A stretch of 64,000 nucleotides of DNA, from positions 3,968,001 to 4,032,000 of the forward strand of contig NZ_CAAHFG010000001.1 in NCBI RefSeq assembly GCF_900890425.1, given 5' to 3'. Origin of the DNA: Pontiella desulfatans (lineage in GTDB: Bacteria > Verrucomicrobiota > Kiritimatiellia > Kiritimatiellales > Pontiellaceae). The notes beneath the pieces are model-generated. The model had not been told where the DNA came from, searched no databases, and saw only the letters and a list, made by a program, of their open reading frames with translations. Below are positions 1 to 64,000 of this stretch, piece after piece. The translations under genes and the position numbers were made by a program. The first letter of the stretch is position 1, and each line of letters starts with the position of its first letter.

Positions 1-315
1 CCCGGCCAAGTGGAAGCCTTGCGCGAGGCGGGCTTTATTCTGGGAACAGCCTACCAGCTGGCGGACGATGTGCTGGACGCCTCCGGAAACGAAGCGGTTT
101 CCGGCAAGACCCTGGGCACCGACCACGATCGCGGAAAAACAACGGCCATCACCGCCACGGAACATGCGCCGGCCGACCCGGTCGACTATATCCATGCGCT
201 GCTGGATGCCTCTTCCGCCCAGCTCGCGGCCTGGCCGGAAATACAGGGAGCCTGGGATACGTTTTTAAACGTGACAATGAAACCCGTGCTTAGTAAACAT
301 CTTGCCGCTAGCTAA
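1..315 (+). CDS. Polyprenyl (farnesyl/geranylgeranyl-type) diphosphate synthase, C-terminal end, 5'-truncated by window edge
   Basis: The reading frame is open from base 1 and stops at 315, so only the last ~104 residues are present. The fragment carries the second aspartate-rich motif of trans-prenyltransferases (QLADDVLD, about residues 19-26 of the visible part), followed by the usual G-K-T-x-G-x-D-x-x-x-G-K-T pattern. In this family that motif binds the Mg2+-complexed isopentenyl diphosphate, and the enzyme builds isoprenoid chains in the cytoplasm. A GTG at 10 could be read as a start, but homology runs upstream of it, so the gene continues outside the window. Chain length cannot be judged because the first aspartate-rich motif is missing. 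The next gene, nqrA, is 277 bases away and probably a separate unit. Confidence 0.85.
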   Translation, partial: PGQVEALREAGFILGTAYQLADDVLDASGNEAVSGKTLGTDHDRGKTTAITATEHAPADPVDYIHALLDASSAQLAAWPEIQGAWDTFLNVTMKPVLSKHLAAS

Positions 316-592
316 GCGGTTCAAGGAATCGGTTTTAAGCGAAAAAAGCATACATGAGCTACTTTATAACAATTTCTGCTTTTAACGATGGAAATGAATC
401 GGTATAGAGATACCCATTAAGCAGTCCAAAGCTCTCCATGAACGATGCGTACTGCACAAACGAGTGATGAAATTGTACAAATTCGAGACCATTTGCTACA
501 AGACAAGCTAACTTGAAACGAATAGGATCACGGGCTTTTCAATGAACTGAAAAGAGTGGGTTTTGTACAAGAAATCGAGGAGTGAAAACAGA

Positions 593-1951
593 GTGGCTAA
601 CTTCAAAATAAAAAAAGGCTTCGACGTGAAGGTGATCGGCCGACCGAAAACCACCGTTGAGGAATATGCGAGCCAGCAGCTTTTCGCGGTCTACCCTTCC
701 GAGTTCGAAGGGCTGAAGCCCCGCCTTTTGGTTAAGGCAGGCGACACCGTGAAGCGCGGCGACGTGTTGTTCGAAAACAAGAAGAACGAGAAGATGGTCT
801 TCCGTTCCCCGTGCAGCGGCACCATCCGGGCCGTCAACCTGGGCGCGCGCCGCTTCCCGGTCGAGATCCTGATCGACCGCGATCTGCAAAGCACCGAGAA
901 CGTCACCTTCGAAACCTACACCCAGGATTCCGTTGGCCAGCTCTCCCGCGAACAGATGGCCGACCATCTGCTGAATGCCGGGCTCTGGCCGCTGATCAAG
1001 CAGCGCCCGTTCAGCAAGATCGCCGATCCGGACACGGCCCCGAAGGCCGTCTTCATCAACGCCGCCAATTCCGCCCCCTTCCAGGCGGACTTCAGCGTGG
1101 TGTTGAAAGGCGACGAAGACGCCTTCCAGACCGGCATCAACGCACTGGCCCGACTCACCGAAGGCAAGGTGCACCTGTGCAAATCGGCGGGTTCGGATAT
1201 TCCGGATTTCCAGCATGCGGAAAGCCACACCTTTGCCGGCAAGCATCCGTCGGGCAACACCAGCGTTCACATCAACCGCATCAGCCCCATCCTGCCGCAC
1301 GACACGGTTTATACCCTGGCGGCACAGGACGTGATTCTGATCGGCAAGCTGCTCACCACCGGCGAGCTTCCGAAAACCAAGGTGATCGCCCTTGCGGGCC
1401 CCGCGGTCAAGGAGGAGTTCCGCCAGTATTACAAGGTGCAGCTTGGCGCCAGCCTCCAGCCGTTGCTTGAAAAGACCCTCGAGGGCGAAGAAGTCCGCAT
1501 CATCAACGGAAACATTCTCTGGGGAGAAAAGGTCCAGGCCGACACCTGCGTGCCCTACTATGGCTCCGAACTGTTCGCCCTCGAGGAAGACCGCTCCCGC
1601 CACCTGATGGGCTGGACGATGCCCGGGCTGTTCCAATACAGCTCGCATCGCGTCAACCTGTCGTCGGTCATGGGCTTCGCCCACGAGTGGAAACTGGGCA
1701 CCAGCATGCATGGCAGCAAGCGCGCGATGGTCGTGACCGGGTGGATGGACAAACACCAACCGCTCAACATCATGACCGACTTTCTCATGCGCGCCTGCCT
1801 CGCCCACGATACCGACGAGATGGTCCAGCTCGGCATCCTGGAAACGGATCCTGAGGATTTTGCGCTGGCCTCGTTTGTCGATCCGCACAAGACCGATGTC
1901 TGCGGCATCATCAAGCGCGGGCTTGAGGAGATCGAGGAGGAAGGAATTTAA
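593..1951 (+). CDS. nqrA: Na+-translocating NADH:quinone reductase subunit A (NqrA)
   Basis: First gene of a complete nqrABCDEF operon. NqrA is the cytoplasmic-face subunit of the Na+-NQR complex, which passes electrons from NADH to quinone and pumps Na+. The 452-residue product starts MANFKIKKGFDVKVIGRPK and has the Rnf/Nqr-A N-terminal lipoyl-like region (around residues 55-85, with KAGDTVKRGDVLFENK), as expected for NqrA. The GTG at 593 is preferred because GAGGAG lies about 10 bases upstream (577-582); a longer frame back to a TTG at 563 lacks this. The stop TAA shares its last base with the nqrB start, implying translational coupling. No clear sigma-70 promoter was found in the 277-base upstream gap; a weak TTGTAC...TACAAG pair near 473-502 is only a possibility. 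Confidence 0.95.
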   Translation: MANFKIKKGFDVKVIGRPKTTVEEYASQQLFAVYPSEFEGLKPRLLVKAGDTVKRGDVLFENKKNEKMVFRSPCSGTIRAVNLGARRFPVEILIDRDLQSTENVTFETYTQDSVGQLSREQMADHLLNAGLWPLIKQRPFSKIADPDTAPKAVFINAANSAPFQADFSVVLKGDEDAFQTGINALARLTEGKVHLCKSAGSDIPDFQHAESHTFAGKHPSGNTSVHINRISPILPHDTVYTLAAQDVILIGKLLTTGELPKTKVIALAGPAVKEEFRQYYKVQLGASLQPLLEKTLEGEEVRIINGNILWGEKVQADTCVPYYGSELFALEEDRSRHLMGWTMPGLFQYSSHRVNLSSVMGFAHEWKLGTSMHGSKRAMVVTGWMDKHQPLNIMTDFLMRACLAHDTDEMVQLGILETDPEDFALASFVDPHKTDVCGIIKRGLEEIEEEGI

Positions 1952-3183
1952 TGAAAGCTTTATTCGACTTCATGGATAACAAAATTGGCCCCCTTTTTGA
2001 AAAGGGCGGCAAGTTCGAGCGGCTCTACCCGCTCTGGGAAGCCGGCGACACCTTTAACCGGACGCCCGGGGATGTTACGCCGAGCGCTCCACACGTTCGC
2101 GACTCGATCGACCAGAAGCGGTTGATGATCTTCGTGATCTATGCGCTGATCCCCTGCATCCTGTTCGGGATCTGGAACGCGGGCAACCAGTTCAACCTTG
2201 CCAACAAGGTTGAGGATGCCACGCTGATGACCGATCTGGTCCGCGGCGCGGCCATGGTGCTTCCGATCATCTTCGTTTCCTACCTCGTCGGCGGACTTTG
2301 GGAGGTGCTCTTCGCGATCACCCGCCGCCACGAGATCAACGAAGGCTTCCTGGTTACGGGCATGCTGTTCCCGCTGGTGCTTCCCCCCACCCTTCCGCTG
2401 TGGCAGGTGGCGATCGGCATCTCGTTCGGCATCGTGATCGGCAAGGAAATCTTCGGCGGGGTGGGATACAACATCCTGAACCCGGCGCTGACCGCGCGCG
2501 CGTTCCTCTTCTTCGCCTACCCGGCGCAGATTTCGGGCGACAAGGTTTGGGTCGGCACGGCCCACACCGCATTCGACAACAACATCTTCTTCGGAACGGT
2601 TGCCGAGAATGTCGATGGCGTAACGATGGCCACTCCGCTGGCCGTTGCGTCCGCGGCCGAAGCCGGCACCGATGCGGTCGCCGCGCTGAACGATGCGGGC
2701 TTCACCCTCTTCAACATGACGATGGGCAACATTTCGGGATGCATTGGCTCCACCTCGGCGGTCGCCATTGTCCTGGGCGCCCTCTTCCTGATTGCCACCG
2801 GGATCGCCTCCTGGCGCGTGATGGTCTCCGGCGTGGTGGGCTGCGTGGCGATGGGCTGGCTGTTCAATGTGCTTCCGCTGGAAAATTCGTTCGCGGCCCT
2901 TCCGTTTGTCTACCACCTGGTGATGGGCGGCTTCCTGTTCGGCATCGTCTTCATGGCCACCGACCCGGTTTCGGCCTCGGCCACGAACACCGGCAAGCTG
3001 ATCTACGGCTTCCTGATCGGCGCGCTGACCGTGCTGATCCGCGTGGCCAACCCGGCCTATCCCGAGGGCGCCATGCTCGCCATCCTGTTCATGAACGTGA
3101 TGGCACCGCTGATCGACCACTTTGTTGTGCAGTCGCACATTAAAAAGAGAACTGCTTATGCGAGGGCTTTGAACAATGCGTGA
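1951..3183 (+). CDS. nqrB: Na+-translocating NADH:quinone reductase subunit B (NqrB)
   Basis: Integral membrane subunit of Na+-NQR, 410 residues, with about ten hydrophobic segments and the RnfD/NqrB fold. It carries covalently bound FMN in characterised enzymes. The ApbE-type flavinylation motif D-G-V-T-M-A-T is at residues 222-228, so Thr228 is the expected FMN attachment site. NqrB of Vibrio also holds riboflavin and forms part of the Na+ path (family knowledge). The start overlaps the nqrA stop by one base and the end overlaps the nqrC start by 8 bases, so A, B and C are tightly coupled. No apbE flavin transferase gene is in the window, so it must lie elsewhere. Confidence 0.96.
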   Translation: MKALFDFMDNKIGPLFEKGGKFERLYPLWEAGDTFNRTPGDVTPSAPHVRDSIDQKRLMIFVIYALIPCILFGIWNAGNQFNLANKVEDATLMTDLVRGAAMVLPIIFVSYLVGGLWEVLFAITRRHEINEGFLVTGMLFPLVLPPTLPLWQVAIGISFGIVIGKEIFGGVGYNILNPALTARAFLFFAYPAQISGDKVWVGTAHTAFDNNIFFGTVAENVDGVTMATPLAVASAAEAGTDAVAALNDAGFTLFNMTMGNISGCIGSTSAVAIVLGALFLIATGIASWRVMVSGVVGCVAMGWLFNVLPLENSFAALPFVYHLVMGGFLFGIVFMATDPVSASATNTGKLIYGFLIGALTVLIRVANPAYPEGAMLAILFMNVMAPLIDHFVVQSHIKKRTAYARALNNA

Positions 3184-3802
3184 AGATACTAGAACCTTGG
3201 TTTTCGCAGCCGTGGTCTGCGTGACCTGCAGCCTGCTGCTCTCCGGCACCGCCGCCGGGCTCAAGAGCCGACAGCAGGCCAACGAGGCATTCGACGTGAA
3301 GCGGAACATCGTGAAAGCGTTCGGCATCGATATCGGTGCGATGGACCGCCCGACGATCGAGTCCACCTTCGAAAAACACGTGCAGGAGGAAAAGGCCGGC
3401 GAGCTGGCGCTGTTCACCTGGACGGACGACGGGGCCGACCAACCTTCCAAATATGCCTTCCCCATTTCGGGCAAAGGGCTTTGGAGCATGCTCTATGGCT
3501 ACCTCTCGCTGGAGGCCGACCTCGAAACCATCGCCGGCATCAGCTTCTACAAGCACGGGGAAACCCCCGGCCTGGGCGCGGAAATCGAGAAGGCATGGTT
3601 CCTCTCGCAGTTCGCGGGCAAGAAGCTCTACAAGGATGGTGCCGCCACGGAGTTCCTGGTGGTCAAGCCCGGCACGCCGCTCACCGACACGTCGGTCGAC
3701 GGCATCTCGGGGGCAACGCTAACGGGCAAGGGTGTGCAGGCGCTGATCCAGAAGGATGCCGCGGCCTACGCTGAATACTTCAAATCAATCAAGGGGAACT
3801 AA
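3176..3802 (+). CDS. nqrC: Na+-translocating NADH:quinone reductase subunit C (NqrC)
   Basis: Membrane-anchored FMN-binding subunit of Na+-NQR. One N-terminal hydrophobic helix (about residues 7-28) is followed by a soluble FMN-binding domain. The flavinylation motif D-G-I-S-G-A-T lies at residues 175-181, making Thr181 the predicted covalent FMN site. At 208 residues it is shorter than the ~255-residue proteobacterial proteins, but the FMN domain is complete, including the '[17 protein letters not shown]' region typical of RnfG/NqrC. The start lies inside the end of nqrB (8-base overlap) and nqrD follows after 2 bases. Confidence 0.95.
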
Positions 3803-3804
3803 TC

Positions 3805-4407
3805 ATGGCTTCTGCTGCAAAGAAACTATTGATGGATCCGTTTTCGGACAACAATCCGATCACCGTGCAGGTACTCGGCATCTGCTCAGCACTCGCGGTT
3901 ACGGTCAAGGTCGACACGGCGATCGTCATGACGCTCGCCCTCACATCGGTGGTCACGCTCTCGAACGTGGTGATCTCCATGTTGCGGAACGTGATTCCAA
4001 GCGGAATCCGCATGATCGTTGAAATGGCGGTCATCGCTTCGCTCGTGATTATCGCCGACCAGCTGCTGCGAGCCTTCCTGTTCGATATCAGCAAACAGCT
4101 TTCGGTATTCGTTGGCTTGATCATTACCAACTGTATCGTGATGGGACGCGCGGAAGCCTTCGCCCTGCAGAACCCGCCGAAGGAGTCGCTCCTCGACGGT
4201 CTCGGCAACGGCCTGGGCTACGGCATCATCCTGATCGCCGTGGCCTCGATCCGCGAAGTGCTCGGTTTCGGCTCCTGGCTGGGATTCAACCTGATGCCCG
4301 AAAACTTCATGGGCAACGGACTCGCGCTGCTCGCCCCGGGCGCCTTCATTATTCTCGGATTGCTGATCTGGGCCCAACGCACCGTTAGCAAGTACGTAGA
4401 GGAGTAG
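3805..4407 (+). CDS. nqrD: Na+-translocating NADH:quinone reductase subunit D (NqrD)
   Basis: Polytopic membrane subunit, 200 residues, with about six transmembrane helices, of the Rnf A/E-Nqr D/E family. The two half-helix cysteines that ligate an intramembrane [2Fe-2S] cluster together with NqrE are visible as G-I-C-S (Cys27) and T-N-C-I-V-M-G (Cys110). The ATG at 3805 is only two bases after the nqrC stop and has AAGGGGA just upstream (about 3791-3797), overlapping the end of nqrC. RnfE is the paralogous alternative, but the gene order A-B-C-D-E-F and the presence of NqrA and NqrF settle it as Nqr. Confidence 0.95.
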
Positions 4408-4411
4408 AACC

Positions 4412-5023
4412 ATGGAACTGTTAAGTCTATCGATCAAAGCGATCTTCGTTGAAAACATTCTGCTGGCCTACTTCCTGGGCATGTGCTCCTTCCTCGCCTG
4501 TTCGAAGAAGGTCGACACGGCCATCGGCCTCGGATTCGCCGTGATCTTCGTTCTAACGATTACCCTGCCGGCCAACTGGGCCATCCACCACTTCCTGCTG
4601 CGCGAAGGCGCGCTGGTGTGGCTGAACCCCAAGTTTGCCGATCTGGACCTGAGCTTCCTGAACTTTATCTGCTTCATTGCAACGATCGCCTCCATGGTGC
4701 AGCTCGTTGAGATGATTCTCGATAAATTCTTCCCGGCACTCTACCACGCGCTCGGCATCTTCCTGCCGCTCATCACGGTGAACTGCGCCATCCTCGGCGG
4801 ATCGCTCTTCATGGTGGAACGCGAATACGGCGCCGCGGAATCGGCGGTTTTCGGCTTCGCCTCCGGCGTGGGCTGGCTGCTGGCCATCGCCGCCATGGCG
4901 GCCATCCGCAAGAAGCTGCGCTACTCGCACCTGCCGGACGGCCTCAAGGGGCTTGGCATCACGATGATCATGACCGGCCTCATGGCCATGGCCTTCATGT
5001 GCTTCTCGGGAATCAATCTGTAA
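4412..5023 (+). CDS. nqrE: Na+-translocating NADH:quinone reductase subunit E (NqrE)
   Basis: Polytopic membrane subunit, 203 residues, paralogous to NqrD and inserted in opposite orientation in the membrane in the known complex. Conserved cysteines G-M-C-S (Cys25) and V-N-C-A-I-L-G-G (Cys125) match the pair that completes the intramembrane [2Fe-2S] cluster with NqrD. The start follows nqrD by 4 bases with TAGAGGAG upstream. After its stop a 20-base perfect palindrome fills part of the 39-base gap to nqrF, an unusual insertion into an otherwise tightly packed operon. Confidence 0.95.
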
Positions 5024-5047
5024 GGGCGGGATGCATCCCGCCCCTAC
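5024..5047. repeat. 20-base perfect palindrome between nqrE and nqrF
   Basis: GGGCGGGATGCATCCCGCCC (5024-5043) is its own reverse complement and starts directly after the nqrE stop codon; it continues with CTAC. It has no T-run, so it is not a classical terminator. It resembles REP-type extragenic palindromes and shares the edge GCCCCTAC with the palindrome at 46447-46471. In mRNA it would fold as a strong hairpin between nqrE and nqrF and could affect message stability or the NqrF ratio; that is inference. Confidence 0.8.
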
Positions 5048-5062
5048 CAAGGGACTGAAAAA

Positions 5063-6295
5063 ATGGATAACGTAACTTATATTGTATCGAGCGTCGTTGT
5101 TTTCAGCTTCGTCATCATGTTACTGGTGATCATGCTGATGGTTGCGGCCAAGAAGCTGGTTCCGCAGGGACTCGCCAAGCTGAGCATCAACGAAGGCAGT
5201 CGCGAACTGGAGGTCAAGCCGGGATCGTCCCTGCTGTCCGCCCTCTCCAACGAAAAGATTTTCCTGCCCTCCGCCTGCGGCGGCGGCGGAACCTGCGCCA
5301 TGTGCAAATGCAAGGTGCTCGAAGGGGGCGGTGAGCTTTTGCCGACCGAAGCCGGACAGGTCACCAAGGCCGAAGCCAAGGAAGGCGTCCGCCTGGCCTG
5401 TCAGCTGAAGGTCAAGGAAGACATGGTGCTGGATATCGAGCCGGAAATCCTCGACATCAAAAAATACGAATGCACCGTACGATCCAACGACAACGTGGCC
5501 ACCTTCATCAAGGAACTCGTGGTTGAGCTACCCAAGGGCGAAAAGCTCGACTTCCGTGCCGGCGGCTACATCCAGATCGATGTCCCGGCCTACAAGGGGC
5601 TTTCCTACAAGGACTTCGACATCGCACAGGAGTACCGCGGCGACTGGGACAAATTCGACCAATGGCAATATGTGGCCAACAACGACGAGTCGTGCTTCCG
5701 CGCCTATTCCATGGCGAACTTCCCGCTGGAAGACGACATCATCATGCTGAACATCCGCATTGCTTCCCCGCCGCCGGGCACCAGCTATCCGCCGGGCGTC
5801 TGTTCGAGCTATGTGTTCAACCTGAAGCCGGGCGACAAGATTACGATCTCCGGCCCCTACGGTGAATTTTTCGCCCAGGAAACCGAACGCGAAATGTGCT
5901 TCATCGGCGGCGGCGCCGGCATGGCCCCGATGCGCTCGCACATTTACGACCAGCTCAAGCGCATCGGCACCAAGCGCAAGATTACCTTCTGGTATGGCGG
6001 GCGCTCCGTAACCGAACTGTTCTACATGGATGAATTCAAGGAACTCGAAAAGCAGTTCCCCAACTTCACCCTGCACGTCGCCCTCAGCGATCCGCTGCCC
6101 GAGGACAACTGGGACGGCCCGACCGGATTCATCCACAACGTCGTGCTCAACGAATACCTCGACAAGCACGAAGACCCGACCGAGATTGAATATTATCTCT
6201 GCGGGCCGCCCATCATGCTCAAATGCGTGAAGGACATGGTGCACGAACTGGGCGTCGAGCCCGAGATGGTGCTGGCCGACGACTTCGGAATTTAG
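5063..6295 (+). CDS. nqrF: Na+-translocating NADH:quinone reductase subunit F (NqrF), NADH-oxidising subunit
   Basis: Electron-input subunit of Na+-NQR, 410 residues. An N-terminal membrane helix (about 5-28) is followed by a ferredoxin-type [2Fe-2S] domain with cysteines 72, 78, 81 and 113 (pattern C-x5-C-x2-C...C). Then comes an FAD-binding domain with the R-A-Y-S-M-A-N motif near residue 212 and an NADH-binding domain with G-G-G-A-G-M-A-P and Y-Y-L-C-G-P-P. The protein ends D-D-F-G-I, a typical NqrF tail. It is the last gene of the operon and is followed 25 bases later by a strong terminator. Confidence 0.97.
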
Positions 6296-6320
6296 CCAAC
6301 CCCAAACCGAAATTCACCTG

Positions 6321-6345
6321 CCCGGCATCCGCCGGGCTTTTTTTT
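6321..6345 (+). terminator. Rho-independent terminator after nqrF
   Basis: CCCGGC-ATCC-GCCGGG (6321-6336) forms a 6-bp GC stem with a 4-base loop, followed by C and eight Ts. It ends the nqr operon and lies between the convergent genes nqrF and rmuC. Confidence 0.9.
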
Positions 6346-6361
6346 ATGCAGCAGACCTTGG

Positions 6362-7522
6362 CTAATCTTCGGGCTCTTCCCCAATCGCCAACGCCTGGAG
6401 ATCCTCCTCGCCTTCGAGTTCCACCTTTTCAATCTTAGAAAAACGGTTTGAGATCTTGCGGGCCGAAACATTGACCTTGTCGACATCATCGTGGGCCATG
6501 CGGATGCGGTTGGCCAAGGAATCCATGCGACCCTGGAACCGTTCGAAATCCTTCGAGAGCGCCACGAGGTGCTCCTGGATAATGTGCACCTGCTTGCGTG
6601 TCGCCGCATCCTTGAGCACGGCGCGGGAGGTGGTGAGCACGGCCATCATCGTGGTCGGCGATGCCAGCCAAACGCGAGCCCGCTGCGCCTCCTCGACCAG
6701 TTCCGGATAGTGGCCGTGGATTTCGGCAAAGACGGCCTCCGCCGGAATAAACATCATGGCGCCATCGGAGGTTACCCCCGGGATGATGTATTTGCCGGCG
6801 ATGTCCCGGATGTGTTTCTTGATATCCTGGCGGAACTGCTGCTCGGCCGATTTACGGTCGGCATCGCCCAGTTCGAAATCGACCATGCGCTGGTAGCTTT
6901 CGAGTGGAAACTTGGAGTCGATGCAGATGGTGCCGGTGGGTTCGGGAAGGAAAAGCACACAGTCCGCACGCACGCCGTTTTCGAACGTATGCTGCAGCGA
7001 ATAGCTGTTTTCCGGCATGATGTTGGAGATGAGCGCATTCAGCTGCACCTCGCCAAAGGCCCCGCGCGAGCGCTTGTCGGAAAGTACTTCCTGCAGCGAA
7101 ACCACGTTGCCGGAAAGCTCCGCAATCTTTTCCTGCGCCTTGTCGATCAAGGCCAACCGCTTGAGCACATCGCTGAAGACGGAGGTGGTTCTTTCGAAAC
7201 CCTTATCGAGACGCTCCTCAACCTTGCCGCTGATTTCGCCCAGGCGGCGTTCGTTGGTCTCGATCAGCTCCTTGACGCGCTCGCCCAACTGGCGGTTGTT
7301 GCGCTCCAACGATTCGTCCACCTTCCTGCGCACACCCTCGACATCCTCGCGAAGCTCCTTTTCCAAGGTTTGGAAAAAGTTTTCCAGGCGCAGGAAGCGT
7401 TCTTCGCCCTGCCGGGAGGATTCGTCCATCCGGGTGTTTATTCGGGTGGCCCCGGTCAGCTGGAGCAATAAAACAACCCCCAAAACCACCAGAACCGCAA
7501 CAAGTAACAGCGTCGTCAGCAT
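6362..7522 (-). CDS. rmuC: DNA recombination protein RmuC homologue
   Basis: 386 residues. An N-terminal transmembrane helix (LTTLLLVAVLVVLGVVLLL) leads into a long coiled-coil region (about 25-130) and then the RmuC nuclease-like core, recognisable from G-A-F-G-E-V-Q-L-N and C-I-D-S-K-F-P-L-E-S-Y. RmuC proteins limit recombination at inverted repeats in E. coli; the biochemical activity is not firmly established. The ATG at 7522 is chosen because GGAGG sits 5 bases upstream; an in-frame TTG four codons earlier overlaps that site. Convergent with nqrF. Confidence 0.9.
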   Translation of the reverse strand: MLTTLLLVAVLVVLGVVLLLQLTGATRINTRMDESSRQGEERFLRLENFFQTLEKELREDVEGVRRKVDESLERNNRQLGERVKELIETNERRLGEISGKVEERLDKGFERTTSVFSDVLKRLALIDKAQEKIAELSGNVVSLQEVLSDKRSRGAFGEVQLNALISNIMPENSYSLQHTFENGVRADCVLFLPEPTGTICIDSKFPLESYQRMVDFELGDADRKSAEQQFRQDIKKHIRDIAGKYIIPGVTSDGAMMFIPAEAVFAEIHGHYPELVEEAQRARVWLASPTTMMAVLTTSRAVLKDAATRKQVHIIQEHLVALSKDFERFQGRMDSLANRIRMAHDDVDKVNVSARKISNRFSKIEKVELEGEEDLQALAIGEEPED

Positions 7523-7652
7523 GCAATCCTCCAAAGAATCCCTACTATGCCTATTCCGCTGGTCCTTGGAAAGCTTTTGGCTGGATTGGTCGACTGCCAG
7601 GTGCTAGCTTGCATATCGGTCAAGGGAGATGACCGGGAAGTCATAGGGAGTG

Positions 7653-8027
7653 ATGCAGATTTCTTTGAGCGACAGTATGATTAGCGAGTTCCTGAGTGGA
7701 CTCTTTGCCGTATTTTCCCTAGTGGCGGTCGGCGGAATTCTTTCGCTCGTTCTCCAACGGATGGCCAGAAGCTTCCCCTTCACGCGCCTTTCGCTGATTC
7801 TGGGCCTCGCCCCGCTCAGCTTCTTCAAGTTCCTTGAACCCGGCGGAAGCTCGACCCTGTTCCTTTATTCAATGATCGTCATTCTGCTTGGGATTACCAT
7901 CGATGGCATCAGCCACCTGCTCGACCCCCGAGAGTCACCAAGGGCCAAGGCCGCACCCAAGAAGGCGGAAGCCGGGAAGGAAGCGGAGCCCGCACCCGGC
8001 ATGATCGTTTGGGAAAAGACGGAATAA
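7653..8027 (+). CDS. Small hydrophobic membrane protein of unknown function
   Basis: About 124 residues, no family recognised. It has hydrophobic segments at roughly residues 8-32, 45-56 and 66-86, then a charged Ala/Lys/Glu/Pro-rich tail (PRAKAAPKKAEAGKEAEPAP) that is presumably cytoplasmic. AGGGAG lies directly before the GTG-ATG pair at 7650-7655, giving tight spacing; an internal ATG at 7677 is an alternative start. It runs divergent from rmuC and convergent with hydE, so nothing in the context gives it a role. Coding is supported by the membrane-protein composition and the lack of a better frame. Confidence 0.6.
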   Translation: MQISLSDSMISEFLSGLFAVFSLVAVGGILSLVLQRMARSFPFTRLSLILGLAPLSFFKFLEPGGSSTLFLYSMIVILLGITIDGISHLLDPRESPRAKAAPKKAEAGKEAEPAPGMIVWEKTE

Positions 8028-8036
8028 AGGGCGCAA

Positions 8037-9143
8037 CTACGCCCCCTTTACCCGCTTATGGAAATGCGGCGAATCGCCGCGTTCGTTGAAGCCAACCTCC
8101 TCGCCAATCCCCGAGATCCGGCCACTCAGGCAACCCCGGCACATGGACGAGTTTTCATCGGTGCACGGCTTGTTGTCGTAAAGCTGGTATTTCGGGCGGA
8201 ATTCGGTTTCGGTCACATTGGGCATAATGACGTTGGCGCCGCATTTGAGGCCTTGCTCACGGCCCGTGTATTCCAACGCCTGCAGCGCCGTCGCTGCTGC
8301 AATATTGATATCCTTCAGCACGATGCGGGTTACGGCAATCATCTTTAGGCCCAGCGTGAGGGCATCCTTTTTCTGCTCGTCGGTATAGGGCGGAACCTCC
8401 TCGCCCATCGGCGTGTCGGAATGCGGGATGTAGGGCCCCATTCCGACCATGTCGATATCGATCTCCTTCAGGAAAAGAATGTCGTTCGCCAGATCGCGCA
8501 TCGTCTGCCCAGGCAATCCCATCATGACGCCCGTTCCAACCTGGTAGCCCGTGCGGCGCAATGCGGCCAGGCATTCCTTGCGGGTTTCCATCGAATGGTC
8601 TTCCGGATGAATCCGGGCATAGAGTTCCGGATTGGTGGTTTCGATGCGCAGCAGGTAGCGGCTTGCTCCGGCCTTGCGCCAGCGGCGGTAAACCTCTTCC
8701 GTCTGTTCCCCTAGCGAAAGCGTAATGCCGAGTTCGCGGTTGGATGCTTCATGGATCCGCTTCACGACCCGCTCGATCATTTCGATGTAGGCGGTATCCT
8801 GGCGCTCGCCGGACTGGATAACGCAGGAGCCATATTCCGCTTCGTAGGCCCACAAGGCTTCCTTGAAGATTTCCTCCTCGTCCATCAGGAAGCGCTCAAC
8901 GTTCTTGTTGCTTTTGCGGATGCCGCAATAGTAGCAATCCTTCATGCACAGGTTGCTGCACTCGATCAGCCCGCGGAAATAGGCGATCTTCCCGACATAC
9001 TGCTCCTTGATGTAGTAGGCCGCATCGTATAGCGCCTGCAGCTCGTCCGGGTCGGAGATTGTCAGCAGCGCCTCGATTTCCTCCACGCAAAGATTTTCTT
9101 TCCGCTTCGCCTTCTCCAATATATTCAAAACCATTTTACTCAC
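8037..9143 (-). CDS. hydE: [FeFe]-hydrogenase H-cluster radical SAM maturase HydE
   Basis: 368-residue radical SAM enzyme. The C-x3-C-x2-C signature is CMKDCYYC (Cys66, Cys70, Cys73), preceded by the HydE-typical region F-R-G-L-I-E-C-S-N-L. HydE acts after HydG on the Fe(CO)2CN unit during assembly of the H-cluster diiron subsite in the cytoplasm (family knowledge). BioB/PylB-like radical SAM proteins are the nearest alternatives, but HydG and HydF directly upstream settle the assignment. The start is a GTG at 9143 with GGAGG 5 bases upstream; the ATG at 9134 would be too far from it. Last gene of the minus-strand operon; an imperfect GC hairpin (about 8028-8051) overlaps its end. Confidence 0.95.
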   Translation of the reverse strand: MSKMVLNILEKAKRKENLCVEEIEALLTISDPDELQALYDAAYYIKEQYVGKIAYFRGLIECSNLCMKDCYYCGIRKSNKNVERFLMDEEEIFKEALWAYEAEYGSCVIQSGERQDTAYIEMIERVVKRIHEASNRELGITLSLGEQTEEVYRRWRKAGASRYLLRIETTNPELYARIHPEDHSMETRKECLAALRRTGYQVGTGVMMGLPGQTMRDLANDILFLKEIDIDMVGMGPYIPHSDTPMGEEVPPYTDEQKKDALTLGLKMIAVTRIVLKDINIAAATALQALEYTGREQGLKCGANVIMPNVTETEFRPKYQLYDNKPCTDENSSMCRGCLSGRISGIGEEVGFNERGDSPHFHKRVKGA

Positions 9144-9185
9144 CTTTTCCTCCGATGTTCAGGACCTAATGTTCGAAGTTTCCGT

Positions 9186-10604
9186 TTAAAAATAAAGATC
9201 GCGGGCGCCCTGCTTCACCTGCTGGATGCGCTCGGTCAGCTTTGCTTTTTGGTCGCTTTGGGGCATGCGTTCGAGTTCGCGTTCGATCTGGATCATGCCC
9301 GCCTTTTTGGTTTCGGGCGAGGAATAGTCCTCCATGTATTCGAGGAAGGTCAGGATCGCATTGGGCGTGCAAAAACGTTTGACGAAGCCCGGCACGGCGA
9401 ACTCCATGAAATGCTCGCCCGTCCGGCCGAGGCGGTAGCACCCGGTGCAGAACGACGGGATAAAGTCGGCCTCGCACAGTTCACGGATCACCTGGTCGAG
9501 CGAGCGTCCGTCGTTGAGGACGAACTGGCTCTTCTTGTACGACTCCTCGTCCTGCGTCGAATAGGCCCCGACGCCGATATCCGAGCCGGCATCGATCTGC
9601 GACACGCCAAACTTGATGATATCGTTGCGCAGTTCGACCGACTCGCGGCACGTCAGGATCAGCCCCGTGTACGGAACCGCCAAGCGCAGAATTGCAACCA
9701 ACCGCTTGAAGTCAAAATCGTTAACGCCCGGATACTGCCCGGTATCCGTTCCGATGGCGGGCTCGATGCGCGGGAACGAAATCGTATGCGGCCCAACCTT
9801 GAAACGCTCCTCGAGGTGGATCGTATGGTAGAGCAGCGCCATCGTTTCGAAGCGCCAGTCGCCCAGCCCCATCAGCGCGCCGATGCCCACGTCGTCGATG
9901 CCCGCCTCCTGCGCGCGGTCGAGGCCGTGGAGCCGCCAGAGAAAATCGCTCTTGGGGCCTGAAGGATGCACCTTGGCATAGGTTTCGCGATGGTAGGTTT
10001 CCTGGAAAATCTGATACGTTCCGATGCCCGCCGACTTGACCAACTTGAAGCCTTCGATATCCAGCGGTGCGGCATTGATGTTCACGCGGCGGATCTCGCC
10101 GTTGCCGTGCTTCTGGGCATAGACCTCCATCACGGTGTCGTGGATGAACTGCGCGTCGTATTGCGGATGTTCGCCGTAGACCAGGATCAGGCGTTTGTGC
10201 CCCTTGTTGACCAGCGCCTTGATCTCGCTATCGAGCTCCGGCATGGTCAGCGTCTTGCGTGCCACTTCCTTGTTGGTGCAGCGGAAGCCGCAGTATTGGC
10301 AGTTGTTTACGCAGTCGTTTCCGATGTATAGCGGCGCGAAGAGCACGATGCGGTTGCCGTAGACCAGCTCCTTCAACCTGCGCGCACCCTCGAAGATTTC
10401 CTCGGCGAGCTCCGGCGAGTCGGCATTGATCAGCGTCGCCATCTCCTCCGGCTCCAGCCGGTTCTTATCCAACGACCGCTGGATGATTTCCCGCACGCGT
10501 TCCGGTGTCGGGTTCTTGGTCTTTTCCAGCCAATCCGCAATCTCGTCCTCAGGAATGAAGCTCTTCAACCCCTCGGTTTCAACTTTCGGCAATCCACGTT
10601 TCAT
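9186..10604 (-). CDS. hydG: [FeFe]-hydrogenase H-cluster radical SAM maturase HydG (tyrosine lyase)
   Basis: 472 residues, full length. The radical SAM C-x3-C-x2-C motif is CVNNCQYC (Cys98, Cys102, Cys105). The C-terminal extension carries C-T-G-C (Cys386, Cys389) and R-F-C (Cys412), which in characterised HydG bind the auxiliary [5Fe-4S] cluster where the Fe(CO)2CN synthon is built. Presence of this extension separates it from the tyrosine lyase ThiH. HydG cleaves tyrosine to p-cresol, CO and CN-. It is transcribed between hydF and hydE; a repeat element lies in the gap to hydF. Confidence 0.97.
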   Translation of the reverse strand: MKRGLPKVETEGLKSFIPEDEIADWLEKTKNPTPERVREIIQRSLDKNRLEPEEMATLINADSPELAEEIFEGARRLKELVYGNRIVLFAPLYIGNDCVNNCQYCGFRCTNKEVARKTLTMPELDSEIKALVNKGHKRLILVYGEHPQYDAQFIHDTVMEVYAQKHGNGEIRRVNINAAPLDIEGFKLVKSAGIGTYQIFQETYHRETYAKVHPSGPKSDFLWRLHGLDRAQEAGIDDVGIGALMGLGDWRFETMALLYHTIHLEERFKVGPHTISFPRIEPAIGTDTGQYPGVNDFDFKRLVAILRLAVPYTGLILTCRESVELRNDIIKFGVSQIDAGSDIGVGAYSTQDEESYKKSQFVLNDGRSLDQVIRELCEADFIPSFCTGCYRLGRTGEHFMEFAVPGFVKRFCTPNAILTFLEYMEDYSSPETKKAGMIQIERELERMPQSDQKAKLTERIQQVKQGARDLYF

Positions 10605-10617
10605 TTCATTCTCCAGA

Positions 10618-10679
10618 GCGTGACGATTGAAACGTAAGGCGTGAATGGATCTTCACGCCTCACGGCTCACTCATCACGC
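10618..10679. repeat. Imperfect inverted repeat in the hydF-hydG gap
   Basis: Two 28-base arms (10618-10645 and 10652-10679) pair with about 23 of 28 matches around a 6-base loop. The right arm overlaps the hydF stop codon. Its 17-base core (10652-10668) is the exact reverse complement of 11900-11916, within the repeat between hydF and aspA, so both gaps carry copies of one element. No coding potential. Confidence 0.75.
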
Positions 10680-11879
10680 ATTTTCATACGCATCCAGTGC
10701 CGCAGGGAACGGGGACAACACCCGTCTTAGCACCCCTTGGGTTTGGGCAATGCACATTCCATAGTTCGTGATCGGCACACCGGCCGCTTCGCATTTTTCA
10801 ATTCTTGAAAGCACCTCGCGGCGGTTCTGCATGCAGCCGCCGCACTGCACCGCCAGCTTGTATTCGGACAGGTTGTCCGGAAAGTCGCGGCCGGAATAGA
10901 CATCGATCCGCACATCGACGCCAACATACTGCCGGAGCCAGCGCGGGATCTTCACCCGGCCAATATCGTCCTCCAGCGCATGGTGGCTGCACGATTCGGC
11001 AATCAGCACCTTGTCGCCCGGCTCCAGCTTGTCGATGGCCGCCGCACCGCGGGCAAACTTGCGCAGGTCGCCCTTCAACCGCGCGAACAGGATCGAAAAG
11101 GTGGTGCAGGGAATCTCCGGCGGCGTATCGGCCACCATCTTGAGCACCATCTGGGAATCGCATATCGCCACATCCGGTTTTTGCTTCAGGATGGCGAGCA
11201 TGTGCGCATATTCGCGCTCCTTGCAAACCAGCGATGCCGCATCGTTGTCGAGCGCATCGCGGATGGTCTGCACCTGCGGCAGGATCAGGCGGCCCTTGGG
11301 CGCCTGCAGGTCGATCGGCACCACCAGCATGGCGAGCCCGCCCGGCTTCACCAAATCGCCCATCAGCGGCGGCGGGGTGATGAATTCATCCGGACACACC
11401 CGCAACAGCTCGGCCTTGAGGGCCGCCAGGACATGGTCGCGCGAAGCGAGGTCGGTGCTGTTGCACCGAAGGAAGGAAGGATCGGACGGATTCGACAGAT
11501 CCGCCTTGTTGGCCACGTTGATCACCGGGATTTTCTTCTCGGCCGCCTTGGCTTCCACGCTCTTTTCAAAGTCGGTGGTTTGGCACCCTTCGTGGAGCAG
11601 CAAAATCACATCGGCGCGGTCGAAGACGCGCTCGGTGCGGTCGATGCGCTTTTCCCCGAGCGCCGTGGTGTCGTCGATGCCGGCGGTGTCGAGGAAGACC
11701 ACGGGGCCGATCGGCAGCAGTTCCATCGGCTTTTCCACCACGTCGGTCGTGGTGCCGGCCTGTTCTGAGACAATCGACACGTCCTGGCCGGCCACCAGGT
11801 TCAGGAAACTGGATTTCCCGACGTTGGTGCGGCCAAACAAGGCGATGTGCAGTCTTAAGCTTTTAGGTGCGGTTTTCAT
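10674..11879 (-). CDS. hydF: [FeFe]-hydrogenase H-cluster maturation GTPase HydF
   Basis: 401 residues with the three HydF domains. An N-terminal Era-like GTPase has P-loop G-R-T-N-V-G-K-S-S (about residue 16) and D-T-A-G (about residue 60). A dimerisation domain follows. The C-terminal cluster domain has cysteines at 297 (S-C-S-H-H), 346 and 349 (C-G-G-C), the expected [4Fe-4S] ligands. HydF is the scaffold on which the diiron subcluster is completed before delivery to HydA. No convincing ribosome binding site precedes ATG 11879, possibly because a repeat element occupies the upstream gap. Confidence 0.96.
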   Translation of the reverse strand: MKTAPKSLRLHIALFGRTNVGKSSFLNLVAGQDVSIVSEQAGTTTDVVEKPMELLPIGPVVFLDTAGIDDTTALGEKRIDRTERVFDRADVILLLHEGCQTTDFEKSVEAKAAEKKIPVINVANKADLSNPSDPSFLRCNSTDLASRDHVLAALKAELLRVCPDEFITPPPLMGDLVKPGGLAMLVVPIDLQAPKGRLILPQVQTIRDALDNDAASLVCKEREYAHMLAILKQKPDVAICDSQMVLKMVADTPPEIPCTTFSILFARLKGDLRKFARGAAAIDKLEPGDKVLIAESCSHHALEDDIGRVKIPRWLRQYVGVDVRIDVYSGRDFPDNLSEYKLAVQCGGCMQNRREVLSRIEKCEAAGVPITNYGMCIAQTQGVLRRVLSPFPAALDAYENA

Positions 11880-11892
11880 TTTTAGAGTTTTT

Positions 11893-11940
11893 GACGTTTG
11901 AGCCGTGAGGCGTGAAAGATCTGCTCACGTTTCATTCGTC
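11893..11940. repeat. Inverted repeat in the aspA-hydF gap, same family as 10618-10679
   Basis: Arms 11893-11909 and 11924-11940 pair at 13 of 17 positions. The stretch GAGCCGTGAGGCGTGAA (11900-11916) is identical to the minus strand of 10652-10668. It fills most of the gap between the aspA stop (11946) and the hydF start (11879). Confidence 0.7.
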
Positions 11941-11945
11941 ATTTT

Positions 11946-13277
<1,332 letters not shown>

Positions 13278-13326
13278 AAGTGGCCCGTAGACTACGCGGA
13301 TGGACGCGGCTAAACCTTGATGGAGG

Positions 13327-13584
13327 TCAAGGAGTGGCCATTTTGCTCAACATGGATTTAACGGAAACGCCGGAAACGCGGCCGAGTTTCCCGGTAAGGG
13401 AACCGAGCTGGTCGGTGGTGGCATCGATGACGAGGGTGATGGCGGAGCAGTTGCGTTCGGGGCATGGCACGCCGGTGCGCGCGAGAATCATATCGCCGAA
13501 TTCGGACAGCAACGTGTTGACGGTGGCCGCGTTCGATTCGCGGTCTTCGATGATTAGGCCCACAAAGCCCAGGCGTTTTTCCAT
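13327..13584 (-). CDS. TM1266-type iron-only hydrogenase system regulator (ACT-like small protein)
   Basis: 85 residues starting MEKRLGFVGLIIEDRES. Small ACT/NikR-C-like protein of the family called 'iron-only hydrogenase system putative regulator' (TM1266), which co-occurs with hyd maturases. The ATG at 13584 has AGAGGAG six bases upstream; the longer open frame to 13677 has no such site and no family similarity. It is the first gene of the operon TM1266-aspA-hydF-hydG-hydE, consistent with a sensory or regulatory role. No DNA-binding domain is present, so ligand sensing by the ACT-like fold is a reasonable inference but the mechanism is unknown. Confidence 0.85.
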   Translation of the reverse strand: MEKRLGFVGLIIEDRESNAATVNTLLSEFGDMILARTGVPCPERNCSAITLVIDATTDQLGSLTGKLGRVSGVSVKSMLSKMATP

Positions 13585-13710
13585 CGTGGTCTCCTCTGTT
13601 CCGCATGCGAAACGTTCAGATGATGATTCAAGAACCCTTGCAGCCCGCCGTGGCCGATTGCGCAGGAAAGTCGCCACCCTACCTAAAGACGTAGGGTTGG
13701 CAAGGAATAT

Positions 13711-14421
13711 CTAGTAAAAGCGTTTGGGGCGGGTTGGCCATGCCCGTTCGCAGTTGTCGTCGAACATTTTGCCAACGGGGAGTTTCCTGAGGTTTTCGAT
13801 ATGGGTGAACCAATCTTCATTTTTGGCTCTATGGGCAATGACTTCGCCACGGCTGTCGGTCACGACCAGCATATAGCCTTCGTATAGCTCGCCCCGCAGC
13901 TGGCCATTCATTTCGAACTCGATGAGCTCGATCGTTTTGCTGGGCAGCTCGAAGACGCTCCTGCTGCCGTCCGAGAGCCGGAAGTTTTCCTTTTTGTAGT
14001 CGAGCAGGATGAACTTGTCGCCGGCCTTTTCCTCTCCAACCACGAAAAACTCCAGGGTCAACTCGTGGTTGTATGGGCGGGTGGACTTTTGCTTCACCAC
14101 GGCGGTGAAGTCGTTGTACATCGCACTCGGGAGCTCACTCAGGCTGTCGGCGAACACGCGCTGCTTGGTGGTTCTGGAGGCCGAAAGATCCAAATCCGGA
14201 GGAGAGCTCAGTTCGATATACGTGATATCCTCCGCCGACATGTCCTCTTCCGGAACCTTAATGACCTTGCCCCGGTCTGTTTTGAGGGAAACCTTTCCGC
14301 CAATCATGGAAACGAATTCGGCCTCAAGCGTCTTTCCGTTTTTCAGCGTCCACACCCGGGGTTCCGCGAAAGCCGCCGAGCAGGCCAACAGCAAACCAAT
14401 CAATAGAAATGAAATTTTCAT
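13711..14421 (-). CDS. Secreted SHD1-domain protein
   Basis: 236 residues. A signal peptide (KISFLLIGLLLACSAAFA, cleavage after AFA) is followed by an SHD1-like domain at about residues 20-70: R-V-W-T-L-K-N-G-K-T-L-E-A-E-F ... G-K-V-I-K-V-P-E-E-D-M-S-A-E-D. SHD1 domains (named from yeast Sla1) are frequent in secreted proteins of Planctomycetes and Verrucomicrobia, usually of unknown function. The remaining ~165 residues show no recognised domain. The start at 14421 was chosen for the signal peptide; the open frame upstream overlaps the preceding gene in another frame. It follows the TonB-like gene by 13 bases, so the two form an operon. Confidence 0.8.
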   Translation of the reverse strand: MKISFLLIGLLLACSAAFAEPRVWTLKNGKTLEAEFVSMIGGKVSLKTDRGKVIKVPEEDMSAEDITYIELSSPPDLDLSASRTTKQRVFADSLSELPSAMYNDFTAVVKQKSTRPYNHELTLEFFVVGEEKAGDKFILLDYKKENFRLSDGSRSVFELPSKTIELIEFEMNGQLRGELYEGYMLVVTDSRGEVIAHRAKNEDWFTHIENLRKLPVGKMFDDNCERAWPTRPKRFY

Positions 14422-14434
14422 GAGTATCCGTGTT

Positions 14435-15541
14435 TTAGAAGTCCCGGAACACCGGGCCATTGGTAAACGTGCACTCGCCCTCGGGAAGATACTTGTAGAT
14501 TTCCTCCAACTGGTCGCGCGTAAACTGTTCGGTCTTGAAGGCGGGCAGCAACGGGCCGCCCTGGCGGGTTTGGGGATATTCCACCCCATCCACTTCCACG
14601 AGCAGGCAGCAGGCAACCTGACCGCCGACCCACTCCCCGAAGAACAGTTCCATATCCACCGGCTCGCCGGCTTTCAGCTCAATCCAGTCCCCCACATGCA
14701 TGGTTTGGTTCGCCAGGAAATATTTATCGCTGTCGGCATCGGACGATTGCCAATAGTCCAATTGCTCCAGACGGCCGTCCCATCCGTTCAAAAGGACATG
14801 CTCCCCGTCCACAAGAACACTGATATAGGCATCGCCGATGCCCCAGAAACGGAACTTGATGTCTTCCTTGTAAACCAGCTTGCCCTTGTAGTTCACGAAG
14901 AAGAAATAACTTTCCAGCTCGGGGATGCCGAACGCATCCGGCGCAAGGGGCGCAACGATCGGGGGCACCATGAAATGGGTGGTATAGAGTTTCTTGGGCG
15001 ATTGGTAGTAGCGGGCGAGCTTGGATTTCTTGAAGCCGGCCCGGGCATAGTCGCGCAGTTCCAGCATGAATTGAACCTGGTCCATCGGGATCAACCCCCC
15101 GCGCCGGTCATACAGCAGGTGGTAGATCGTCCCCTCGAAATCGTTGCCGATGGACTGGCCGCCACCAAAAACGCTGAGTTCCCCGAGATCGGGGATAATA
15201 TCGAAACCGCCGACCCCGCCAACCAGACCGTCCGCCATGCCGGTCATTTCGGGGAGCTGGATGTCTGGCATACTGGCGCGCTTGACCTTGGTGACAATGC
15301 GGGTGGTGGGCTTCGGCTTGGAGGTTTTCTTCACCTTAACCTTAGGCTTCTTGAGCTTCATTTTCGGTCGGTCAACCGGTTTTGGAGGAACAAACTTTTT
15401 CTCCTCCTTATTGACGACCGTAAAAACCACGAGCATTCCGGCCAGCAAGAATGCCGCCGCGTGAATGATCAGACTTAACACAAATCCACTGGGGGCACCC
15501 TTGATCACTCCCTTGGATTTTCCATTGCCACGTTTCTTCAT
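14435..15541 (-). CDS. TonB-like membrane-anchored protein with C-terminal PA14-like domain
   Basis: 368 residues. Residues ~17-42 form one transmembrane helix (GFVLSLIIHAAAFLLAGMLV) that resembles the TonB N-terminus, including the S-x3-H pattern. A Pro/Lys-rich linker (about 48-85) would span the periplasm. The C-terminal two-thirds lacks a TonB C-terminal domain. Instead residues ~235-350 look like a PA14-type beta-sandwich: F-R-F-W-G-I-G-D-A-Y-I-S-V-L-V-D-G, then M-E-L-F-F-G-E-W-V-G-G. PA14 domains usually bind carbohydrate. Start ATG 15541 has GAGGGG ~11 bases upstream. It is co-transcribed with the SHD1 protein. Function unknown. Confidence 0.75.
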   Translation of the reverse strand: MKKRGNGKSKGVIKGAPSGFVLSLIIHAAAFLLAGMLVVFTVVNKEEKKFVPPKPVDRPKMKLKKPKVKVKKTSKPKPTTRIVTKVKRASMPDIQLPEMTGMADGLVGGVGGFDIIPDLGELSVFGGGQSIGNDFEGTIYHLLYDRRGGLIPMDQVQFMLELRDYARAGFKKSKLARYYQSPKKLYTTHFMVPPIVAPLAPDAFGIPELESYFFFVNYKGKLVYKEDIKFRFWGIGDAYISVLVDGEHVLLNGWDGRLEQLDYWQSSDADSDKYFLANQTMHVGDWIELKAGEPVDMELFFGEWVGGQVACCLLVEVDGVEYPQTRQGGPLLPAFKTEQFTRDQLEEIYKYLPEGECTFTNGPVFRDF

Positions 15542-16027
15542 GAATATATTGACCCCTCGATTATTCTCCGAAACAAATAAGCCGATCAATATACGCCAGA
15601 TGCCTCCAAAAAAAAACCCTAAAGAAACCCTAAACACACCGTTATGTTCAGTTTCAGTGATTTGTGCACCTGCGGAATTGCAGTTTCCAACCGCAGGATG
15701 CGGCCCTCGGGGTTACGGCATTCGCCGCTTCAGGACTCCGGAAGGTTCTTATACCAAATTAAACTGATTCGTTTTTTTACCACAGAGGGTTAGGATGCTC
15801 TGTGTCTCTGAGATCTCTGTGGTAAAAAATCCGTGTCTTCGGTGTTCATCTGTAGCTTCAAATAATTTGGTTGCGGCACCGCTGCTCCAGGTCCTCTGTG
15901 GTGAGACCATTCAAGCTAAGTTCCTATTAAAAGCGAAAATGGCCCATTGGCATCCTGTCCCCAAACGGAATTAATTTAAGAATAGGCTTTATCCCAGTCC
16001 CGTTCCCAATGGATTATCAAATTAATC
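15542..16027. other. 486-base intergenic region with an inverted repeat
   Basis: No convincing gene; the only plus-strand open frame (15465-15767) overlaps the TonB-like gene antisense and looks spurious. The region holds a 15-bp perfect inverted repeat (15773-15829) and repetitive-looking text (CTCTGTGGT occurs at 15815 and, as CCTCTGTGGT, again at 15893). Near 16010 an A/T-rich stretch precedes the ATG at 16028, but no clear promoter is seen. Confidence 0.6.
15773..15829. repeat. 15-bp perfect inverted repeat, 'CACAGAG' family
   Basis: TTTTTTACCACAGAG (15773-15787) and its exact reverse complement (15815-15829) flank 27 bases. The right arm ends in six As on the plus strand and the left arm starts with six Ts, so either strand could form a long hairpin with a U-tract for the minus strand. 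Text of the type ACCACAGAG...CTCTGTGGT is familiar as a dispersed extragenic element in PVC and related genomes (inference from memory). Confidence 0.7.
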
Positions 16028-16585
16028 ATGAATTCAATCGACGACCTACTCCAACCCTACTCCGAGCTGGAAACGGCGATTCGCGGGCTGATGGCCAAGC
16101 TGTTCAGCGATACGTGCGGCATGTGCACAGCCTGCTGCTGCCGGGCGGATATCTGCGAAGAGGCCACCGATAGCGCCTTCCTGCTGAAGTTGCTAGAGCG
16201 GCAGGGGTTGAAGGCCGATGCCATGGACGAGCGGTTTGGCTGGCTCGACCTGCATGGTTGCTCGCTGGAATACGGTCGACCGCCGATATGCTATGAGTTT
16301 TTCTGCGATGAGTTGCTTGCCCGCCTGCCCGACGAAGAGAGCCGCGTGTCCGCACGCGTTCTGGGCAAGCTCCTGGATCATGTCGGGCAAAAGGCCCTGG
16401 GCGGATGGCACCTGGTTGAGGTGATGGAGGCGGAAGACCTGGCAAAGGTGGATCTCGGAGGCGTTTCCCGGCGGTTGGAGGAGGCCATGGCCGCCTATGA
16501 AGTGATCGAGCACTATGCGCAGAGCGGCAGGTTGAGCAAGGCCGACCACGAAATCCTCGACGCCATCAAGCTCGACATCCCCTAG
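16028..16585 (+). CDS. YkgJ-like cysteine-cluster protein
   Basis: 185 residues, cytoplasmic, no signal peptide. Cysteines cluster at residues ~35-47 (C-G-M-C-T-A-C-C-C-R-A-D-I-C) and again at ~80-97 (G-C-S-L-E-Y-G-R-P-P-I-C-Y-E-F-F-C). This arrangement is like the YkgJ family, whose members are thought to bind zinc or an iron-sulfur cluster. The substrate or partner is unknown. Convergent with the peptidase-like gene starting 18295, whose stop is 12 bases away. Start ATG 16028 has no strong ribosome binding site. Confidence 0.65.
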   Translation: MNSIDDLLQPYSELETAIRGLMAKLFSDTCGMCTACCCRADICEEATDSAFLLKLLERQGLKADAMDERFGWLDLHGCSLEYGRPPICYEFFCDELLARLPDEESRVSARVLGKLLDHVGQKALGGWHLVEVMEAEDLAKVDLGGVSRRLEEAMAAYEVIEHYAQSGRLSKADHEILDAIKLDIP

Positions 16586-16597
16586 CCCGGCGACCGG

Positions 16598-18295
16598 TTA
16601 GTCCTGCATCACATCCCATTTGGGGCGTTGCCAGCTTTCCTTGAAGGCCTCGGCATTGCGCTCGACAATGGAATTGGACTTTTCCACCGCATCGAGGAAC
16701 AGGACGAATGAAAACGCCTGCCCCTCGCCCATGCTGGCAACCGCCTGCTCGGCAAGCCGGTTGGGCGGCAGCAACCGCCGGCCGCTAATCACTTCCGGTT
16801 GCAGCGGAAGCTCGCCGGCGGCCCGGTAGGCCTTGTAGACCAGCTCGGAACACACCAGCATGTTGTCGGTGGTGAAATCGAAATTGAGGTCGTAGGGCTT
16901 GCCATGGTGGGAAAATGCCCCCAACAAGGCCTTGAACTTTTCGGCCTTCGTCAGGTTCGGGCGGATGACGCCAAGATAGTCGCACCGGGCACTGGTCTCC
17001 AGCGATTGGAAGACCACGCCGGGGCGGATGGCCTCGATGACGCGAACGGGATAGCCGTCGTCGGCAACCGTGCGCATGGCCACCATCGCTTCCGGGTGCA
17101 AGGCCCTCAAGGTATCGAGCGGCGGGAAGCCGAGCTCGCCGAAGTAGGCCTCGACCTCTTCGGCTGTTCCGACATAGAAGGCAACGTGCGGCCAGAAGCC
17201 GGGAATGCCGATATTGGTCATGTGCCAGTTCCGCCGCTGGATGAGGATGTCGCCGGGCTCGAGCCGGGGCTGGCATTCGGCCAGAATTTCCGGCGTGATG
17301 AGATAATCCCGCCGCGCGGTGCGGATATGGCTCATCTGAACGGCGACATTCTTCTGCACCGGCAACAGGGTTTCGAAGGCGGCGCGTTCCAGGATGGCCA
17401 GCGGATTCTCAACGAAGATTTCGGCATTGGCCCCGAAGGATTTCACCAGGGCCTTCCGGCGTATTTCGAAGTCGGCCACAATCCCCGCATCGATGCCCGA
17501 ATCCTTGCGCACCAGCGCATAGTAGGCCGCCGCGGCGTTGAGGCGGAGCATGACGTTCGGGTTGGTGAGGCGCTGCTTCATGAAAAAATAGCTATCTGGC
17601 GGGATGCCCTCCCCTTCCTCGTTGAGCAGGGTTTCCATGAATTCGTTGCCATCGACCATTTCAACGATTTGCAGACAGGCGTTGTATTGCGCAACGTAGG
17701 CCATGTAGGCGAGCAGGAAGGTATCGGAATGAAGCCGCGGTTCGGCCACGTAGTCGATCTGGTAGAAGCCGCGGTATTTGCCCTTGAGCAGGTCGAACTC
17801 CAGGAAGGCCATGGCTCCATCGCGCCAAAGGGAGCGGATCGTTCCCCGCTCGGCCCTGGATAGGCTATTCACTTCCCGGCCCAGCAGGCCGTTTGCCTCA
17901 AAGGTCTCCACCAGGTCGTCGGCGGACTCGCGCAGCATCAGATAGCTGCTCAAGTCGTCCGAGAGCCCGCTCCGAAGCTCATCGCCGGTCATCCCGAGCA
18001 GAGGGCTGCGCTCGACGGGAAACAGGGCCCACGTCACATAGAAGGCCGCAATCAAGACGAGCGCCACAATGCCGTGCGGCAGGAACGGGCGCGTTTTCTT
18101 TTTGATTTTGTGCTTTTGGATGCGCAGCAACCGGCGGTTGATCTGGTAGGAGGCCATCAACGGGAGCCAGCCCAGACCCAGCAACGAAAACGCAACCACC
18201 CGATGCGAGGGATACGCAATCTTCATTCCAAGCACAACGATGGCCGCAAGCAAGAGCGCCAGGGTAACCAATAGGAGACGTTTGTTTTTCAGCAT
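16598..18295 (-). CDS. Membrane-anchored YiiX-like permuted NlpC/P60 (papain-fold) cysteine peptidase
   Basis: 565 residues. Three N-terminal hydrophobic segments (about 6-24, 32-50, 73-91) anchor the protein. Residues 100-330 form a helical domain with no recognised family. The C-terminal domain (about 345-520) has the order of circularly permuted NlpC/P60 enzymes: G-D-I-L-I-Q (348-353), then the candidate catalytic histidine in W-P-H-V-A-F-Y-V-G (His370), and the candidate nucleophile in L-V-C-S-E-L-V-Y-K (Cys482). YiiX/YebB-type members are probably amidases or acyltransferases acting on envelope components; the substrate is not predictable. Confidence 0.75.
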   Translation of the reverse strand: MLKNKRLLLVTLALLLAAIVVLGMKIAYPSHRVVAFSLLGLGWLPLMASYQINRRLLRIQKHKIKKKTRPFLPHGIVALVLIAAFYVTWALFPVERSPLLGMTGDELRSGLSDDLSSYLMLRESADDLVETFEANGLLGREVNSLSRAERGTIRSLWRDGAMAFLEFDLLKGKYRGFYQIDYVAEPRLHSDTFLLAYMAYVAQYNACLQIVEMVDGNEFMETLLNEEGEGIPPDSYFFMKQRLTNPNVMLRLNAAAAYYALVRKDSGIDAGIVADFEIRRKALVKSFGANAEIFVENPLAILERAAFETLLPVQKNVAVQMSHIRTARRDYLITPEILAECQPRLEPGDILIQRRNWHMTNIGIPGFWPHVAFYVGTAEEVEAYFGELGFPPLDTLRALHPEAMVAMRTVADDGYPVRVIEAIRPGVVFQSLETSARCDYLGVIRPNLTKAEKFKALLGAFSHHGKPYDLNFDFTTDNMLVCSELVYKAYRAAGELPLQPEVISGRRLLPPNRLAEQAVASMGEGQAFSFVLFLDAVEKSNSIVERNAEAFKESWQRPKWDVMQD

Positions 18296-18344
18296 CGGGA
18301 AAGAGTAGCGAACAGGCGCCGAAGATCAACGGATTTATGCATGC

Positions 18345-19352
18345 TCAGAACCGGTGCCCCACCATCAGGTAGAAACCGACGTCGGGGGTGGCATCCGTGG
18401 AAAGCTGCTCCGAGATGCCCAGATCCATTAGCACATCGCCCGGCAAATGCACCGTGCCGCCCGCGAGCAGCTGCAGGGAATGGCCCAGCTGCAGGAGCTC
18501 GGTATCGTACATGGCCGAATGCAGATCAACCTGCAGCTTCATGTCGAGCCACGTCAGGGCCCGCCACCCGAGCGATGCCCCGCCATAGCCGGCAAAATTG
18601 CGCTGCTTGTCGCCCAGAACCTCCGAGTCGCCCATATAGAGCAGGCCCAGATTGGCGGAAACCACGGTGTTGATGGACTGGAGCAAATCGTAATCCGTGT
18701 AGGCGAGCCCGGCGGAAACATCCGTACCGCCGCTTCCGAGCAGGTCGGAGGAATTGCCAGTGGGCAGTTTCAGCACAGAGCGTGCGGCGAGATGGCGCCG
18801 GGCCCCGATCGATCCGGGTAAAAGCGAGACGGCGGCCGTCAACCGGATATCGCCCAGCCCACTATGCGTATCGGTCATCTCAAAGAGCGTATCGCCGTTT
18901 TCACCGATTTGATAGTGGATCTGGTTTTTCTCGAATTCCATCTGGCGGTCGTTCGAATAGCCGAACAGTTGATGGAACTTGCGAATGGTGGAATCGAGGT
19001 ATCCGCCGCTGTGCACGATATAGGGAAGATCGATGCCCAGTTCAAGGCGTTCGGAAACCCCATAGCGCAACTTCAGGCAATATTGCGCGGTTTCCCCGTC
19101 CCAGATAAAGGTTTCCCCGTTATCGGCCTCTTCAGAAAATGCGTTGTTCGATACGTAGTACAAAAAAGCGGCATCGAGCTTCCCCTTGGGGGTTATGGTG
19201 CCGGCTTCGGATTTCGGCAGCCCGTAGATCTGGACAAACGGGTTTTGGTTGGCCACATAAACCGGATCGGTTCGCTCGACGGCCAGGGCAGCACCCGCAC
19301 CGATGAGCGACGCCACGGCCCAGGTTTCCAGGAATTTAATTTTCAACTTCAC
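18345..19352 (-). CDS. DUF3187-family outer-membrane protein
   Basis: About 335 residues. The signal peptide ends A-G-A-A-L-A before VERTDPVY. The mature protein is rich in alternating amphipathic beta strands and ends in G-F-Y-L-M-V-G-H-R-F, whose terminal aromatic residue is typical of outer-membrane barrels. The region around I-D-L-P-Y-I-V-H-S-G-G-Y-L-D and F-H-Q-L-F-G-Y-S-N-D-R matches DUF3187. The role is unknown. Start chosen at GTG 19352, directly before a good signal peptide, with GGAAAGG ~10 bases upstream; the frame extends further without a better site. Divergent from the DUF3943 gene. Confidence 0.75.
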   Translation of the reverse strand: MKLKIKFLETWAVASLIGAGAALAVERTDPVYVANQNPFVQIYGLPKSEAGTITPKGKLDAAFLYYVSNNAFSEEADNGETFIWDGETAQYCLKLRYGVSERLELGIDLPYIVHSGGYLDSTIRKFHQLFGYSNDRQMEFEKNQIHYQIGENGDTLFEMTDTHSGLGDIRLTAAVSLLPGSIGARRHLAARSVLKLPTGNSSDLLGSGGTDVSAGLAYTDYDLLQSINTVVSANLGLLYMGDSEVLGDKQRNFAGYGGASLGWRALTWLDMKLQVDLHSAMYDTELLQLGHSLQLLAGGTVHLPGDVLMDLGISEQLSTDATPDVGFYLMVGHRF

Positions 19353-19521
19353 GATTAGGTGCACCTTTCCAAAAGCAACATGACCCCGATGCAATTCAAT
19401 AGGGTGACACTAGGCATCCACCAGGGGGAAGTCCAGCGGTGGATGCTTTTCTTTTTACGGCATTGCAGGCGCCATCCGAAAACAGTAGTTTTTGTGGTTT
19501 TTAAGAAAAGGATGATTTGCT

Positions 19522-20883
19522 GTGCTTGGATTACGATTGAAAAGGTTTAACTGGCTCCCCATGGGAATTGCCGTGCTGGCGATCCTTTCGACTGCGCGAG
19601 GACAAACCAACGCCCCCTCGGCCGCGCCCGTGCGCTTTGCTCCGGCCAGTTCATACTACATTCCCCTGGCCGTGGATCCGGCGGTGTTCGACTCGCCCTA
19701 CAACATTTCCCTTTTCAAGCCACAGTCCGGAGAGGACTCAGCTCGTCTATGGTCGCAAACCAAGTCGCTCTATGTCTACGGCGTCGGCGTCGTCTTGGTC
19801 CTGGCCGCCATGCCCTCCGACATCACTGGCTGGGAGACCGAGGATAACATTTTCGAGAAGTGGATAACCAATGTGAAGGAAGGGCCGCGCTGGGACCGCG
19901 ATGATTGGTATTTCAACTATATTGGCCATACCTATTGCGGGGGCGTGTTCTACCAGGTGGCACGCAAGTCCGGATACCGCCAATGGGATTCCTTTCTCTA
20001 CGCCACACTACTATCCACCTTCTACTGGGAGTACGGCGTCGAGGCCTTTGCCGAGGTGCCTTCGATCCAGGACTTGGTGGTTACCCCGGTTCTTGGATGG
20101 GTCTATGGAGAGTGGGCCTACCAAACCGAAATGGGCATTCGCGGCAACAACAACGAAGTACTGGGGTCGCGGATCCTGGGCGGGGCCTCCCTCTTCCTGC
20201 TCGATCCGATCGATTCCCTGGGCAATGGCGTCAACCGCCTGGTAGGTCGCAAATGGATCAAGTCCGGGTATGGATACTTCACCTACCTGCCGGTGGATAA
20301 CCAGGGCACCACCGATCACCAAGTCTATCTGCACATGAAGTTCCCCATCGGCGCATCCGGCCCATCCGAACCCGATCGAACCAAGCTCATCCAGGCGGCC
20401 ACCTACGATCCGGTCGACACGGGGATCGTCGGCTTCTCCGTCGGCTCCTCCTACCAGATCATGGACAGCGACTGGAACATGGAGGACGGCTGGTGCACGA
20501 AGGCCACCCTGGGGCTCTATTTCACGCCCCGCAGCTCGCTTCGGCTGGCCTACACCTGGGGAAGCCTGGAAGAGAAAGGAACCATACGCAGCAGGACGCA
20601 TGAAAAATACAGCCTCGACGGACAGTACTATTTAAACCCGAAGGGAAAGGTGCGCCCCTATGTCACCGCCGGTTTCGGCGAGCAGCTTTGGGAGGAAGAC
20701 ACCGCTCAAAAAACCTTCCAGCTCAACGGTGGCCTCGGACTGCACTGGCGGGTGCATCGCAAAATTTCCCTGAATGCCGACTGGATCGGCTTCGTGAGCA
20801 TGAAGGATGAAACCGTCGACCAAAGCGTAAGCGCCGGACTCACCTACCGCTTCGGGCAGGGCGAGCACTCCAACTGGTATTAG
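19522..20883 (+). CDS. DUF3943-family protein with C-terminal beta-barrel
   Basis: 453 residues. An N-terminal signal peptide (about 1-27, ending S-T-A-R-G) is followed by a DUF3943 region at ~115-250, visible as W-Y-F-N-Y-I-G-H-T-Y-C-G-G and Y-W-E-Y-G-V-E-A-F-A-E-V-P-S-I-Q-D-L. The last ~180 residues contain alternating beta strands and end T-Y-R-F then a short tail, like an OmpA-type outer-membrane domain. GTG start at 19522 with AAAAGGA ~8 bases upstream. The stop overlaps the stop of the convergent phosphatidyltransferase gene by 3 bases. Function unknown; probably a lipid- or envelope-associated outer-membrane protein. Confidence 0.75.
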   Translation: MLGLRLKRFNWLPMGIAVLAILSTARGQTNAPSAAPVRFAPASSYYIPLAVDPAVFDSPYNISLFKPQSGEDSARLWSQTKSLYVYGVGVVLVLAAMPSDITGWETEDNIFEKWITNVKEGPRWDRDDWYFNYIGHTYCGGVFYQVARKSGYRQWDSFLYATLLSTFYWEYGVEAFAEVPSIQDLVVTPVLGWVYGEWAYQTEMGIRGNNNEVLGSRILGGASLFLLDPIDSLGNGVNRLVGRKWIKSGYGYFTYLPVDNQGTTDHQVYLHMKFPIGASGPSEPDRTKLIQAATYDPVDTGIVGFSVGSSYQIMDSDWNMEDGWCTKATLGLYFTPRSSLRLAYTWGSLEEKGTIRSRTHEKYSLDGQYYLNPKGKVRPYVTAGFGEQLWEEDTAQKTFQLNGGLGLHWRVHRKISLNADWIGFVSMKDETVDQSVSAGLTYRFGQGEHSNWY

Positions 20884-21539
20884 TCCTTCCCCTTGTTTTC
20901 CATATCGATTTTCCAAAGCATCTTCTGGGTTTGGTAGACCGTCACAAACAAGGCGAACGTTGCACCGGCCAGCACCATCGGAAGCACGCGCGCAATTTCG
21001 AAGCTCCCGGCAAAGGCAATGATCAGCGTGTTGGCGATGATGAAGATCAACCGCACCTCCGTTGGCCCCACGCCCATGTAGGCAATCTTGAACGCGCCGG
21101 TCGCCGCGAACGACAGGAACGAATTCACCATGAAGGCGCCGAACAACGCGAGGATGTAGAACAGCAGATACTTGTTGTGGTCCTCCACCATCAACCCATA
21201 GCCGATCAGGATCGAGCACAGGAAAAGATAGTCCAGGAAATGATCCATGTAGTAGCCCCACTTGATCAACCCCGTGTTGCGCCGCCGCCCCACCTCGCCG
21301 TCGAGCAGGTCGGTGATGTATTGCCCGAAGATCGCAAACGAAACCACCCAGAGAAAATGGATCGAATGGCGCGCCAGGAAACTGAAGAGAATAATGAGCG
21401 CGCACCACAGCAAGGTCGTCATCGTCAGGTGGTAGGTCTCGATGCATTTCGGCACCTTGGGCACCAGCCAGTTCTTTAATTTATTCTCGGCATGGGCCAG
21501 CAGCCAGGTGCCCTCTTTCTTATCTCCATGAAACGCCAT
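20880..21539 (-). CDS. CDP-alcohol phosphatidyltransferase family membrane protein
   Basis: 219 residues with about six hydrophobic segments. The family motif D-x2-D-G-x2-A-R-x8-G-x3-D-x3-D appears as D-L-L-D-G-E-V-G-R-R ... G-Y-Y-M-D-H-F-L-D (about residues 76-101), with Gly replacing the usual Ala. All four metal-binding aspartates are kept, so catalysis is plausible. Such enzymes transfer the phosphoalcohol from a CDP-alcohol to an acceptor in membrane lipid synthesis. Which alcohol is used cannot be told from sequence. Confidence 0.8.
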   Translation of the reverse strand: MAFHGDKKEGTWLLAHAENKLKNWLVPKVPKCIETYHLTMTTLLWCALIILFSFLARHSIHFLWVVSFAIFGQYITDLLDGEVGRRRNTGLIKWGYYMDHFLDYLFLCSILIGYGLMVEDHNKYLLFYILALFGAFMVNSFLSFAATGAFKIAYMGVGPTEVRLIFIIANTLIIAFAGSFEIARVLPMVLAGATFALFVTVYQTQKMLWKIDMENKGKD

Positions 21540-21736
21540 ATCAACTCCCCGGGTTCGCGCGAAGCTTCCAGCTTCGGCCGCTTAGCCATGTGAAACGCAA
21601 GCACAAACATAAATCAACCGGCACTCCGTTTAATACAATTTTATTAAAGGAAGTGTTTACAAGCAGACAACAAGTGGATACTTGTACCCGCAACACGTTG
21701 AAAAAACGTGGGAAGATGAAACCAGGAGATAAAAAA

Positions 21737-22066
21737 ATGGCTGCAAAGAAAACAGCAAAAAAAGCACCGGCCAAGAAAGCCGCTGCGAAGAAAGCACCCG
21801 CGAAAAAAGTCGAAGCGAAAAAAGCACCGGCCAAAAAAGCCGTAGCGAAAAAAGCGCCGGCTAAAAAAGCTGCTGCGAAAAAAGCCCCGGCCAAGAAAAA
21901 AGCCGCGGCAACGAAAGCCAACAAGGTGAAGTACACTGCCGAGCAGGTTTATTCCATGATCGAGCAAGCTGCCTACTTTGCCGCCGAGAACGACGGGTTC
22001 GCCAAAGATCCCGCCGAATACTGGGCTGACGCAGAGGCGTCGATCTACGCCATGGTCAAAGGTTAA
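21737..22066 (+). CDS. Histone H1-like Lys/Ala/Pro-rich protein with DUF2934 domain
   Basis: 109 residues. Residues 1-60 are built from repeats of the type A-A-K-K-A-P-A-K-K, as in bacterial histone H1-like nucleoid proteins. Residues ~65-109 form a DUF2934 domain (I-E-Q-A-A-Y-F-A-A-E-N-D-G-F ... P-A-E-Y-W-A-D-A-E). The basic tail would bind DNA or RNA non-specifically; DUF2934 has no known function. The ATG at 21737 has AGGAGA 7-8 bases upstream; the open frame begins at 21590, but that part has no family features. A strong terminator follows, so the gene is its own unit. Confidence 0.85.
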   Translation: MAAKKTAKKAPAKKAAAKKAPAKKVEAKKAPAKKAVAKKAPAKKAAAKKAPAKKKAAATKANKVKYTAEQVYSMIEQAAYFAAENDGFAKDPAEYWADAEASIYAMVKG

Positions 22067-22086
22067 CCCCGATGGCTACGACGTGA

Positions 22087-22116
22087 GAAAGGCAGTCCCC
22101 CGGGGCTGCCTTTTTT
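22087..22116 (+). terminator. Rho-independent terminator after the histone-like gene
   Basis: GGCAG-CCCCGGGG-type stem: GGCAGTCCCC/CGGGGCTGCC (22091-22110) with a near-zero loop, preceded by AGAAA and followed by six Ts. It lies between the convergent histone-like gene and miaB and may serve both. Confidence 0.85.
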
Positions 22117-22133
22117 CATTTCCGTTTTCAGGA

Positions 22134-23474
22134 TTAACGCACTTGCCGAATGCGCCCGGTCAGCGACAACTCCGCAACCGATGTGATCTCCACATCGCAA
22201 ATGGTGCCCACCCGATCTTCCGAGCCATCGAGAACACGCACCGGGAGCTTGCCTTCGGTACGACCGGTCAACGCGCCGTCAACCCGACGGTCCCGACCGT
22301 CGATCAACACGCGATAAACCTTGCCGACCATCGCTTCGTTATGCGCCAGCGAAGTCCGCTTCAGCACGTCGCTCAACCGGGCCAACCGTTCGCTTTTCAC
22401 CTGGGGGGAAATATCATCCTCCCATCGGGCCGAACGCGCGCCGACCCGCGGTGAATATTTCGCAATGTAGGCCATGTTGAATTTCACCCGTTCCATCAAC
22501 GCGGCACTGTTTTCCAACTGCTCATCGGTCTCGCCACTGAAGCCGACAATGATGTCGGTGAAGATGGTGGCCGTCGGCAGCAGCTCGCGGATGTCGTCGA
22601 CGATCTTGAGATAGTCTTCAATGCTGTGGTTGCGGTTCATGCGCCGCAGCAGTTTTTCATCGCCGCTCTGCACCGGCAGATGGATCTGCTTCGCAAGGCA
22701 ATCATAGTCGGCAATCGCTTCGATCACATCGCGGGTCATGTCGCGTGGGTGCGGCGAGGTGAAGTAGAGCCAGAAATCCTTGCCGCTCCGCTGGCCCAGC
22801 TCCCCCACCTTGCGCAGCAGTTCGGCAAACGAGATCTCCTCGCCTTTTTTGTCCAGGCCGTAGGAGTTCACATTCTGCCCCAGCAAGGTGATGGCCTTCA
22901 CATCGCGCTCCACCAGCTTCTTGACCTCGGCGAGAATGTCGTCGCTGGCGCGCGACACCTCGCGCCCACGGGTATAGGGGACGGCGCAATAGGAACAAAA
23001 CTTATCGCACCCGTTCTGGATCGGAACAAAGGCTTCGAATTCGGAACTGTAGGTCGGGTCGACCTGCCAAAAGTCGGTGCGCTCGTCCTCCCGGTGCAGA
23101 TCGTTCAGCGGATGCATGGCGGAGAATTCGGTGGCCACGCCGCATTGATGAAGCATGTCGGGCAGCTCCGGCAGCTCGTTCATGCGGAAGACGAGATCGA
23201 ACAGCTTCAGGAACTTTTTTTCATCCGCCGGGAGAATGCACCCCGAAACAAACGTGACCAAGGGCTTCTTGTTCTTCCATTGGTTCCATTTCTGGATCTT
23301 GCTGTAGACCTTGTCGATCGCCTTCTGCCGAACCGAGCAGGCAACCACTCCGATCAGGGTGGCCTCCTCTTCAACCGAGGTCATTTCATAGCCCATGCCC
23401 TCGATGACGCTCCGGATCCGCTCCGAATCCGACTGGTTCATCTGGCAACCCAATGTAACGACGCAACACTTCAT
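22134..23474 (-). CDS. miaB: tRNA-2-methylthio-N6-dimethylallyladenosine synthase (MiaB)
   Basis: 446 residues, methylthiotransferase family. The N-terminal UPF0004 domain has cluster cysteines Cys10 (L-G-C-Q-M-N), Cys46 (A-C-S-V-R) and Cys79 (S-G-C-I-L-P). The radical SAM motif is C-D-K-F-C-S-Y-C (Cys156, 160, 163). A TRAM domain occupies the last ~60 residues (V-L-I-D-G-R-D-R-R-V-D-G ...). MiaB adds the methylthio group to i6A37 of tRNAs reading UNN codons. The MtaB and RimO paralogues are possible alternatives, but C-Q-M-N and C-S-V-R favour MiaB. A palindromic repeat separates it from the flavoprotein gene upstream. Confidence 0.9.
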   Translation of the reverse strand: MKCCVVTLGCQMNQSDSERIRSVIEGMGYEMTSVEEEATLIGVVACSVRQKAIDKVYSKIQKWNQWKNKKPLVTFVSGCILPADEKKFLKLFDLVFRMNELPELPDMLHQCGVATEFSAMHPLNDLHREDERTDFWQVDPTYSSEFEAFVPIQNGCDKFCSYCAVPYTRGREVSRASDDILAEVKKLVERDVKAITLLGQNVNSYGLDKKGEEISFAELLRKVGELGQRSGKDFWLYFTSPHPRDMTRDVIEAIADYDCLAKQIHLPVQSGDEKLLRRMNRNHSIEDYLKIVDDIRELLPTATIFTDIIVGFSGETDEQLENSAALMERVKFNMAYIAKYSPRVGARSARWEDDISPQVKSERLARLSDVLKRTSLAHNEAMVGKVYRVLIDGRDRRVDGALTGRTEGKLPVRVLDGSEDRVGTICDVEITSVAELSLTGRIRQVR

Positions 23475-23492
23475 GATATAAATCTCAGGTTA

Positions 23493-23564
23493 GCCACAAA
23501 GAGGCACAAGAAGCACGAAGACCAGCAGATCGGATTCTTTGTGTTTCTTGTGCCTTTTCGTGGC
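23493..23564. repeat. Imperfect inverted repeat between miaB and the flavoprotein gene
   Basis: 28-base arms 23493-23520 and 23537-23564 pair at 24 of 28 positions. The arms read GCCACAAAGAGGCACAAG..., a text that recalls dispersed 'CACAAAG/CTTTGTG' extragenic elements. It ends two bases before the flavoprotein stop codon (23567). It could act as a weak transcription barrier, but there is no U-tract. Confidence 0.75.
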
Positions 23565-23566
23565 AA

Positions 23567-24226
23567 TCAAAAATACACTTCCGTATGGATCTGCGCGGTC
23601 GTCAGCCCTTTTTCCTGGAGCAGGTCGAAGGCTTCGTAGATCATATCGCAGTTGCCGCACAGAAAGGCGTTGGTGTCGGCGGGAACCTCCAAGGTCTTCA
23701 GGTATTCCGTGACCCGCCCCTGGAAATCGCCCCCCTCGTCCCGCGAAACACAATGGAAATATCGATCGCCGTAGAACTCCGCCTCATAGGCCTCATCCCG
23801 CTTGGCCGTGCCATGGATCAGTCGATAGTCCAGTTCGGCATAGGATTCCGCAAAACTGTGGTAGGGGGAAATGCCGGTGCCCGTCGCAATGAACAGCAGC
23901 GGTTTGCCCCGCAGATCGTCAATCAGCTTAAAATGGCCATAGGGTCCGCCCACGCTCACCGCATCGCCCACCTGCAAATCGCAGAGTTGTTTCGAAACCA
24001 AACCATCCTCGACGCGCCGAACCAGCACCTCCAAATGCGCTGCATTCGAACCCGAGTAGACCGAATAGTCGCGGATCTCCTCGTCGCCATCGATGCCGGC
24101 ACGGATATACTGCCCCGGCTCAAACTCCAACCCGTTGCGCTCAAACCGCAAGACGGAGGTCGATTCCGTCAGGTTTCGGATTTCCAACACTTTGCAGACG
24201 GTTCGTTTTTTCTTCTTTAACAACAT
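23567..24226 (-). CDS. Ferredoxin-NAD(P)+ reductase-like flavoprotein
   Basis: 219 residues. The FAD-binding beta-barrel (about 8-100) has the R-D-Y-S-V-Y-S-G motif that binds FAD, and a phosphate-binding stretch V-G-G-P-Y-G-H-F. The NAD(P) domain has G-T-G-I-S-P-Y and ends C-G-N-C-D-M-I-Y-E-A ... H-T-E-V-Y-F. It has no iron-sulfur domain, so it resembles stand-alone ferredoxin/flavodoxin-NADP+ reductases. In this anaerobe-like context it may shuttle electrons between ferredoxin and NAD(P)H, but the partner is not known. GAGGAAG lies just before ATG 24226. Confidence 0.8.
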   Translation of the reverse strand: MLLKKKKRTVCKVLEIRNLTESTSVLRFERNGLEFEPGQYIRAGIDGDEEIRDYSVYSGSNAAHLEVLVRRVEDGLVSKQLCDLQVGDAVSVGGPYGHFKLIDDLRGKPLLFIATGTGISPYHSFAESYAELDYRLIHGTAKRDEAYEAEFYGDRYFHCVSRDEGGDFQGRVTEYLKTLEVPADTNAFLCGNCDMIYEAFDLLQEKGLTTAQIHTEVYF

Positions 24227-24325
24227 GATCTTCCTCGCACTCCAAACAGACCTTTTTGGTGCTGTTTGACAAAGTGGGCGTTTATAGGTTCCAGCCTGCG
24301 GAAAGTCAAACCGAACACGAGCGAT

Positions 24326-26145
24326 TTAGTCGCTCGGACCCAATCGGCACTCGATTTTCATGGCCCCCGAAACACCGGGAACGGCATTTGTGGAAACGTT
24401 GATCCTTCCGCCTTCCACGCTCGGCAACGGTGCATTGGAGCCGGTTGAGAGATCCATCAGCACCGGTGTGTACGTGCGCCCCGACACGGACGGCGTCCAT
24501 TCGATGATCCACTTTCCGTTTTCAACCACGCTGTTGGTGATTTGCAGGAACGACCGCCCATTGGTCGGAACCGAGCCCGCCACAAACTCCTGCCAAGTGG
24601 AAAATTGGTCGCCGTCGGCATCGTTCGTCACAATGGAGGAGAATCCATTAGTCCATCCATGACTGGCCAACCAATGCTCGGGCACGGCCACCGGCGCATT
24701 CGTCACGAGGTTTTCGGCAAAGGTTGCATGGATTTCCATGTTCTGGTCGATCCGTTCCAGCAGCAATGTTTCCACGGCGCCGGTTGAAACGCCGTTCACC
24801 GTCACGTCGGCAATGTGATACCACTGCGCAGGGGTAATGGCAAAATGGAACGTGTTTGATCCCGGCGAGGCATAGTGCAGTCCCGACGGGCTAATGGATC
24901 CATGGGCTCCGGCGGTGGCCATCACGAGCCATTGCGGACCGGCATCCGTCAGCTCAACCTCGATGCGCAGCATACCCATCGACTGCGAAGCCGGAACAAT
25001 GATGGAGTTGGCCGGCCCCACCACCGAGCCAACTTGCTCGGAGAACGGTTGCCCGAGGGCGGGAGCGCGCATGACGCGGTAGCGGCGGTCTTCGATGGAG
25101 GGTGTCCAACTGATCAGCAGGCTACCATCCTGGTTCAGGATCTGCGTGATACGGAAGAACGACGCGGCGTTGGTCGGCGAAGAGCCAGCCACATATTCCT
25201 GCCAGACCGCGAAGCCGTCGCCATCAAAATCGTTCGTCACCACGGCATCGAGATTATTCGTCCATCCGAAGCGGGCCAGATAGCGTTCCGGCACGGCCAC
25301 CGGAGCACTCACCACCAGGTTCAGCGCAAACTCGGCCTGGATGCCCACGTTGGCCGTCACGTTCGAAAGCGTCAACGATTCCACCGCGCCCACCGAAACG
25401 CCGTTGGTTTTGACGTCCGCCACGTGATACCACTCATCGGGTGTGATGCTGAAGTGGAACGTGTTCGAGCCCGGCGTCGCATACTGCAAACCCGCAGGCG
25501 AAATGCTGCCGTTTGCCCCAGCGAACGCAATCACCGTCCACTGCGGCGGTGCTTCGGAAAGGCCGACTTCAACACGATACATTGCCACATCGTCCATTGT
25601 CGAAGCCGTCAACGTATCCGCCGGGCCGTCCAATGTCGCGACCTCCGCATAAGTGCCTCCCGGTTCAGGCGCCCTCATCAACTTGTAACGGCGTCCCGCA
25701 ACCGAAGGCGCCCACTTGACCAGTACATTCGTACCGGTGGTGTCGATCTCGATGATGCGGAACAGGGATGCCTTGTCGGTCGGCGACGTGCCGGCAACAT
25801 ATTCTTGCCATGCGGCGAAGCCGTCGCCGTCGAAATCGTTGGTGTTGGCGAATTCAAAGTTGTTCGTCCAGCCATATCCAGCCAGCCAAGCCTCGGGTAC
25901 CGGCACCGGTGCATTGGTCACCATGTTTTGCGCGAAGGTGGCGTGGATCAATCCATTTTCAACGACATTGATGAAGGTGTGCGAAAGCACGGGCCCCAGC
26001 GACAGGCCATTGGCAAAGACCTCGTCCACATGCCAATAGTCGTCCGGCACCACCGCGAAGGTTTGGTTTTCGCCCTCGTAGACCGTAACGCTGCCTTCCG
26101 GCTCAAGATGGCCGCCCTCGCCCGAGGTCGCCGTCAGCGTATGGC
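24326..26145 (-). repeat. Three tandem ~200-residue protein modules at the C-terminus of the giant protein
   Basis: Units at about 26145-25546, 25545-24939 and 24938-24326. Each has a beta-rich part like divergent InlB B-repeats (G-x-N/H-G-S-I-S-P-x-G-L-x-Y) and then V-P-E-x-W/Y-L-A-x-x-G-W-T-N, a D-x-D-G-D-x-F-x-x-W-Q-E-Y/F-V-A-G Ca2+-loop-like stretch, and a W-x-P-S-x-x-x-R-x-Y closing strand. Units 2 and 3 are closest to each other (for example P-G-S-N-T-F-H-F and H-I/V-A-D-V shared). The last copy is the C-terminus itself, a position where PVC secreted proteins often carry this module. Confidence 0.8.
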
Positions 26146-29100
26146 TCGGGCCGGCATCCACCACCGTAAACGCCAGCGCGGGATTCTGCGGCGCCGCGCC
26201 GGCAAAGAGCCGGACGCGCCCGTCGGCGGTACCGAGCAGAATATCAGGAACCCCGTCGCCGTTGACATCGGCAACGAATGGACGGCTGCGCGTCCAAGTA
26301 TCAGGTGTATCGACCAAGGACCAAGCGGTATCGCCGAAGAACGCCCACAGATCGCCATCGGTGTCGCCGCTAACCAAATTAGTCACGCCGTCGCCGTTGA
26401 GATCGGTGAACGAAGGTGCGGAACGCCCGGCATCGACCACCGGGCCAACCACGGTTGCCGTGCCATCCAGTCCGATCATCCGGAAGAGGCCGTCCATACC
26501 GCCCACGACAATATCATTGGTGCCATCGGCATCATAATCAACCACATCGACCACCGCACGAGCAGAAGCCCCGCTCCAGATTTCTGCACCGGCACCGATC
26601 GTCCAGGTGTTGGATTCGATCGCCGAGGTTTCGTAGAGCCAGACGCTGCCGTCGGCCCGGCCCACCACCAGATCGGCCAGTCCGTTTTGCGTTAGGTCGG
26701 CCAGGCGGAAACTCAGGCCGAGACAACCGGCTCCCGGAACCGCCAGCGGCGCGCCGTCCACTTCAAGCAATCCCGAATAGACGGGCGCCGGATTGGTGGA
26801 CGAACCTTCGTTGAGATAGATTTGAATGCGCCCTTCGCTGTTCGTGGTCTTTTCGCCAACCAGCAGGTCGCCCAGGCCATCGCCATCGAAATCGTGCCAA
26901 ACCGGAGCGGCGTAGCTGTGGACGGAAACCAGCTCTTCATGGTTTCCATAGACCGGAATCCCCAGCTCCGTGTAATCGCCGTCGGCCTCGAGCGAGTTGC
27001 CCGCAACGTCTTCGACCAACCGCCCGTCGAGCTGCAACGTCCACTCGCCGAGACCGAGCGTGTTGGTCGGAACCGTCCAAACCAGCGTGTTCGACGCGGA
27101 ATGCCAGTCGAGATCCTCCAGCGCCGGAACCACCGTCGCGTTGCTCGAAACGATCCGCAGCGCGGCATCGATCAGGCCGTCCGCCATCAACTCCGGCACG
27201 TTGACCGTTTCGTCGAAGACCATGGTGGCCGATGCAACGGCGAGATAGTTCGTGGCATCCTTCAGCTCGCCACCAAGGAAGAGATCGACCGTCGGCGGTG
27301 TGAGATCAATGGTCAGCGGCAGATCGTTATCGGACGCATTGCCCGCTTCATCCGTGCAGCGCACCGTCAGCTCGAACGCGCCGGCACCGCCGAGGGCCAC
27401 TGGAATATCCAGCTCCGTATTCACGACGCTTGCGGAAGCCAGCAGGTTCGACCCTTCGAAGATTTCAACCCACAACCCCGTCTCGGGCAACGTGCCGATC
27501 ACGCTGAAGTTAGTGACCGAAAGAACCGCATCCGATTCCGACAGACCGGTGTCAGGCGAAACGCCCAGCCCCGCGACTGGAAGCGGCGGAGCCGTATCGA
27601 GCAGTTTTTCAACCACAGTTACCGTGAACGTGTTCGTTGCCGCAACCGACGGCGCACCGTCGTCCGTTGCAATCACAGAAACAGGAACGCTCTGCCCGAC
27701 TAGATTGGTCGGCGGACTCCAGTCGATCAAACCGCTAACCGGATCAATATTCATTCCTGCCGGATAGCCGTCATCCAGACCATAGGTAATCGTCTGCGCC
27801 GGCACATCATGATCCACCGCGACCGCCGTAACCCGCAGTTCACTTCCGACCGCAACAACCTGCGGATCAATGGCCGTGAGTACCGGAGCCGTATTCACTT
27901 CATCAACCGACACCGTGAACCATTGCGATGAAATACCGACCGGCATGCCCGAATCCATTACGGTGACTTGAATCTGCGCATGCGTGCCGCCGTCCAGCTC
28001 GCTGGTCTGCCAGCGGATCAAGCCGTCATCATCCACGGTGACGCCCGTGCGGTCCGAAACCACACTGTAGCCCAGTTCCGCGTTGTCGCCATCCGGATCG
28101 TCCGCAACAACCTGATAGGTCAACGTTGCGCCCTCGGTAATATTCGTATCCGGAATCAGGGCAATGGACGGAAGCTGGTTGATGATCGATACCGTTGTTA
28201 CCGCCTCCTGAACCGCGGCTTTGCTTTCAACATTTCCAGCGGTGTCGGTTGCGATACTGTAAAAGGCATACGTCTGCCCGGCTTCGCCTTGGAAGATGGA
28301 CGAGATGCGCGTGGTGTCGTCCTGCCAGACCGCCCACGGGCCGCCGTTGGTCGAAACCATAATGTCAAAGGTTGCCAGCGCAACATCGTCTGCGCCGCCC
28401 CACATGACCGGGATATAGACGCTGCTTGCCGCGGGCAGCGGCTCGACGGAACTGGAAGGCGGCGTGACATCGGCGGCGATTTCGGCATAGCGCAAGGTGT
28501 AAACCCCGGTACTGTCGTAATCAAGCAGGTGCAGGTAGTTTTCATAAACCGGCCGCTTGCCCTGGCCGATAAACGTGCGGTCCGTTGTCCACACATTCGT
28601 ACCGACCGGGATCACCAAACCATCCGAACGTACCACTTCCGCCAACTCGAACAGACCATCCGCCGGGTCGGGGAACCGCAGGTACGTCCAGCCCGTCTGC
28701 GCGCCGTTGGTCAGCGCCAACTCCACCATCAGGTTGCCAGCAACTACGTTGGAGCAGCTGGCCCCTTCGCCAAGATATGCAACGTTCGTAACCGTGCCGT
28801 CGCTCAGATGGAGGGTATCGCCGATCTGCGCTTCACCCAATTCATAATCCTCATTGGTGAAGAAATCGGGCTGGCCGTCGTCCTGGTCGCCCAGCGCATT
28901 CGCCATCCGGATCATTTCATAAATCCGCACCTCTTTGATCAGTGAAATACGCGGATCGCCGAAGCCGTCGAGATGCTCGAACGTGGCTTCATAATCGCTG
29001 AAGAAACCGTGCAGGCTCGCCGTCATCCACCACGTTGCGGTTTTACGTTGGGCGGGATCAATATTACCAAAGTCGGCCATCAGCGATGGCGAACGCGCTT

Positions 29101-32100
29101 CTCCGCCCATTTGCGAGCCGATGATTTCAAAGTCGATCAACAGGCCCTTTTCGTTATCGACAATTTCCGGCTGGGCGGAATTGATGGTTAAATTACGGGC
29201 CGCACCGCCGCCTTTGTTTTCAACAACCACCGCCAATGCAAACGGCTCCTTGGCTTCAACCGGGTCGGTATGCGGGTCATCGCTGACGACATCGCGCTGA
29301 TGGAAATATTTCAAATGCAGCGCCGCATCCGGACGCACGGTGACCGGCACCGGCTGAACCGGAATACTGACCGGCGTTCCGTCCTGCACATAACCGATGG
29401 TGCCGCTGATCAGGTATACCGTATCCACGGAAGGCGCGGCGGAATCGCGCGGAATCAGCGTCCACTGAACCGTAGCGTCCGCCCCGAGGCCGAGGGCATC
29501 GGAGCCGTCAATTGCACTCAGCCCCTGCATATCCGTTACGCGGATATTAAACCGGTCGTTGGCCGACAGACCGGACGAATCGTGGACATTGAGATCGAAC
29601 GCAACATGCTGCAACCCTGTTTCCACTTTCTGATTCGACAGCTCCAGCGTTGCCCGGAAAGCCGACCGGGTCATTACCGCCTGCTGATCGATCTTGATCC
29701 GCACTTTTGCGCAAACGCCGTCGGAGTCTTCCATCAGGCTGTTTGTAAACTCGGTGAACACCGTTTCAAATTCATCAGCCGGATCGGCATAGCCCTGCTG
29801 CCGGCTTTCGGACAGCGCAACATCCATTGCCAGCTCAACGGCAAGCAACTCGTTTTCATCAATAAAGTCAGTCGATTCGCCCGGCGGCACATCCGCCACC
29901 GTTTTAATGTTCCGCGCATAATAATCCCACGTCCGGTTAAAGCGCTCCGCGACCGGCATCACAGCGGCCGTCGGGATACCCAACGACACGGCCAGACTTT
30001 CGAGCTCGGACATTTCCGCCGCACTGATCACCTCGGCTTCTTCACTGCCGGACTGCATAACTTCGACCAGCTTTCCGTGCCACTCTCTCTGTTCCTCGCT
30101 ATCCATGGCCATCACGCGTTCGCGGGAGCCCAACAGAATCTGATAACGGGTATAGGTGAGTTCGATTTTTGCCAATGCCGCATCCAGCTCGGCCGATTGG
30201 CCGCGCAGTTCCGGCCCGACCACCGAATACCATGGGTCGTACGGACTGGATGAATCAGTTGATAAACTGTCTCCCCCTTTACTGGACGGCGATGTCAGGC
30301 AGTCAATCAGCGAGTAATAGCAGAGAAGAGGATTCGTTCCCGGAATACAGCCGATAGCAGCTAGCGCGGCATCTTTGCTCGTCCGGGTGTAAGCGGCCTT
30401 ACCGGCACCGTAAGCGCAGCCCATCGGCGTAAATCCGATAAAGCATTCAAACGCCCACAGCGGCAGGCAATCGCAATTCAGCTCTCCCACCTCGCTTTCA
30501 AACTCCACGCTGTTGATGGAACCGCGTCCACCGCCTCCGCCTCCGTATGCTGCCGCGACAGCTCCACCGCCACAGCCGCCGCCCGCGCCGGACGCCGGAA
30601 TCGGAACCAGTACCGGAACCTTTATTCCACAGATATATGCATAGCTCACCTTTCCACCGAAACCGCAGCCGCCTCCACTACTGGTGGCAACCTTATAGGC
30701 GGATACGTTGTCCGGGCCGGGAACCCCGCCGGTACGCTGAACAACGACCGGAATGATCATGGAACTCTTCGCGGGAATCGTCCCGATCTGTTCGATCAGC
30801 GGAGTAACACGGTAATCCGGGTGCGAATTAAATGTAAAGGCGCCCTCCTCGGCATCAATGAAGCCGTGGTTTTCAATCGTGAAATTAATAACCTTCGTCT
30901 GCCCCAACTGATCCAGCCCGGAAACATCCAAAACCGATGGTGTAACCGTGACCACCGGCGCGGGCACATTCACCTCGTAAGTCGATTCGATTGAAATCTG
31001 ATACCGGTCTTCAAATTCGATTTCCTCGACCGACCAACGGTATGTAACGAACTCGCGGGAGATGAATACTTCCGTCCGATTCAGCTCGCCCGCATGAACC
31101 TGCAGGTTTTTAACCGACCGCGTATGGTTGGCTGAATCCACCTCAATCGTGTACCAGCCTTCCAGCAACCCATCAAAACGGACGTTGCCGTTGGTGCCGG
31201 AAACACCGCTCAAAATTTCTTCAGCCGTGATGGCATCGCGCACAACAACCTCTGCGCCAACCACCGGCGGACTGCCTTCCGCAAAATAGGTGAATTCATC
31301 CGTAACCGTTACTTCGAGATCGCCGGTTTCATCCGAAACCACCCTGAACTCAAACGGCAGGTTTTTATTCGATCCATTCGCCGGCACCAGCACCATGTGG
31401 CCGGAATGCAGCGTCAGCATTTCGGACGGCCCCGGCTGCAGCAGCAGGGAAACCATTGCAAAATCACCGGGGGCGATCGACGGAACCTGCCCCGTCGAAG
31501 CCGGCATCATCCACGAAAGGTCGGGCAACAGCACATTAATGGCGCCGGATTCCAGACCGCCTTCGTTTTTAATGATGAAATTGTACACCTTCGAACCGCC
31601 GCGCAGCACGGATGATTTCAGCAGCTCCGGATAAACCACCAGTTTCGGCGTCAGCGGAATCACGTTCAGCAGCACCGGAACATCAATCGTCACGCCCTGC
31701 TCCGTTGAAAGCCGAACGGTAAAGCTGTGGGCCCCAGAATAACCGATGTCACCATCGATGGAAACCGACAGCCCGACCGAACTGCCCGCCGTCAGCACGG
31801 AATTGGAGAGTACCGCTTCCACCGAGAACCCTGCCGGTGCGCCGACCAACGAAAGGCTCAACCCGGTCAGATCATAAACCGTCGGGTTGCTGACGGAGCC
31901 GACCACCGTGGTCGATCCGCCTTCAATAAACACAATCGCGTCCGACGGGAAGTCCGGCAATACGGTCAGGATGGCAAAGGTGTCTTGCGTCGGAGCCTCC
32001 GAAAGCCCCGGATGGCAAGCCCCCACTTCATAGTCGCCGCCCTCGTTCGGAAGCGGCGTCCATTCCAGTTCATAATCCCCGTTCGCATCCGTGACCGCCG

Positions 32101-35100
32101 AAACCACCCGCTCGGCTCCGCCGACGCGGATATGCAGGTTCACCGTAACGAACGGTGCTTTTGTTCCGCCGCTGCGGACGGCTGAACCGTAGAACAGGAT
32201 CGGGGTGTTTGCCGGAATCAGTTCCGCATCGGTCTGAACCGTAACCGACCACGGAATACCCACGGTGAGCGGCTGCCCATAAATCTTCGCGTTGTTCCAT
32301 TCAACCAGTTCGTCGACCGAAAGCCCGGCATCTGCAATCACAAACAAGCTGTATTCGCCTGCCCCTTGCGGCGCACGGACATTAATGGTTTTTTCGATGC
32401 TTCCGCCCGCCGGCATATCCTGCACCATCACATCCTGCGCGAGCAGGATATTGCCGTCTGCAACACCGTCCTGCGCAAGGAAAATACGCTGGACAAAGCT
32501 TTCGTCCGAAAGCCCGGAGCCGCGGTTTTCCAGCCAATAGGTCACATCAAAGGTTTCGTCTGATTCAAGGTCGGTTTCGGATGCAATTGCACTGATCACG
32601 AAGTCGGGCTTGATTTCGTCCGTAACCACCAGCGTCAACTGGGCCGGGCCATAGTTCGTGGCCGATGCCGTAACCAGCACCGACCGTGTTCCGTTCGTTC
32701 CATCAAGCCCGATCATGCTGACCGGCAGATCGGTAACGCCGTTGGAAAGAACCGCCGAAACCGGCAGTTCCAGCTCGCCCGGCCGGTCAACCGAAAGGGT
32801 AACTTCAACCGGATTGTTGGTTGCGCCGCCCCGACGCAGCACCACCAACTGGTTGGTTTCGCCCTCGAAGATCCAGCCTTTGCCATACTGCAGCTCAAGC
32901 GTCGGCCCTTCATCGTCGCCGACTTCCAGCGATTGAACCGAGGTCTGGATGATCGCGGAATCGTCTATCCGGATTTCCCCGCTGATCAGCGTGATTTGCG
33001 ATCCGTCGAGCAGTTCATCATCCACCGCACCGATCAGGAAATCGGCAAAACTTTCGTTGGCCGGAATCACCACCGACTCCGGCACATCCGCCGCTGTCGG
33101 ATCACTGTTGGTCAGCCAGACCGTCAGCGGTTCCGTTGAAGTAATCGACCGCTCGATCCGCCCAACCACGGCATTCGGCCCGGCGGATTCCGGAACAATC
33201 GTCCGGCTCAGCGAAAGGCTGATCCCCGGCCAATCATCATCCACGAGCGTAACGGTTGTTTCTGCCGACACCGCACTAGGCGCGGAAACCGTAATACGGA
33301 CATCGATAATATCCTCAATCGTCTCATCATCCAGTCCGGTGATCTCAAATGCAGCACTTGTCTGGCCTGCCGGAATAACTGGCGCCGCACCGGGTTGCAC
33401 CTGCGACAGATGCGATGAACCAACGGTTACGGTTAAGTCGCTGCTACGTGCACGCTGCACCGAAACCGTGCCGACCAGCGTCATCCCTTCAAACAGTGCA
33501 TCGTCAATCAGCACCGAAAGAACCGGCTGCGGTTCCAGCGTAACGGTATTGGCCTGTATGGTGGTATTCGTTCCGGCGGCGGTCACGCTGACCTGCAGTT
33601 CATAGTCCCCCGAAGGCAGGCTGGTTACCGGCAGGCTTGCGGTTGAACCGTTCGACAACACCGTCCAGCTTCCGGTGCCCACTTCGCGCATTTTAAATTC
33701 GATCGCACCAATACCGTCGGCATCGCGGGCCTCCACCGCCAACGTTGCATCGCGGTCAATCACTAGTCCGTTCGCGATGGCCACGCTATTCGCGGTGAAG
33801 GATTGAATGACCGGAGGCAGGCGCAGGGTTTGCGAGGCTTCGGCGGGCCAATAGCTTTCGTTTCCGTCCTGAATGGCGGCCACGCGGACGGTACCGCCCT
33901 GGATGACGGAGAGGCTATTGCTGTTGACGATCTCCGCGGTCTGGCTGGGAGTGACGGTGTACCGAACGGGAAGACCGCTCGATGCCGTGGCGCTTAGCGG
34001 GATCAATGCAGGGCCGGGCACGATGGGGACGAATGTGATGGCTTGGCCAACCTTGAAGACCTGGATCGATTCCACCACCGGATCGGTGTCGCCGAGGATA
34101 TTGACCGTGGAGACGGCGAACCAATCGTTTTCGACCTCGGCCAAAGACCCGAGTACCACGCGGGTGGTTAGCGACGTTGCGACGGGTACCATGGAGGCAA
34201 TGTTGCCGATGGCCGAGGTGGAACGATAGATTTCGTAGCGTTGCACAAACTGCGAGGGTTCGGCGGAATCCCATTCGATTTCCACTTGTCCATCACGTTC
34301 GGTCAGATAGAGGTTTCCGGGATTCGGCAACCAAGTGACGCCGAGGATGGTGGAGCTGCCGTTGTCGATGTCGAAGATATCGACGGCGACGATGCGGAAG
34401 TTGTAGCCGTGGGCGGCGAGCAGGTTGGTGGCGGCATAGGAGAGCGTGCCGACCGGGAGCCATTCGGGTTCGGCGCTGCCGCCGAAATAGACTTCGAAGT
34501 GGTCGAGGAAGCCGGTGCCCTCTTCGGGCGGATCCCACGTGAAGACCATGGAATCGGGGCCGGCCTCGACGGCCAGGTTGCGCACGGCACCCACGCCGCC
34601 GACGGAGGCCTGGCAGGAGACGGAGTAGACCGCCGGATCATAGTTGCCGCCCGCATCTTCGCCCACAACGGCCACATAGAAGATGCCGCCGCTGTCGAGT
34701 CCTCCGAGCGTATACGAAAGCCTGCCGCCGTCAATCGTTTCGAACGGCTCCATGCCGGACACGTCTTCGAAATAGGTGTCGGCGACATAGATGCGGTATG
34801 ACGTCAGGTCGTTTTGCGCCAGCTCATTGTAGAGGGGCCACGCAAGCTCAACCGCCTGATAAGCTTCAGTCGATGTGATCGCCGTAAAACCGCTGCCGAT
34901 ACCCGTGACCGGTGCAGGCGCAACGGCATCGGCCACCACAATCGAGAGTTCCCGCGAGATGACTTCGGAATAGGTGTTCGAATCGGTTGCACCGACAAAC
35001 AGGCCGACTTCGCGCGACACAAGCTCTCCAGTAAATACATAGGCCGCCGAATAGACGATTCCGTAATCCTGGTTGCCAAGTCCGTCTACGGGCACCACGG

Positions 35101-36025
35101 CAAAATAGTGCGTTTGCCAGGCCGGCAAACCGTCGAGCATCACAACCTGGGTTCCCGCCATAACGTTGGTATAAACCGACAGGGTCGATACATCCGTGAA
35201 GGGTTGGTCTGAATAGTAGATGTCGTAGCGCACGATATCGCGTTGGGCCAATTCGTTATAGGCACTCCAATCCAGCTCAACGCTTTCCCCGGTCGGACTG
35301 GTGGAGACCACGAGATCGGGAATGCGGTCGGGCGGCCCGGCGGCATCAACCACGATGCTGAGTTCCCGGGAGACCACCTCAGGCAGGGAGAGATCGCCGT
35401 GGCCATTGAAGAGGGAAATCTCGCGGGAAACCACTTCGGCGCCGAGCACATAGGATGCGGTATAGGTGTAGGCGGGATCGTAGTTGCCCTGCGCATCGAC
35501 CGGAACCACGACAAAGAAATGATCCTGCCATTCGGTTAGCCCGGTGAAAAGCAACGAGAGCTGCCCGGCGGGAATATTGGTGTAGGCGGTCATGCCCGAA
35601 ATATCGGTGATGGCGGTGCTGGAATAGTAGATGGCATAGTAGACGACATCCCTTTCGGCCAACTCGTTATAGCTACTCCAATCCAGTTCGACCTCGCTGC
35701 CCGTTGGACTGGAAACAATGCCGAGGGTGTCGATCGCCGCGGGAGGTTCGTCGGAGGAGATAAGGATGCTGATTTCGCGGGAGAGGGTTTCGGGGGCTTC
35801 GTTGGAAAAGGCCTGCCCGATAAAGAGGGTGCATTCGCGGGAGGCGATTTCCTTCCATTCGTTGGTCGATCCTGCCCCCACGAAGAGCGATGTTTCGCGG
35901 GAGACCACCTCGCGCAGGAGGACTTCACCGAACGACGAAAATGCAAGAAAGGCCCAGACAGCTAACATGCAAACGCGCAACGCGCTGCTTCTTGAAGCCT
36001 GCCAAAAAGTTCTACCCGAAATCAT
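24326..36025 (-). CDS. Giant (~3,899 aa) multidomain secreted/surface protein
   Basis: Signal peptide near residues 17-33 (VCMLAVWAFLAFSSF). In order, by nucleotide: seven S-R-E motif repeats with three fibronectin III-like units (35911-34945); more Fn3-like units (to ~33950); Calx-beta-like domains (~33520-32650, with D-D-x-x-F-E-G-x-T); a CARDB-like domain (~32610-32260); a carboxypeptidase-regulatory-like domain (~31310-31060); a Gly/Cys-rich segment (~30700-30290); a helical charged segment (~30230-29700); Ig/cadherin-like domains (~28190-26930); FG-GAP/VCBS-like D-x-D-x-D-G repeats (~26900-26150); and three ~200-residue C-terminal modules (26145-24326). The ATG at 36025 has GGGAG/GGAGA ~8 bases upstream and follows the glycine-rich gene by 58 bases; an ATG at 36034 is too close to that site. 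No enzymatic domain was recognised. Adhesion or carbohydrate/Ca2+ binding is inference. Confidence 0.85.
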   Translation of the reverse strand: MISGRTFWQASRSSALRVCMLAVWAFLAFSSFGEVLLREVVSRETSLFVGAGSTNEWKEIASRECTLFIGQAFSNEAPETLSREISILISSDEPPAAIDTLGIVSSPTGSEVELDWSSYNELAERDVVYYAIYYSSTAITDISGMTAYTNIPAGQLSLLFTGLTEWQDHFFVVVPVDAQGNYDPAYTYTASYVLGAEVVSREISLFNGHGDLSLPEVVSRELSIVVDAAGPPDRIPDLVVSTSPTGESVELDWSAYNELAQRDIVRYDIYYSDQPFTDVSTLSVYTNVMAGTQVVMLDGLPAWQTHYFAVVPVDGLGNQDYGIVYSAAYVFTGELVSREVGLFVGATDSNTYSEVISRELSIVVADAVAPAPVTGIGSGFTAITSTEAYQAVELAWPLYNELAQNDLTSYRIYVADTYFEDVSGMEPFETIDGGRLSYTLGGLDSGGIFYVAVVGEDAGGNYDPAVYSVSCQASVGGVGAVRNLAVEAGPDSMVFTWDPPEEGTGFLDHFEVYFGGSAEPEWLPVGTLSYAATNLLAAHGYNFRIVAVDIFDIDNGSSTILGVTWLPNPGNLYLTERDGQVEIEWDSAEPSQFVQRYEIYRSTSAIGNIASMVPVATSLTTRVVLGSLAEVENDWFAVSTVNILGDTDPVVESIQVFKVGQAITFVPIVPGPALIPLSATASSGLPVRYTVTPSQTAEIVNSNSLSVIQGGTVRVAAIQDGNESYWPAEASQTLRLPPVIQSFTANSVAIANGLVIDRDATLAVEARDADGIGAIEFKMREVGTGSWTVLSNGSTASLPVTSLPSGDYELQVSVTAAGTNTTIQANTVTLEPQPVLSVLIDDALFEGMTLVGTVSVQRARSSDLTVTVGSSHLSQVQPGAAPVIPAGQTSAAFEITGLDDETIEDIIDVRITVSAPSAVSAETTVTLVDDDWPGISLSLSRTIVPESAGPNAVVGRIERSITSTEPLTVWLTNSDPTAADVPESVVIPANESFADFLIGAVDDELLDGSQITLISGEIRIDDSAIIQTSVQSLEVGDDEGPTLELQYGKGWIFEGETNQLVVLRRGGATNNPVEVTLSVDRPGELELPVSAVLSNGVTDLPVSMIGLDGTNGTRSVLVTASATNYGPAQLTLVVTDEIKPDFVISAIASETDLESDETFDVTYWLENRGSGLSDESFVQRIFLAQDGVADGNILLAQDVMVQDMPAGGSIEKTINVRAPQGAGEYSLFVIADAGLSVDELVEWNNAKIYGQPLTVGIPWSVTVQTDAELIPANTPILFYGSAVRSGGTKAPFVTVNLHIRVGGAERVVSAVTDANGDYELEWTPLPNEGGDYEVGACHPGLSEAPTQDTFAILTVLPDFPSDAIVFIEGGSTTVVGSVSNPTVYDLTGLSLSLVGAPAGFSVEAVLSNSVLTAGSSVGLSVSIDGDIGYSGAHSFTVRLSTEQGVTIDVPVLLNVIPLTPKLVVYPELLKSSVLRGGSKVYNFIIKNEGGLESGAINVLLPDLSWMMPASTGQVPSIAPGDFAMVSLLLQPGPSEMLTLHSGHMVLVPANGSNKNLPFEFRVVSDETGDLEVTVTDEFTYFAEGSPPVVGAEVVVRDAITAEEILSGVSGTNGNVRFDGLLEGWYTIEVDSANHTRSVKNLQVHAGELNRTEVFISREFVTYRWSVEEIEFEDRYQISIESTYEVNVPAPVVTVTPSVLDVSGLDQLGQTKVINFTIENHGFIDAEEGAFTFNSHPDYRVTPLIEQIGTIPAKSSMIIPVVVQRTGGVPGPDNVSAYKVATSSGGGCGFGGKVSYAYICGIKVPVLVPIPASGAGGGCGGGAVAAAYGGGGGGRGSINSVEFESEVGELNCDCLPLWAFECFIGFTPMGCAYGAGKAAYTRTSKDAALAAIGCIPGTNPLLCYYSLIDCLTSPSSKGGDSLSTDSSSPYDPWYSVVGPELRGQSAELDAALAKIELTYTRYQILLGSRERVMAMDSEEQREWHGKLVEVMQSGSEEAEVISAAEMSELESLAVSLGIPTAAVMPVAERFNRTWDYYARNIKTVADVPPGESTDFIDENELLAVELAMDVALSESRQQGYADPADEFETVFTEFTNSLMEDSDGVCAKVRIKIDQQAVMTRSAFRATLELSNQKVETGLQHVAFDLNVHDSSGLSANDRFNIRVTDMQGLSAIDGSDALGLGADATVQWTLIPRDSAAPSVDTVYLISGTIGYVQDGTPVSIPVQPVPVTVRPDAALHLKYFHQRDVVSDDPHTDPVEAKEPFALAVVVENKGGGAARNLTINSAQPEIVDNEKGLLIDFEIIGSQMGGEARSPSLMADFGNIDPAQRKTATWWMTASLHGFFSDYEATFEHLDGFGDPRISLIKEVRIYEMIRMANALGDQDDGQPDFFTNEDYELGEAQIGDTLHLSDGTVTNVAYLGEGASCSNVVAGNLMVELALTNGAQTGWTYLRFPDPADGLFELAEVVRSDGLVIPVGTNVWTTDRTFIGQGKRPVYENYLHLLDYDSTGVYTLRYAEIAADVTPPSSSVEPLPAASSVYIPVMWGGADDVALATFDIMVSTNGGPWAVWQDDTTRISSIFQGEAGQTYAFYSIATDTAGNVESKAAVQEAVTTVSIINQLPSIALIPDTNITEGATLTYQVVADDPDGDNAELGYSVVSDRTGVTVDDDGLIRWQTSELDGGTHAQIQVTVMDSGMPVGISSQWFTVSVDEVNTAPVLTAIDPQVVAVGSELRVTAVAVDHDVPAQTITYGLDDGYPAGMNIDPVSGLIDWSPPTNLVGQSVPVSVIATDDGAPSVAATNTFTVTVVEKLLDTAPPLPVAGLGVSPDTGLSESDAVLSVTNFSVIGTLPETGLWVEIFEGSNLLASASVVNTELDIPVALGGAGAFELTVRCTDEAGNASDNDLPLTIDLTPPTVDLFLGGELKDATNYLAVASATMVFDETVNVPELMADGLIDAALRIVSSNATVVPALEDLDWHSASNTLVWTVPTNTLGLGEWTLQLDGRLVEDVAGNSLEADGDYTELGIPVYGNHEELVSVHSYAAPVWHDFDGDGLGDLLVGEKTTNSEGRIQIYLNEGSSTNPAPVYSGLLEVDGAPLAVPGAGCLGLSFRLADLTQNGLADLVVGRADGSVWLYETSAIESNTWTIGAGAEIWSGASARAVVDVVDYDADGTNDIVVGGMDGLFRMIGLDGTATVVGPVVDAGRSAPSFTDLNGDGVTNLVSGDTDGDLWAFFGDTAWSLVDTPDTWTRSRPFVADVNGDGVPDILLGTADGRVRLFAGAAPQNPALAFTVVDAGPSHTLTATSGEGGHLEPEGSVTVYEGENQTFAVVPDDYWHVDEVFANGLSLGPVLSHTFINVVENGLIHATFAQNMVTNAPVPVPEAWLAGYGWTNNFEFANTNDFDGDGFAAWQEYVAGTSPTDKASLFRIIEIDTTGTNVLVKWAPSVAGRRYKLMRAPEPGGTYAEVATLDGPADTLTASTMDDVAMYRVEVGLSEAPPQWTVIAFAGANGSISPAGLQYATPGSNTFHFSITPDEWYHVADVKTNGVSVGAVESLTLSNVTANVGIQAEFALNLVVSAPVAVPERYLARFGWTNNLDAVVTNDFDGDGFAVWQEYVAGSSPTNAASFFRITQILNQDGSLLISWTPSIEDRRYRVMRAPALGQPFSEQVGSVVGPANSIIVPASQSMGMLRIEVELTDAGPQWLVMATAGAHGSISPSGLHYASPGSNTFHFAITPAQWYHIADVTVNGVSTGAVETLLLERIDQNMEIHATFAENLVTNAPVAVPEHWLASHGWTNGFSSIVTNDADGDQFSTWQEFVAGSVPTNGRSFLQITNSVVENGKWIIEWTPSVSGRTYTPVLMDLSTGSNAPLPSVEGGRINVSTNAVPGVSGAMKIECRLGPSD

Positions 36026-36083
36026 CCGGCGCATCTCCCTGCAAGGTTGCGCTTCCGGCCAAAAGACCGGAAGCAGGCATGCG

Positions 36084-37331
36084 CTACGGACGGACGACCC
36101 GGACTTGCACCGCCGAATAGCCAATTTTCACCGTGGGCTGGGCGATCCAGCGCAGTACCAGGGGATCGAGATTGTTCGTTGCGGACAGCGTTGCGGCATA
36201 TTGTGCATAGGTCCCGCTGTGGCGTGGAGTTAGGCGCACGAGCACCTGCGAAGCGGACTCAACGTTGGTGGTTTCCACCACGATTTGCGTGCTGTTGGTT
36301 TGCGGCAGGGCGGCATCGGCCCCATAGGCTCCGAACGATGCCCGAGGATCGCCGGGAATCGAAACACCTCCGACGGAAACAATGCGTACTTCGGGTGCTC
36401 CGGCAGGCGGCCACAGCAACGCGGTTGCACCGGACTCCAGCCCGAGGACACTCGGGTCGGGCGAAATGGAAAAATTGCCGTCATTGGTTACGCGTTCGAC
36501 GCGGATGCGGCCTTCACCGCCATCCCAATATGCAGTGTTCCCATATGCAATTATGCTTCCTGTTCCCGATAGGCTGTCGGACACCAACCGGATGCCGCCG
36601 CCGCTTCCGGAACCGGAATCTTCTGCGTTATAGCTTATGCCTGCACCTCCGATTGCCCGAATGGTTCCGTTCAGGGTGATGGCCTGTGTTGCGGCAATTA
36701 AGATGGCACCACCACCCGCCCCGCCGCAATCGCCAGAGTTGCTTCCCGCACCGCCGGAACCGCCGATGAGCGGAATGAGCGACGGGTTGCCATAGGCTGC
36801 CGCCGTGTTGTTTTCACCCACGGTGCCATAGCTGCCCCCCGCGCCATGGGTGTAGGAGAAATCCGTCCGGCCGCCGCCGACGCCTAGACCGGCGGAACGG
36901 CTAAGACCTGTGGCATCGCCCAACCCCCCGCGGAATCCACCAGGCCCGCCTTCGGCATGGATGTTGGAATATCTGGGCATGCTGCCCTGCCCATCCAAAT
37001 TGACTGTTCCTAAAATGGTTACATCCCCGTTGACCAGCCAGACGACCGGCGCGCGGCTCGGATGGTTGGCAAACGTCAACGTGGCGCCGTTGGTGACGAC
37101 CACGCTGGAATATTTAAAGACGACCGCCCACTTGTTGGAGTCGTATACGCCATTGCCCGTGCCCGCGTCGTCCCACGCGCCCGTGGTGGCCAGCGAAAGA
37201 TCGATCTGCGTGTTTTCCGTGATGAGCAACGCGCCGTCCGAACCATCCGCCCCCGGCACCGTGATCGCCGCCTGCGCAACCGTGGCACCCAGCGCCAGAA
37301 CCAATCCGATTATGATTTTCCAGTTTTTCAT
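36084..37331 (-). CDS. Secreted glycine-rich repetitive protein, operon partner of the giant protein
   Basis: 415 residues. Signal peptide MKNWKIIIGLVLALGATVAQA. Residues ~60-130 look like a beta-helix/solenoid start (V-V-V-T-N-G-A-T-L-T-F ... V-W-L-V-N-G-D-V-T-I-L-G-T-V-N-L-D-G-Q-G). Residues ~130-260 are very glycine-rich (G-G-A-G-S-N-S-G-D-C-G-G-A-G-G-G). This recalls secreted myxobacterial and PVC glycine-rich solenoid proteins; no enzyme motif is seen. AAGGAG lies 7-9 bases before ATG 37331. It precedes the giant gene by 58 bases on the same strand, so co-transcription is likely. Confidence 0.75.
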   Translation of the reverse strand: MKNWKIIIGLVLALGATVAQAAITVPGADGSDGALLITENTQIDLSLATTGAWDDAGTGNGVYDSNKWAVVFKYSSVVVTNGATLTFANHPSRAPVVWLVNGDVTILGTVNLDGQGSMPRYSNIHAEGGPGGFRGGLGDATGLSRSAGLGVGGGRTDFSYTHGAGGSYGTVGENNTAAAYGNPSLIPLIGGSGGAGSNSGDCGGAGGGAILIAATQAITLNGTIRAIGGAGISYNAEDSGSGSGGGIRLVSDSLSGTGSIIAYGNTAYWDGGEGRIRVERVTNDGNFSISPDPSVLGLESGATALLWPPAGAPEVRIVSVGGVSIPGDPRASFGAYGADAALPQTNSTQIVVETTNVESASQVLVRLTPRHSGTYAQYAATLSATNNLDPLVLRWIAQPTVKIGYSAVQVRVVRP

Positions 37332-37737
37332 CTCATGTCTCCTTCGTTAATGCCTGCATCAAAACACACCCTTTTTGAGCCTACGGCCAAGCCAAAACAA
37401 CCTACGTTTAATAATTCTATTCCCCCGCACTGGCAATCATAATTTCTTATATATCATTTCACATATTGGCTTATAATGATTCTCACCTATTCCAATATGC
37501 ACCCTTAACCAAAGAACGCATCATTGAACCGAGAACCGTTCCCAAACCCAAAGAACAACAAACACTACCGACATGGCGCACCAGGGAAGAACAAAGGCAA
37601 CAGTGGCGAAATTCACCAAACCGAAGGGGAGCGTGGGTAATGGTATTCGGGGCTCCACCCAAAGGACCAGCCCGTAGCGCAAACGCTGGAAGAGGATGCG
37701 CCCGGACGGTAGTCGCCCAAGACTCAGGCAAAGGGGA
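37332..37737. other. 406-base intergenic region upstream of the glycine-rich/giant operon
   Basis: The plus-strand frame 37466-37753 (95 codons) has no ribosome binding site, no family similarity and low-complexity Arg/Pro/Gln content, so it is not called. The half near the glycine-rich gene is A/T-rich; read on the minus strand 37500-37430 holds TTATAA and TATATAAG stretches that could be the -10 region of the operon promoter. No terminator with a U-tract was found for the lipoprotein gene ending at 37738. Confidence 0.5.
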
Positions 37738-38214
37738 TTATTGCTTTACATAGGTAGCTGTCCAGCCGCCTTCTGCGACGCTCGTGATGGTATTACCCGA
37801 CCTTGTAAACTCAACAATCTCGGATTTTCCGGGTACGGTAACCTTGATCCTGTCATTACCTTCCACTTCGTATTGGGCGGATGAGGTGTAGGTATATGAA
37901 TGGAAGACAACGTCCGTTGCCGGACTGCCAACATCGGTTACATAGAAGTTCGCTTCCGTTGTAAACATCCCGTCAGCGGACAAAATGGTTCGCTGGTAGT
38001 ATCCTTTGGCATTTGGAAAATCATAGGTGGTCGATCCTACCTCCAATTTAGTGAGCTCCCATGTGCCGACCAAATCGGAGTTATCCCCTCCTCCTCCACC
38101 GCCATCATCGTCGCCACCGCAACCGGACATTAAGAAAACACTGCACACCATTGCAACGCCCATTGCCAATACGGAGCGACGCGCACCCCACATGTTCATT
38201 TCGCTCATCTTCAT
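37738..38214 (-). CDS. Small lipoprotein with lipocalin-like C-terminal domain
   Basis: 158 residues. A type II signal peptide with lipobox L-M-S-G-C (Cys about residue 32) is followed by an Asp/Gly-rich linker (G-G-D-D-D-G-G-G-G-G-G-D) and then a ~110-residue beta-rich domain beginning V-G-T-W-E-L-T-K. The V-G-T-W start and W-T-A-T-Y end resemble lipocalin-like (DUF4923/DUF5004-type) proteins, which bind small hydrophobic molecules or have unknown roles. AGCAGG precedes the start; the third-codon ATG (38208) is an equally good start. Stand-alone gene between the giant operon and the Sel1 lipoprotein. Confidence 0.7.
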   Translation of the reverse strand: MKMSEMNMWGARRSVLAMGVAMVCSVFLMSGCGGDDDGGGGGGDNSDLVGTWELTKLEVGSTTYDFPNAKGYYQRTILSADGMFTTEANFYVTDVGSPATDVVFHSYTYTSSAQYEVEGNDRIKVTVPGKSEIVEFTRSGNTITSVAEGGWTATYVKQ

Positions 38215-38379
38215 CCTGCTTCCCTTTCATTTGTTTTTCCACACATGAGGAATTGAGCCCCCGCCCCGCCCCTCGACCAAGTTCACCGCCCATACCGACG
38301 TACTGGTGCGGCCCGCATCTGCGCATTGATGTTCATTAACGGATGGAACCCGACTTGGATCAATGGAGCTTAAACGACC

Positions 38380-40563
38380 TTAATATACCCTATACTGGTT
38401 CATCTGGTAGTTCCGCATCCGGCGGTTGTTCGATTCAATGGCCCGCTGCATTGCTTCCTGGTCGTAGGAATCGGCCTGGTTGCCGTAGTAGCCCCCGCTG
38501 TTGTACTGCTGGCTTTGCAGTTGCCTTTGCTGGTGCGCCCGGCGGGCGGATTCCTGCCGTCGAAGCAGCGCAATTTCATCGAGGGCGGCCTGGCAGCCCT
38601 GGTTGGCCGAGGCCTGCAAGTATTGCATGGCCTGCTGCTCTGTGATCCCGCTGCCCCCTTGCTTGAAAACAAAATAGAGCGTACAGAGCGCATCGCCATG
38701 CTCTAAAGCAGCCGCCTGCTGCACCAACTCCAAGGCACGCAGCTTATTTTGCACCACCCCGTCAGCCCCCTCCGCCAACAAGAGGCCGAGGTTGAACATT
38801 GAATCGGCATGACCGAGTGCCACGCCCTTTTCCCACCATTCCGCTGCGGCGGCATGGTCAGCCGGCATACCTGCACCGTTGAAAAGGAAACAGCCGAGTC
38901 CAAAACAGGATGCGGCGCTGCCGGCGTCCGCTGCAACCTTGTGCAACTCCAGGGAGAGCGACTGGTTGTTATAGCAGTTGTCCGACTCATAATAGCCGGC
39001 CAGGTTGTGCAGCCCATCCGGATTGCCCAGGTCAGCAGCGCGGCGGTAGCAATGAAACGCCCTTCCGGCATCGGTATCGAAGCCCTGCCCATTGAGGTGG
39101 AGGATGGCAAGCTGGTTCCACGCTGCGGACGATCCCCCCTCTGCCGCCAGCTCCAGACAACGGATGGCTTCCTTATGGTCGTTGTCCGGCAGCATGCCAT
39201 AGAGGTGCATCACACCCACCGCCATCATGGCATCGGCATTGCCAAGCCCGTAGGCCTCCAGCATCAGGTGTTTCTTTTTCTCCATATCGCCTGTAACCGC
39301 AGCAGCTTTCTCGTGCAGAGCAACCGCTTTTTCGTTGCTCGCCCACGGCACGTCCGGCACCTGGACGCGCAGATCCACCCTATCCAAAGGCAACTCGGCG
39401 TGGACGGCAAGCGCCGCCCGGTCGTGGATGCTGCTGCGGGGCGCGGTTTTATTCAGCAGTGCCAGCAACCGATCCCCACCGTTGGCAGAGGAACCGGCCG
39501 CGTTTGCATAGTCCCACCAATAGCCGGACGCCACCATCAAACCGTGGGATTCCGCCGCCGAGCCTGCCGTTTCAACATATTCATCGAGTTTGTCGAAGCC
39601 GTTGTCGACAACCTTGCCGGACTCAACCCCGTCGAACTCCCAAATGCACATCCACACCATCAGGGAAGAAGAAAAACACCCCCGACGGGCATAGCACTCC
39701 GCCACGTCAACAAAACCCTTGCGCCATTCCTTCCACACCCCGGAATCTCTCGCGGCAACCGCACCGACCACCTCGAACCATACCCCGGGCAGGAAAAAGT
39801 GCTTGTACGATTCGCGTTCTTCGACCAGCTCCTCGCCCCACCGCTCCATCGCCAGATCCTGCATGTAGGAGGGCGAATGGATCTTTGCCATCAGAGTTGC
39901 CATGCCGGGCTCGGGTTTCGGTTTGAGCGGGGAATCCAAAAGCACCGCACCGTCAAGCTCCGAAATGCCCTCAAGGATGCCGTTGGCTATATAGCGCTTA
40001 TCCGGCGAAAAAAAGGCCCCTGCAGGAAACGGAGTCAGGCTTTCCCCCTCGGCCGCCAAGGCTCGCAACTTCCGGACCATGCGCCCGAACGCCAAGTCCG
40101 GCCAAAGTGTTTTCCACTTGCGATCACTTGCCGCCGCAGCCTCGAAATCGGACACAGGGTCAACCACTCCCACCTGCTGCCGCATGATCCCGACCTGCTG
40201 TTTGAGCATATTGAAATGAGGCATGCCCCGCATCTCTTCCAGCGTCTTGGAAAATTCGGCAGCCGACGGATTGAACTTGTAGCAGCAGTCGCGGGACAGG
40301 TCGGCACAGGCCCGGAGCACCAGCGCCTCGTCCGGATCGCTATGCTCCAATCCACGAAGCGCATCATCGATCGCATCCAACCGCCCCTCGTCAATCAATG
40401 CCAGCACCTTGCGACCATCCGCCGACAGCGCCTTCAACGCCGTCTTTTCCACCTTCGGCATCTTGACCTCCGGAGAAGAGCCCTCGTCCTTCCTGCCACA
40501 CGACACCATGGAAATAATGCACAACAGCGCAATCGCAGCTCTCCATTTAATCCAAGTCAACAT
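38380..40563 (-). CDS. Lipoprotein with C-terminal Sel1-like (TPR-type) repeats
   Basis: 727 residues starting MLTWIKWRAAIALL; lipobox S-M-V-S-C-G (Cys ~22). The N-terminal ~400 residues have no recognised family and are rich in Cys pairs and Trp. From ~residue 410 to 650 there are at least six Sel1-like repeats (patterns G-N-A-D-A-M-M-A-V-G-x-M-H-L-Y-G, A-A-x-W-N-Q-L-A-I-L-H-L-N-G-Q-G, H-A-D-S-M-F-N-L-G-L-L-L-A-E-G). The C-terminus is Gln/Tyr/Arg-rich and disordered. Sel1 repeats mediate protein-protein contacts. The ATG at 40563 is preferred for the lipoprotein signal; the frame is open to 40635. Confidence 0.75.
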   Translation of the reverse strand: MLTWIKWRAAIALLCIISMVSCGRKDEGSSPEVKMPKVEKTALKALSADGRKVLALIDEGRLDAIDDALRGLEHSDPDEALVLRACADLSRDCCYKFNPSAAEFSKTLEEMRGMPHFNMLKQQVGIMRQQVGVVDPVSDFEAAAASDRKWKTLWPDLAFGRMVRKLRALAAEGESLTPFPAGAFFSPDKRYIANGILEGISELDGAVLLDSPLKPKPEPGMATLMAKIHSPSYMQDLAMERWGEELVEERESYKHFFLPGVWFEVVGAVAARDSGVWKEWRKGFVDVAECYARRGCFSSSLMVWMCIWEFDGVESGKVVDNGFDKLDEYVETAGSAAESHGLMVASGYWWDYANAAGSSANGGDRLLALLNKTAPRSSIHDRAALAVHAELPLDRVDLRVQVPDVPWASNEKAVALHEKAAAVTGDMEKKKHLMLEAYGLGNADAMMAVGVMHLYGMLPDNDHKEAIRCLELAAEGGSSAAWNQLAILHLNGQGFDTDAGRAFHCYRRAADLGNPDGLHNLAGYYESDNCYNNQSLSLELHKVAADAGSAASCFGLGCFLFNGAGMPADHAAAAEWWEKGVALGHADSMFNLGLLLAEGADGVVQNKLRALELVQQAAALEHGDALCTLYFVFKQGGSGITEQQAMQYLQASANQGCQAALDEIALLRRQESARRAHQQRQLQSQQYNSGGYYGNQADSYDQEAMQRAIESNNRRMRNYQMNQYRVY

Positions 40564-40900
40564 AACTCCCAATCCTTTCGTTTCATAAACCGCATGGTTT
40601 TGATTCCACCCATTACAACGCGACAGGGATGGCATGATTACAAAAAATCATTCGAGCTGGATAAGCAAAGATCCCGGCAACCTGTGATACGCCCCTTCTC
40701 AACAATTCCCCCAGACCAACCTTATCCCCACATAGCAACACGACATACTTACTGTCAATGCAAACGAGATTAGAAAAGTGTTACAAACATTTATGTCATA
40801 CGGCCAACGTATTTGTCATGGTCGGGTTAACTGAAACCAGCGAGAGGAGTCGAAAAAAGAAATTCCGTCTCCGGCACGTGATCTTCCATTGGAAACCTGT
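40564..40900. other. 337-base divergent intergenic region
   Basis: Separates the Sel1 lipoprotein (minus) from the ABC exporter (plus). On the minus strand a perfect -35 hexamer TTGACA lies at 40758-40753, with a weak -10 (TATGTG) 18 bases further. On the plus side no strong promoter is visible. An antisense-type open frame (38809-40773 plus) runs into this gap but is judged spurious. Confidence 0.5.
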
Positions 40901-42676
40901 ATGATGGGACGATCAAGCAGGAGAAACCCGATCAGCAAACCCTCGACCAGATTAAGCCAGTATCTCATTCCTCACCGGAAGGAAATCGTTGCGACGTTTG
41001 TTTGCGCGATGGTTACGGTGGGGGCGAACCTGGCGATGCCGGTGGTGATCCGCTGGGTGATCGACGGGTTGATTGAGGGAACGCTGACGCGGGAACTGCT
41101 GTGGCAGTATCTAGGCGCCTTCCTGCTGATCGGCGTAGTGTCGCTGGCGTTTTCGCGATGGCTGCGGCAGATCCCGCAAAAGATGTCGCACAAGATTGAA
41201 TATGAGCTGCGCCGGGATGTGTTCGCCCACCTGACGACGCTGGATCAGGAATACTACCGCTCGGAACGCACGGGCGATCTGATGACGCGGATGTCGTCGG
41301 ACATCAATATTATCCGCGACTCGATCGGCCAGGGCTTCCTCCAGGGCACGCGGACGATTACGGTAATTGTTTTTGCATCGATCGTCATGGGCATTGCCGA
41401 CGCGCAGTTGGCGGGCATCGTGATTGCGCTGTTCACGCCGATGGTGCTGATCTTTTTCCTGATCCTGCGGGTGATGCGCCGCCATCAGCAGGCGCTGCAG
41501 GAGCATGTTTCGGAGGTTTCGAACTATTCGCAGGAAAGCTTTTCCGGCATTCGCTGCCTGAAGGGCTTTGCACTGGAGCGGCGGCGCAACGCCGCATTTG
41601 CGGATCTCAACTCCGGCCTGATCAACAAGACGATGCGGATGCAGGGCACGCGCCAGAGCCTCTTCCCGTTCATGGCGTTCTGGTTCAACCTCGGCACCAT
41701 CCTGATCTTCATCGTGGGCGGGAAAAAAATCATGCAGGGCGAACTGACGGTGGGCACCCTGACGCAGTTCATCCAGTATCTGCTCTATATGCAGTGGCCG
41801 TTGCTGGCGCTCAGCTGGGTGCTGAGCCTGACGCAGCGCGGCAAGGTCAGCTGGATTCGGGTTCGCGAGATTCTCGAACGGGAATCGTCGCTTGAACATC
41901 GAACCTCGAACGTTGAACTTCGACCTTCGAACGGGGATATTCGTTTCGAAGGCGTCGAGCTGGAAATCGAAGACCGAACCTTCCTAAGCGGGATCAACCT
42001 GGACATTGCCGAGGGGACAACGCTGGGCATTACGGGCCCGACCGGCAGCGGCAAGACGTTGCTGGTTTCGCTGGTGGCCCGCCTGATGGACCCGACCCAG
42101 GGAGCGGTGAAGATCGGCGGATCGGATATCCGGGATATTTCCCTGAACGCGCTGCGTGGCGTGATTGGTTTTGCCGCCCAGGAGCCGGTGCTGTTTTCCC
42201 GTACCCTGGAGCACAACATTGGCTTCGGTGTGGTGGATGCCGACATGGAGACGATCGGCTGGGCGGCGGACATCGCCCACCTGCACCACGATGTACTGGA
42301 TTTCCCCGACCAATACCAGACCATGCTCGGCGAGCGCGGCGTCACCCTCTCCGGCGGGCAGCGGCAGCGCACCTCAATCAGCCGCGCCATTGCGCGCCGC
42401 CCCAGGATCCTCGTGCTCGACGACGTCCTTTCGGCGGTCGACACGCAGACCGAGGCGGCGATCATGGAAAAGCTCCAGCCGGTGATGGCGGAGCGCACGA
42501 CGCTCTTCGTGAGCCACCGCGTTTCAACCCTGCGCTATGCCGACGAGGTCATCGTGATCGAGGATGGCCGGATCACCCAGCGCGGCACGCACGAGGAGTT
42601 GATTCGGCAACCGGGCTACTATTCCGAGCTCAACACCATGCAGCAGCTGGAAGAACGACTGGAGGGGGATTCATGA
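40901..42676 (+). CDS. Heterodimeric ABC exporter, degenerate-site half (TMD-NBD)
   Basis: 591 residues: an exporter-type transmembrane domain with six helices (about 25-315), then a nucleotide-binding domain. Walker A is G-P-T-G-S-G-K-T, the signature is L-S-G-G-Q-R-Q-R, and Walker B is I-L-V-L-D-D, where the catalytic Glu is replaced by Asp. In heterodimeric exporters such as TM287/288 and BmrCD this marks the non-hydrolysing site. Residues ~331-345 (S-L-E-H-R-T-S-N-V-E-L-R-P-S-N), in the TMD-NBD linker, come from a dispersed DNA repeat (41892-41933). The next gene overlaps by ATGA. Start taken at ATG 40901; no strong ribosome binding site. Substrate unknown. Confidence 0.9.
   Translation: MMGRSSRRNPISKPSTRLSQYLIPHRKEIVATFVCAMVTVGANLAMPVVIRWVIDGLIEGTLTRELLWQYLGAFLLIGVVSLAFSRWLRQIPQKMSHKIEYELRRDVFAHLTTLDQEYYRSERTGDLMTRMSSDINIIRDSIGQGFLQGTRTITVIVFASIVMGIADAQLAGIVIALFTPMVLIFFLILRVMRRHQQALQEHVSEVSNYSQESFSGIRCLKGFALERRRNAAFADLNSGLINKTMRMQGTRQSLFPFMAFWFNLGTILIFIVGGKKIMQGELTVGTLTQFIQYLLYMQWPLLALSWVLSLTQRGKVSWIRVREILERESSLEHRTSNVELRPSNGDIRFEGVELEIEDRTFLSGINLDIAEGTTLGITGPTGSGKTLLVSLVARLMDPTQGAVKIGGSDIRDISLNALRGVIGFAAQEPVLFSRTLEHNIGFGVVDADMETIGWAADIAHLHHDVLDFPDQYQTMLGERGVTLSGGQRQRTSISRAIARRPRILVLDDVLSAVDTQTEAAIMEKLQPVMAERTTLFVSHRVSTLRYADEVIVIEDGRITQRGTHEELIRQPGYYSELNTMQQLEERLEGDS
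41892..41933. repeat. Dispersed-type repeat embedded in frame in the ABC exporter gene
   Basis: TTGAACATCGAACCTCGAAC followed by GTTGAACTTCGACCTTCGAACG: three to four degenerate copies of a ~10-base TTGAAC(A/C)TCGAA unit. Its translation in the ABC frame is L-E-H-R-T-S-N-V-E-L-R-P-S-N, a text familiar from extragenic repeats in several bacterial groups. It adds about 14 codons without breaking the frame. Confidence 0.75.
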
Positions 42677-44448
42677 AAATGGCCCGACGCCTCCTCTCTT
42701 ATTCGGCGCCGTATTGGCGGTGGCTTGCGCTGGCCTTTGCGCTGATCATGTTCACCTCGCTGGTCGTGAACTTCCTTCCGGTGCTGCTTCAACGGATTAC
42801 CGACCTATGCCTGCTCGACTCCGGCTCCCCGCCCGGGGAGCGCATGGAATTGCTGCTACGACTCGGCGTCCTCTACATTTCGATGGCGGCGGCCGGCCAT
42901 TTGGTTCGCTATGCGCAGGCGATGCTCACGGCCTGGATTGGGCAAAAGATCATCTACGACCTGCGGCTGGAAGTGTTCCGCAAGGTGCTCCGCATGCACC
43001 AGGCCTATTTCGACAACACCGCCATCGGCACGCTGATGACGCGCGTCACCTCCGACATCGAGCGGCTGCAGCATTTTGTTACGGAGGGCGTCGTGGGGTC
43101 GATCGCCGACCTGTTCATGATTTTCGGCATCATGGGCTACATGATCTGGTTCAGCCCGGCCCTCTCGCTTTCGATCTTCGCAACAATGCCGCTCCTGTTT
43201 GCGTTGATGTATTTCATCAACACCCGCCTACGCAACGCGAACCGCGATATCCGAGACCGGCAATCGAAGCTCAACGCGCTCATGCAGGAAGACCTCACCG
43301 GAATGACCACCATCCAGCTCTTCAACCGCGAGGCCAGCGCGTTGCAGGATTTCGACACCCGCAATACGAAGCTCCGCACCGCCTACTTCGACGAAGTCCG
43401 CTGGTTCAGCCTCTACTTCCCCTCCATCGAAGGCGGGCAGGTTATCGCCATCCTGATCACGCTTGCCGTAGGTGGCTTTGCCATCATGAAGGGTTCGGAC
43501 ATGGTCACGATCGGCAAACTGATCGCCTTCCTCGCCTACGTGCGCAACTTTTTCCACCCGCTCGGTTCGCTCTCCGACAAGGCGGGGTCGTTCCAGATTG
43601 CCATGGCCTCGGTCGAGCGGGTTTTCGGCCTGCTTGACAAGGAGGAACTGATCAACGATCCCGCAGTACCGGAATCGCCGGAGCGCATTGCCGGCACCAT
43701 CGCGTTCAACAACGTCTGGTTTGCCTACAATGAAAACAACTGGGTCATCAAGGACCTTTCGTTCGAAGTGGAACCGGGCCAGGTGCTCGCCGTGGTCGGC
43801 GCAACGGGGGCGGGCAAGAGCACGATCATCAACCTGATCGGCCGGTTCTACGATGTGCAGCGCGGTTCGGTTACGATCGATGGCATCGACGTGCGCAACT
43901 TCGGCAAGCACGACCTGCGCGGACGGCTGGGCTATGTCTTCCAGGATCCGTTCATCTTCACCGGCACCGTGGCCGACAACATCGGGCTGGGCACCCCGGG
44001 CATTGGACGCGAGGATATGGTCCGTGCCGCCAAGACCGTCAATGCCCATGGTTTTATCGAGGCCATGCCGAAGGGCTACGACACCGAACTGAACGAGCGC
44101 GGCGAAGGGTTGTCGCTCGGCCAGAAGCAATTGCTGGTGATGGCACGCGCACTGGCGCAGGATCCGGAGTTGCTGTTCGTGCTCGACGAAGCCACCGCCA
44201 GCGTGGACACCGCCACTGAAATGCTCATCCAGGATGCGCTGGCCAAACTGATGGCCAACCGCACCAGCATCGTGATTGCCCACCGCCTTTCAACCATCCG
44301 CCATGCCGACCGTATTCTGGTGATGCGCCATGGTGAGCTGGTTGACCAGGGAACGCACGATGAGCTCATGGCGCACGATGGCTACTACCGCCAGCTCTAC
44401 GAATTGCTCATGCACTCGCCCGACCAGCCCTCAAATTTCCAAATTTGA
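42673..44448 (+). CDS. Heterodimeric ABC exporter, catalytic half (TMD-NBD)
   Basis: 591 residues with the same TMD-NBD layout as its partner. Walker A is G-A-T-G-A-G-K-S, Walker B is L-F-V-L-D-E with the catalytic Glu intact, and the H-loop is I-A-H-R. Its signature is L-S-L-G-Q instead of L-S-G-G-Q. The degenerate features fall on complementary sides: Walker B here pairs with the partner's intact L-S-G-G-Q to make one good site, while this altered signature pairs with the partner's D-D Walker B. This is the known heterodimeric exporter logic. The start overlaps the upstream stop by four bases. Lipid, peptide or drug export are all possible. Confidence 0.92.
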   Translation: MKMARRLLSYSAPYWRWLALAFALIMFTSLVVNFLPVLLQRITDLCLLDSGSPPGERMELLLRLGVLYISMAAAGHLVRYAQAMLTAWIGQKIIYDLRLEVFRKVLRMHQAYFDNTAIGTLMTRVTSDIERLQHFVTEGVVGSIADLFMIFGIMGYMIWFSPALSLSIFATMPLLFALMYFINTRLRNANRDIRDRQSKLNALMQEDLTGMTTIQLFNREASALQDFDTRNTKLRTAYFDEVRWFSLYFPSIEGGQVIAILITLAVGGFAIMKGSDMVTIGKLIAFLAYVRNFFHPLGSLSDKAGSFQIAMASVERVFGLLDKEELINDPAVPESPERIAGTIAFNNVWFAYNENNWVIKDLSFEVEPGQVLAVVGATGAGKSTIINLIGRFYDVQRGSVTIDGIDVRNFGKHDLRGRLGYVFQDPFIFTGTVADNIGLGTPGIGREDMVRAAKTVNAHGFIEAMPKGYDTELNERGEGLSLGQKQLLVMARALAQDPELLFVLDEATASVDTATEMLIQDALAKLMANRTSIVIAHRLSTIRHADRILVMRHGELVDQGTHDELMAHDGYYRQLYELLMHSPDQPSNFQI

Positions 44449-44524
44449 GAATCCCGGCGACGGCAAAATGGCTACTTATTAAGAAAAACAATCATGGCAT
44501 CCAACATGCTTGAGTACCGGCAGG

Positions 44525-44986
44525 ATGGGATTTCGAACAAACAGCCGTGGATTCACCTTGATGGAGATCATGATCAGCACATCGATCATCGGTCTATTGG
44601 CCAGTCTTGCCCTGCCCTCCTTGAATGAAGCGGGCAAGCGGGCCCGGAGCAAACGCTTTTCCCACGAAATCCGGACGGTTGCCCACGCTTTCATGAACTA
44701 TTCCATCGAAGAAGGGGGTTACCCGCCCGACTCAACGCCAGGGATTATGCCCAAGGGCATGTCGAGTTATCTGGAATCCTTCGGATGGAATGAGAAAACG
44801 GTGATCGGAGGCCAATGGGACTGGGATCACCGTGTATTCGGCATAAGAGCCGCCATTTCGGTCTACGGCCCCGACTGGAACGAAGACCTGATGGAAAAGA
44901 TTGATAAGACGCTTGATGACGGCAACCTGGCCTCCGGCGATTTTCGTAAACGCTCCGGCGGCTACATGTATATTATCGAGCATTAG
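44525..44986 (+). CDS. Type IV prepilin / type II pseudopilin-like protein
   Basis: 153 residues. Short basic leader MGFRTNSRG and then the prepilin cleavage and helix motif F-T-L-M-E-I-M-I-S-T-S-I-I-G-L-L-A-S-L-A, including the conserved Glu at position +5. The C-terminal globular part is unique. A prepilin peptidase would cut before the Phe. No assembly genes are nearby, so it is probably a stand-alone pseudopilin of the kind abundant in PVC genomes. Start chosen at ATG 44525 to give a normal leader; a TTG at 44510 would add five codons. Confidence 0.8.
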   Translation: MGFRTNSRGFTLMEIMISTSIIGLLASLALPSLNEAGKRARSKRFSHEIRTVAHAFMNYSIEEGGYPPDSTPGIMPKGMSSYLESFGWNEKTVIGGQWDWDHRVFGIRAAISVYGPDWNEDLMEKIDKTLDDGNLASGDFRKRSGGYMYIIEH

Positions 44987-45004
44987 CCCCGGAGCAATCA
45001 ACTC

Positions 45005-45032
45005 TTGAAAATTCATTGAATTCTCCTATATT
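45005..45032 (+). promoter_or_regulatory. Predicted sigma-70-type promoter for the porin gene
   Basis: TTGAAA (45005-45010), a 16-base spacer, and TATATT (45027-45032) match -35/-10 elements at 4/6 and 5/6. Transcription would start near 45040, about 18 bases before the ATG at 45058 and just ahead of the GGAGG at 45049. Confidence 0.45.
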
Positions 45033-45057
45033 GGTTTCAAAACCTACGGAGGATGCC

Positions 45058-46446
45058 ATGAAGAATGCAATGTTGTGTCTGGTTATCGCAACGGTTGGCT
45101 TGGCCTATGCCGACGAATCCACCGAACAGCTCCGCCAGGAGTTCGAAGCCCGCATCGCGGCCCTGGAAACCCAATCCGCGGCGGATTCTTCCGCCCCCGG
45201 TCGGGAAACACTCGACTTTGAGTTCCACGGCTATTTCCGGGCCGGCCTTGGCGCCAACGGGAACGGCGATGCCATGGAATCCTTCAAGGCACCGAACGCC
45301 GGCGCCAAATACCGGCTGGGCAACGAGGCCGAAACCTACATCGAAGCCTCCTTCCAGCAAAACTTCCGGACGCAGGCCTTGATCGATAACAACGTAGACT
45401 TCTACACCAAGCTGACATTTGCCTACGTTACGCCAACCACCGACAACAATGCGTTCGACACCACCACCTCCCTGCGCGAGGCCTATGCCGGCGCCCGCGG
45501 GGTCTGGGATGCAAAGAAGGAGGCCATGTTCTGGGCAGGCAACCGCTTCTACGAACACCTCGACATCCACATCAACGACTTTTTCTTCCGCGACATGGCC
45601 GGCTTCGGCGGCGGGATTGAGGATGTGGAGCTGGGCGACGAAATGAAATGGGCCTTCGCCTGGCTTGGGGGATCGATCGATGAACTGGATTCGGACGGAA
45701 CCACCTACCAGAACAACTACCACTTCAACAAAAACACATTCGATTTCAGGCTGTACGACATACCGGTGGGCATTGGCACCCTGGCCCTCTCCCTGGATCT
45801 CGCCGACTTTGCCGGCGACCAGCTCGACGACGGGGCGGGCAACACCATCACCATCGAAGATAGTCTGGGCTGGGCGGCGGGCGCCATCCTCAAATCCGAT
45901 TTGACCGATGAAATGGCGAACCGCTTCACCATCCAGTATGGCGCCGGGGCCGCGGACAACTTCCGGGCCGTCATCACCGCCCCCCAAGGTGTGGCCATCG
46001 ACACCAACATCAACCGCATCGCCACCGACGATACCATGCGCCTGAGAATCACCGACGACATCGTGATCGACAATGGATCGCCGCTATCGCTGCAGGCCGC
46101 AGCCATCTACGAACGCTACGACAACGGCTTCGACACCATGAACACCATCGATTGGGTTTCCATTGGTGCGCGTCCGGTCTATCACTTCAACGACTTTTTC
46201 TCGCTGGCCTTCGAGGCCGGCGCCGACTACACCAACCAAAAGGGCGGCCCCGAGGGCGTGGTGGGAAAGTTCACGCTGGCCCCCCAGATCCAACCGGCGG
46301 CAAAACATTTTTCCCGCCCGTCCATACGCGCATTCCTCACCTATGCCACGTGGTCGGATGGCTTCGAAGGCATGGTCGCCCCCGTCGGCTATGGCAACGA
46401 AACGCAGGGCATCTCGGCCGGCGTCCAGATGGAGGCGTGGTGGTAA
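45058..46446 (+). CDS. Maltoporin (LamB)-family outer-membrane porin
   Basis: 462 residues. Signal peptide MKNAMLCLVIATVGLAYA; a short coiled-coil-like stretch (S-T-E-Q-L-R-Q-E-F-E-A-R-I-A-A-L-E) precedes the barrel, as in many LamB/OprB-type porins. The first strand reads F-E-F-H-G-Y-F-R-A-G-L-G and is followed by A-K-Y-R-L-G-N-E-A-E-T-Y-I-E, a LamB hallmark. The protein ends G-V-Q-M-E-A-W-W with a terminal aromatic pair. Uptake of oligosaccharides is the family role; the specificity is unknown. GGAGG lies 5 bases before ATG 45058, and a plausible promoter is upstream. Confidence 0.85.
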   Translation: MKNAMLCLVIATVGLAYADESTEQLRQEFEARIAALETQSAADSSAPGRETLDFEFHGYFRAGLGANGNGDAMESFKAPNAGAKYRLGNEAETYIEASFQQNFRTQALIDNNVDFYTKLTFAYVTPTTDNNAFDTTTSLREAYAGARGVWDAKKEAMFWAGNRFYEHLDIHINDFFFRDMAGFGGGIEDVELGDEMKWAFAWLGGSIDELDSDGTTYQNNYHFNKNTFDFRLYDIPVGIGTLALSLDLADFAGDQLDDGAGNTITIEDSLGWAAGAILKSDLTDEMANRFTIQYGAGAADNFRAVITAPQGVAIDTNINRIATDDTMRLRITDDIVIDNGSPLSLQAAAIYERYDNGFDTMNTIDWVSIGARPVYHFNDFFSLAFEAGADYTNQKGGPEGVVGKFTLAPQIQPAAKHFSRPSIRAFLTYATWSDGFEGMVAPVGYGNETQGISAGVQMEAWW

Positions 46447-46471
46447 TGGGGAGGCTGAAGCCTGCCCCTAC
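46447..46471. repeat. Palindromic element between lamB-like and yjbQ genes
   Basis: GGGGAGGCTGAAGCCTGCCCCTAC (46448-46471) has the core AGGCT-GA-AGCCT and starts directly after the porin stop. It shares the edge GCCCCTAC with the palindrome at 5024-5047. It overlaps the last codons of the convergent yjbQ gene (stop at 46468). Confidence 0.65.
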
Positions 46472-46884
46472 TCCCCGATAATCTTCACCAGCGCGCGCTT
46501 TTTGCGCAGACCGTCGAGTTCGTAGTAGAAGATCGATTCCCACGGGCCGAAGTCGAGCTGGCCGTTGGTTACGGCCACCACCACCTCGCGCCCCATGATG
46601 GTGCGCTTGAGATGGGCATCGGCATTGTCCTCGTAGCCATTGTGGGCATACTGGTCGTACGGCTTCTCGGGTGCGAGCTTTTCGAGCCATCGCTCGTAGT
46701 CGGAATGCAGGCCGCCCTCGTTGTCGTTGATGAATACCGCCGCCGTGATGTGCATGGCGTTCACCAGGCATAGCCCTTCCTGGATGCCCGACTCGCGCAG
46801 GCATTCCTCGATCTGGGGTGTGATGTGGATGATCTGCCGGCGCTGGGATGCCTCGAACCAGAGTTCTTTTCGATAGGACTTCAT
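46468..46884 (-). CDS. yjbQ: YjbQ/UPF0047 family protein
   Basis: 138 residues. Family motifs [12 protein letters not shown] (about 45-56), [16 protein letters not shown] (about 86-101) and F-G-P-W-E-S-I-F are all present. YjbQ proteins form trimers with a metal site; E. coli YjbQ was reported to have weak thiamine-phosphate synthase activity, and its physiological role is unsettled. The start overlaps the stop of the upstream LpxC-like gene by four bases (ATGA), indicating translational coupling. Confidence 0.9.
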
Positions 46885-47918
46885 TTTTTCAATTCCTCCA
46901 AAGGTACGAGCACTTGATTCAGATAAAGTTGCCGAACCAACTCGCAGTCCAGGCGGTGGCCGGCTTTATAGGACGTGATCTTTCCGATGAACAAGCCGTT
47001 GTTGATGAGCGCAATCGCCGCCAGCAGATCCAACACCGCCCGGTGCCATGCCGCCTCCAGCGCCTTGCCTTCGTGGATCAGGCGCGGTTCGTTCATGTAG
47101 CGCCGCTTGCCGGCGATGGACACGTTTTTGGTGTTGTAGCCCAGATGCCGAACATCCGCAAAGATGCGGCCGATCGTTGCGCAGTAGACCACCTTCGCCA
47201 GCGAGGTGTTGGTGCGGGCAATCGATGCCATCCGCGTGAGCTCCTCGCAAACCGGGAATTTGATGCGCTGCTGGCCAATGGCCGTCTTGAAATTGATGGC
47301 GCAATCGACGGTGAGTTGTGGATTGTCCAAATCGTCGGGCGGTGCCAGCGTCACGAAATCGCCATAGGTTCCGCCAACGGTCACGGGCTCCTTCACCGTC
47401 ACATACGGAACCGGCTTGTCCGTGGTCACCTTCCCGCATTGATCGAGCGCTTCGACCAAGTCGAGGCTCCCCTGCTCGAACAGCGGCGGATCGCCCGAAT
47501 CGATCTTGATCATCATGTTGTCGATGCCCATGCCCATGCGCAGGGAGACGATATGCTCCACCATGCGCACATAGTTGTGCGGATTCCCGCTTCGCAAAAC
47601 AATGTTGCTCACGATCTGCCCGGTTGTCCAAACGTTGGCAATACCCACCCGGATCGGCAGGGTATGCGGCAGGTCGGTGCGGTCGAGCCACCACCCCTCC
47701 TGCTTGGTCGGTTCGAAGCTGATGGTGCGCATCGCCTTGCCCATGAAGGTACCGGGGCCGGAAATCGTGGCCGACTCCTTCAGGGTGGTCTGGTATTTGC
47801 GCACCGGCTCGACCTGCTTGTCGCTCAAGTCCCAATCAACCGGGAGCCGGTCCATTTCGTTGCAGGACGCCTTGATGGCATCGCCATCGCCCATCAGAAT
47901 GGTGCCTGGATTTGTCAT
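46881..47918 (-). CDS. Divergent LpxC-like UDP-3-O-acyl-N-acetylglucosamine deacetylase
   Basis: 345 residues with both LpxC-type domains. Recognisable LpxC blocks are [12 protein letters not shown] (46-57), M-V-E-H-I-V (with Glu121-His122, matching the catalytic Glu and first zinc His), [10 protein letters not shown], and S-Y-K-A-G-H-R-L (His321). The second zinc motif is altered: H-R-A-V-L-D (His292, Asp297), i.e. H-x4-D instead of H-x3-D, and the usual G-D further on is missing. The early G-L-H-S-G is replaced by G-T-F-M-G. LpxC catalyses the first committed step of lipid A synthesis; whether this copy is active is uncertain. Coupled to yjbQ. Confidence 0.7.
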
Positions 47919-48012
47919 AAATTGAATCCGTTCTGTTTTGATCTGCCCTTTTGAATGACCTACATTTAGTTTTTTCGTTCACCTAACGCAATCAAAACCA
48001 AGGGGGCTCTGC

Positions 48013-49584
48013 TTGAAGGACGCGAAGGTTATCCGCTCCGCCGGCGTGGTCGGCAGCTTTACGCTGCTCAGCCGCGGCCTTGGCATGTTGCGCGACATCA
48101 TCATCGCCTACCACTTCGGCACCTCGCTGATGGCGTCCGCGTTTTTCGTGGCCTTCACCATTCCGAACCTGTTCCGCCGGTTGTTTGGCGAAGGGGCCCT
48201 CTCGGCCGCCTTCATCCCCGTGTTCATCGAAACGCGCACCAAGCAGGGCGACAAGGCGGCGTGGGACATGGCCGCCAAGGTGGTCACCATGACCGCCGCC
48301 TTTCTCACCACCATCGCCATTGTCGGAGTCCTGCTGTTTTCGGTAGGAATCAAACTCCCCTGCTGCTCCGAAAAATGGATCACGACCTTCGAGTTGGCGC
48401 GCATCATGTTCCCCTATGTGTTGTTGATCTGCACGGCGGCCCTCTCCATGGCCGTGCTCAATTCGTTCAAGCATTTTGCCACCTCGGCCTTTGCGCCCTG
48501 CCTGCTCAACCTGATCCTGATCGTGGTCATGCTGGTGGTCTTCCCGATTGTGGGCCAGAGCCCCTCCAACCGCGCCTTGGCGCTGGCCTGGGGGGTCTTG
48601 CTGGCCGGCGCGGCACAGGTGCTCATCCAACTCCCGGCGCTCAAGCGCTTTGGATGCCCCTTCAAGTTCTCCAGCCGCTGGAACGATCCCCGCGTCCGCC
48701 AAATGTTGTTGCTGATGGGGCCTGCCGCACTCGGCATGGCCGTCACCCAGTTCAACGTACTCATCGACCGCCTTCTGGCCATGTGGATCGGGCCCTGGGC
48801 GCCGGCGGCCCTCTTCTATAGCGAACGGATGATCTATTTCCCGCTGGGCATCATTGCCACGGCCATGGGAACCGTGCTGCTGCCCACCTTCTCAACCCAT
48901 GCGGCCCATGGCGACCACTCCACCATGAGCCGAACCATTGGCGATGCCCTGCGCCACCTTGCGTTCATCATGACGCCCGCCGCCCTGGGCCTGCTGGTTC
49001 TTGCGCCCAACATTCTTTCCGCCATTTTCGAGTGGAATGGCAGCTTCGATGCCCAGTCCACCCTGCTCAGTGCGCGGGCGCTGGTGTTCTATGCCCCCGG
49101 CCTCATCGTCTTCAGTGCGGCCAAGGTTTTTGTTCCGGCCTTCTACGCCCTGCAGGACACCAAAACCCCGGTGCGCATCGGCGTCTACATCGTCCTGCTC
49201 AACCTGGTGCTGAACATTGTCCTGATCCTCACCCTGCCCGAATACTGGAAACATGCCGGCATGGCCTTTTCCACCGTGGTGGCCGAATTGTTCGGCATGG
49301 CCGTGCTCGGCATGCTGCTGGCGCGCAAGGTGGGCAACATCCCATGGCGCTCCATATCCCGCAGCTTTATGCGATACCTCGCCAGCGCCTTCGTCATGGC
49401 CGCCGCCGCCTGGCTGACCGCCCGCCACTCGCAACCCGTGCTGGCCAACCTGCTCCCGCCCAAGTTTGCGCAGCTGGCGGCTGTGGCACTCGCCGTGGGG
49501 GTCGGCGGCGGCACCTACTTCATCCTCGCCCTCGGCCTCAAGGCCCCGGAACTGCGTGAGATTAAAGCCGCCTTGCGGAAGTAG
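48013..49584 (+). CDS. murJ: Lipid II flippase MurJ
   Basis: 523 residues, about 14 transmembrane segments. The N-terminus (S-F-T-L-L-S-R-G-L-G-M-L-R-D ... F-F-V-A-F-T-I-P-N-L-F-R-R-L-F-G-E-G-A-L-S-A-A-F) is the conserved MurJ/MviN start, including the Arg residues lining the central cavity. MurJ moves lipid-linked peptidoglycan precursor across the inner membrane. The start is a TTG at 48013 with AGGGGG six bases upstream; no ATG or GTG alternative fits. Transcribed away from the LpxC-like gene. Confidence 0.93.
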   Translation: MKDAKVIRSAGVVGSFTLLSRGLGMLRDIIIAYHFGTSLMASAFFVAFTIPNLFRRLFGEGALSAAFIPVFIETRTKQGDKAAWDMAAKVVTMTAAFLTTIAIVGVLLFSVGIKLPCCSEKWITTFELARIMFPYVLLICTAALSMAVLNSFKHFATSAFAPCLLNLILIVVMLVVFPIVGQSPSNRALALAWGVLLAGAAQVLIQLPALKRFGCPFKFSSRWNDPRVRQMLLLMGPAALGMAVTQFNVLIDRLLAMWIGPWAPAALFYSERMIYFPLGIIATAMGTVLLPTFSTHAAHGDHSTMSRTIGDALRHLAFIMTPAALGLLVLAPNILSAIFEWNGSFDAQSTLLSARALVFYAPGLIVFSAAKVFVPAFYALQDTKTPVRIGVYIVLLNLVLNIVLILTLPEYWKHAGMAFSTVVAELFGMAVLGMLLARKVGNIPWRSISRSFMRYLASAFVMAAAAWLTARHSQPVLANLLPPKFAQLAAVALAVGVGGGTYFILALGLKAPELREIKAALRK

Positions 49585-49622
49585 TCCGACACGATGAACT
49601 GTAACCAAACCGGGAGCATGCG

Positions 49623-51884
49623 ATGAAACATTGCCTAGTGGCATTGGCACTATTGGGGCTTTGCGCACGCCAGGCGGAAACCAGCGAATCCACCGCATGG
49701 AAAGCCGCCGCAACTAAACGCGGGCTGGACGAACAGGCCATGGCGCAACTGGAAAAGGATCGTATCCTGGTCGTCGACGAAGCCTTCAAGCAGGTCTTCT
49801 CGGTCTATCTCGGTGGCGGCTCCGTTTTCATCACCTCCGATTCGCTGCTCAACGCCTACCACCTGCTCTACGAAGAGACCATCTTCCGCCTTGAAAACAC
49901 CAATGCGCAGCACTTGCCGCAATTCCTCCGGACCATCATGGAAAAGCTCGACGAAGCGGGAACGGAAATCGAGGGCGATCCCAAACTGCTTGAAGCCGCG
50001 CGCAAGCGCGCCCGGTTGGTCTGCGGCATTGCCCTGCGGCTGGCTGATGAGTCGTTCCAAACCGGCAACAAGCAACTCGACGCGATCCTGGCAGACGAGT
50101 GCGCGCGGATCGAAAAGGGCAACGGGCAACGCATGCCGAAATGGCTCGGCACGCCCTCCCCCTCCTTCATGGGCATCGACTACAACCGCTACAAGCCGCG
50201 CGGCTTCTATACCCGAACCGAAAAGCTATCCCGCTATTTCCGCGCCTTCTCCTGGCTCCAATCCATCCCGTTCCGCATCAGCCAAGATGAAGAGCTGCTT
50301 GCCATGCTGCTGCTGAGCGAGGCCGCTCCCGCAAGATATGAAACCGACTTGATCGACTACAGCCTACTCCTGGGCCGCCTCGACAATCTCGACGTTTTCT
50401 CCATCAATGAATACCGGCTTCGCGTCAACCTCGACAGCGGGGAGCTGGACAAGATGCGGATGGAATATGCCGACCAAGCGCAAGAGCAACAGACGGGGAA
50501 AATCAACGACACGGAACCCGCTTTCCGGATTCTTTCCGCCTACCAAACCCCGAGCGCCATGTTGTTCGAGCAAACAACCAGCAAGGTGGAGAACCGCGCC
50601 CTCCCGACAGGCCTGGAAGTGGCGGCAGCCCTCGGATCGGCGCATGCAAGGAAACTGCTGGCCGATTCCAATCACAACCTCACGTTGGAAACGATCGACG
50701 CCAATGCCGACCTTTTTCAAGAACATGTTTTCACTCCCCGCCGACGCCCACGCGGCTACAACCTCTACGGCAACTACCTGCATGTCCTGCGCGCCCTGAC
50801 CGCCCCCGCCGAACCCGCCGCGCCGGTATTTATAAACGGCGACGCATGGCAAACCAAAAGCATCAACACCCTCCTCGGGAGCTGGGTGCAAATGCGCCAC
50901 ACCTGGGCGCTCCAGGCCAAGCAATCCATGTCCTGGATGTGCGGCTCAGGAGAGCCCGCTGGCTTTGTCGAGCCGAACCCCGAATTCTTCGCGCGCATGG
51001 CGAACCTGGCCTATGGAACCAAGTCCACCATCGAGCGGTGCGGGGCGCTTGAAGCCGATTATTCCCTCGCCGCCGAAAACCTGCGGATCTTCGAGAAAAA
51101 GTGCGGTGCCTTCCAGACCGAAGACGAGTTCCTCGACTTCTTCCACGACCAGTCCAACGACGACCAGTCCGTGCTCCTTACCGCCTATGCCTTGATGCAT
51201 GTCACCCCATCGGAAGCCAAATATGGTTCAGCCCAGCTCTACCGGGAAAACGTGGCGTGGCTGAAAATCATCGAGCACGCCATCGAAACCGGCGACATCG
51301 GTGCGCACCCCGAAGCCTTGGCGATGCTCGAAAGCATCAACGGCAACCTTCCGAAAAAGTGGGACGATCTCGAGCGCATGAGCCGGCAACTGGAAGCCAT
51401 TGCCCACAAGCAGCTGCGCAACCTGACCTTCAACGGGCGGGAAGAGCAGTATATCCGCAACTATGGCCATGCTCTCGCCAATCTGATGTTCCATGAAGGA
51501 AACTCGTATGTAAACCCCCGCGATGACGCCCCGAAAATCGTGGACGTCTACTCCAACATCAACACCGGACAACACCTGCACGTCGGCATTGCCCGCCCGC
51601 GCAAATTGCATGTGCTCTACCCATGGCAAGGCAAAACCATCCTGTGCACCGGCGCGTTGCTGCCCTACTACGAATTCGCACACCCCACGCGCCTCAACGA
51701 CGCGGAATGGAAAACCATGCTCGGCTCCACAAAATGGCAGCCCAAGCGTTCTCTAGTACAAGGTTTCCTGGATGCCTTCAAACCGAAGGAACCAGCACCG
51801 CCGAGCACGCGTCCCGCCGTCCCCGAATGGATCAAGCCGATCCTCCAAGGCGACGGCCTCGCGGCGCCGGAATTCCGGGATTGA
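49623..51884 (+). CDS. Secreted DUF3160-family protein
   Basis: 753 residues. Signal peptide MKHCLVALALLGLCARQAETS. DUF3160 is recognisable from S-V-F-I-T-S-D-S-L-L-N-A-Y-H-L-L-Y (about 62-78) and the C-terminal G-Q-H-L-H-V-G-I-A-R-P-R-K-L-H-V-L-Y-P-W region. The family is found in secreted proteins of many bacteria and archaea; its activity is unknown. GGGAG lies ~7 bases before ATG 49623. It follows murJ by 38 bases and could be co-transcribed with it, but no functional link is evident. Confidence 0.85.
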   Translation: MKHCLVALALLGLCARQAETSESTAWKAAATKRGLDEQAMAQLEKDRILVVDEAFKQVFSVYLGGGSVFITSDSLLNAYHLLYEETIFRLENTNAQHLPQFLRTIMEKLDEAGTEIEGDPKLLEAARKRARLVCGIALRLADESFQTGNKQLDAILADECARIEKGNGQRMPKWLGTPSPSFMGIDYNRYKPRGFYTRTEKLSRYFRAFSWLQSIPFRISQDEELLAMLLLSEAAPARYETDLIDYSLLLGRLDNLDVFSINEYRLRVNLDSGELDKMRMEYADQAQEQQTGKINDTEPAFRILSAYQTPSAMLFEQTTSKVENRALPTGLEVAAALGSAHARKLLADSNHNLTLETIDANADLFQEHVFTPRRRPRGYNLYGNYLHVLRALTAPAEPAAPVFINGDAWQTKSINTLLGSWVQMRHTWALQAKQSMSWMCGSGEPAGFVEPNPEFFARMANLAYGTKSTIERCGALEADYSLAAENLRIFEKKCGAFQTEDEFLDFFHDQSNDDQSVLLTAYALMHVTPSEAKYGSAQLYRENVAWLKIIEHAIETGDIGAHPEALAMLESINGNLPKKWDDLERMSRQLEAIAHKQLRNLTFNGREEQYIRNYGHALANLMFHEGNSYVNPRDDAPKIVDVYSNINTGQHLHVGIARPRKLHVLYPWQGKTILCTGALLPYYEFAHPTRLNDAEWKTMLGSTKWQPKRSLVQGFLDAFKPKEPAPPSTRPAVPEWIKPILQGDGLAAPEFRD

Positions 51885-51934
51885 TAAAACGCAACGACAG
51901 GTATTATGCTTGCGAAACAAAGCGAGGACACACC

Positions 51935-52168
51935 ATGACCGCACTGGCTGAAAAAATCTACAACGAAGCGCTGGACTTGCCAACCGATGAACGGTTGGCA
52001 CTGGTCGATCGGCTATTGCATATTAAGACCGTCCCCACCGAAACCGAAATCGAAAGTGCGTGGATCGAGGAATCGCATAGACGATTGAACAACATCAGGG
52101 AAGGCAAGGAAAAAACCATCCCTGGCGATGCTGTATTCGAGGAAGTGCAAGAGAGATTCAGGAAATGA
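51935..52168 (+). CDS. Addiction-module component (TIGR02574-type antitoxin), apparently orphan
   Basis: 77 residues, MTALAEKIYNEALDLPTDER start. The pattern A-L-x-L-P-x-x-E-R-L-A-L-V-D-R-L-L and I-E-S-A-W-I-E-E-S-H-R-R matches the putative addiction-module antitoxin family (TIGR02574). GAGG lies ~8 bases upstream. These genes normally overlap a RelE/ParE-type toxin start. Here the ATGA overlap at 52165-52168 opens only a 12-codon frame that ends at 52203, so no toxin is present. Confidence 0.8.
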   Translation: MTALAEKIYNEALDLPTDERLALVDRLLHIKTVPTETEIESAWIEESHRRLNNIREGKEKTIPGDAVFEEVQERFRK

Positions 52169-52208
52169 ACCTGTACCGCAAACCCGGTTATTGTCGGAAA
52201 TAAAATCC

Positions 52209-52955
52209 ATGGGAGGAGACACCTATGCCGAACTCTGCCGCCTCGCGGGCAAGGCCGTTGTTGATTATGAAATGATCCAAAACGGTGACCTTTTGCTGGT
52301 GGGCATTAGCGGCGGGGTGGACTCGATGATGCTGATGCATGTGCTCGACCGCCTGCAAAAGCGGGCTCCGGTCACGTTCGACCTCTTTGCGGTCACCATC
52401 GACGAAGGCTTCGAGGGCATCGACCATTCCCCGCTCGCCGCCTATGCCGAGGAGCAGGGATGGAACCTCAGGATTATCGGAACCCCCATTGCCCAACTCA
52501 TTATCGAGAAGCAAACCCAAGGCAAGCCCTGTGGCCTTTGCTCCCGCCTTCGGCGCGGCTTCATCCATGGCTATGCCGACGAAATCGGAGCGAACAAACT
52601 GGTGCTCGGCCAACACCGCGACGACCTATGCGTCAGCCTGCTGATGGGCCTCTTCCGCGGAACCGGCCTGAAAACCATGGGGCCGAACGTCCCAGCCGAC
52701 GGCGGAACCAAGCGCATCATCCGCCCGCTCTGCTATGCCCCGAAGGATTTGATCGAAACCTGCGCCACGGCCTACGACTTCCCCGACACCGGAAAATGCG
52801 ACTATTCCGACCAGCTCGACCAAACCGGTGACCGCGCCCGGATCGAGCGCCTACTGAAAGAGCTGGAAACGGACTTCCCCCACGTCGGGAAAAGCATGCT
52901 CCACTCCATGAAGGACGTCCGAACGGATTACTTGCTGGATTCCCGGTATTGGTAG
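52209..52955 (+). CDS. TtcA-like PP-loop tRNA-thiolation (2-thiocytidine) enzyme
   Basis: 248 residues from ATG 52209. The ATP-pyrophosphatase loop is S-G-G-V-D-S-M (the family usually has S-G-G-K-D-S), followed by the C-G-L-C-S-R-L-R-R-G motif that holds an iron-sulfur cluster cysteine pair in TtcA. TtcA makes 2-thiocytidine at position 32 of tRNAs. The Lys-to-Val change in the PP-loop is seen in other TtcA/TilS-type members, so activity may be kept. The frame extends upstream to 52128, but that part overlaps the antitoxin. The end overlaps the convergent response regulator gene by 28 bases. Confidence 0.8.
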   Translation: MGGDTYAELCRLAGKAVVDYEMIQNGDLLLVGISGGVDSMMLMHVLDRLQKRAPVTFDLFAVTIDEGFEGIDHSPLAAYAEEQGWNLRIIGTPIAQLIIEKQTQGKPCGLCSRLRRGFIHGYADEIGANKLVLGQHRDDLCVSLLMGLFRGTGLKTMGPNVPADGGTKRIIRPLCYAPKDLIETCATAYDFPDTGKCDYSDQLDQTGDRARIERLLKELETDFPHVGKSMLHSMKDVRTDYLLDSRYW

Positions 52956-53629
52956 CCAACGCCGTGCACCGTGACAATGGTGGTTGGCGACGAGGGATCG
53001 GCCTCCACCTTTTTCCTTAGCTGGGAAATATGCTGGTCAAGTGTGCGGGTGGTGCCGAAATAATCGACGCCCCAGACCATGTCGAGCAACTGGTTCCGGC
53101 TGAGCACCTCGCCGGCGCGACCATGGAAACAGCGTAGCAGCTCCATCTCGCGGGAGGTGAGCGGATGGACTTGTCCCCCCACCTCCGCCGTGTATTGCTT
53201 GGCATTGATCCGGGCATCGCCAAACAAGAATTCGGCGGGCAGATCGTTGCGATCATCCACCGGCCGCATGGTGCGCCGCAGGACGGCTTCGGTGCGGGCA
53301 ATCAATTCATGCACACCGAAGGGCTTGGTCACATAGTCGTCGGCACCGAGCTGCAGCCCCACCACCTTGTCGATCTCCTCGCCCTTGGCCGTCAGCATGA
53401 TGATCGGCGTGGCCGCATCGGTTTTGCGGATTTCGCGGCAGACGTCGTAGCCGCTTTTCCCGGGCATCATGACATCGAGTAAAACGAGATCGAACGTTCC
53501 GGCGGCATGGCAATCGAGAGCGGCGTTCCCGTCGGGAGCGGCCTGCACCCGATAGCCCTCGCTTTCGAATAGGTCCACGAGTCCGGTGCGGATGTTTTCG
53601 TCGTCTTCGGCAATCAGAATGGATTTCAT
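52928..53629 (-). CDS. OmpR-family response regulator
   Basis: 233 residues. Receiver domain with acidic pocket E-D-D (8-10), phospho-acceptor Asp52 in L-D-V-M-M-P, and K-P-F (about 102). The C-terminal winged-helix (about 135-230) has H-P-L-T-S-R-E-M-E-L-L and R-T-L-D-Q-H-I-S-Q-L-R-K-K, typical of OmpR/PhoB transcription factors. ATG 53629 is chosen because it overlaps the histidine kinase stop (ATGA). Third gene of the VWA-kinase-regulator unit. Target promoters are unknown. Confidence 0.93.
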   Translation of the reverse strand: MKSILIAEDDENIRTGLVDLFESEGYRVQAAPDGNAALDCHAAGTFDLVLLDVMMPGKSGYDVCREIRKTDAATPIIMLTAKGEEIDKVVGLQLGADDYVTKPFGVHELIARTEAVLRRTMRPVDDRNDLPAEFLFGDARINAKQYTAEVGGQVHPLTSREMELLRCFHGRAGEVLSRNQLLDMVWGVDYFGTTRTLDQHISQLRKKVEADPSSPTTIVTVHGVGYQYRESSK

Positions 53630-55275
53630 GCGGCATCCCCTTTCAACGGTAGTTTGAGCACGAAGCACGCGCCGCCGCCTTCGGCGGGTTCGTATTCCAG
53701 CCCGCCACCGAGATCAACCAGCAGGCGGTGGGCAATCGCCAGGCCAAGCCCGCAGCCCTGGTGGTTGGCGGTGATGGAGCTATCGATGCGGTAGAACCGC
53801 TCGAAGATGCGGCGGCGATGGGGTTCGCCGATCCCCCCGCCGGCATCGGCGATGGCAATGCGATGGCACCCGGTGCCCGATGACAGCCGGACCGACAGCC
53901 TCTTCCCCGAAGCCGCATACTTGATGGCGTTATCGACCACGTTGAGAACCACTTGCTGGATGGCGTCCCGGTCGGTCTCGACCATCACGGCTTCGCCGGG
54001 ATGCCCCAGCTCAAGATCCATTCCGGCTTCGGTCAACCGGATGCGCTGGGACTGGAGCGTCTCTTCCAGCAGCTCGCACAAATCGAACGCGCTGATTTGA
54101 TATTTCTTGCGGTGCTGCTCCAACCGGCTGAAATCGAGCACGTTGTTGACCAGGCGCGTGAGCCGCTCGCTTTCGCCAACGATGGTGGAAAGGTAGCGTC
54201 GCTTCTTAACGGGGTCGGACACCCGGCCTTCGGCGAGCAGGTCGGCATACATGCGGATGGTCGTGAGCGGTGTCTTGAGTTCGTGCGAGACATTGGAGAC
54301 AAACGAGGTCTTTTGCTCGGCATCGATCCGGTTGCGGTGCGCCTCGCGCAACAGCAGGCCGCCCGACGCAAAGAGCACGACAAACAGGATGGAAACCAGA
54401 ACCGCGGTCAACACCGCAAACCCGGTTCCGGCTCTGCGGAATGTTCCGTCCGGCGTATATAGAACCAGTTCCCAGTGCGGCAGCATTTCCCCGATGGGTA
54501 TGCGCAGGGCGGATTCGAATCCGCCTTTTCCGATATCGCCCGTGCGGTACATCTCGCGCCCGCCGCCATCGACGAGCGTCAGGATTTGACCGTCGGGCAT
54601 TTCCTTCGGCAAGCCAGACAGCAGATCGGCAAGCAGCGCCGCCATTTCCAGTTCCGCGCCGAAGCGCCCATCATCGCCCATCTCAACCCAACCAAGCATA
54701 TAGAGGCGGTCTTCCCAAAACCATGGAATCCAGCCGCTCTTCCAAGCGGGTGACGGCGGGCTTGCGCGCCGATAGCTTCTCTTGAGCGACGACGGCTCCG
54801 CAGCGTCGTCATCCCCGCTGCCAGGCCACTGACGCATGCCCTCGAACAACGTACCATAACGCGTCGCAAATCCCTTCTGCTCCCGCGTCATCGGCAGGGC
54901 GGGATCGGGCAGAACCAATCCATCCCCCGGCTCCCAGACAAATGCGTTGCGAACCAGTGGATGGCGCTCCTCCAGCGCGGACAGGCCGGCGGGATAGTCC
55001 GCGTTCCGCAAGGCGATCAACAACCCCGCAACCTGGTCGCAAGCGGAACGAACGGAATAGTCCACCGAATCCCGGATGGCTTGCAGCGTTCCGCGCGCCG
55101 CTTCCTCGTGGGCGCGGGCGAGCCGTTCCTGCTCGTGCGAAAGCAGGCGCGCCGCCACCCCCGCAATGAGGATGGCGGGCAATAGCAGCAACACGCCATA
55201 GAATATGACCGGGGGTTTCCTAATCCTTCTTCTCCTTTTGCGGAAGCGATGACTGCTGCTGGTTCTGGATTTCAT
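53626..55275 (-). CDS. Membrane sensor histidine kinase
   Basis: 549 residues. TM1 at ~22-42 and TM2 at ~293-318 enclose a ~250-residue periplasmic sensor of no recognised family, rich in Trp and charged residues. Cytoplasmic part: HisKA with phospho-acceptor His331 in N-V-S-H-E-L-K-T-P-L-T-T-I, and HATPase with N-V-V-D-N-A-I-K-Y-A, D-A-G-G-G-I-G and G-L-G-L-A-I-A-H. The ATG at 55275 overlaps the VWA gene end by 56 bases and has no clear ribosome binding site; a later start is possible but would trim TM1. The stop overlaps the response regulator start. Confidence 0.9.
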   Translation of the reverse strand: MKSRTSSSHRFRKRRRRIRKPPVIFYGVLLLLPAILIAGVAARLLSHEQERLARAHEEAARGTLQAIRDSVDYSVRSACDQVAGLLIALRNADYPAGLSALEERHPLVRNAFVWEPGDGLVLPDPALPMTREQKGFATRYGTLFEGMRQWPGSGDDDAAEPSSLKRSYRRASPPSPAWKSGWIPWFWEDRLYMLGWVEMGDDGRFGAELEMAALLADLLSGLPKEMPDGQILTLVDGGGREMYRTGDIGKGGFESALRIPIGEMLPHWELVLYTPDGTFRRAGTGFAVLTAVLVSILFVVLFASGGLLLREAHRNRIDAEQKTSFVSNVSHELKTPLTTIRMYADLLAEGRVSDPVKKRRYLSTIVGESERLTRLVNNVLDFSRLEQHRKKYQISAFDLCELLEETLQSQRIRLTEAGMDLELGHPGEAVMVETDRDAIQQVVLNVVDNAIKYAASGKRLSVRLSSGTGCHRIAIADAGGGIGEPHRRRIFERFYRIDSSITANHQGCGLGLAIAHRLLVDLGGGLEYEPAEGGGACFVLKLPLKGDAA

Positions 55276-56572
55276 AGTTGCGGGTTTTCATTTCCTTACG
55301 CTGCGTCGGAGACAAAACCTTCTTCAGTTTAATTTCTTCGGCCTGCCGCTGGTAGGTCTCCGCCTCTTCCTTGAGTTCAGGTACGTTGTAGCGATCGGCA
55401 TAATCCATCAGGACAGCCGAGTTCCGGCCCATGGTTTCGGCAGCCTGGTCGTAGTCGCGGTTGTCGGCCTGAATGATGGCCTGGGCCTGCAGCTCGACGG
55501 CCCGGTTGAGCATCACCTCCTTGCCCACGGCAATATTGACGCTCTGCTCGACCTCCTCCGGTTTCTTGCTGAACCGAACCATCGCCTGGCCGGATGTGGT
55601 GTTGGAACGGTTGGCGAGCATATCCTGGTAGGTGCAGCGGGCATCGGCCACCTTGCGCACCTCGCCCTCGGCGCTTTCCGGCAGCTCCACCTCGATCAGC
55701 GCATACTTTTCCTGACCGCCATAGAGCTGGTTCAACGAAACCTGCACGGTGTTCGCCCCAACCCGCCCATCGCGGCCAATGATCCGGATCGGCCGGATGC
55801 CTGCGGGAAACTCCACCTCAATGACGACCCGGCTGGCCACCACGCTAAGGACATCGCCCAGCTCCTTGCTGAAGATATGTGGCAGATCGGCGCTCGATTC
55901 AACAAAGTAGGTGTTGCCATCGCTGTTCTGCGCCATGAGCGTCATGAGGTCTTCGTTGTAGTCGGTGCCAACCCCGATGGTCGAGACCGAGATGCCCTCC
56001 TTGCGCAGGGCCGTGCCCAACCGTCCGAGTTCCTCCGGCGAGGAGGGACCGGAATTGGCTTTGCCGTCCGACAACAGCAGCAAGCGGTGGACGGAATCGC
56101 GGGAGAGGTTTTTCCGAACTTCGGAAGCGCCCTGCCCCACCCCGGCGAACAGCGCGGTATTGCCGCCGGTGGTGATGGCCCGGATCTTTTGCTCGATCCA
56201 CGCGGTGTTCGACGCGCTCTGCGCCGGAACAACGGTCTCGATCCGGTCGCTATAGGTCACCAGCGAAAACGTATCCTGCGCCCCAAGCCGCCGCAGGGCG
56301 GCAATCGCCGCATCCCGCGCCTTTTCAATCTTATCCCCCGCCATCGAGCCCGACCGATCCAGCACAATGCCCAGATTCACCGGCGGACGCTCTTCCCGGC
56401 GCGGCACCACCGGTGCGTCGAGTGTCACCTTCACCACCGCCGTCTGCCTTTGCCCGGCAAAGACCACATCCCGATCCATTTCCACCCGGCACACCACTTC
56501 GGGCAACGCCTGCGCCGCCCCCGCCACCAACATTCCTGCCACTGCCAACTGTTTGCCCAATGCATTCATCAT
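55220..56572 (-). CDS. Secreted von Willebrand factor A (VWA) domain protein
   Basis: 450 residues. Signal peptide (about 1-22, ending A-A-Q-A-L-P). The VWA domain (about 65-245) has a complete MIDAS: D-R-S-G-S (Asp72, Ser74, Ser76), the T in G-G-N-T-A-L-F and D in L-S-D-G-K. The rest includes a beta-rich region and a C-terminal Gln/Lys-rich helical tail. VWA proteins bind partners through a divalent metal. GGAG precedes the ATG at 56572. First gene of the unit with kinase and regulator, so it may modulate the kinase's periplasmic sensor (inference). Confidence 0.88.
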   Translation of the reverse strand: MMNALGKQLAVAGMLVAGAAQALPEVVCRVEMDRDVVFAGQRQTAVVKVTLDAPVVPRREERPPVNLGIVLDRSGSMAGDKIEKARDAAIAALRRLGAQDTFSLVTYSDRIETVVPAQSASNTAWIEQKIRAITTGGNTALFAGVGQGASEVRKNLSRDSVHRLLLLSDGKANSGPSSPEELGRLGTALRKEGISVSTIGVGTDYNEDLMTLMAQNSDGNTYFVESSADLPHIFSKELGDVLSVVASRVVIEVEFPAGIRPIRIIGRDGRVGANTVQVSLNQLYGGQEKYALIEVELPESAEGEVRKVADARCTYQDMLANRSNTTSGQAMVRFSKKPEEVEQSVNIAVGKEVMLNRAVELQAQAIIQADNRDYDQAAETMGRNSAVLMDYADRYNVPELKEEAETYQRQAEEIKLKKVLSPTQRKEMKTRNYEIQNQQQSSLPQKEKKD

Positions 56573-56719
56573 TCTGTCTCCATGCTAGTAGGTTCCTTCT
56601 CCTCTGTCACGGTCGCCCGTCAACGATTTACGAAAGAAGGTTAGCCCGTTTCCGGAACCAGTGGTCATGAGGGGGTAAAAGGATTGTAAAAGAAATGTCA
56701 TGGAATCCTCCGGCAGACC

Positions 56720-56753
56720 ACCATTATCACACCTCACAAGGTGTGATAATGGT
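56720..56753. repeat. 15-bp perfect inverted repeat upstream of glpK
   Basis: ACCATTATCACACCT (56720-56734), loop CACA, and the exact reverse complement (56739-56753). There is no U-tract on either side. It lies 99 bases before the glpK ATG, in the divergent VWA-glpK gap. An operator, an mRNA hairpin or an extragenic palindrome are all possible. Confidence 0.75.
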
Positions 56754-56851
56754 CGCCCCCCAAGGCCGGGGCCGGACGCATTGCCGTGGTGCAACCGGAT
56801 TCCTTGCAATTAGTTCTTCAAATCCGGAATGGGGAAATTATACTCCAGACC

Positions 56852-58342
56852 ATGAAATGTGTTCTGGCATTGGATCAAGGCACCACCAGTTCGCGGTCAA
56901 TCCTGTTCGATCAATCGGGCACGGTGCGTGCGGTGGCGCAGCGCGAATTCAAACAGCACTTCCCCCAGTCGGGCCGGGTGGAACACGATCCCAACGACAT
57001 TTGGGAAACACAGCAGTTCACGGCGCGAAAAGCAATGCACCACGCCGGGGTCCATTGCGAGGATATCGTTGCCATCGGCATCGCCAACCAGCGCGAAACG
57101 ACGGTGGTCTGGAACCGAAAGACGGGACAGCCGATCCACAACGCCATCGTATGGCAGGACCGACGCACCGCCGGCATCTGCGCCCAACTCAAGGCCGACG
57201 GCGCCGAACCGCTGTTCCGGCAAAAGACGGGGCTGATGCTCGATCCCTACTTTTCCGGCACCAAGATCAAATGGTTGCTCGACAACGTTGAGGGCGCCCG
57301 CAAACAGGCCGAGCGCGGCGAGCTGGCCTTCGGCACCATCGACTCATGGCTGGTCTGGAATCTGACCAACGACCGGCATCGGCACATCACCGATGTTTCC
57401 AATGCCTCCCGCACCTTGCTCTTCAACATCCACACCCTGGAATGGGACGACGAACTGCTTGGCCTGCTCGGCATTCCGAGAAGCATGATGCCCGAGGTTC
57501 GCGCATCGAGCGAGGTCTACGGCTCGGTCGATAAATTCCAGTGCGAATGCGGGTGCCCCATTTCGGGCATCGCCGGCGACCAGCAGGCGGCCCTGTTCGG
57601 CCAGGCCTGCTTCGAAGCCGGCTCGTCCAAGAATACCTACGGCACCGGCTGCTTCCTGCTGATGAATTCCGGCGAAAAACCGGTGGTTTCGGAAAACCAA
57701 TTGCTGACGACCGTGGCATGGCAGCGCGGCAATGAAGTGAACTATGCCTTGGAAGGCAGCGTGTTTATCGGTGGCGCCGTCGTCCAATGGCTGCGCGATG
57801 GGCTGGGCATCATTGAATCCTCGTCCGATATCCAGAAGCTCGCCGCCCAGGTTCCCGATACCGGAGGCGTCTATTTGGTTCCCGCCTTTGCCGGGCTGGG
57901 TGCGCCGCATTGGGATCCGCATGCGCGCGGCATCCTCATTGGCCTGACGCGGGGAACGGGCAAAGCGCACATCGCCCGGGCGGCGCAGGAGGCCATCTGC
58001 TTCCAATCGCTGGAAGTCCTGCGCGCCATGGAAAAGGATACGGGCCAGCCGATGCCCTCGCTCCAGGTCGATGGCGGAGCCTGCGCCGACAACCTGCTGA
58101 TGCAGCTCCAGGCCGACCTGCTTCAGGTTCCGGTCGAACGCCCCAAGCTGGTTGAAACCACCGCCTTCGGCGCCGCGGCGCTGGCCGGCCTGGCCGTCGG
58201 CTTTTGGAAAGACGCGGCCGATATTTCCGCGATCCGGCAGGTCGACCGGACGTTCGAACCGCAGATCGGCAAAGACGAAGCCGAGAGCCGGTTCGCGAAA
58301 TGGAAAAAAGCCGTCGAACGTTGCAAAGACTGGGAAACGTAA
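56852..58342 (+). CDS. glpK: Glycerol kinase
   Basis: 496 residues, close to the ~500 of E. coli GlpK. FGGY-family motifs are [11 protein letters not shown] (6-16), N-Q-R-E-T-T-V-V-W (about 80-88), [12 protein letters not shown], and a C-terminal [12 protein letters not shown]. It phosphorylates glycerol to sn-glycerol 3-phosphate with ATP in the cytoplasm. The ATG at 56852 fits the family N-terminus; the open frame extends to 56786 without similarity and no strong ribosome binding site is seen. No glpF or glpD nearby. Confidence 0.95.
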
Positions 58343-58349
58343 GCCAGGG

Positions 58350-58838
58350 CTACAGTTTCGCCACCTGCAAAAGCCCCGAATCCAAATCCAGCACCGCGCA
58401 GGTGTTCGGCGCACCTCTTCCGGCCGTTCCCGGATTGATGCAACGCGTCCGCCCTTCGGTGTAATCGTGGACTTCGTGGGAATGGCCCGTGAACGCAAAA
58501 TCGTATTCGCCCGAAGAAACCGCCTGGTTGAACGCCCTCGAATCATCGCTGTGCAGCAGGGCAATGCGATACCCGCCCACTTCGATGTCACCAAACCGGC
58601 CATGGAGATGAATGCCGACGTCGGAGGGAAAAAACTTCCAATCGTTGGAATAGGCATCCACGTTTCCGAGCACGGCATGCACCGGGACGAGTAGAAAGGC
58701 GAGCTCGCTGAGCACATCGTATGACCCGATGTCCCCGCAATGGAACGCGGCGGAAACCCCGGACTGGCGAAACACCTCCACGGCTTTGCGGGTGGCTTCC
58801 AAATTCCCATGGGTGTCGGATAATAGGCCGAATTTCAT
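58350..58838 (-). CDS. YfcE/MJ0936-type metallophosphoesterase
   Basis: 162 residues. Calcineurin-like metal site motifs: S-D-T-H-G-N (7-12), C-G-D-I-G (about 34-38), L-G-N-V-D (about 57-61), H-S-D-D, and G-H-S-H-E (about 118-122), closing with I-N-P-G-T. Family members hydrolyse phosphodiesters in the presence of Mn2+ or Ni2+; the natural substrate is unknown. Convergent with glpK (7-base gap) and divergent from argC. Confidence 0.88.
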   Translation of the reverse strand: MKFGLLSDTHGNLEATRKAVEVFRQSGVSAAFHCGDIGSYDVLSELAFLLVPVHAVLGNVDAYSNDWKFFPSDVGIHLHGRFGDIEVGGYRIALLHSDDSRAFNQAVSSGEYDFAFTGHSHEVHDYTEGRTRCINPGTAGRGAPNTCAVLDLDSGLLQVAKL

Positions 58839-58929
58839 GGAAACAGAGTCGCATAGATGAAGTTTTGTGTCGATTCGCTTAGGACGGTGGTTTAGGTTTT
58901 CCCCTCATTTTTTGATGAGGAGTTGATTC

Positions 58930-59979
58930 ATGATAAAGGCAAAAGTTGTTGGCGCGGGGGGATATGGCGGAGTCGGGATTACCGAGCTGTTGCTGAAGCA
59001 CCCGGAAGTGGAAATCGGCTGTCTGGTGAGCCTGTCGGACACCGGACGGAAAATGAGCGATGTTTTCCCGCATCTGCGCGGGTTTTGCGATGACGTTATC
59101 GTTTCGCCCGACGATCCCAAAACGAAGGAACACTACGACGTGGTTTTCTATTCCACGCCCGACGGCGTTGGAATGCAGTCGGCCGAAGAAGAGATTGCGC
59201 GCGGCGCAAAGGTGATCGACTATAGCGGCGACTTCCGTTTCGGAACCGTTGAGCGCTACGCGGAGTATGCCAACTTCATCGGGCTGGATCCCGTCCACAA
59301 ATCCCCGGCCCTGCTGACCGAAACGGTCTATGGACTTCCGGAGCTGCACGATGTTACCGATTCCCAGACCATCGTTGGAAATCCCGGTTGCTTTGCGGTC
59401 AGCTGCATACTGGGTCTGGCGCCGGCGGTCGAGGCCGGAATCATCGACACCAAGAGCATTATCTGCGACTGCAAAACGGGGGTTTCGGGCGCGGGCAAGA
59501 AGCCGAATGCAGCGTTCCACTACCCGAACCGCTACGACAACATGAATGCCTACAAGCTCGCCGGCCACCAGCACGTGGTCGAGATCGAGCAGGAGTTGGG
59601 CTTGCTGGGCGAGGACGACGTGCAGATTACCTTCACGGCCCAGGTGGTTCCGGTTTGCCGCGGCATCATGTCGTGCCTGTATGCTTCGCTTGAAGGCCAA
59701 ACCGGCGAACAGCTGCTCGAAGTCTACAAGGAATTCAACAAAAACAATCCTTTCGTGCGGGTTCAGGATGCCCGGACCCCCGCCAGCATCGCCGACGTCC
59801 GGGGCACCAACTATTGCAACCTGACGGTGGATGTGGACGAACGGAACAACCGTTTGCGGGTGATTTCGCACATCGACAACCTGATGAAGGGCCAAGCGGG
59901 CAACGCCCTGCAGAACATGAACCTGATGTTCGGCTTCGATTCTGGCATAGGTCTTGCATCTGCTGGACAGTATCCCTAA
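58930..59979 (+). CDS. argC: N-acetyl-gamma-glutamyl-phosphate reductase (ArgC)
   Basis: 349 residues, full length. NAD(P) fold G-A-G-G-Y-G-G-V (8-15); catalytic Cys154 in G-N-P-G-C-F; conserved G-L-P-E-L and a C-terminal G-Q-A-G-N-A-L-Q-N-M-N region. ArgC reduces N-acetylglutamyl phosphate to the semialdehyde in arginine synthesis. AGGAG lies ~8 bases before the ATG. Other arg genes are not in the window. It is followed after 12 bases by a membrane/cysteine-cluster gene. Confidence 0.94.
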   Translation: MIKAKVVGAGGYGGVGITELLLKHPEVEIGCLVSLSDTGRKMSDVFPHLRGFCDDVIVSPDDPKTKEHYDVVFYSTPDGVGMQSAEEEIARGAKVIDYSGDFRFGTVERYAEYANFIGLDPVHKSPALLTETVYGLPELHDVTDSQTIVGNPGCFAVSCILGLAPAVEAGIIDTKSIICDCKTGVSGAGKKPNAAFHYPNRYDNMNAYKLAGHQHVVEIEQELGLLGEDDVQITFTAQVVPVCRGIMSCLYASLEGQTGEQLLEVYKEFNKNNPFVRVQDARTPASIADVRGTNYCNLTVDVDERNNRLRVISHIDNLMKGQAGNALQNMNLMFGFDSGIGLASAGQYP

Positions 59980-59991
59980 AGGGGTACAAGT

Positions 59992-60549
59992 ATGAACAAG
60001 ATACTAAAAGCCGCGGTATTGTTGATTGCGACAGCACTCTACCTGTTGACGCTTCGGCTTTTTGTATCCAGCGACCAACCCTACTATATCCTTGGAATCG
60101 GAATCGTCGGCCTGGCCGCCTGGTTTTTCGGAACGGTTACCGGGCTGGTGATGGCGATGCTTCTGGTTCCGCTGACGGATCTGGTTTACGGCAACCATGT
60201 GATCGTCCGCGATTTCATTAAGCTGGCCAGCTCCCCGGCCTATATCTCCATGCAGGTTCTGGCGGCCATCGGCATGGGCTTCCTGCGGCGGGAAAAAAAA
60301 GCCCTCTCCAAAAAGGAAACCGAATTGGAAGAAACCAACGACCGCCTGCAGAACGTGCTGGCCCAGGTCAAGGAACCCGGCGGCATCCACAGCCTATGCA
60401 GCACCTGTAAAAAGATCGTGGACGACGGTGGCGAATGGCAGGATGTCGACCACTTCCTGAGGCAGCACACCAAGATGGAGTTCAGCCACTGCATCTGCCC
60501 GGATTGCGCCGATGCTTTCAAGAAGTCGGCGGAAGCACTACAGCCTTAA
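59992..60549 (+). CDS. Membrane protein with stand-alone C-terminal CxxCK/CPDC cysteine-cluster domain
   Basis: 185 residues. Hydrophobic segments at ~6-27, 33-65 and 80-97, then a coiled coil (about 98-125) and a cysteine domain: C-S-T-C-K-K-I-V-D-D-G-G-E-W ... F-S-H-C-I-C-P-D-C. The latter (C-x2-C-K-x-I-x-D-x-x-x-W ... F-S-H-x-I-C-P-x-C) is the short putative metal-binding tail found at the C-terminus of many response regulators and PAS proteins. Here no signalling domain precedes it. GGGG lies ~9 bases before the ATG. Stop overlaps the convergent alr stop by four bases. Confidence 0.7.
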   Translation: MNKILKAAVLLIATALYLLTLRLFVSSDQPYYILGIGIVGLAAWFFGTVTGLVMAMLLVPLTDLVYGNHVIVRDFIKLASSPAYISMQVLAAIGMGFLRREKKALSKKETELEETNDRLQNVLAQVKEPGGIHSLCSTCKKIVDDGGEWQDVDHFLRQHTKMEFSHCICPDCADAFKKSAEALQP

Positions 60550-61652
60550 TCCACCAGCTCGTGCCGCATGTTATGGCCAAGGTGGCACGTGATCTCATAC
60601 GGGATCGTACCGGCCAACCGCGCCAGGTTTTCAACACAGTTCGGAGCGGTGGGGTCGGACGAAATCACCTCGACCTCGTCGCCGACCTTCACATCGGTAA
60701 TATCGGTTACATCGACGGTCATCTGGTCCATCGAAACCCGCCCGCGCACCGGTGCATCCCGTCCGTTGATGCGCACCACCGCCTTGTTGGATAGGTTCCG
60801 GAAATAGCCGTCGCCATAACCGATCGGCACCACGCCGACGCGGCTGTCGCGATCATAGCGATGCGTGAGCCCATAGCCGCTGTGGCTGCCTGCGGGAATG
60901 TGTTTGACGGCGATCAGCTTCGCCTTCACCGACATGCAGGGCTGCAGCCCCACGTTGCTTTTCAGTTGATCGGATGGATGGCAGCCATAGACCGCAATCC
61001 CCGGGCGAACCATGTCGAAATGGGTCTCCGGCAAATCCAGGGTTGCCGCCGAGTTGGCCGCGTGCCGCATAATGTTGCCGGCCTCCGCCAGGATGGACTC
61101 AAACAGCTCCAGCTGCCGGAAGGTTGAGGTTCGGTCCACTTCGTCTGCCGTGGCAAAGTGGGTATAGATCCCCGTCAAGGTCACCTCGTCGGTGGCATTG
61201 ATGGTTTTAATCAGGTCTACCGCCTGCTGGGCCGGAACGCCGAGACGCCCCATGCCCGTATCGACCTTCAGATGCACCTTGGCGCGCTTCCCAACGCGCC
61301 GGGCGGCGGCCTGGATCGATTCCAGCGCCGACTTCGACATCACGGTCTGGGTGATCTCCTGCCAGACCAGCTCGTCCTGGATCTTGAAATCATCAAAGTA
61401 GGCGGAAAGGAAGCAAAGGATGAACCCGTGGTATCCCTTGCTCCGCAGCTCCAAGGCCTCCAGCGGTGCGGCCACCGCAAAGCCATCGGTCAGCTCGGCC
61501 AGCACCGGATAGAGCACGTCCATCCCATGCCCGAAACAGTCGTCCTTCACCACGGGGCAAAGCTTCACGCCTTCGCCGATCAACCCACGGAGAACTTGGA
61601 TATTATGCCTCACGGCGGAGGCGGAAATGGATGCTGTCAGATAGTTTTTCAT
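60546..61652 (-). CDS. alr: Alanine racemase
   Basis: 368 residues. PLP lysine Lys36 sits in V-V-K-D-D-C-F-G-H-G (most family members have V-V-K-A-N-A-Y-G-H-G). The H-F-A-T-A-D-E region and the C-terminal catalytic Tyr in S-G-Y-G-L-T-H-R-Y-D, followed by G-V-V-P-I-G-Y-G-D-G-Y, are conserved. It supplies D-alanine for peptidoglycan. The replaced A-N-A-Y around the lysine is unusual but the fold and the second catalytic residue are intact. Separate unit; preceded by the leu operon terminator. Confidence 0.9.
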   Translation of the reverse strand: MKNYLTASISASAVRHNIQVLRGLIGEGVKLCPVVKDDCFGHGMDVLYPVLAELTDGFAVAAPLEALELRSKGYHGFILCFLSAYFDDFKIQDELVWQEITQTVMSKSALESIQAAARRVGKRAKVHLKVDTGMGRLGVPAQQAVDLIKTINATDEVTLTGIYTHFATADEVDRTSTFRQLELFESILAEAGNIMRHAANSAATLDLPETHFDMVRPGIAVYGCHPSDQLKSNVGLQPCMSVKAKLIAVKHIPAGSHSGYGLTHRYDRDSRVGVVPIGYGDGYFRNLSNKAVVRINGRDAPVRGRVSMDQMTVDVTDITDVKVGDEVEVISSDPTAPNCVENLARLAGTIPYEITCHLGHNMRHELVD

Positions 61653-61663
61653 AGTATGTGCAC

Positions 61664-61692
61664 AAAAAAAGCTCCCGGAAACCGGAAGCTTT
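61664..61692 (-). terminator. Rho-independent terminator downstream of leuCD
   Basis: On the minus strand GCTTCCGG-TTT-CCGGGAGC (61689-61671, one mismatch) is followed by seven Ts (61670-61664). It ends the leuC-leuD message before alr. Confidence 0.85.
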
Positions 61693-61725
61693 AAGTTGTA
61701 GCCGTTCTTCCAATGCTTGGAAAGG

Positions 61726-62346
61726 CTAAGCGCCGGTCATCTGCGTACGATGGCCAGACTCGAAGCGGGTGATGTCCGCTTCGTAGAGCAACGACTCGGC
61801 AATATCGTCCAGGCCCTGCAGCAGTTTTTCCTTCACGGCCGGCTCGACCTCGAAGACAAACTCGGTGTCACCGAAGACCACCTTCTGCTCTTCAAGATTC
61901 ACCGTCGCCTCCAGCGGTTCGTCGGATGCCGCCATTTGGAAGATCTTGTCCACGTCCGCGCTCGACAGCTGAACCGTCAGCACGCCGTTCTTGGCGCAGT
62001 TGTTGCGAAAGATGTCGGCAAAGCCGGGAATATCGCCTTCGATCGGCGCAATCACAACCTTGAAGCCCTGCTGGGCAACGGCCCACACGGCATGCTCGCG
62101 GCTGGAACCGCAACCAAAGTTGTTCCGGCCAACGAGGATCGAGGCGCCCTGCGTCTTCGGCTGGTTCAGCACAAAGCCGGCGTTGTCGGAACCGTCGTCG
62201 GTGTAGCGCCAGTCGGAAAACAGCGCCGGGCCAAAGCCGGTGCGCTTGATCGATTTCAGGTGCTCCTTCGGGATCAGCGCGTCCGTATCGATGTTCGCGC
62301 GGTCGACCGCACAAACGATTCCTGTGAATGTTTCAAACTTTTCCAT
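61726..62346 (-). CDS. leuD: 3-isopropylmalate dehydratase small subunit
   Basis: 206 residues, aconitase-swivel domain. Typical LeuD blocks: N-I-D-T-D-A-L-I-P-K (19-28), F-G-P-A-L-F-S-D-W-R, and G-R-N-N-F-G-C-G-S-S-R-E-H-A-V-W. It pairs with LeuC to interconvert 2- and 3-isopropylmalate in leucine synthesis. The start overlaps the leuC stop by one base. A terminator follows 34 bases after the stop. Confidence 0.96.
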   Translation of the reverse strand: MEKFETFTGIVCAVDRANIDTDALIPKEHLKSIKRTGFGPALFSDWRYTDDGSDNAGFVLNQPKTQGASILVGRNNFGCGSSREHAVWAVAQQGFKVVIAPIEGDIPGFADIFRNNCAKNGVLTVQLSSADVDKIFQMAASDEPLEATVNLEEQKVVFGDTEFVFEVEPAVKEKLLQGLDDIAESLLYEADITRFESGHRTQMTGA

Positions 62347-63752
62347 TAGTCGATCTCCCTTACGTCCACAAAACGTCCGTGAATTGCCGCTGCTGCGGCC
62401 ATGGCCGGGCTAACGAGATGGGTACGGCCGCCGCGGCCCTGGCGACCTTCGAAGTTGCGGTTGGAGGTCGAAGCGCAACGCTCCTTGTCCTTCAGCTTGT
62501 CGGGGTTCATCGCCAGGCACATGCTGCAGCCGGCATAGCGCCACTCGGCGCCCGCTTCGTGGAACACGCGGTCGAGGCGCTCGGCTTCGGCCTGGTAGCG
62601 AACCTTTTCGGAGCCCGGAACCACCAGCACGCGGACTCCGTCGGCAACCTTCTTGCCTTCCATCACCTTCGCGGCGGCGCGGAGGTCTTCGATGCGGCCG
62701 TTGGTGCAGCTGCCGATGAACACGGTGTCGATCTTGATATCGGTCATCTTCATGCCCGGCTCAAGGCCCATGTAGTCCAGTGCGGCGCGCACGTCTTCCG
62801 GTGCATATCCCGCCACGGCGTCAAGGGCCGGAACGGTGCTGTTCACGCCCGTCACCATGCCGGGGCTGGTGCCCCACGTAACCTGCGGCTCAAGCGTTTC
62901 AACGTCGATCACGAGCACCTTGTCGTAGTTCGCGTCGTCGTCGGAGAAGAGCGTCTTCCAATAGGCGATGGATTCCTCCAGCGCTTCGCCCTTCGGGGCG
63001 AACGGGCGGTCTTCGGCGGTGATGTAGTCGATGGTGGTCTGGTCGGGGGCAATCAGCCCCGAACGCGCGCCCGCTTCGATCGCCATGTTGCAGACGGTCA
63101 GGCGGCCCTCCATCGAAAGCTCCTCGATCGCTTCGCCGCAGAATTCGAATGCGCATCCGGTTCCGCCCGCGGTTCCGATTTTGCCGCAGAGTTCAAGCAC
63201 CAGGTCCTTGGCGGTGACGCCGGTCGGAATCTTGCCCTTGAATTCAACCTTGTATTGCTTCGGCATTTTCTGGCGAAGCGTCTGGGTGGCGAGCACATGC
63301 TCCACTTCGGAGGTGCCGATGCCGAACGAGATGGCGCCGAACGCACCGTGCGTCGCCGTGTGCGAGTCGCCGCAAACCACCGTGGTGCCCGGCAGCGTGA
63401 TGCCCTGCTCCGGGCCGATGATGTGCACAACGCCCTGCTTGTCGGACTCCATGCCATAGAAGGTGATGTTGTTGTCCGAACAGTTCTGCTGAAGCGCATC
63501 AAGCTGTGCCGCGGCAATCGGATCCGTCACATCCGCACGGACACGGCTGTCGGTCGGTACGTTGTGGTCGGTGGTTGCGAAGGTCAGCTCCGGATGGCGC
63601 ACCTTGCGGCCATGTAGCTTAAGACCTTCAAACGCCTGCGGGCTCGTGACTTCGTGCACGAGGTGGCGATCGATGTAGAGAAGCACTTCGCCGCCGGGCA
63701 ATTCCTTGACGACATGCTGGTCCCATATTTTTTCAAACAGTGTTTTTCCCAT
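62346..63752 (-). CDS. leuC: 3-isopropylmalate dehydratase large subunit
   Basis: 468 residues, aconitase family. [4Fe-4S] ligands are in G-S-C-T-N-G-R (about 345-351) and C-S-M-C-L-A-M-N (about 408-415). The N-terminal [15 protein letters not shown] and H-D-x-N-V-P-T-type region (T-D-H-N-V-P-T) are typical of LeuC. First gene of the leuCD unit; leuA and leuB are not in the window. No attenuator or T-box was seen in the short upstream gap. Confidence 0.96.
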
Positions 63753-63886
63753 AATTTTTACCTATATTTTAACGAACCGGGGATTATAGGTAGCCCATTC
63801 CCCCGTTCAAGCCATTCCTTGCGGTATTTAGATTAACTCGCAACAGCGCGTTTTCCTTTATCGGCAAGGAAATCTCATTCATCAGT

Positions 63887-64000
63887 TCAGTTGCCGAAAA
63901 CCGGGTTCCAGCGGCTCAGAATCAATGTCTGCCACAGCCGCCCAATTCTTCCGTTTCCGTCTTCAAACGGATGAATGAATTCAAACTCGTGGTGGAACAC
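63887..64000 (-). pseudogene. Fic-domain protein, C-terminal fragment, apparently truncated by a premature stop
   Basis: On the minus strand the frame is open from base 64000 and ends at the TGA 63889-63887. It contains the Fic active-site motif H-P-F-E-D-G-N-G-R-I-G-R-L-W-Q-T (His at codon 10 of the visible part), preceded by V-F-H-H-E-F-E-F-I. Fic enzymes transfer AMP or other groups to target hydroxyls. The frame stops after ...S-R-W-N-P-V-F-G-N; Fic proteins of this type normally continue for 60 residues or more. Another frame opens at this point, so a frameshift is possible. The 5' part lies outside the window. Confidence 0.7.

What the first reader, a model, noticed from the sequence alone, without database searches (positions are those of the whole stretch)
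24326..36025. ~3,900-residue mosaic secreted protein with no enzymatic domain
Seen: a single 11.7-kb open frame with a signal peptide and at least seven different domain types (SRE repeats, Fn3-like, Calx-beta-like, CARDB-like, regulatory-like, Ig/cadherin-like, FG-GAP-like) and three PVC-type C-terminal modules. Known: such domains serve adhesion, Ca2+ and glycan binding. Inference: a giant surface adhesin or scaffold, secreted with its glycine-rich operon partner.
Basis: partly seen in the sequence, partly recalled or inferred. Interest (0 to 1): 0.65.

Follow-up and report, generated by a model that had tools for sequence, protein, structure and literature searches.

The report
Giant surface protein, toxin-operon relative
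A marine bacterium encodes a single 3,900-residue secreted surface protein whose central part is the fused form of two proteins that, in other bacteria, lie as separate secreted genes around an Rhs-type toxin, so this giant is probably a toxin-less scaffold or adhesin built on the same frame.

Summary
In detail: one intact ORF on the minus strand (24326-36034, ~3,900 aa), with a signal peptide, many beta-sandwich domains and no recognised enzyme. It is not an assembly fusion: Pontiella sulfatireligans has a 3,929-aa orthologue (61% identity over 3,865 residues, dN/dS about 0.21), with the same upstream partner gene.

The main new result is that residues ~1395-2549 are a widespread core of two conserved halves around an interchangeable middle cassette. 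In 62 relatives the halves are fused, almost always around one of two conserved, toxin-less cassettes; the window carries type A. In all 13 relatives with an Rhs/YD-repeat protein or a Hint domain between the halves, half2 is a separate gene with its own signal peptide. One such locus is a paralogue in this genome. On an Eleftheria plasmid the order is partner, half1, Rhs protein, ankyrin (immunity-like), half2, then a type II secretion set with a cohesin-bearing secretin. AlphaFold suggests one beta-sandwich is built from both halves across the cassette.

Best reading: a surface scaffold/adhesin sharing the frame of an Rhs-toxin operon but carrying no toxin. The relationship is well supported; the function is inferred. 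The Gly-rich partner tracks the N-terminal SRE repeats.

The parts
24326..36034 (-). Giant ORF, ~3,902 aa from ATG 36034 (TTG-open frame to 36124; alternative ATG 36025)
   Evidence: orthologue in P. sulfatireligans
35927..36034 (-). Predicted Sec signal peptide
   Evidence: sequence; hydropathy peaks at residues 47-51
34325..35917 (-). N-terminal SRE-motif repeats (~20-residue units in pairs, ~120 apart) alternating with Fn3-like domains; fn3 Pfam hit at residues 513-581
32288..32611 (-). CARDB domain (residues 1172-1279)
   Evidence: Pfam 1.8e-10
30740..31942 (-). Core half1 (residues 1395-1795): tandem beta-sandwiches, including a carboxypeptidase-regulatory/CnaB-like domain, with a very long strand near its end
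30260..30679 (-). Cys/Gly-rich linker (10 of the protein's cysteines), low confidence in the model
29726..30232 (-). Type A helical cassette (motif WNRT/FNRT..Y....P.G...DF), no Pfam, NCBIfam, PHROGs or useful PDB match
28478..29725 (-). Core half2 (residues 2134-2549, starts at GVCAKV), all-beta; a separate secreted gene in relatives with Rhs or Hint
27305..28465 (-). Ig/He_PIG/Big_13 domains after the core
   Evidence: Pfam
26165..26947 (-). FG-GAP-like repeats
   Evidence: Pfam 2.8e-10
24329..26146 (-). Three C-terminal modules with an EF-hand-like DxDGDxF..WQE motif, hit by NF042425
36084..37331 (-). Gly-rich secreted partner, 415 aa, 49 bp upstream of the giant's ATG
   Evidence: distant homologue upstream of half1 in Eleftheria
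24318..24336 (-). Terminator-like hairpin at the giant's stop codon (pattern match only; the region has no more such matches than shuffles give)

Best explanation
The ORF encodes a Sec-exported, cell-surface or matrix protein assembled from beta-sandwich modules. Its heart is a conserved two-part frame. Half1 and half2 fold towards each other, half1 lending a strand to half2's first sandwich, and hold the segment between them as a protruding cassette. In other bacteria the same frame is made as two separate secreted proteins, and the segment between them is an Rhs-repeat toxin protein or a Hint-terminated tail. In Pontiella and most PVC relatives the frame is one chain and the cassette is a small conserved domain (type A here). 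I infer a fixed surface adhesin/scaffold that no longer carries, or never carried, a toxin. The upstream Gly-rich protein probably works with the SRE N-terminus in display or anchoring. Shown: ORF, conservation, modular swapping, gene order, partner-SRE link. Predicted by model only: cross-half strand sharing. Inferred: surface location, adhesion/scaffold role, direction of evolution.
For: Orthologue under purifying selection. 52 core relatives in PVC genomes plus Nostoc, Eleftheria and Methylomonas plasmids. Half1 upstream of half2 on the same strand in 14 of 16 survey loci. Organisation against cassette: fused 30 type A, 24 type B, 8 unclassified; split 6 Rhs, 7 Hint, 2 A/B (Fisher about 3e-12, ignoring relatedness). 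Split half2 begins with a signal peptide at the position of the invariant Cys of fused proteins, with RBS-like AAGGAGGTGGCGCCATGA in the own-genome paralogue. RHS_repeat E<1e-59 in L122, L129, L088, L155, L156. Immunity-like ankyrin and LRR genes follow two of the Rhs genes. Core model: adaptin-appendage match with 105 aligned residues spanning 297..870, chain 720-824; half2 alone 94 aligned, chain 732-825, so the first strand comes from half1. Type A is the same domain from Pontiella to Nostoc, unlike a polymorphic toxin tip.
Against: No experiment shows location, binding or secretion. The function of type A is unknown and could be active. Strand sharing rests on one prediction with pTM 0.56 and on range ends only. 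Relatives are not phylogenetically independent. Which state, split with toxin or fused without, is ancestral was not tested with a tree. Dedicated secretion genes were seen next to the frame in one record only (Eleftheria); T2SSF genes in 15 other genomes are not beside half2.
Confidence: 0.55

Rival explanations
1. An ordinary mosaic surface adhesin or glycan-binding scaffold (for example for sulfated polysaccharides); the Rhs/Hint relatives merely borrowed common domains.
For: Most hits are generic beta-sandwich folds; the N-terminus is swapped wholesale in the C4 paralogue; the organism degrades sulfated polysaccharides and makes sulfated exopolymers (PMC7356697).
Against: The core is one conserved unit of ~1,150 residues with many invariant positions, in fixed order with the Rhs or Hint modules in 13 loci, and a homologue of the Gly-rich partner is also upstream in the Eleftheria operon.
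Confidence: 0.25
2. A cryptic polymorphic-toxin-like protein: the type A cassette is itself an effector or pore-forming segment displayed by the frame.
For: It sits exactly where Rhs proteins sit in relatives; Cys-rich helical segments of the GFxPxG type look, by eye, like pre-toxin helices of Rhs proteins.
Against: No family match; no 19-residue window above hydropathy 1.6 in the cassette; the same domain is shared across phyla rather than polymorphic; no immunity-like gene beside it: downstream genes are an FAD/NAD oxidoreductase and a MiaB-like radical SAM protein.
Confidence: 0.12
3. Assembly or annotation artefact: several genes joined into one frame.
For: In relatives the parts are separate genes.
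Against: An independent genome, P. sulfatireligans, has the same frame, and so do about 60 other fused relatives.
Confidence: 0.01

Closest known systems
Rhs/YD-repeat polymorphic toxin systems (Zhang et al. 2012, PMC3482391)
   Same: In relatives the two halves flank RHS_repeat + Rhs core proteins with differing C-terminal tips, in two loci followed by ankyrin or LRR genes, both listed there as immunity proteins; a Hint domain ends other versions.
   Different: The window protein has no RHS repeats, no toxin tip, no Hint and no immunity gene. In the passages I searched of that paper I did not find a two-part frame of this kind, but I did not read all of it.
Giant bacterial surface proteins of PVC and other bacteria (PMC12057145 and works it cites; Giant1-5 of Apilactobacillus, PMC12863079)
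   Same: Thousands of residues, secreted or surface-exposed, function largely uncharacterised.
   Different: Here a defined conserved core with an exchangeable cassette links many such proteins to toxin operons.
NCBIfam NF042425, Amuc_1099 family pilus-like system protein
   Same: The C-terminal modules score above the cut-off (58.9 against 50 bits).
   Different: Only short stretches of a 321-position model match (best 107-152), three times; it is a shared module, not an Amuc_1099 equivalog.
Type II secretion system with cohesin-bearing secretin (Eleftheria terrae plasmid)
   Same: Encoded right after partner-half1-Rhs-ankyrin-half2.
   Different: No such genes lie beside the window's giant.

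Membership tests
Rhs polymorphic toxin | RHS/YD repeats | tested here: not met
   No RHS_repeat hit in the giant at E<=0.1; only two weak sites in the whole genome
Rhs polymorphic toxin | Variable C-terminal toxin domain with Rhs-associated core | tested here: not met
   No Rhs_assc_core or toxin family; the C-terminus is three structural modules
Rhs polymorphic toxin | Adjacent immunity gene | tested here: not met
   Downstream genes are an FAD/NAD oxidoreductase and a MiaB-like radical SAM protein
Core half1-cassette-half2 family (defined here) | half1 upstream of half2 on one strand, with invariant residues | tested here: met
Core half1-cassette-half2 family (defined here) | half1 and half2 physically complement each other | tested here: inconclusive
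   Predicted only
Amuc_1099 (NF042425) | Match over the full-length equivalog model | tested here: not met
   best stretch covers model positions 107-152 of 321
Alpha-2-macroglobulin/thioester proteins (appear in the Foldseek list) | CGEQ thioester motif | tested here: not met
   No CGEQ in the translation
RTX/T1SS adhesins | RTX nonapeptide repeats | tested here: not met
   No such Pfam hit at E<=0.1; N-terminal signal peptide instead
Secreted adhesin | Surface location and binding activity | not testable with these tools
   needs experiment

The most novel reading that the evidence does not exclude
The core is the frame of an undescribed secreted assembly: two proteins that interlock by strand sharing, display an exchangeable cargo (Rhs toxin, Hint-processed tail, or fixed domain) on the cell surface, and are exported, at least in some lineages, by a dedicated type II system with a cohesin-bearing secretin. 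The giant PVC proteins would be single-chain versions of this machine.
Probability: 0.3. Interest if true: 0.85.

Novelty: new variant of a known kind. Interest (0 to 1): 0.58.

Why it matters
Giant secreted proteins of the PVC bacteria are common and mostly uncharacterised. This links a set of them, in Verrucomicrobiota and Planctomycetota and one in Nostoc, to one conserved core, and that core to Rhs-toxin operons in other bacteria. It gives concrete, testable parts: halves that should bind each other, a cassette whose role can be assayed, and a partner that should need the SRE repeats. It also suggests that some 'hypothetical Ig-like' genes beside Rhs toxins are structural parts of the toxin system.

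Tried and rejected
Assembly fusion: rejected by the orthologue. Programmed frameshifting at the split site of the paralogue: rejected, because ORF2 has its own RBS-like sequence, ATG and signal peptide. Adjacent T2SS genes as a general feature: not supported; T2SSF genes exist in all 15 genomes checked but are not beside half2. Rhs toxins in this genome: essentially none. Structure searches with the whole core gave mainly unspecific beta-sandwich matches, and the helical cassette was barely tested by them. Profile searches of the cassette and half2 against PDB sequences gave nothing useful (a weak collagen VI match is in the Gly-rich stretch and probably compositional). PHROGs and PADLOC gave only weak, uninformative hits. 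Readings of Rhs tips as lipase-like (GHSxG) in L122 and L088 and as GIY-YIG-like in L129 are motif-level only; Pfam did not confirm them at E<=0.05. Hint hits lie below the curated cut-offs, though several Hint-clan families agree. Paper searches for a described system of this kind found none; the library lacks most subscription journals. A methanotroph S-layer paper that named similar genes was unrelated.

Full report
WHAT IS THERE. The window lies in an 8.66-Mb genome whose size and close relative (P. sulfatireligans, 7.4 Mb, L038/G021) fit Pontiella desulfatans F1 (PMC7356697); the name is an inference. The ORF is on the minus strand, open from 36124 to the stop at 24326, with a likely ATG at 36034 or 36025. 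It begins with a signal peptide. Pfam supports fn3, CARDB, CarboxypepD_reg, He_PIG, Big_13 and FG-GAP. NCBIfam hits the C-terminal modules only. No enzyme was found. An orthologue of 3,929 aa in P. sulfatireligans is 60.6% identical over 3,865 aligned residues with an approximate dN/dS of 0.21, so the frame is real and under selection.

THE CORE HAS TWO HALVES AND A CASSETTE. Searching with residues ~1395-2549 found two paralogues in the same genome and 52 loci in PVC genomes. Aligned, conservation falls into half1 (core 1-400) and half2 (core 740-1153), with a middle that is alignable only in groups. In the C3 paralogue and in four related genomes (L083-L086) the first gene ends after half1 with a Gly-rich stretch and a Hint-like domain. 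A second gene then starts with an RBS-like sequence, an ATG and a signal peptide, and enters half2 at the same Gly-Val-Cys found inside the fused proteins. The Hint domains show the first Cys and a TxxH-like block by eye; Pfam's Hint-clan families hit below their cut-offs. In the G052 genome an Rhs protein lies between the halves, fused to half1 at one locus and as its own secreted gene at another.

SURVEY. A profile of half2 found it in 18 of 241 Verrucomicrobiota genomes, 15 of 132 genera, so it is accessory. Of 16 regions fetched, half1 lies upstream of half2 on the same strand in 14. Across all loci, fused proteins carry type A (30), type B (24) or unclassified (8) cassettes. Split loci carry Rhs (6), Hint (7) or A/B (2; both in MAGs, possibly frameshifts). 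No fused protein has Rhs or Hint. The Fisher value of about 3e-12 ignores relatedness, and a few loci are the same place fetched twice (for example L033 and L132). Some of the unclassified ones (L124, L126-L128) look like diverged type A by eye.

OPERON CONTEXT ELSEWHERE. tblastn of half2 against plasmids found Nostoc (fused, type A), Eleftheria terrae and Methylomonas koyamae. On the Eleftheria plasmid the order is: a homologue of the window's Gly-rich partner (HMM E 2e-31), half1, RHS protein, ankyrin protein, half2, gspG, GspF, GspE, three hypotheticals, a Secretin + Cohesin protein, pseudopilins, rhodanese, transglutaminase. On the Methylomonas plasmid half1 is fused to Rhs, then rhodanese, transglutaminase and half2 follow. 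Rhodanese and/or transglutaminase relatives also lie near half2 in L087, L088, L123 and L130. Ankyrin and LRR proteins are listed as immunity proteins of polymorphic toxins by Zhang et al. (PMC3482391). T2SSF genes in 15 PVC genomes are not beside half2, so the adjacent secretion set is seen in one record only.

STRUCTURE. The core model (pLDDT 81, pTM 0.56) shows half1 as beta-sandwiches, one like carboxypeptidase D/CnaB domains (Z about 12) and one PapD/NPCBM-like. A disordered Cys/Gly stretch, a helical cassette and an all-beta half2 follow. Very long strands lie at 299-327 and 742-770, one in each half. In the whole model the alpha-adaptin appendage aligns over model 297..870 (chain 720-824, 105 residues, Z 10.1). 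With half2 alone it aligns over chain 732-825 (94 residues, Z 8.1). The first strand is therefore supplied by half1 in the model. This is a prediction, read from range ends.

PARTNER AND SRE REPEATS. Strong partner homologues occur upstream of the giants in L033 (the same locus as L132), L038, L050 and L153, of an SRE/Fn3 protein without the core in L146, and in the window. All six carry at least four N-terminal SRE-type motifs. L027 has SRE motifs but its contig ends just upstream. Roughly seventeen giants with visible upstream DNA and no strong partner lack the repeats; L045/L151 and L148 have weaker partner relatives and no SRE. I counted these by hand, so the exact Fisher value printed for this pair, which used a rough 40, should not be quoted.

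NEIGHBOURS. Downstream genes are housekeeping-like (FAD/NAD oxidoreductase, MiaB-like) and not immunity-like. Upstream, two ABC transporter genes and a pseudopilin lie divergently, and P. sulfatireligans has ABC transporter genes and a pseudopilin there too.

INTERPRETATION. The giant shares its frame with the structural, non-toxin part of Rhs-type operons but carries a conserved, toxin-less cassette. Scaffold or adhesin at the surface is the most likely role; this last step is inferred. Literature searches found no description of the frame.

Noticed in passing
L155 (NZ_CP106952.1) 2715-35648: Eleftheria terrae plasmid operon joins the partner homologue, half1, Rhs, ankyrin, half2 and a type II secretion set whose secretin carries a cohesin domain, plus rhodanese and transglutaminase genes.
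   Followed up: partly
G000:C3 412903-436317 (L079, L080): Own-genome paralogue: a 6,476-aa protein ending in a Hint-like domain, overlapping a 1,333-aa secreted half2 gene.
   Followed up: partly
G000:C4 about 70,000-86,000 (L081, L082): 5,269-aa fused paralogue with the same core and C-terminus but a wholly different N-terminus with near-identical repeated domains.
   Followed up: partly
L042, L049, L050, L053-L056, L059, L060, L062, L063, L065, L069-L074, L078: Type B cassette: Cys-Cys motif followed by a Gly/Val-rich beta-like stretch, conserved; the one example scanned had no family match.
   Followed up: no
L047 7258-9902: MAG labelled Akkermansia muciniphila has an unrelated ~880-residue insert between the halves.
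   Followed up: no
L122, L129, L088: Rhs proteins between the halves have different C-terminal tips (GHSxG motif, GIY-YIG-like by eye); in L129 an LRR gene follows.
   Followed up: partly
G128:C1 4681450 and 4713171: Half2 inside open frames of 9,446 and 9,641 aa.
   Followed up: no
window 21753-21909: Tandem repeat coding for KKAPA-like (histone H1-like) units.
   Followed up: no
window 24329-26146: NF042425 would call a protein with these C-terminal modules 'Amuc_1099 family'; a possible source of misnaming in PVC genomes.
   Followed up: partly

Follow-up and report, generated by a model that had tools for sequence, protein, structure and literature searches.

The window, a stretch of 64,000 nucleotides from Pontiella desulfatans, carries three genes that lie head-to-tail on the minus strand, from 56572 down to 52928, in the order VWA protein, sensor histidine kinase, response regulator. 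On one side they are flanked by a divergent glpK-like gene (an FGGY kinase by Pfam scan) and on the other by a convergent PP-loop gene, which overlaps the end of the regulator gene by 28 bases, so the operon comprises three genes. Its features, all on the minus strand, are listed below.

56664-56700, minus strand: putative operator of four tandem TKAC units with an 11-base period, 91 bases from the VWA ATG (repeat count and matrix)
55220-56572, minus strand: VWA gene, 450 aa; signal-peptide-like N-terminus, VWA domain (66-235), beta-sandwich, C-terminal helical bundle
56345-56359, minus strand: MIDAS DxSxS motif (D72, S74, S76), invariant in 25/25 and 45/45 aligned VWA proteins
56156-56158, minus strand: MIDAS T139, invariant in both VWA alignments (25 and 45 rows)
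56066-56068, minus strand: MIDAS D169, invariant in the same two alignments (25 and 45 rows)
55256-55300, minus strand: C-terminal signature R425-K426...Q438-Q439 of the VWA protein (alignment conservation)
53626-55275, minus strand: sensor histidine kinase gene, 549 aa (ORF and Pfam scan)
54430-55143, minus strand: predicted extracytoplasmic sensor region, approximately residues 45-282, between two hydrophobic helices; no Pfam family; limits set by eye
53641-54312, minus strand: HisKA (322-387, invariant His331) and HATPase_c (435-545) (Pfam scan and alignment)
52928-53629, minus strand: OmpR/PhoB-type response regulator gene, 233 aa, invariant Asp52

The VWA and kinase genes share 56 bases (55220-55275), and since no alternative ATG, GTG or TTG was found in the kinase frame upstream of its first membrane helix, this overlap holds given a usual start codon. 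The kinase stop and the regulator start share the ATGA at 53626-53629, an overlap of 4 bases. The regulator was taken as 52928-53629; the first-listed start of its ORF, at 53668, lies 13 codons earlier.

Products of the three genes

The product of the first gene looks secreted, judging from a signal-peptide-like N-terminus that we read without a predictor, and matches PF00092 at 2.6e-23 in the Pfam scan. Its structure model (pLDDT 92.6) aligns with archaeal ArnB (8s05_A) over 379 residues of a 381-residue chain, with Z 38.0 and rmsd 3.4 at 20% identity, and model and alignments together assign it the ArnB-type fold, that is, a VWA domain, a beta-sandwich and a helix bundle with the MIDAS intact. 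Toward the C-terminus R425 and Q438 are invariant in the 25-row alignment; in the wider one of 45 rows K426 is invariant, and R425 and Q438 are kept in at least 90%.

ArnB (vWA2) of Sulfolobus (8s05, 5a8j), which has the same three-part architecture with a C-terminal helix bundle and an intact MIDAS, is a signalling protein too. In its published account, ArnB partners an FHA protein and has C-terminal phosphorylation sites; it binds its partner ArnA through the C-terminal part, and closure of the ArnB MIDAS by a glutamate of the partner is put forward by the authors as a possibility (PMC6509490). The VWA protein of the window differs from ArnB, with which it shares 20% identity, in that it looks exported and appears coupled to a histidine kinase; a Pfam scan of the three-gene operon found no FHA gene in it.

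The other two products have the domains of an OmpR-type two-component system: HisKA and HATPase_c in the kinase, and Response_reg and Trans_reg_C in the regulator, all score above their gathering scores in the Pfam scan. Neither His331 nor Asp52 varies in the alignments, the query rows of the regulator alignment ending about 8 residues short of the C-terminus. Among the NCBIfam matches listed, the kinase core and the regulator score highest with PnpS/PhoR/WalK-like and YycF/PhoB-like families, below the cut-offs. Unlike ordinary OmpR/PhoB-type systems, the operon is headed by a dedicated gene for a secreted-looking VWA protein, and the sensor belongs to no Pfam family.

This agrees with the earlier characterization of the sensor domain as large and unassigned. 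HisKA and HATPase_c are the sole Pfam matches of the kinase, its N-terminal part having none, and apart from the kinase domains, no Pfam family was matched by more than two of 48 kinases of this type that were scanned singly. The kinase model (pLDDT 87.9) has a long first helix and then, as judged by eye, two alpha/beta units that precede membrane helix two, an order of elements that invites comparison with a double Cache domain; the structure matches mostly cover residues 307-547. The 50 Foldseek and 50 VIA-align matches listed for the model (the part tested with VIA-align being 307-547) are led by catalytic halves, and a search of the PDB with a sensor-domain profile gave no relative with an E value under 0.1. 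A sensor whose fold relatives are missing from these lists may still have a known fold, and the lists are no proof of a new one.

Conservation of the gene order

Our kinase search covered 194 relatives and gave full-length matches extending well past the catalytic core. We examined the 40 best kinase places besides the window's own, from 39 genomes, leaving out six where the contig stops at the start of the kinase gene or close to it (L010, L058, L061-L064). In 30 of the 34 testable same-class loci, the kinase gene is preceded on its own strand by a homologous VWA gene. The exceptions are L036, where the VWA gene is more than 5 kb upstream with other ORFs intervening; L048, with no VWA gene in 877 upstream bases and the VWA gene of that genome at the end of another contig; L054 (genome G056, L054/L225), where a 2,057-aa alpha-2-macroglobulin gene takes its place; and L067, where no VWA gene was found. 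In a few loci an extra gene stands between VWA and kinase: one for a Laminin_G_3 protein in L042, one for a TPR protein in L044, one with a weak DUF4139 match below the cut-off in L057, and genes without a family match in L033 and L035.

The preliminary description had read the three genes as a translationally coupled unit. Its gene coordinates and both of its overlaps are correct by our ORF check; the overlap of VWA and kinase genes, present here, recurs in just 7 of 29 same-class loci, the remainder having short gaps or extra genes (start codons were chosen by us, and 4 of the 29 VWA ends are marked as uncertain). Of 35 same-class loci for which a distance is listed, 22 keep the 4-base overlap of kinase and regulator. 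As the overlaps are so unevenly kept, the conserved trait is the order of the genes and not the 56-base overlap. By the same description, a triad not conserved even in sister genomes would have told against the idea. This did not occur, as G004 and G014 carry the whole triad, though presence in the genus is patchy (a full-length kinase match in 3 of 28 genomes, own included).

Across the phylum the VWA protein and the sensor go together. When the C-terminal part of the VWA protein and the kinase sensor were searched in 387 genomes at a cut-off of 1e-6, both were found in 55, the VWA protein only in 2, the sensor only in 16 and neither in 314 (Fisher value 1.6e-49, relatedness ignored), and in 51 of the 55 genomes having both the two genes are adjacent on one strand. 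Thus 16 of 71 genomes with the kinase sensor lack a VWA match, several of these sensor-only rows being weak (1e-7 to 1e-10).

A survey of gene neighbourhoods, proposed at the outset for VWA-kinase-regulator triads, bears out their conservation beyond the 30 of 34 class loci with a VWA gene upstream of the kinase. A profile built from the VWA alignment was searched against genome contigs, and the best 80 of 387 confirmed matches were examined: kinase and regulator follow the VWA gene in the same orientation in 48, two of which repeat genomes already counted (L070 is G014 and L078 is G125). The kinase alone follows in one locus, whose contig ends soon after; seven have neither partner, with the contig ending, and 24 have neither kinase nor regulator downstream despite at least 1.5 kb of sequence. 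These 24 of the best 80 of 387 loci indicate that members of the VWA family, mostly more distant ones, also occur without a kinase partner. Two of them, L082 and L109, have a regulator nearby on the opposite strand, and L109 a kinase as well. In both of these loci, which are from Planctomycetota, a DUF4139-like gene adjoins the VWA gene, as recognized by Pfam in L082 and by BLAST similarity, with no Pfam match, in L109.

By record title, triads are found in Desulfobacula, Opitutaceae, Marinobacterium, Amphritea, Neptuniibacter, Yersinia frederiksenii, Rhodopirellula and Nitrospina, and further in Riflebacteria, Omnitrophota, Hydrogenedentes, Sumerlaeota and Synergistaceae. The profile of the kinase sensor matches these cross-phylum triads with scores that range between about 300 bits (Desulfobacula) and 57-58 bits (Yersinia, Synergistaceae), which indicates that the sensor, and not merely the catalytic core, is common across phyla. 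The E. coli collection contained no match to the Yersinia triad DNA.

The putative operator upstream of the VWA gene

The array in the window reads TGACATTTCTT-TTACAATCCTT-TTACCCCCTCA-TGAC at 56664-56700, and its 11-base period recurs upstream of other VWA genes. The 300 bases preceding the VWA gene were taken from 72 triads, and exact 6-mer direct repeats were counted in them by spacing, with no motif given: 139 have a spacing of 11 bases, where dinucleotide shuffles give 6.1. The 22-base spacing is also elevated (32 against 7.4 in the same regions), consistent with a longer tandem array, and smaller rises at spacings 9 (27 against 6.5), 10 (19 against 8.7), 12 (18 against 7.6) and 21 (14 against 7.3) perhaps come from T-rich runs inside the array. 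With two duplicates removed, 43 of 70 upstream regions contain an 11-base-spaced exact 6-mer repeat, compared with 4 of 64 control regions 300-600 bases upstream, 7 of 70 that cover the first part of the VWA gene and 3 of 26 that follow the regulator gene. The consensus is TTTTACAAtt.TTTTACA, and sites start 80-271 bases before the VWA ATG.

Operator matrices carry over between groups of genomes, with the reservation that a pattern taken from all sequences together served to anchor the sites used for training, so that the comparison is mildly circular. With a matrix trained on the class, 22 of 29 sequences from other phyla (by title) score above the 99th percentile of shuffles, but only 2 of 9 loci titled Verrucomicrobia do. 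When the other phyla are used for training, 25 of 29 class sequences score above the threshold, the window included (29.0 against a threshold of 11.9); on the opposite strand no sequence exceeds it. In the 8.66-Mb genome the four-repeat array of the window has no second exact match, and a four-unit pattern with at most one mismatch gives two matches, this one exact and the other with one mismatch, against one for the reversed control.

OmpR/PhoB-type regulators use direct-repeat operators of one helical turn. The putative operator, a tandem direct repeat with a period of about one turn, is the type of site expected for the regulator of the operon, and autoregulation is therefore the simplest reading.

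It should be noted that similar sites also precede other genes. A three-unit pattern with at most one mismatch gives 61 matches in 33 of 288 class genomes (reversed control 11 in 5), and in 22 of these 33 a match precedes a VWA gene. At the patterns used, the genome of the window has no operator targets beyond its own operon. Elsewhere an operator stands before the gene of a secreted-looking protein of 2,100-2,200 aa with no Pfam match, in G181 and G141 by pattern and in G048 and G131 by matrix; G048, G131 and G181 belong to one genus. Among eight genes for this giant protein (about 2,200 aa) whose upstream DNA was examined, four have the operator, and those in G186, G449, G074 and G095 have none at 14 bits or more. 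The giant protein has no match in the genome of the window, and we regard it as a lineage-specific target only. A match in G542 precedes a partial relative of it.

Alpha-2-macroglobulin was rejected as a general target in turn. An operator precedes its gene in G072 and, ahead of kinase and regulator, in G056; both sites came from the operator search itself and constitute no independent enrichment, and 18 of the 20 alpha-2-macroglobulin genes in 15 triad genomes, among them that of the window's genome, lack one. Other matches lie before two squalene-cyclase-like repeat proteins in G107, a rhodanese-like protein in G072, a DUF4139 protein leading the order DUF4139-VWA-kinase in G532, and a secretin-like protein followed by another kinase-regulator pair in G062. 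The genes after the matches in G117, G156, G186:C358, G426, G449:C431, G511 and G527 have no common pattern, and the match in G172:C134 is near a contig end. G523 has 19 pattern matches, several at contig ends, which are probably a repeat of another kind. None of the extra targets, whether alpha-2-macroglobulin, the giant protein or others, is general.

A proposed periplasmic partner for the kinase

Further evidence on the place of the VWA protein comes from co-divergence, measured as the partial correlation of pairwise distances in 62 triads passing length filters, with the other segments held constant. The VWA domain correlates with the kinase sensor at 0.41 (0.28-0.50 on resampling), against -0.03 with the catalytic part of the kinase and -0.04 and 0.07 with the regulator. 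In the 41 triads from outside the class the correlation with the sensor is 0.40. Within the class (21 members) co-divergence is not specific, since it amounts to 0.27 with the sensor and 0.29 with the receiver domain. Co-divergence is not contact, and what these values support is that the VWA protein may be physically or functionally coupled to the sensor.

At the level of sequence comparison, then, the gene order across phyla, the co-occurrence, the putative operator, the invariant MIDAS and the co-divergence of VWA domain and sensor are established. We are inclined to think that the three genes encode one conserved, autoregulated three-component envelope sensor with the VWA protein as the core periplasmic partner of the kinase. 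In such a system the VWA protein would be exported to the periplasm, bind a divalent metal and dock on the sensor domain of the kinase. An envelope component that engages (or releases) the VWA protein would alter kinase activity, and the kinase would phosphorylate the OmpR-type regulator. The regulator would bind the 11-base-repeat operator upstream of the VWA gene and raise (or repress) its own operon and, in some lineages, genes for very large secreted proteins as well.

The preliminary description had taken the VWA protein for a periplasmic accessory of the kinase. That it belongs with the kinase is supported by gene order, co-occurrence, the shared operator and the co-divergence of its VWA domain with the sensor, and the contrary case, a VWA gene with a separate promoter and unrelated partners, did not occur. 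Of the two readings still in play, the accessory role itself is the one we favour. The rival reading, which we find possible though rather unlikely, takes the two-component system for an ordinary one with the VWA protein as its principal output, namely a protein secreted for adhesion or scaffolding, whose dosing would be the chief task of the regulator. It would account for the VWA gene being the first behind the operator, for giant-protein, alpha-2-macroglobulin and DUF4139 genes being found behind such sites in some genomes, and for alpha-2-macroglobulin standing in the place of the VWA protein in G056. However, 55 of 57 genomes with the VWA protein carry the sensor, whereas other targets are sporadic (as with the 2 of 20 alpha-2-macroglobulin genes), and over all 62 triads it is the sensor, not the regulator, with which the VWA domain co-diverges.

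A marine proteobacterial sortase set (TIGR03784-TIGR03788), made up of a sortase, a histidine kinase, a regulator and a VIT-VWA target protein, also has VWA protein, kinase and regulator near each other, and TIGR03788 is the best NCBIfam match of our VWA protein among those listed. Yet it is very improbable that the triad is a distant branch of this set. The VWA protein scores 42.8 bits against a TIGR03788 cut-off of 551.65, over positions 258-435 of 629 and thus the VWA domain only, and the kinase 76.1 against 612.2 for TIGR03785, over positions 487-680 of 703, the catalytic part only; four other kinases of the same genome outscore it against TIGR03785. The two genes flanking the triad in the window encode a PP-loop protein and an FGGY kinase and not sortases. 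TIGR03787, the regulator family of the set, is not among the 25 of 103 NCBIfam matches listed. Even less credit can be given to the idea that the three genes are adjacent by chance or loose operon habit and share no function, since the patchy presence in the genus (3 of 28) and the variable spacing of VWA and kinase genes, which might speak for it, are contradicted by cross-phylum order, co-occurrence and the operator.

A precedent for an auxiliary periplasmic kinase regulator is CpxP, which is secreted and whose gene is controlled by the very system that it serves. The VWA protein is a different kind of protein and might act as an inhibitor or as an activator; the likeness lies in the secreted-looking partner and the presumed self-regulation. 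No paper on a VWA-kinase-regulator triad was found by titles and abstract openings in a search that mostly lay outside subscription journals. As far as found, the triad is an apparently undescribed two-component system, one in which a secreted-looking VWA protein is almost always the partner and the operator crosses phyla.

For many sensor kinases no signal is known. Here comparison has defined a secreted-looking partner, an orphan sensor domain and an operator, which makes the system directly testable, and its breadth over several phyla, including cultured marine gammaproteobacteria, permits work outside the organism of the window. If our preferred reading is true, an ArnB-like VWA protein is placed outside the cytoplasm as a signalling partner.

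We tentatively take the three-component sensor a step further, into a scheme that we hold to be doubtful as a whole. The exported VWA protein, with its ArnB/Sec23-core architecture, might be the real receptor of an envelope surveillance system that crosses phyla, its MIDAS being closed by an acidic residue of the sensor. A ligand or envelope damage would then swap this contact and switch the kinase, and the regulator would raise its own operon together with very large secreted defence or scaffold proteins in some lineages. The candidate residues, hypothetical MIDAS ligands, are E208 (Glu in 44 of 62) and D236 (Asp in 52 of 62), which are only moderately conserved.

Relatives of the VWA protein are also present in the plasmid collection (18 records), all at less than 60% identity.

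Operator-like sites before other kinase-regulator pairs

Sites resembling the triad operator, the 11-base direct-repeat array upstream of the VWA gene, also precede kinase-regulator pairs headed by a gene for a different protein, as seen at two loci in relatives' genomes.

L225 (genome G056), 6449-15989: operator-like site, alpha-2-macroglobulin (2,057 aa), kinase, regulator
L224 (genome G062), 2381-5887: operator-like site, secretin-like protein (278 aa), kinase, regulator

The kinase of L225 has the same sensor as the triad kinase, and the position of the VWA protein is occupied there by the alpha-2-macroglobulin, which looks secreted; the sensor of the L224 kinase was not matched by the triad sensor profile. 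Operator-like matches were found as well on several contigs of another genome, G523 (n = 19, several of them at contig ends), and represent either a repeated element of a different kind or a copied operator.

Surroundings of the triad

The stretch separating the triad operator from the divergent glpK-like gene contains a perfect inverted repeat, present as a single copy within the 64 kb, which may be the site of another regulator or a stem-loop.

56724-56749: inverted repeat TTATCACACCT-TGTG-AGGTGTGATAA
52928-52955: 28-base overlap of the regulator gene's end with that of the PP-loop gene, which converges on it
49623-51884: DUF3160 protein of 753 aa with a secreted-looking N-terminal start

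Upstream of the triad in G004 (L031, 10582-15600), genes for a kinase, a membrane protein that we take to be CreD-like and a second, longer VWA protein run in one direction. At L049 of G178 (616-2657) the VWA match breaks off after residue 211 and the kinase match begins at residue 106, a gap that reflects either a natural deletion or an assembly error.

A family of giant proteins

Three loci encode secreted-looking proteins of 2,100-2,200 aa.

L187, 846-7445
L188, 3767-10174
L227, 241-6837

A Pfam scan of two members (L187 and L188) gave no match; by BLAST, the halves resemble one another between members of the family.
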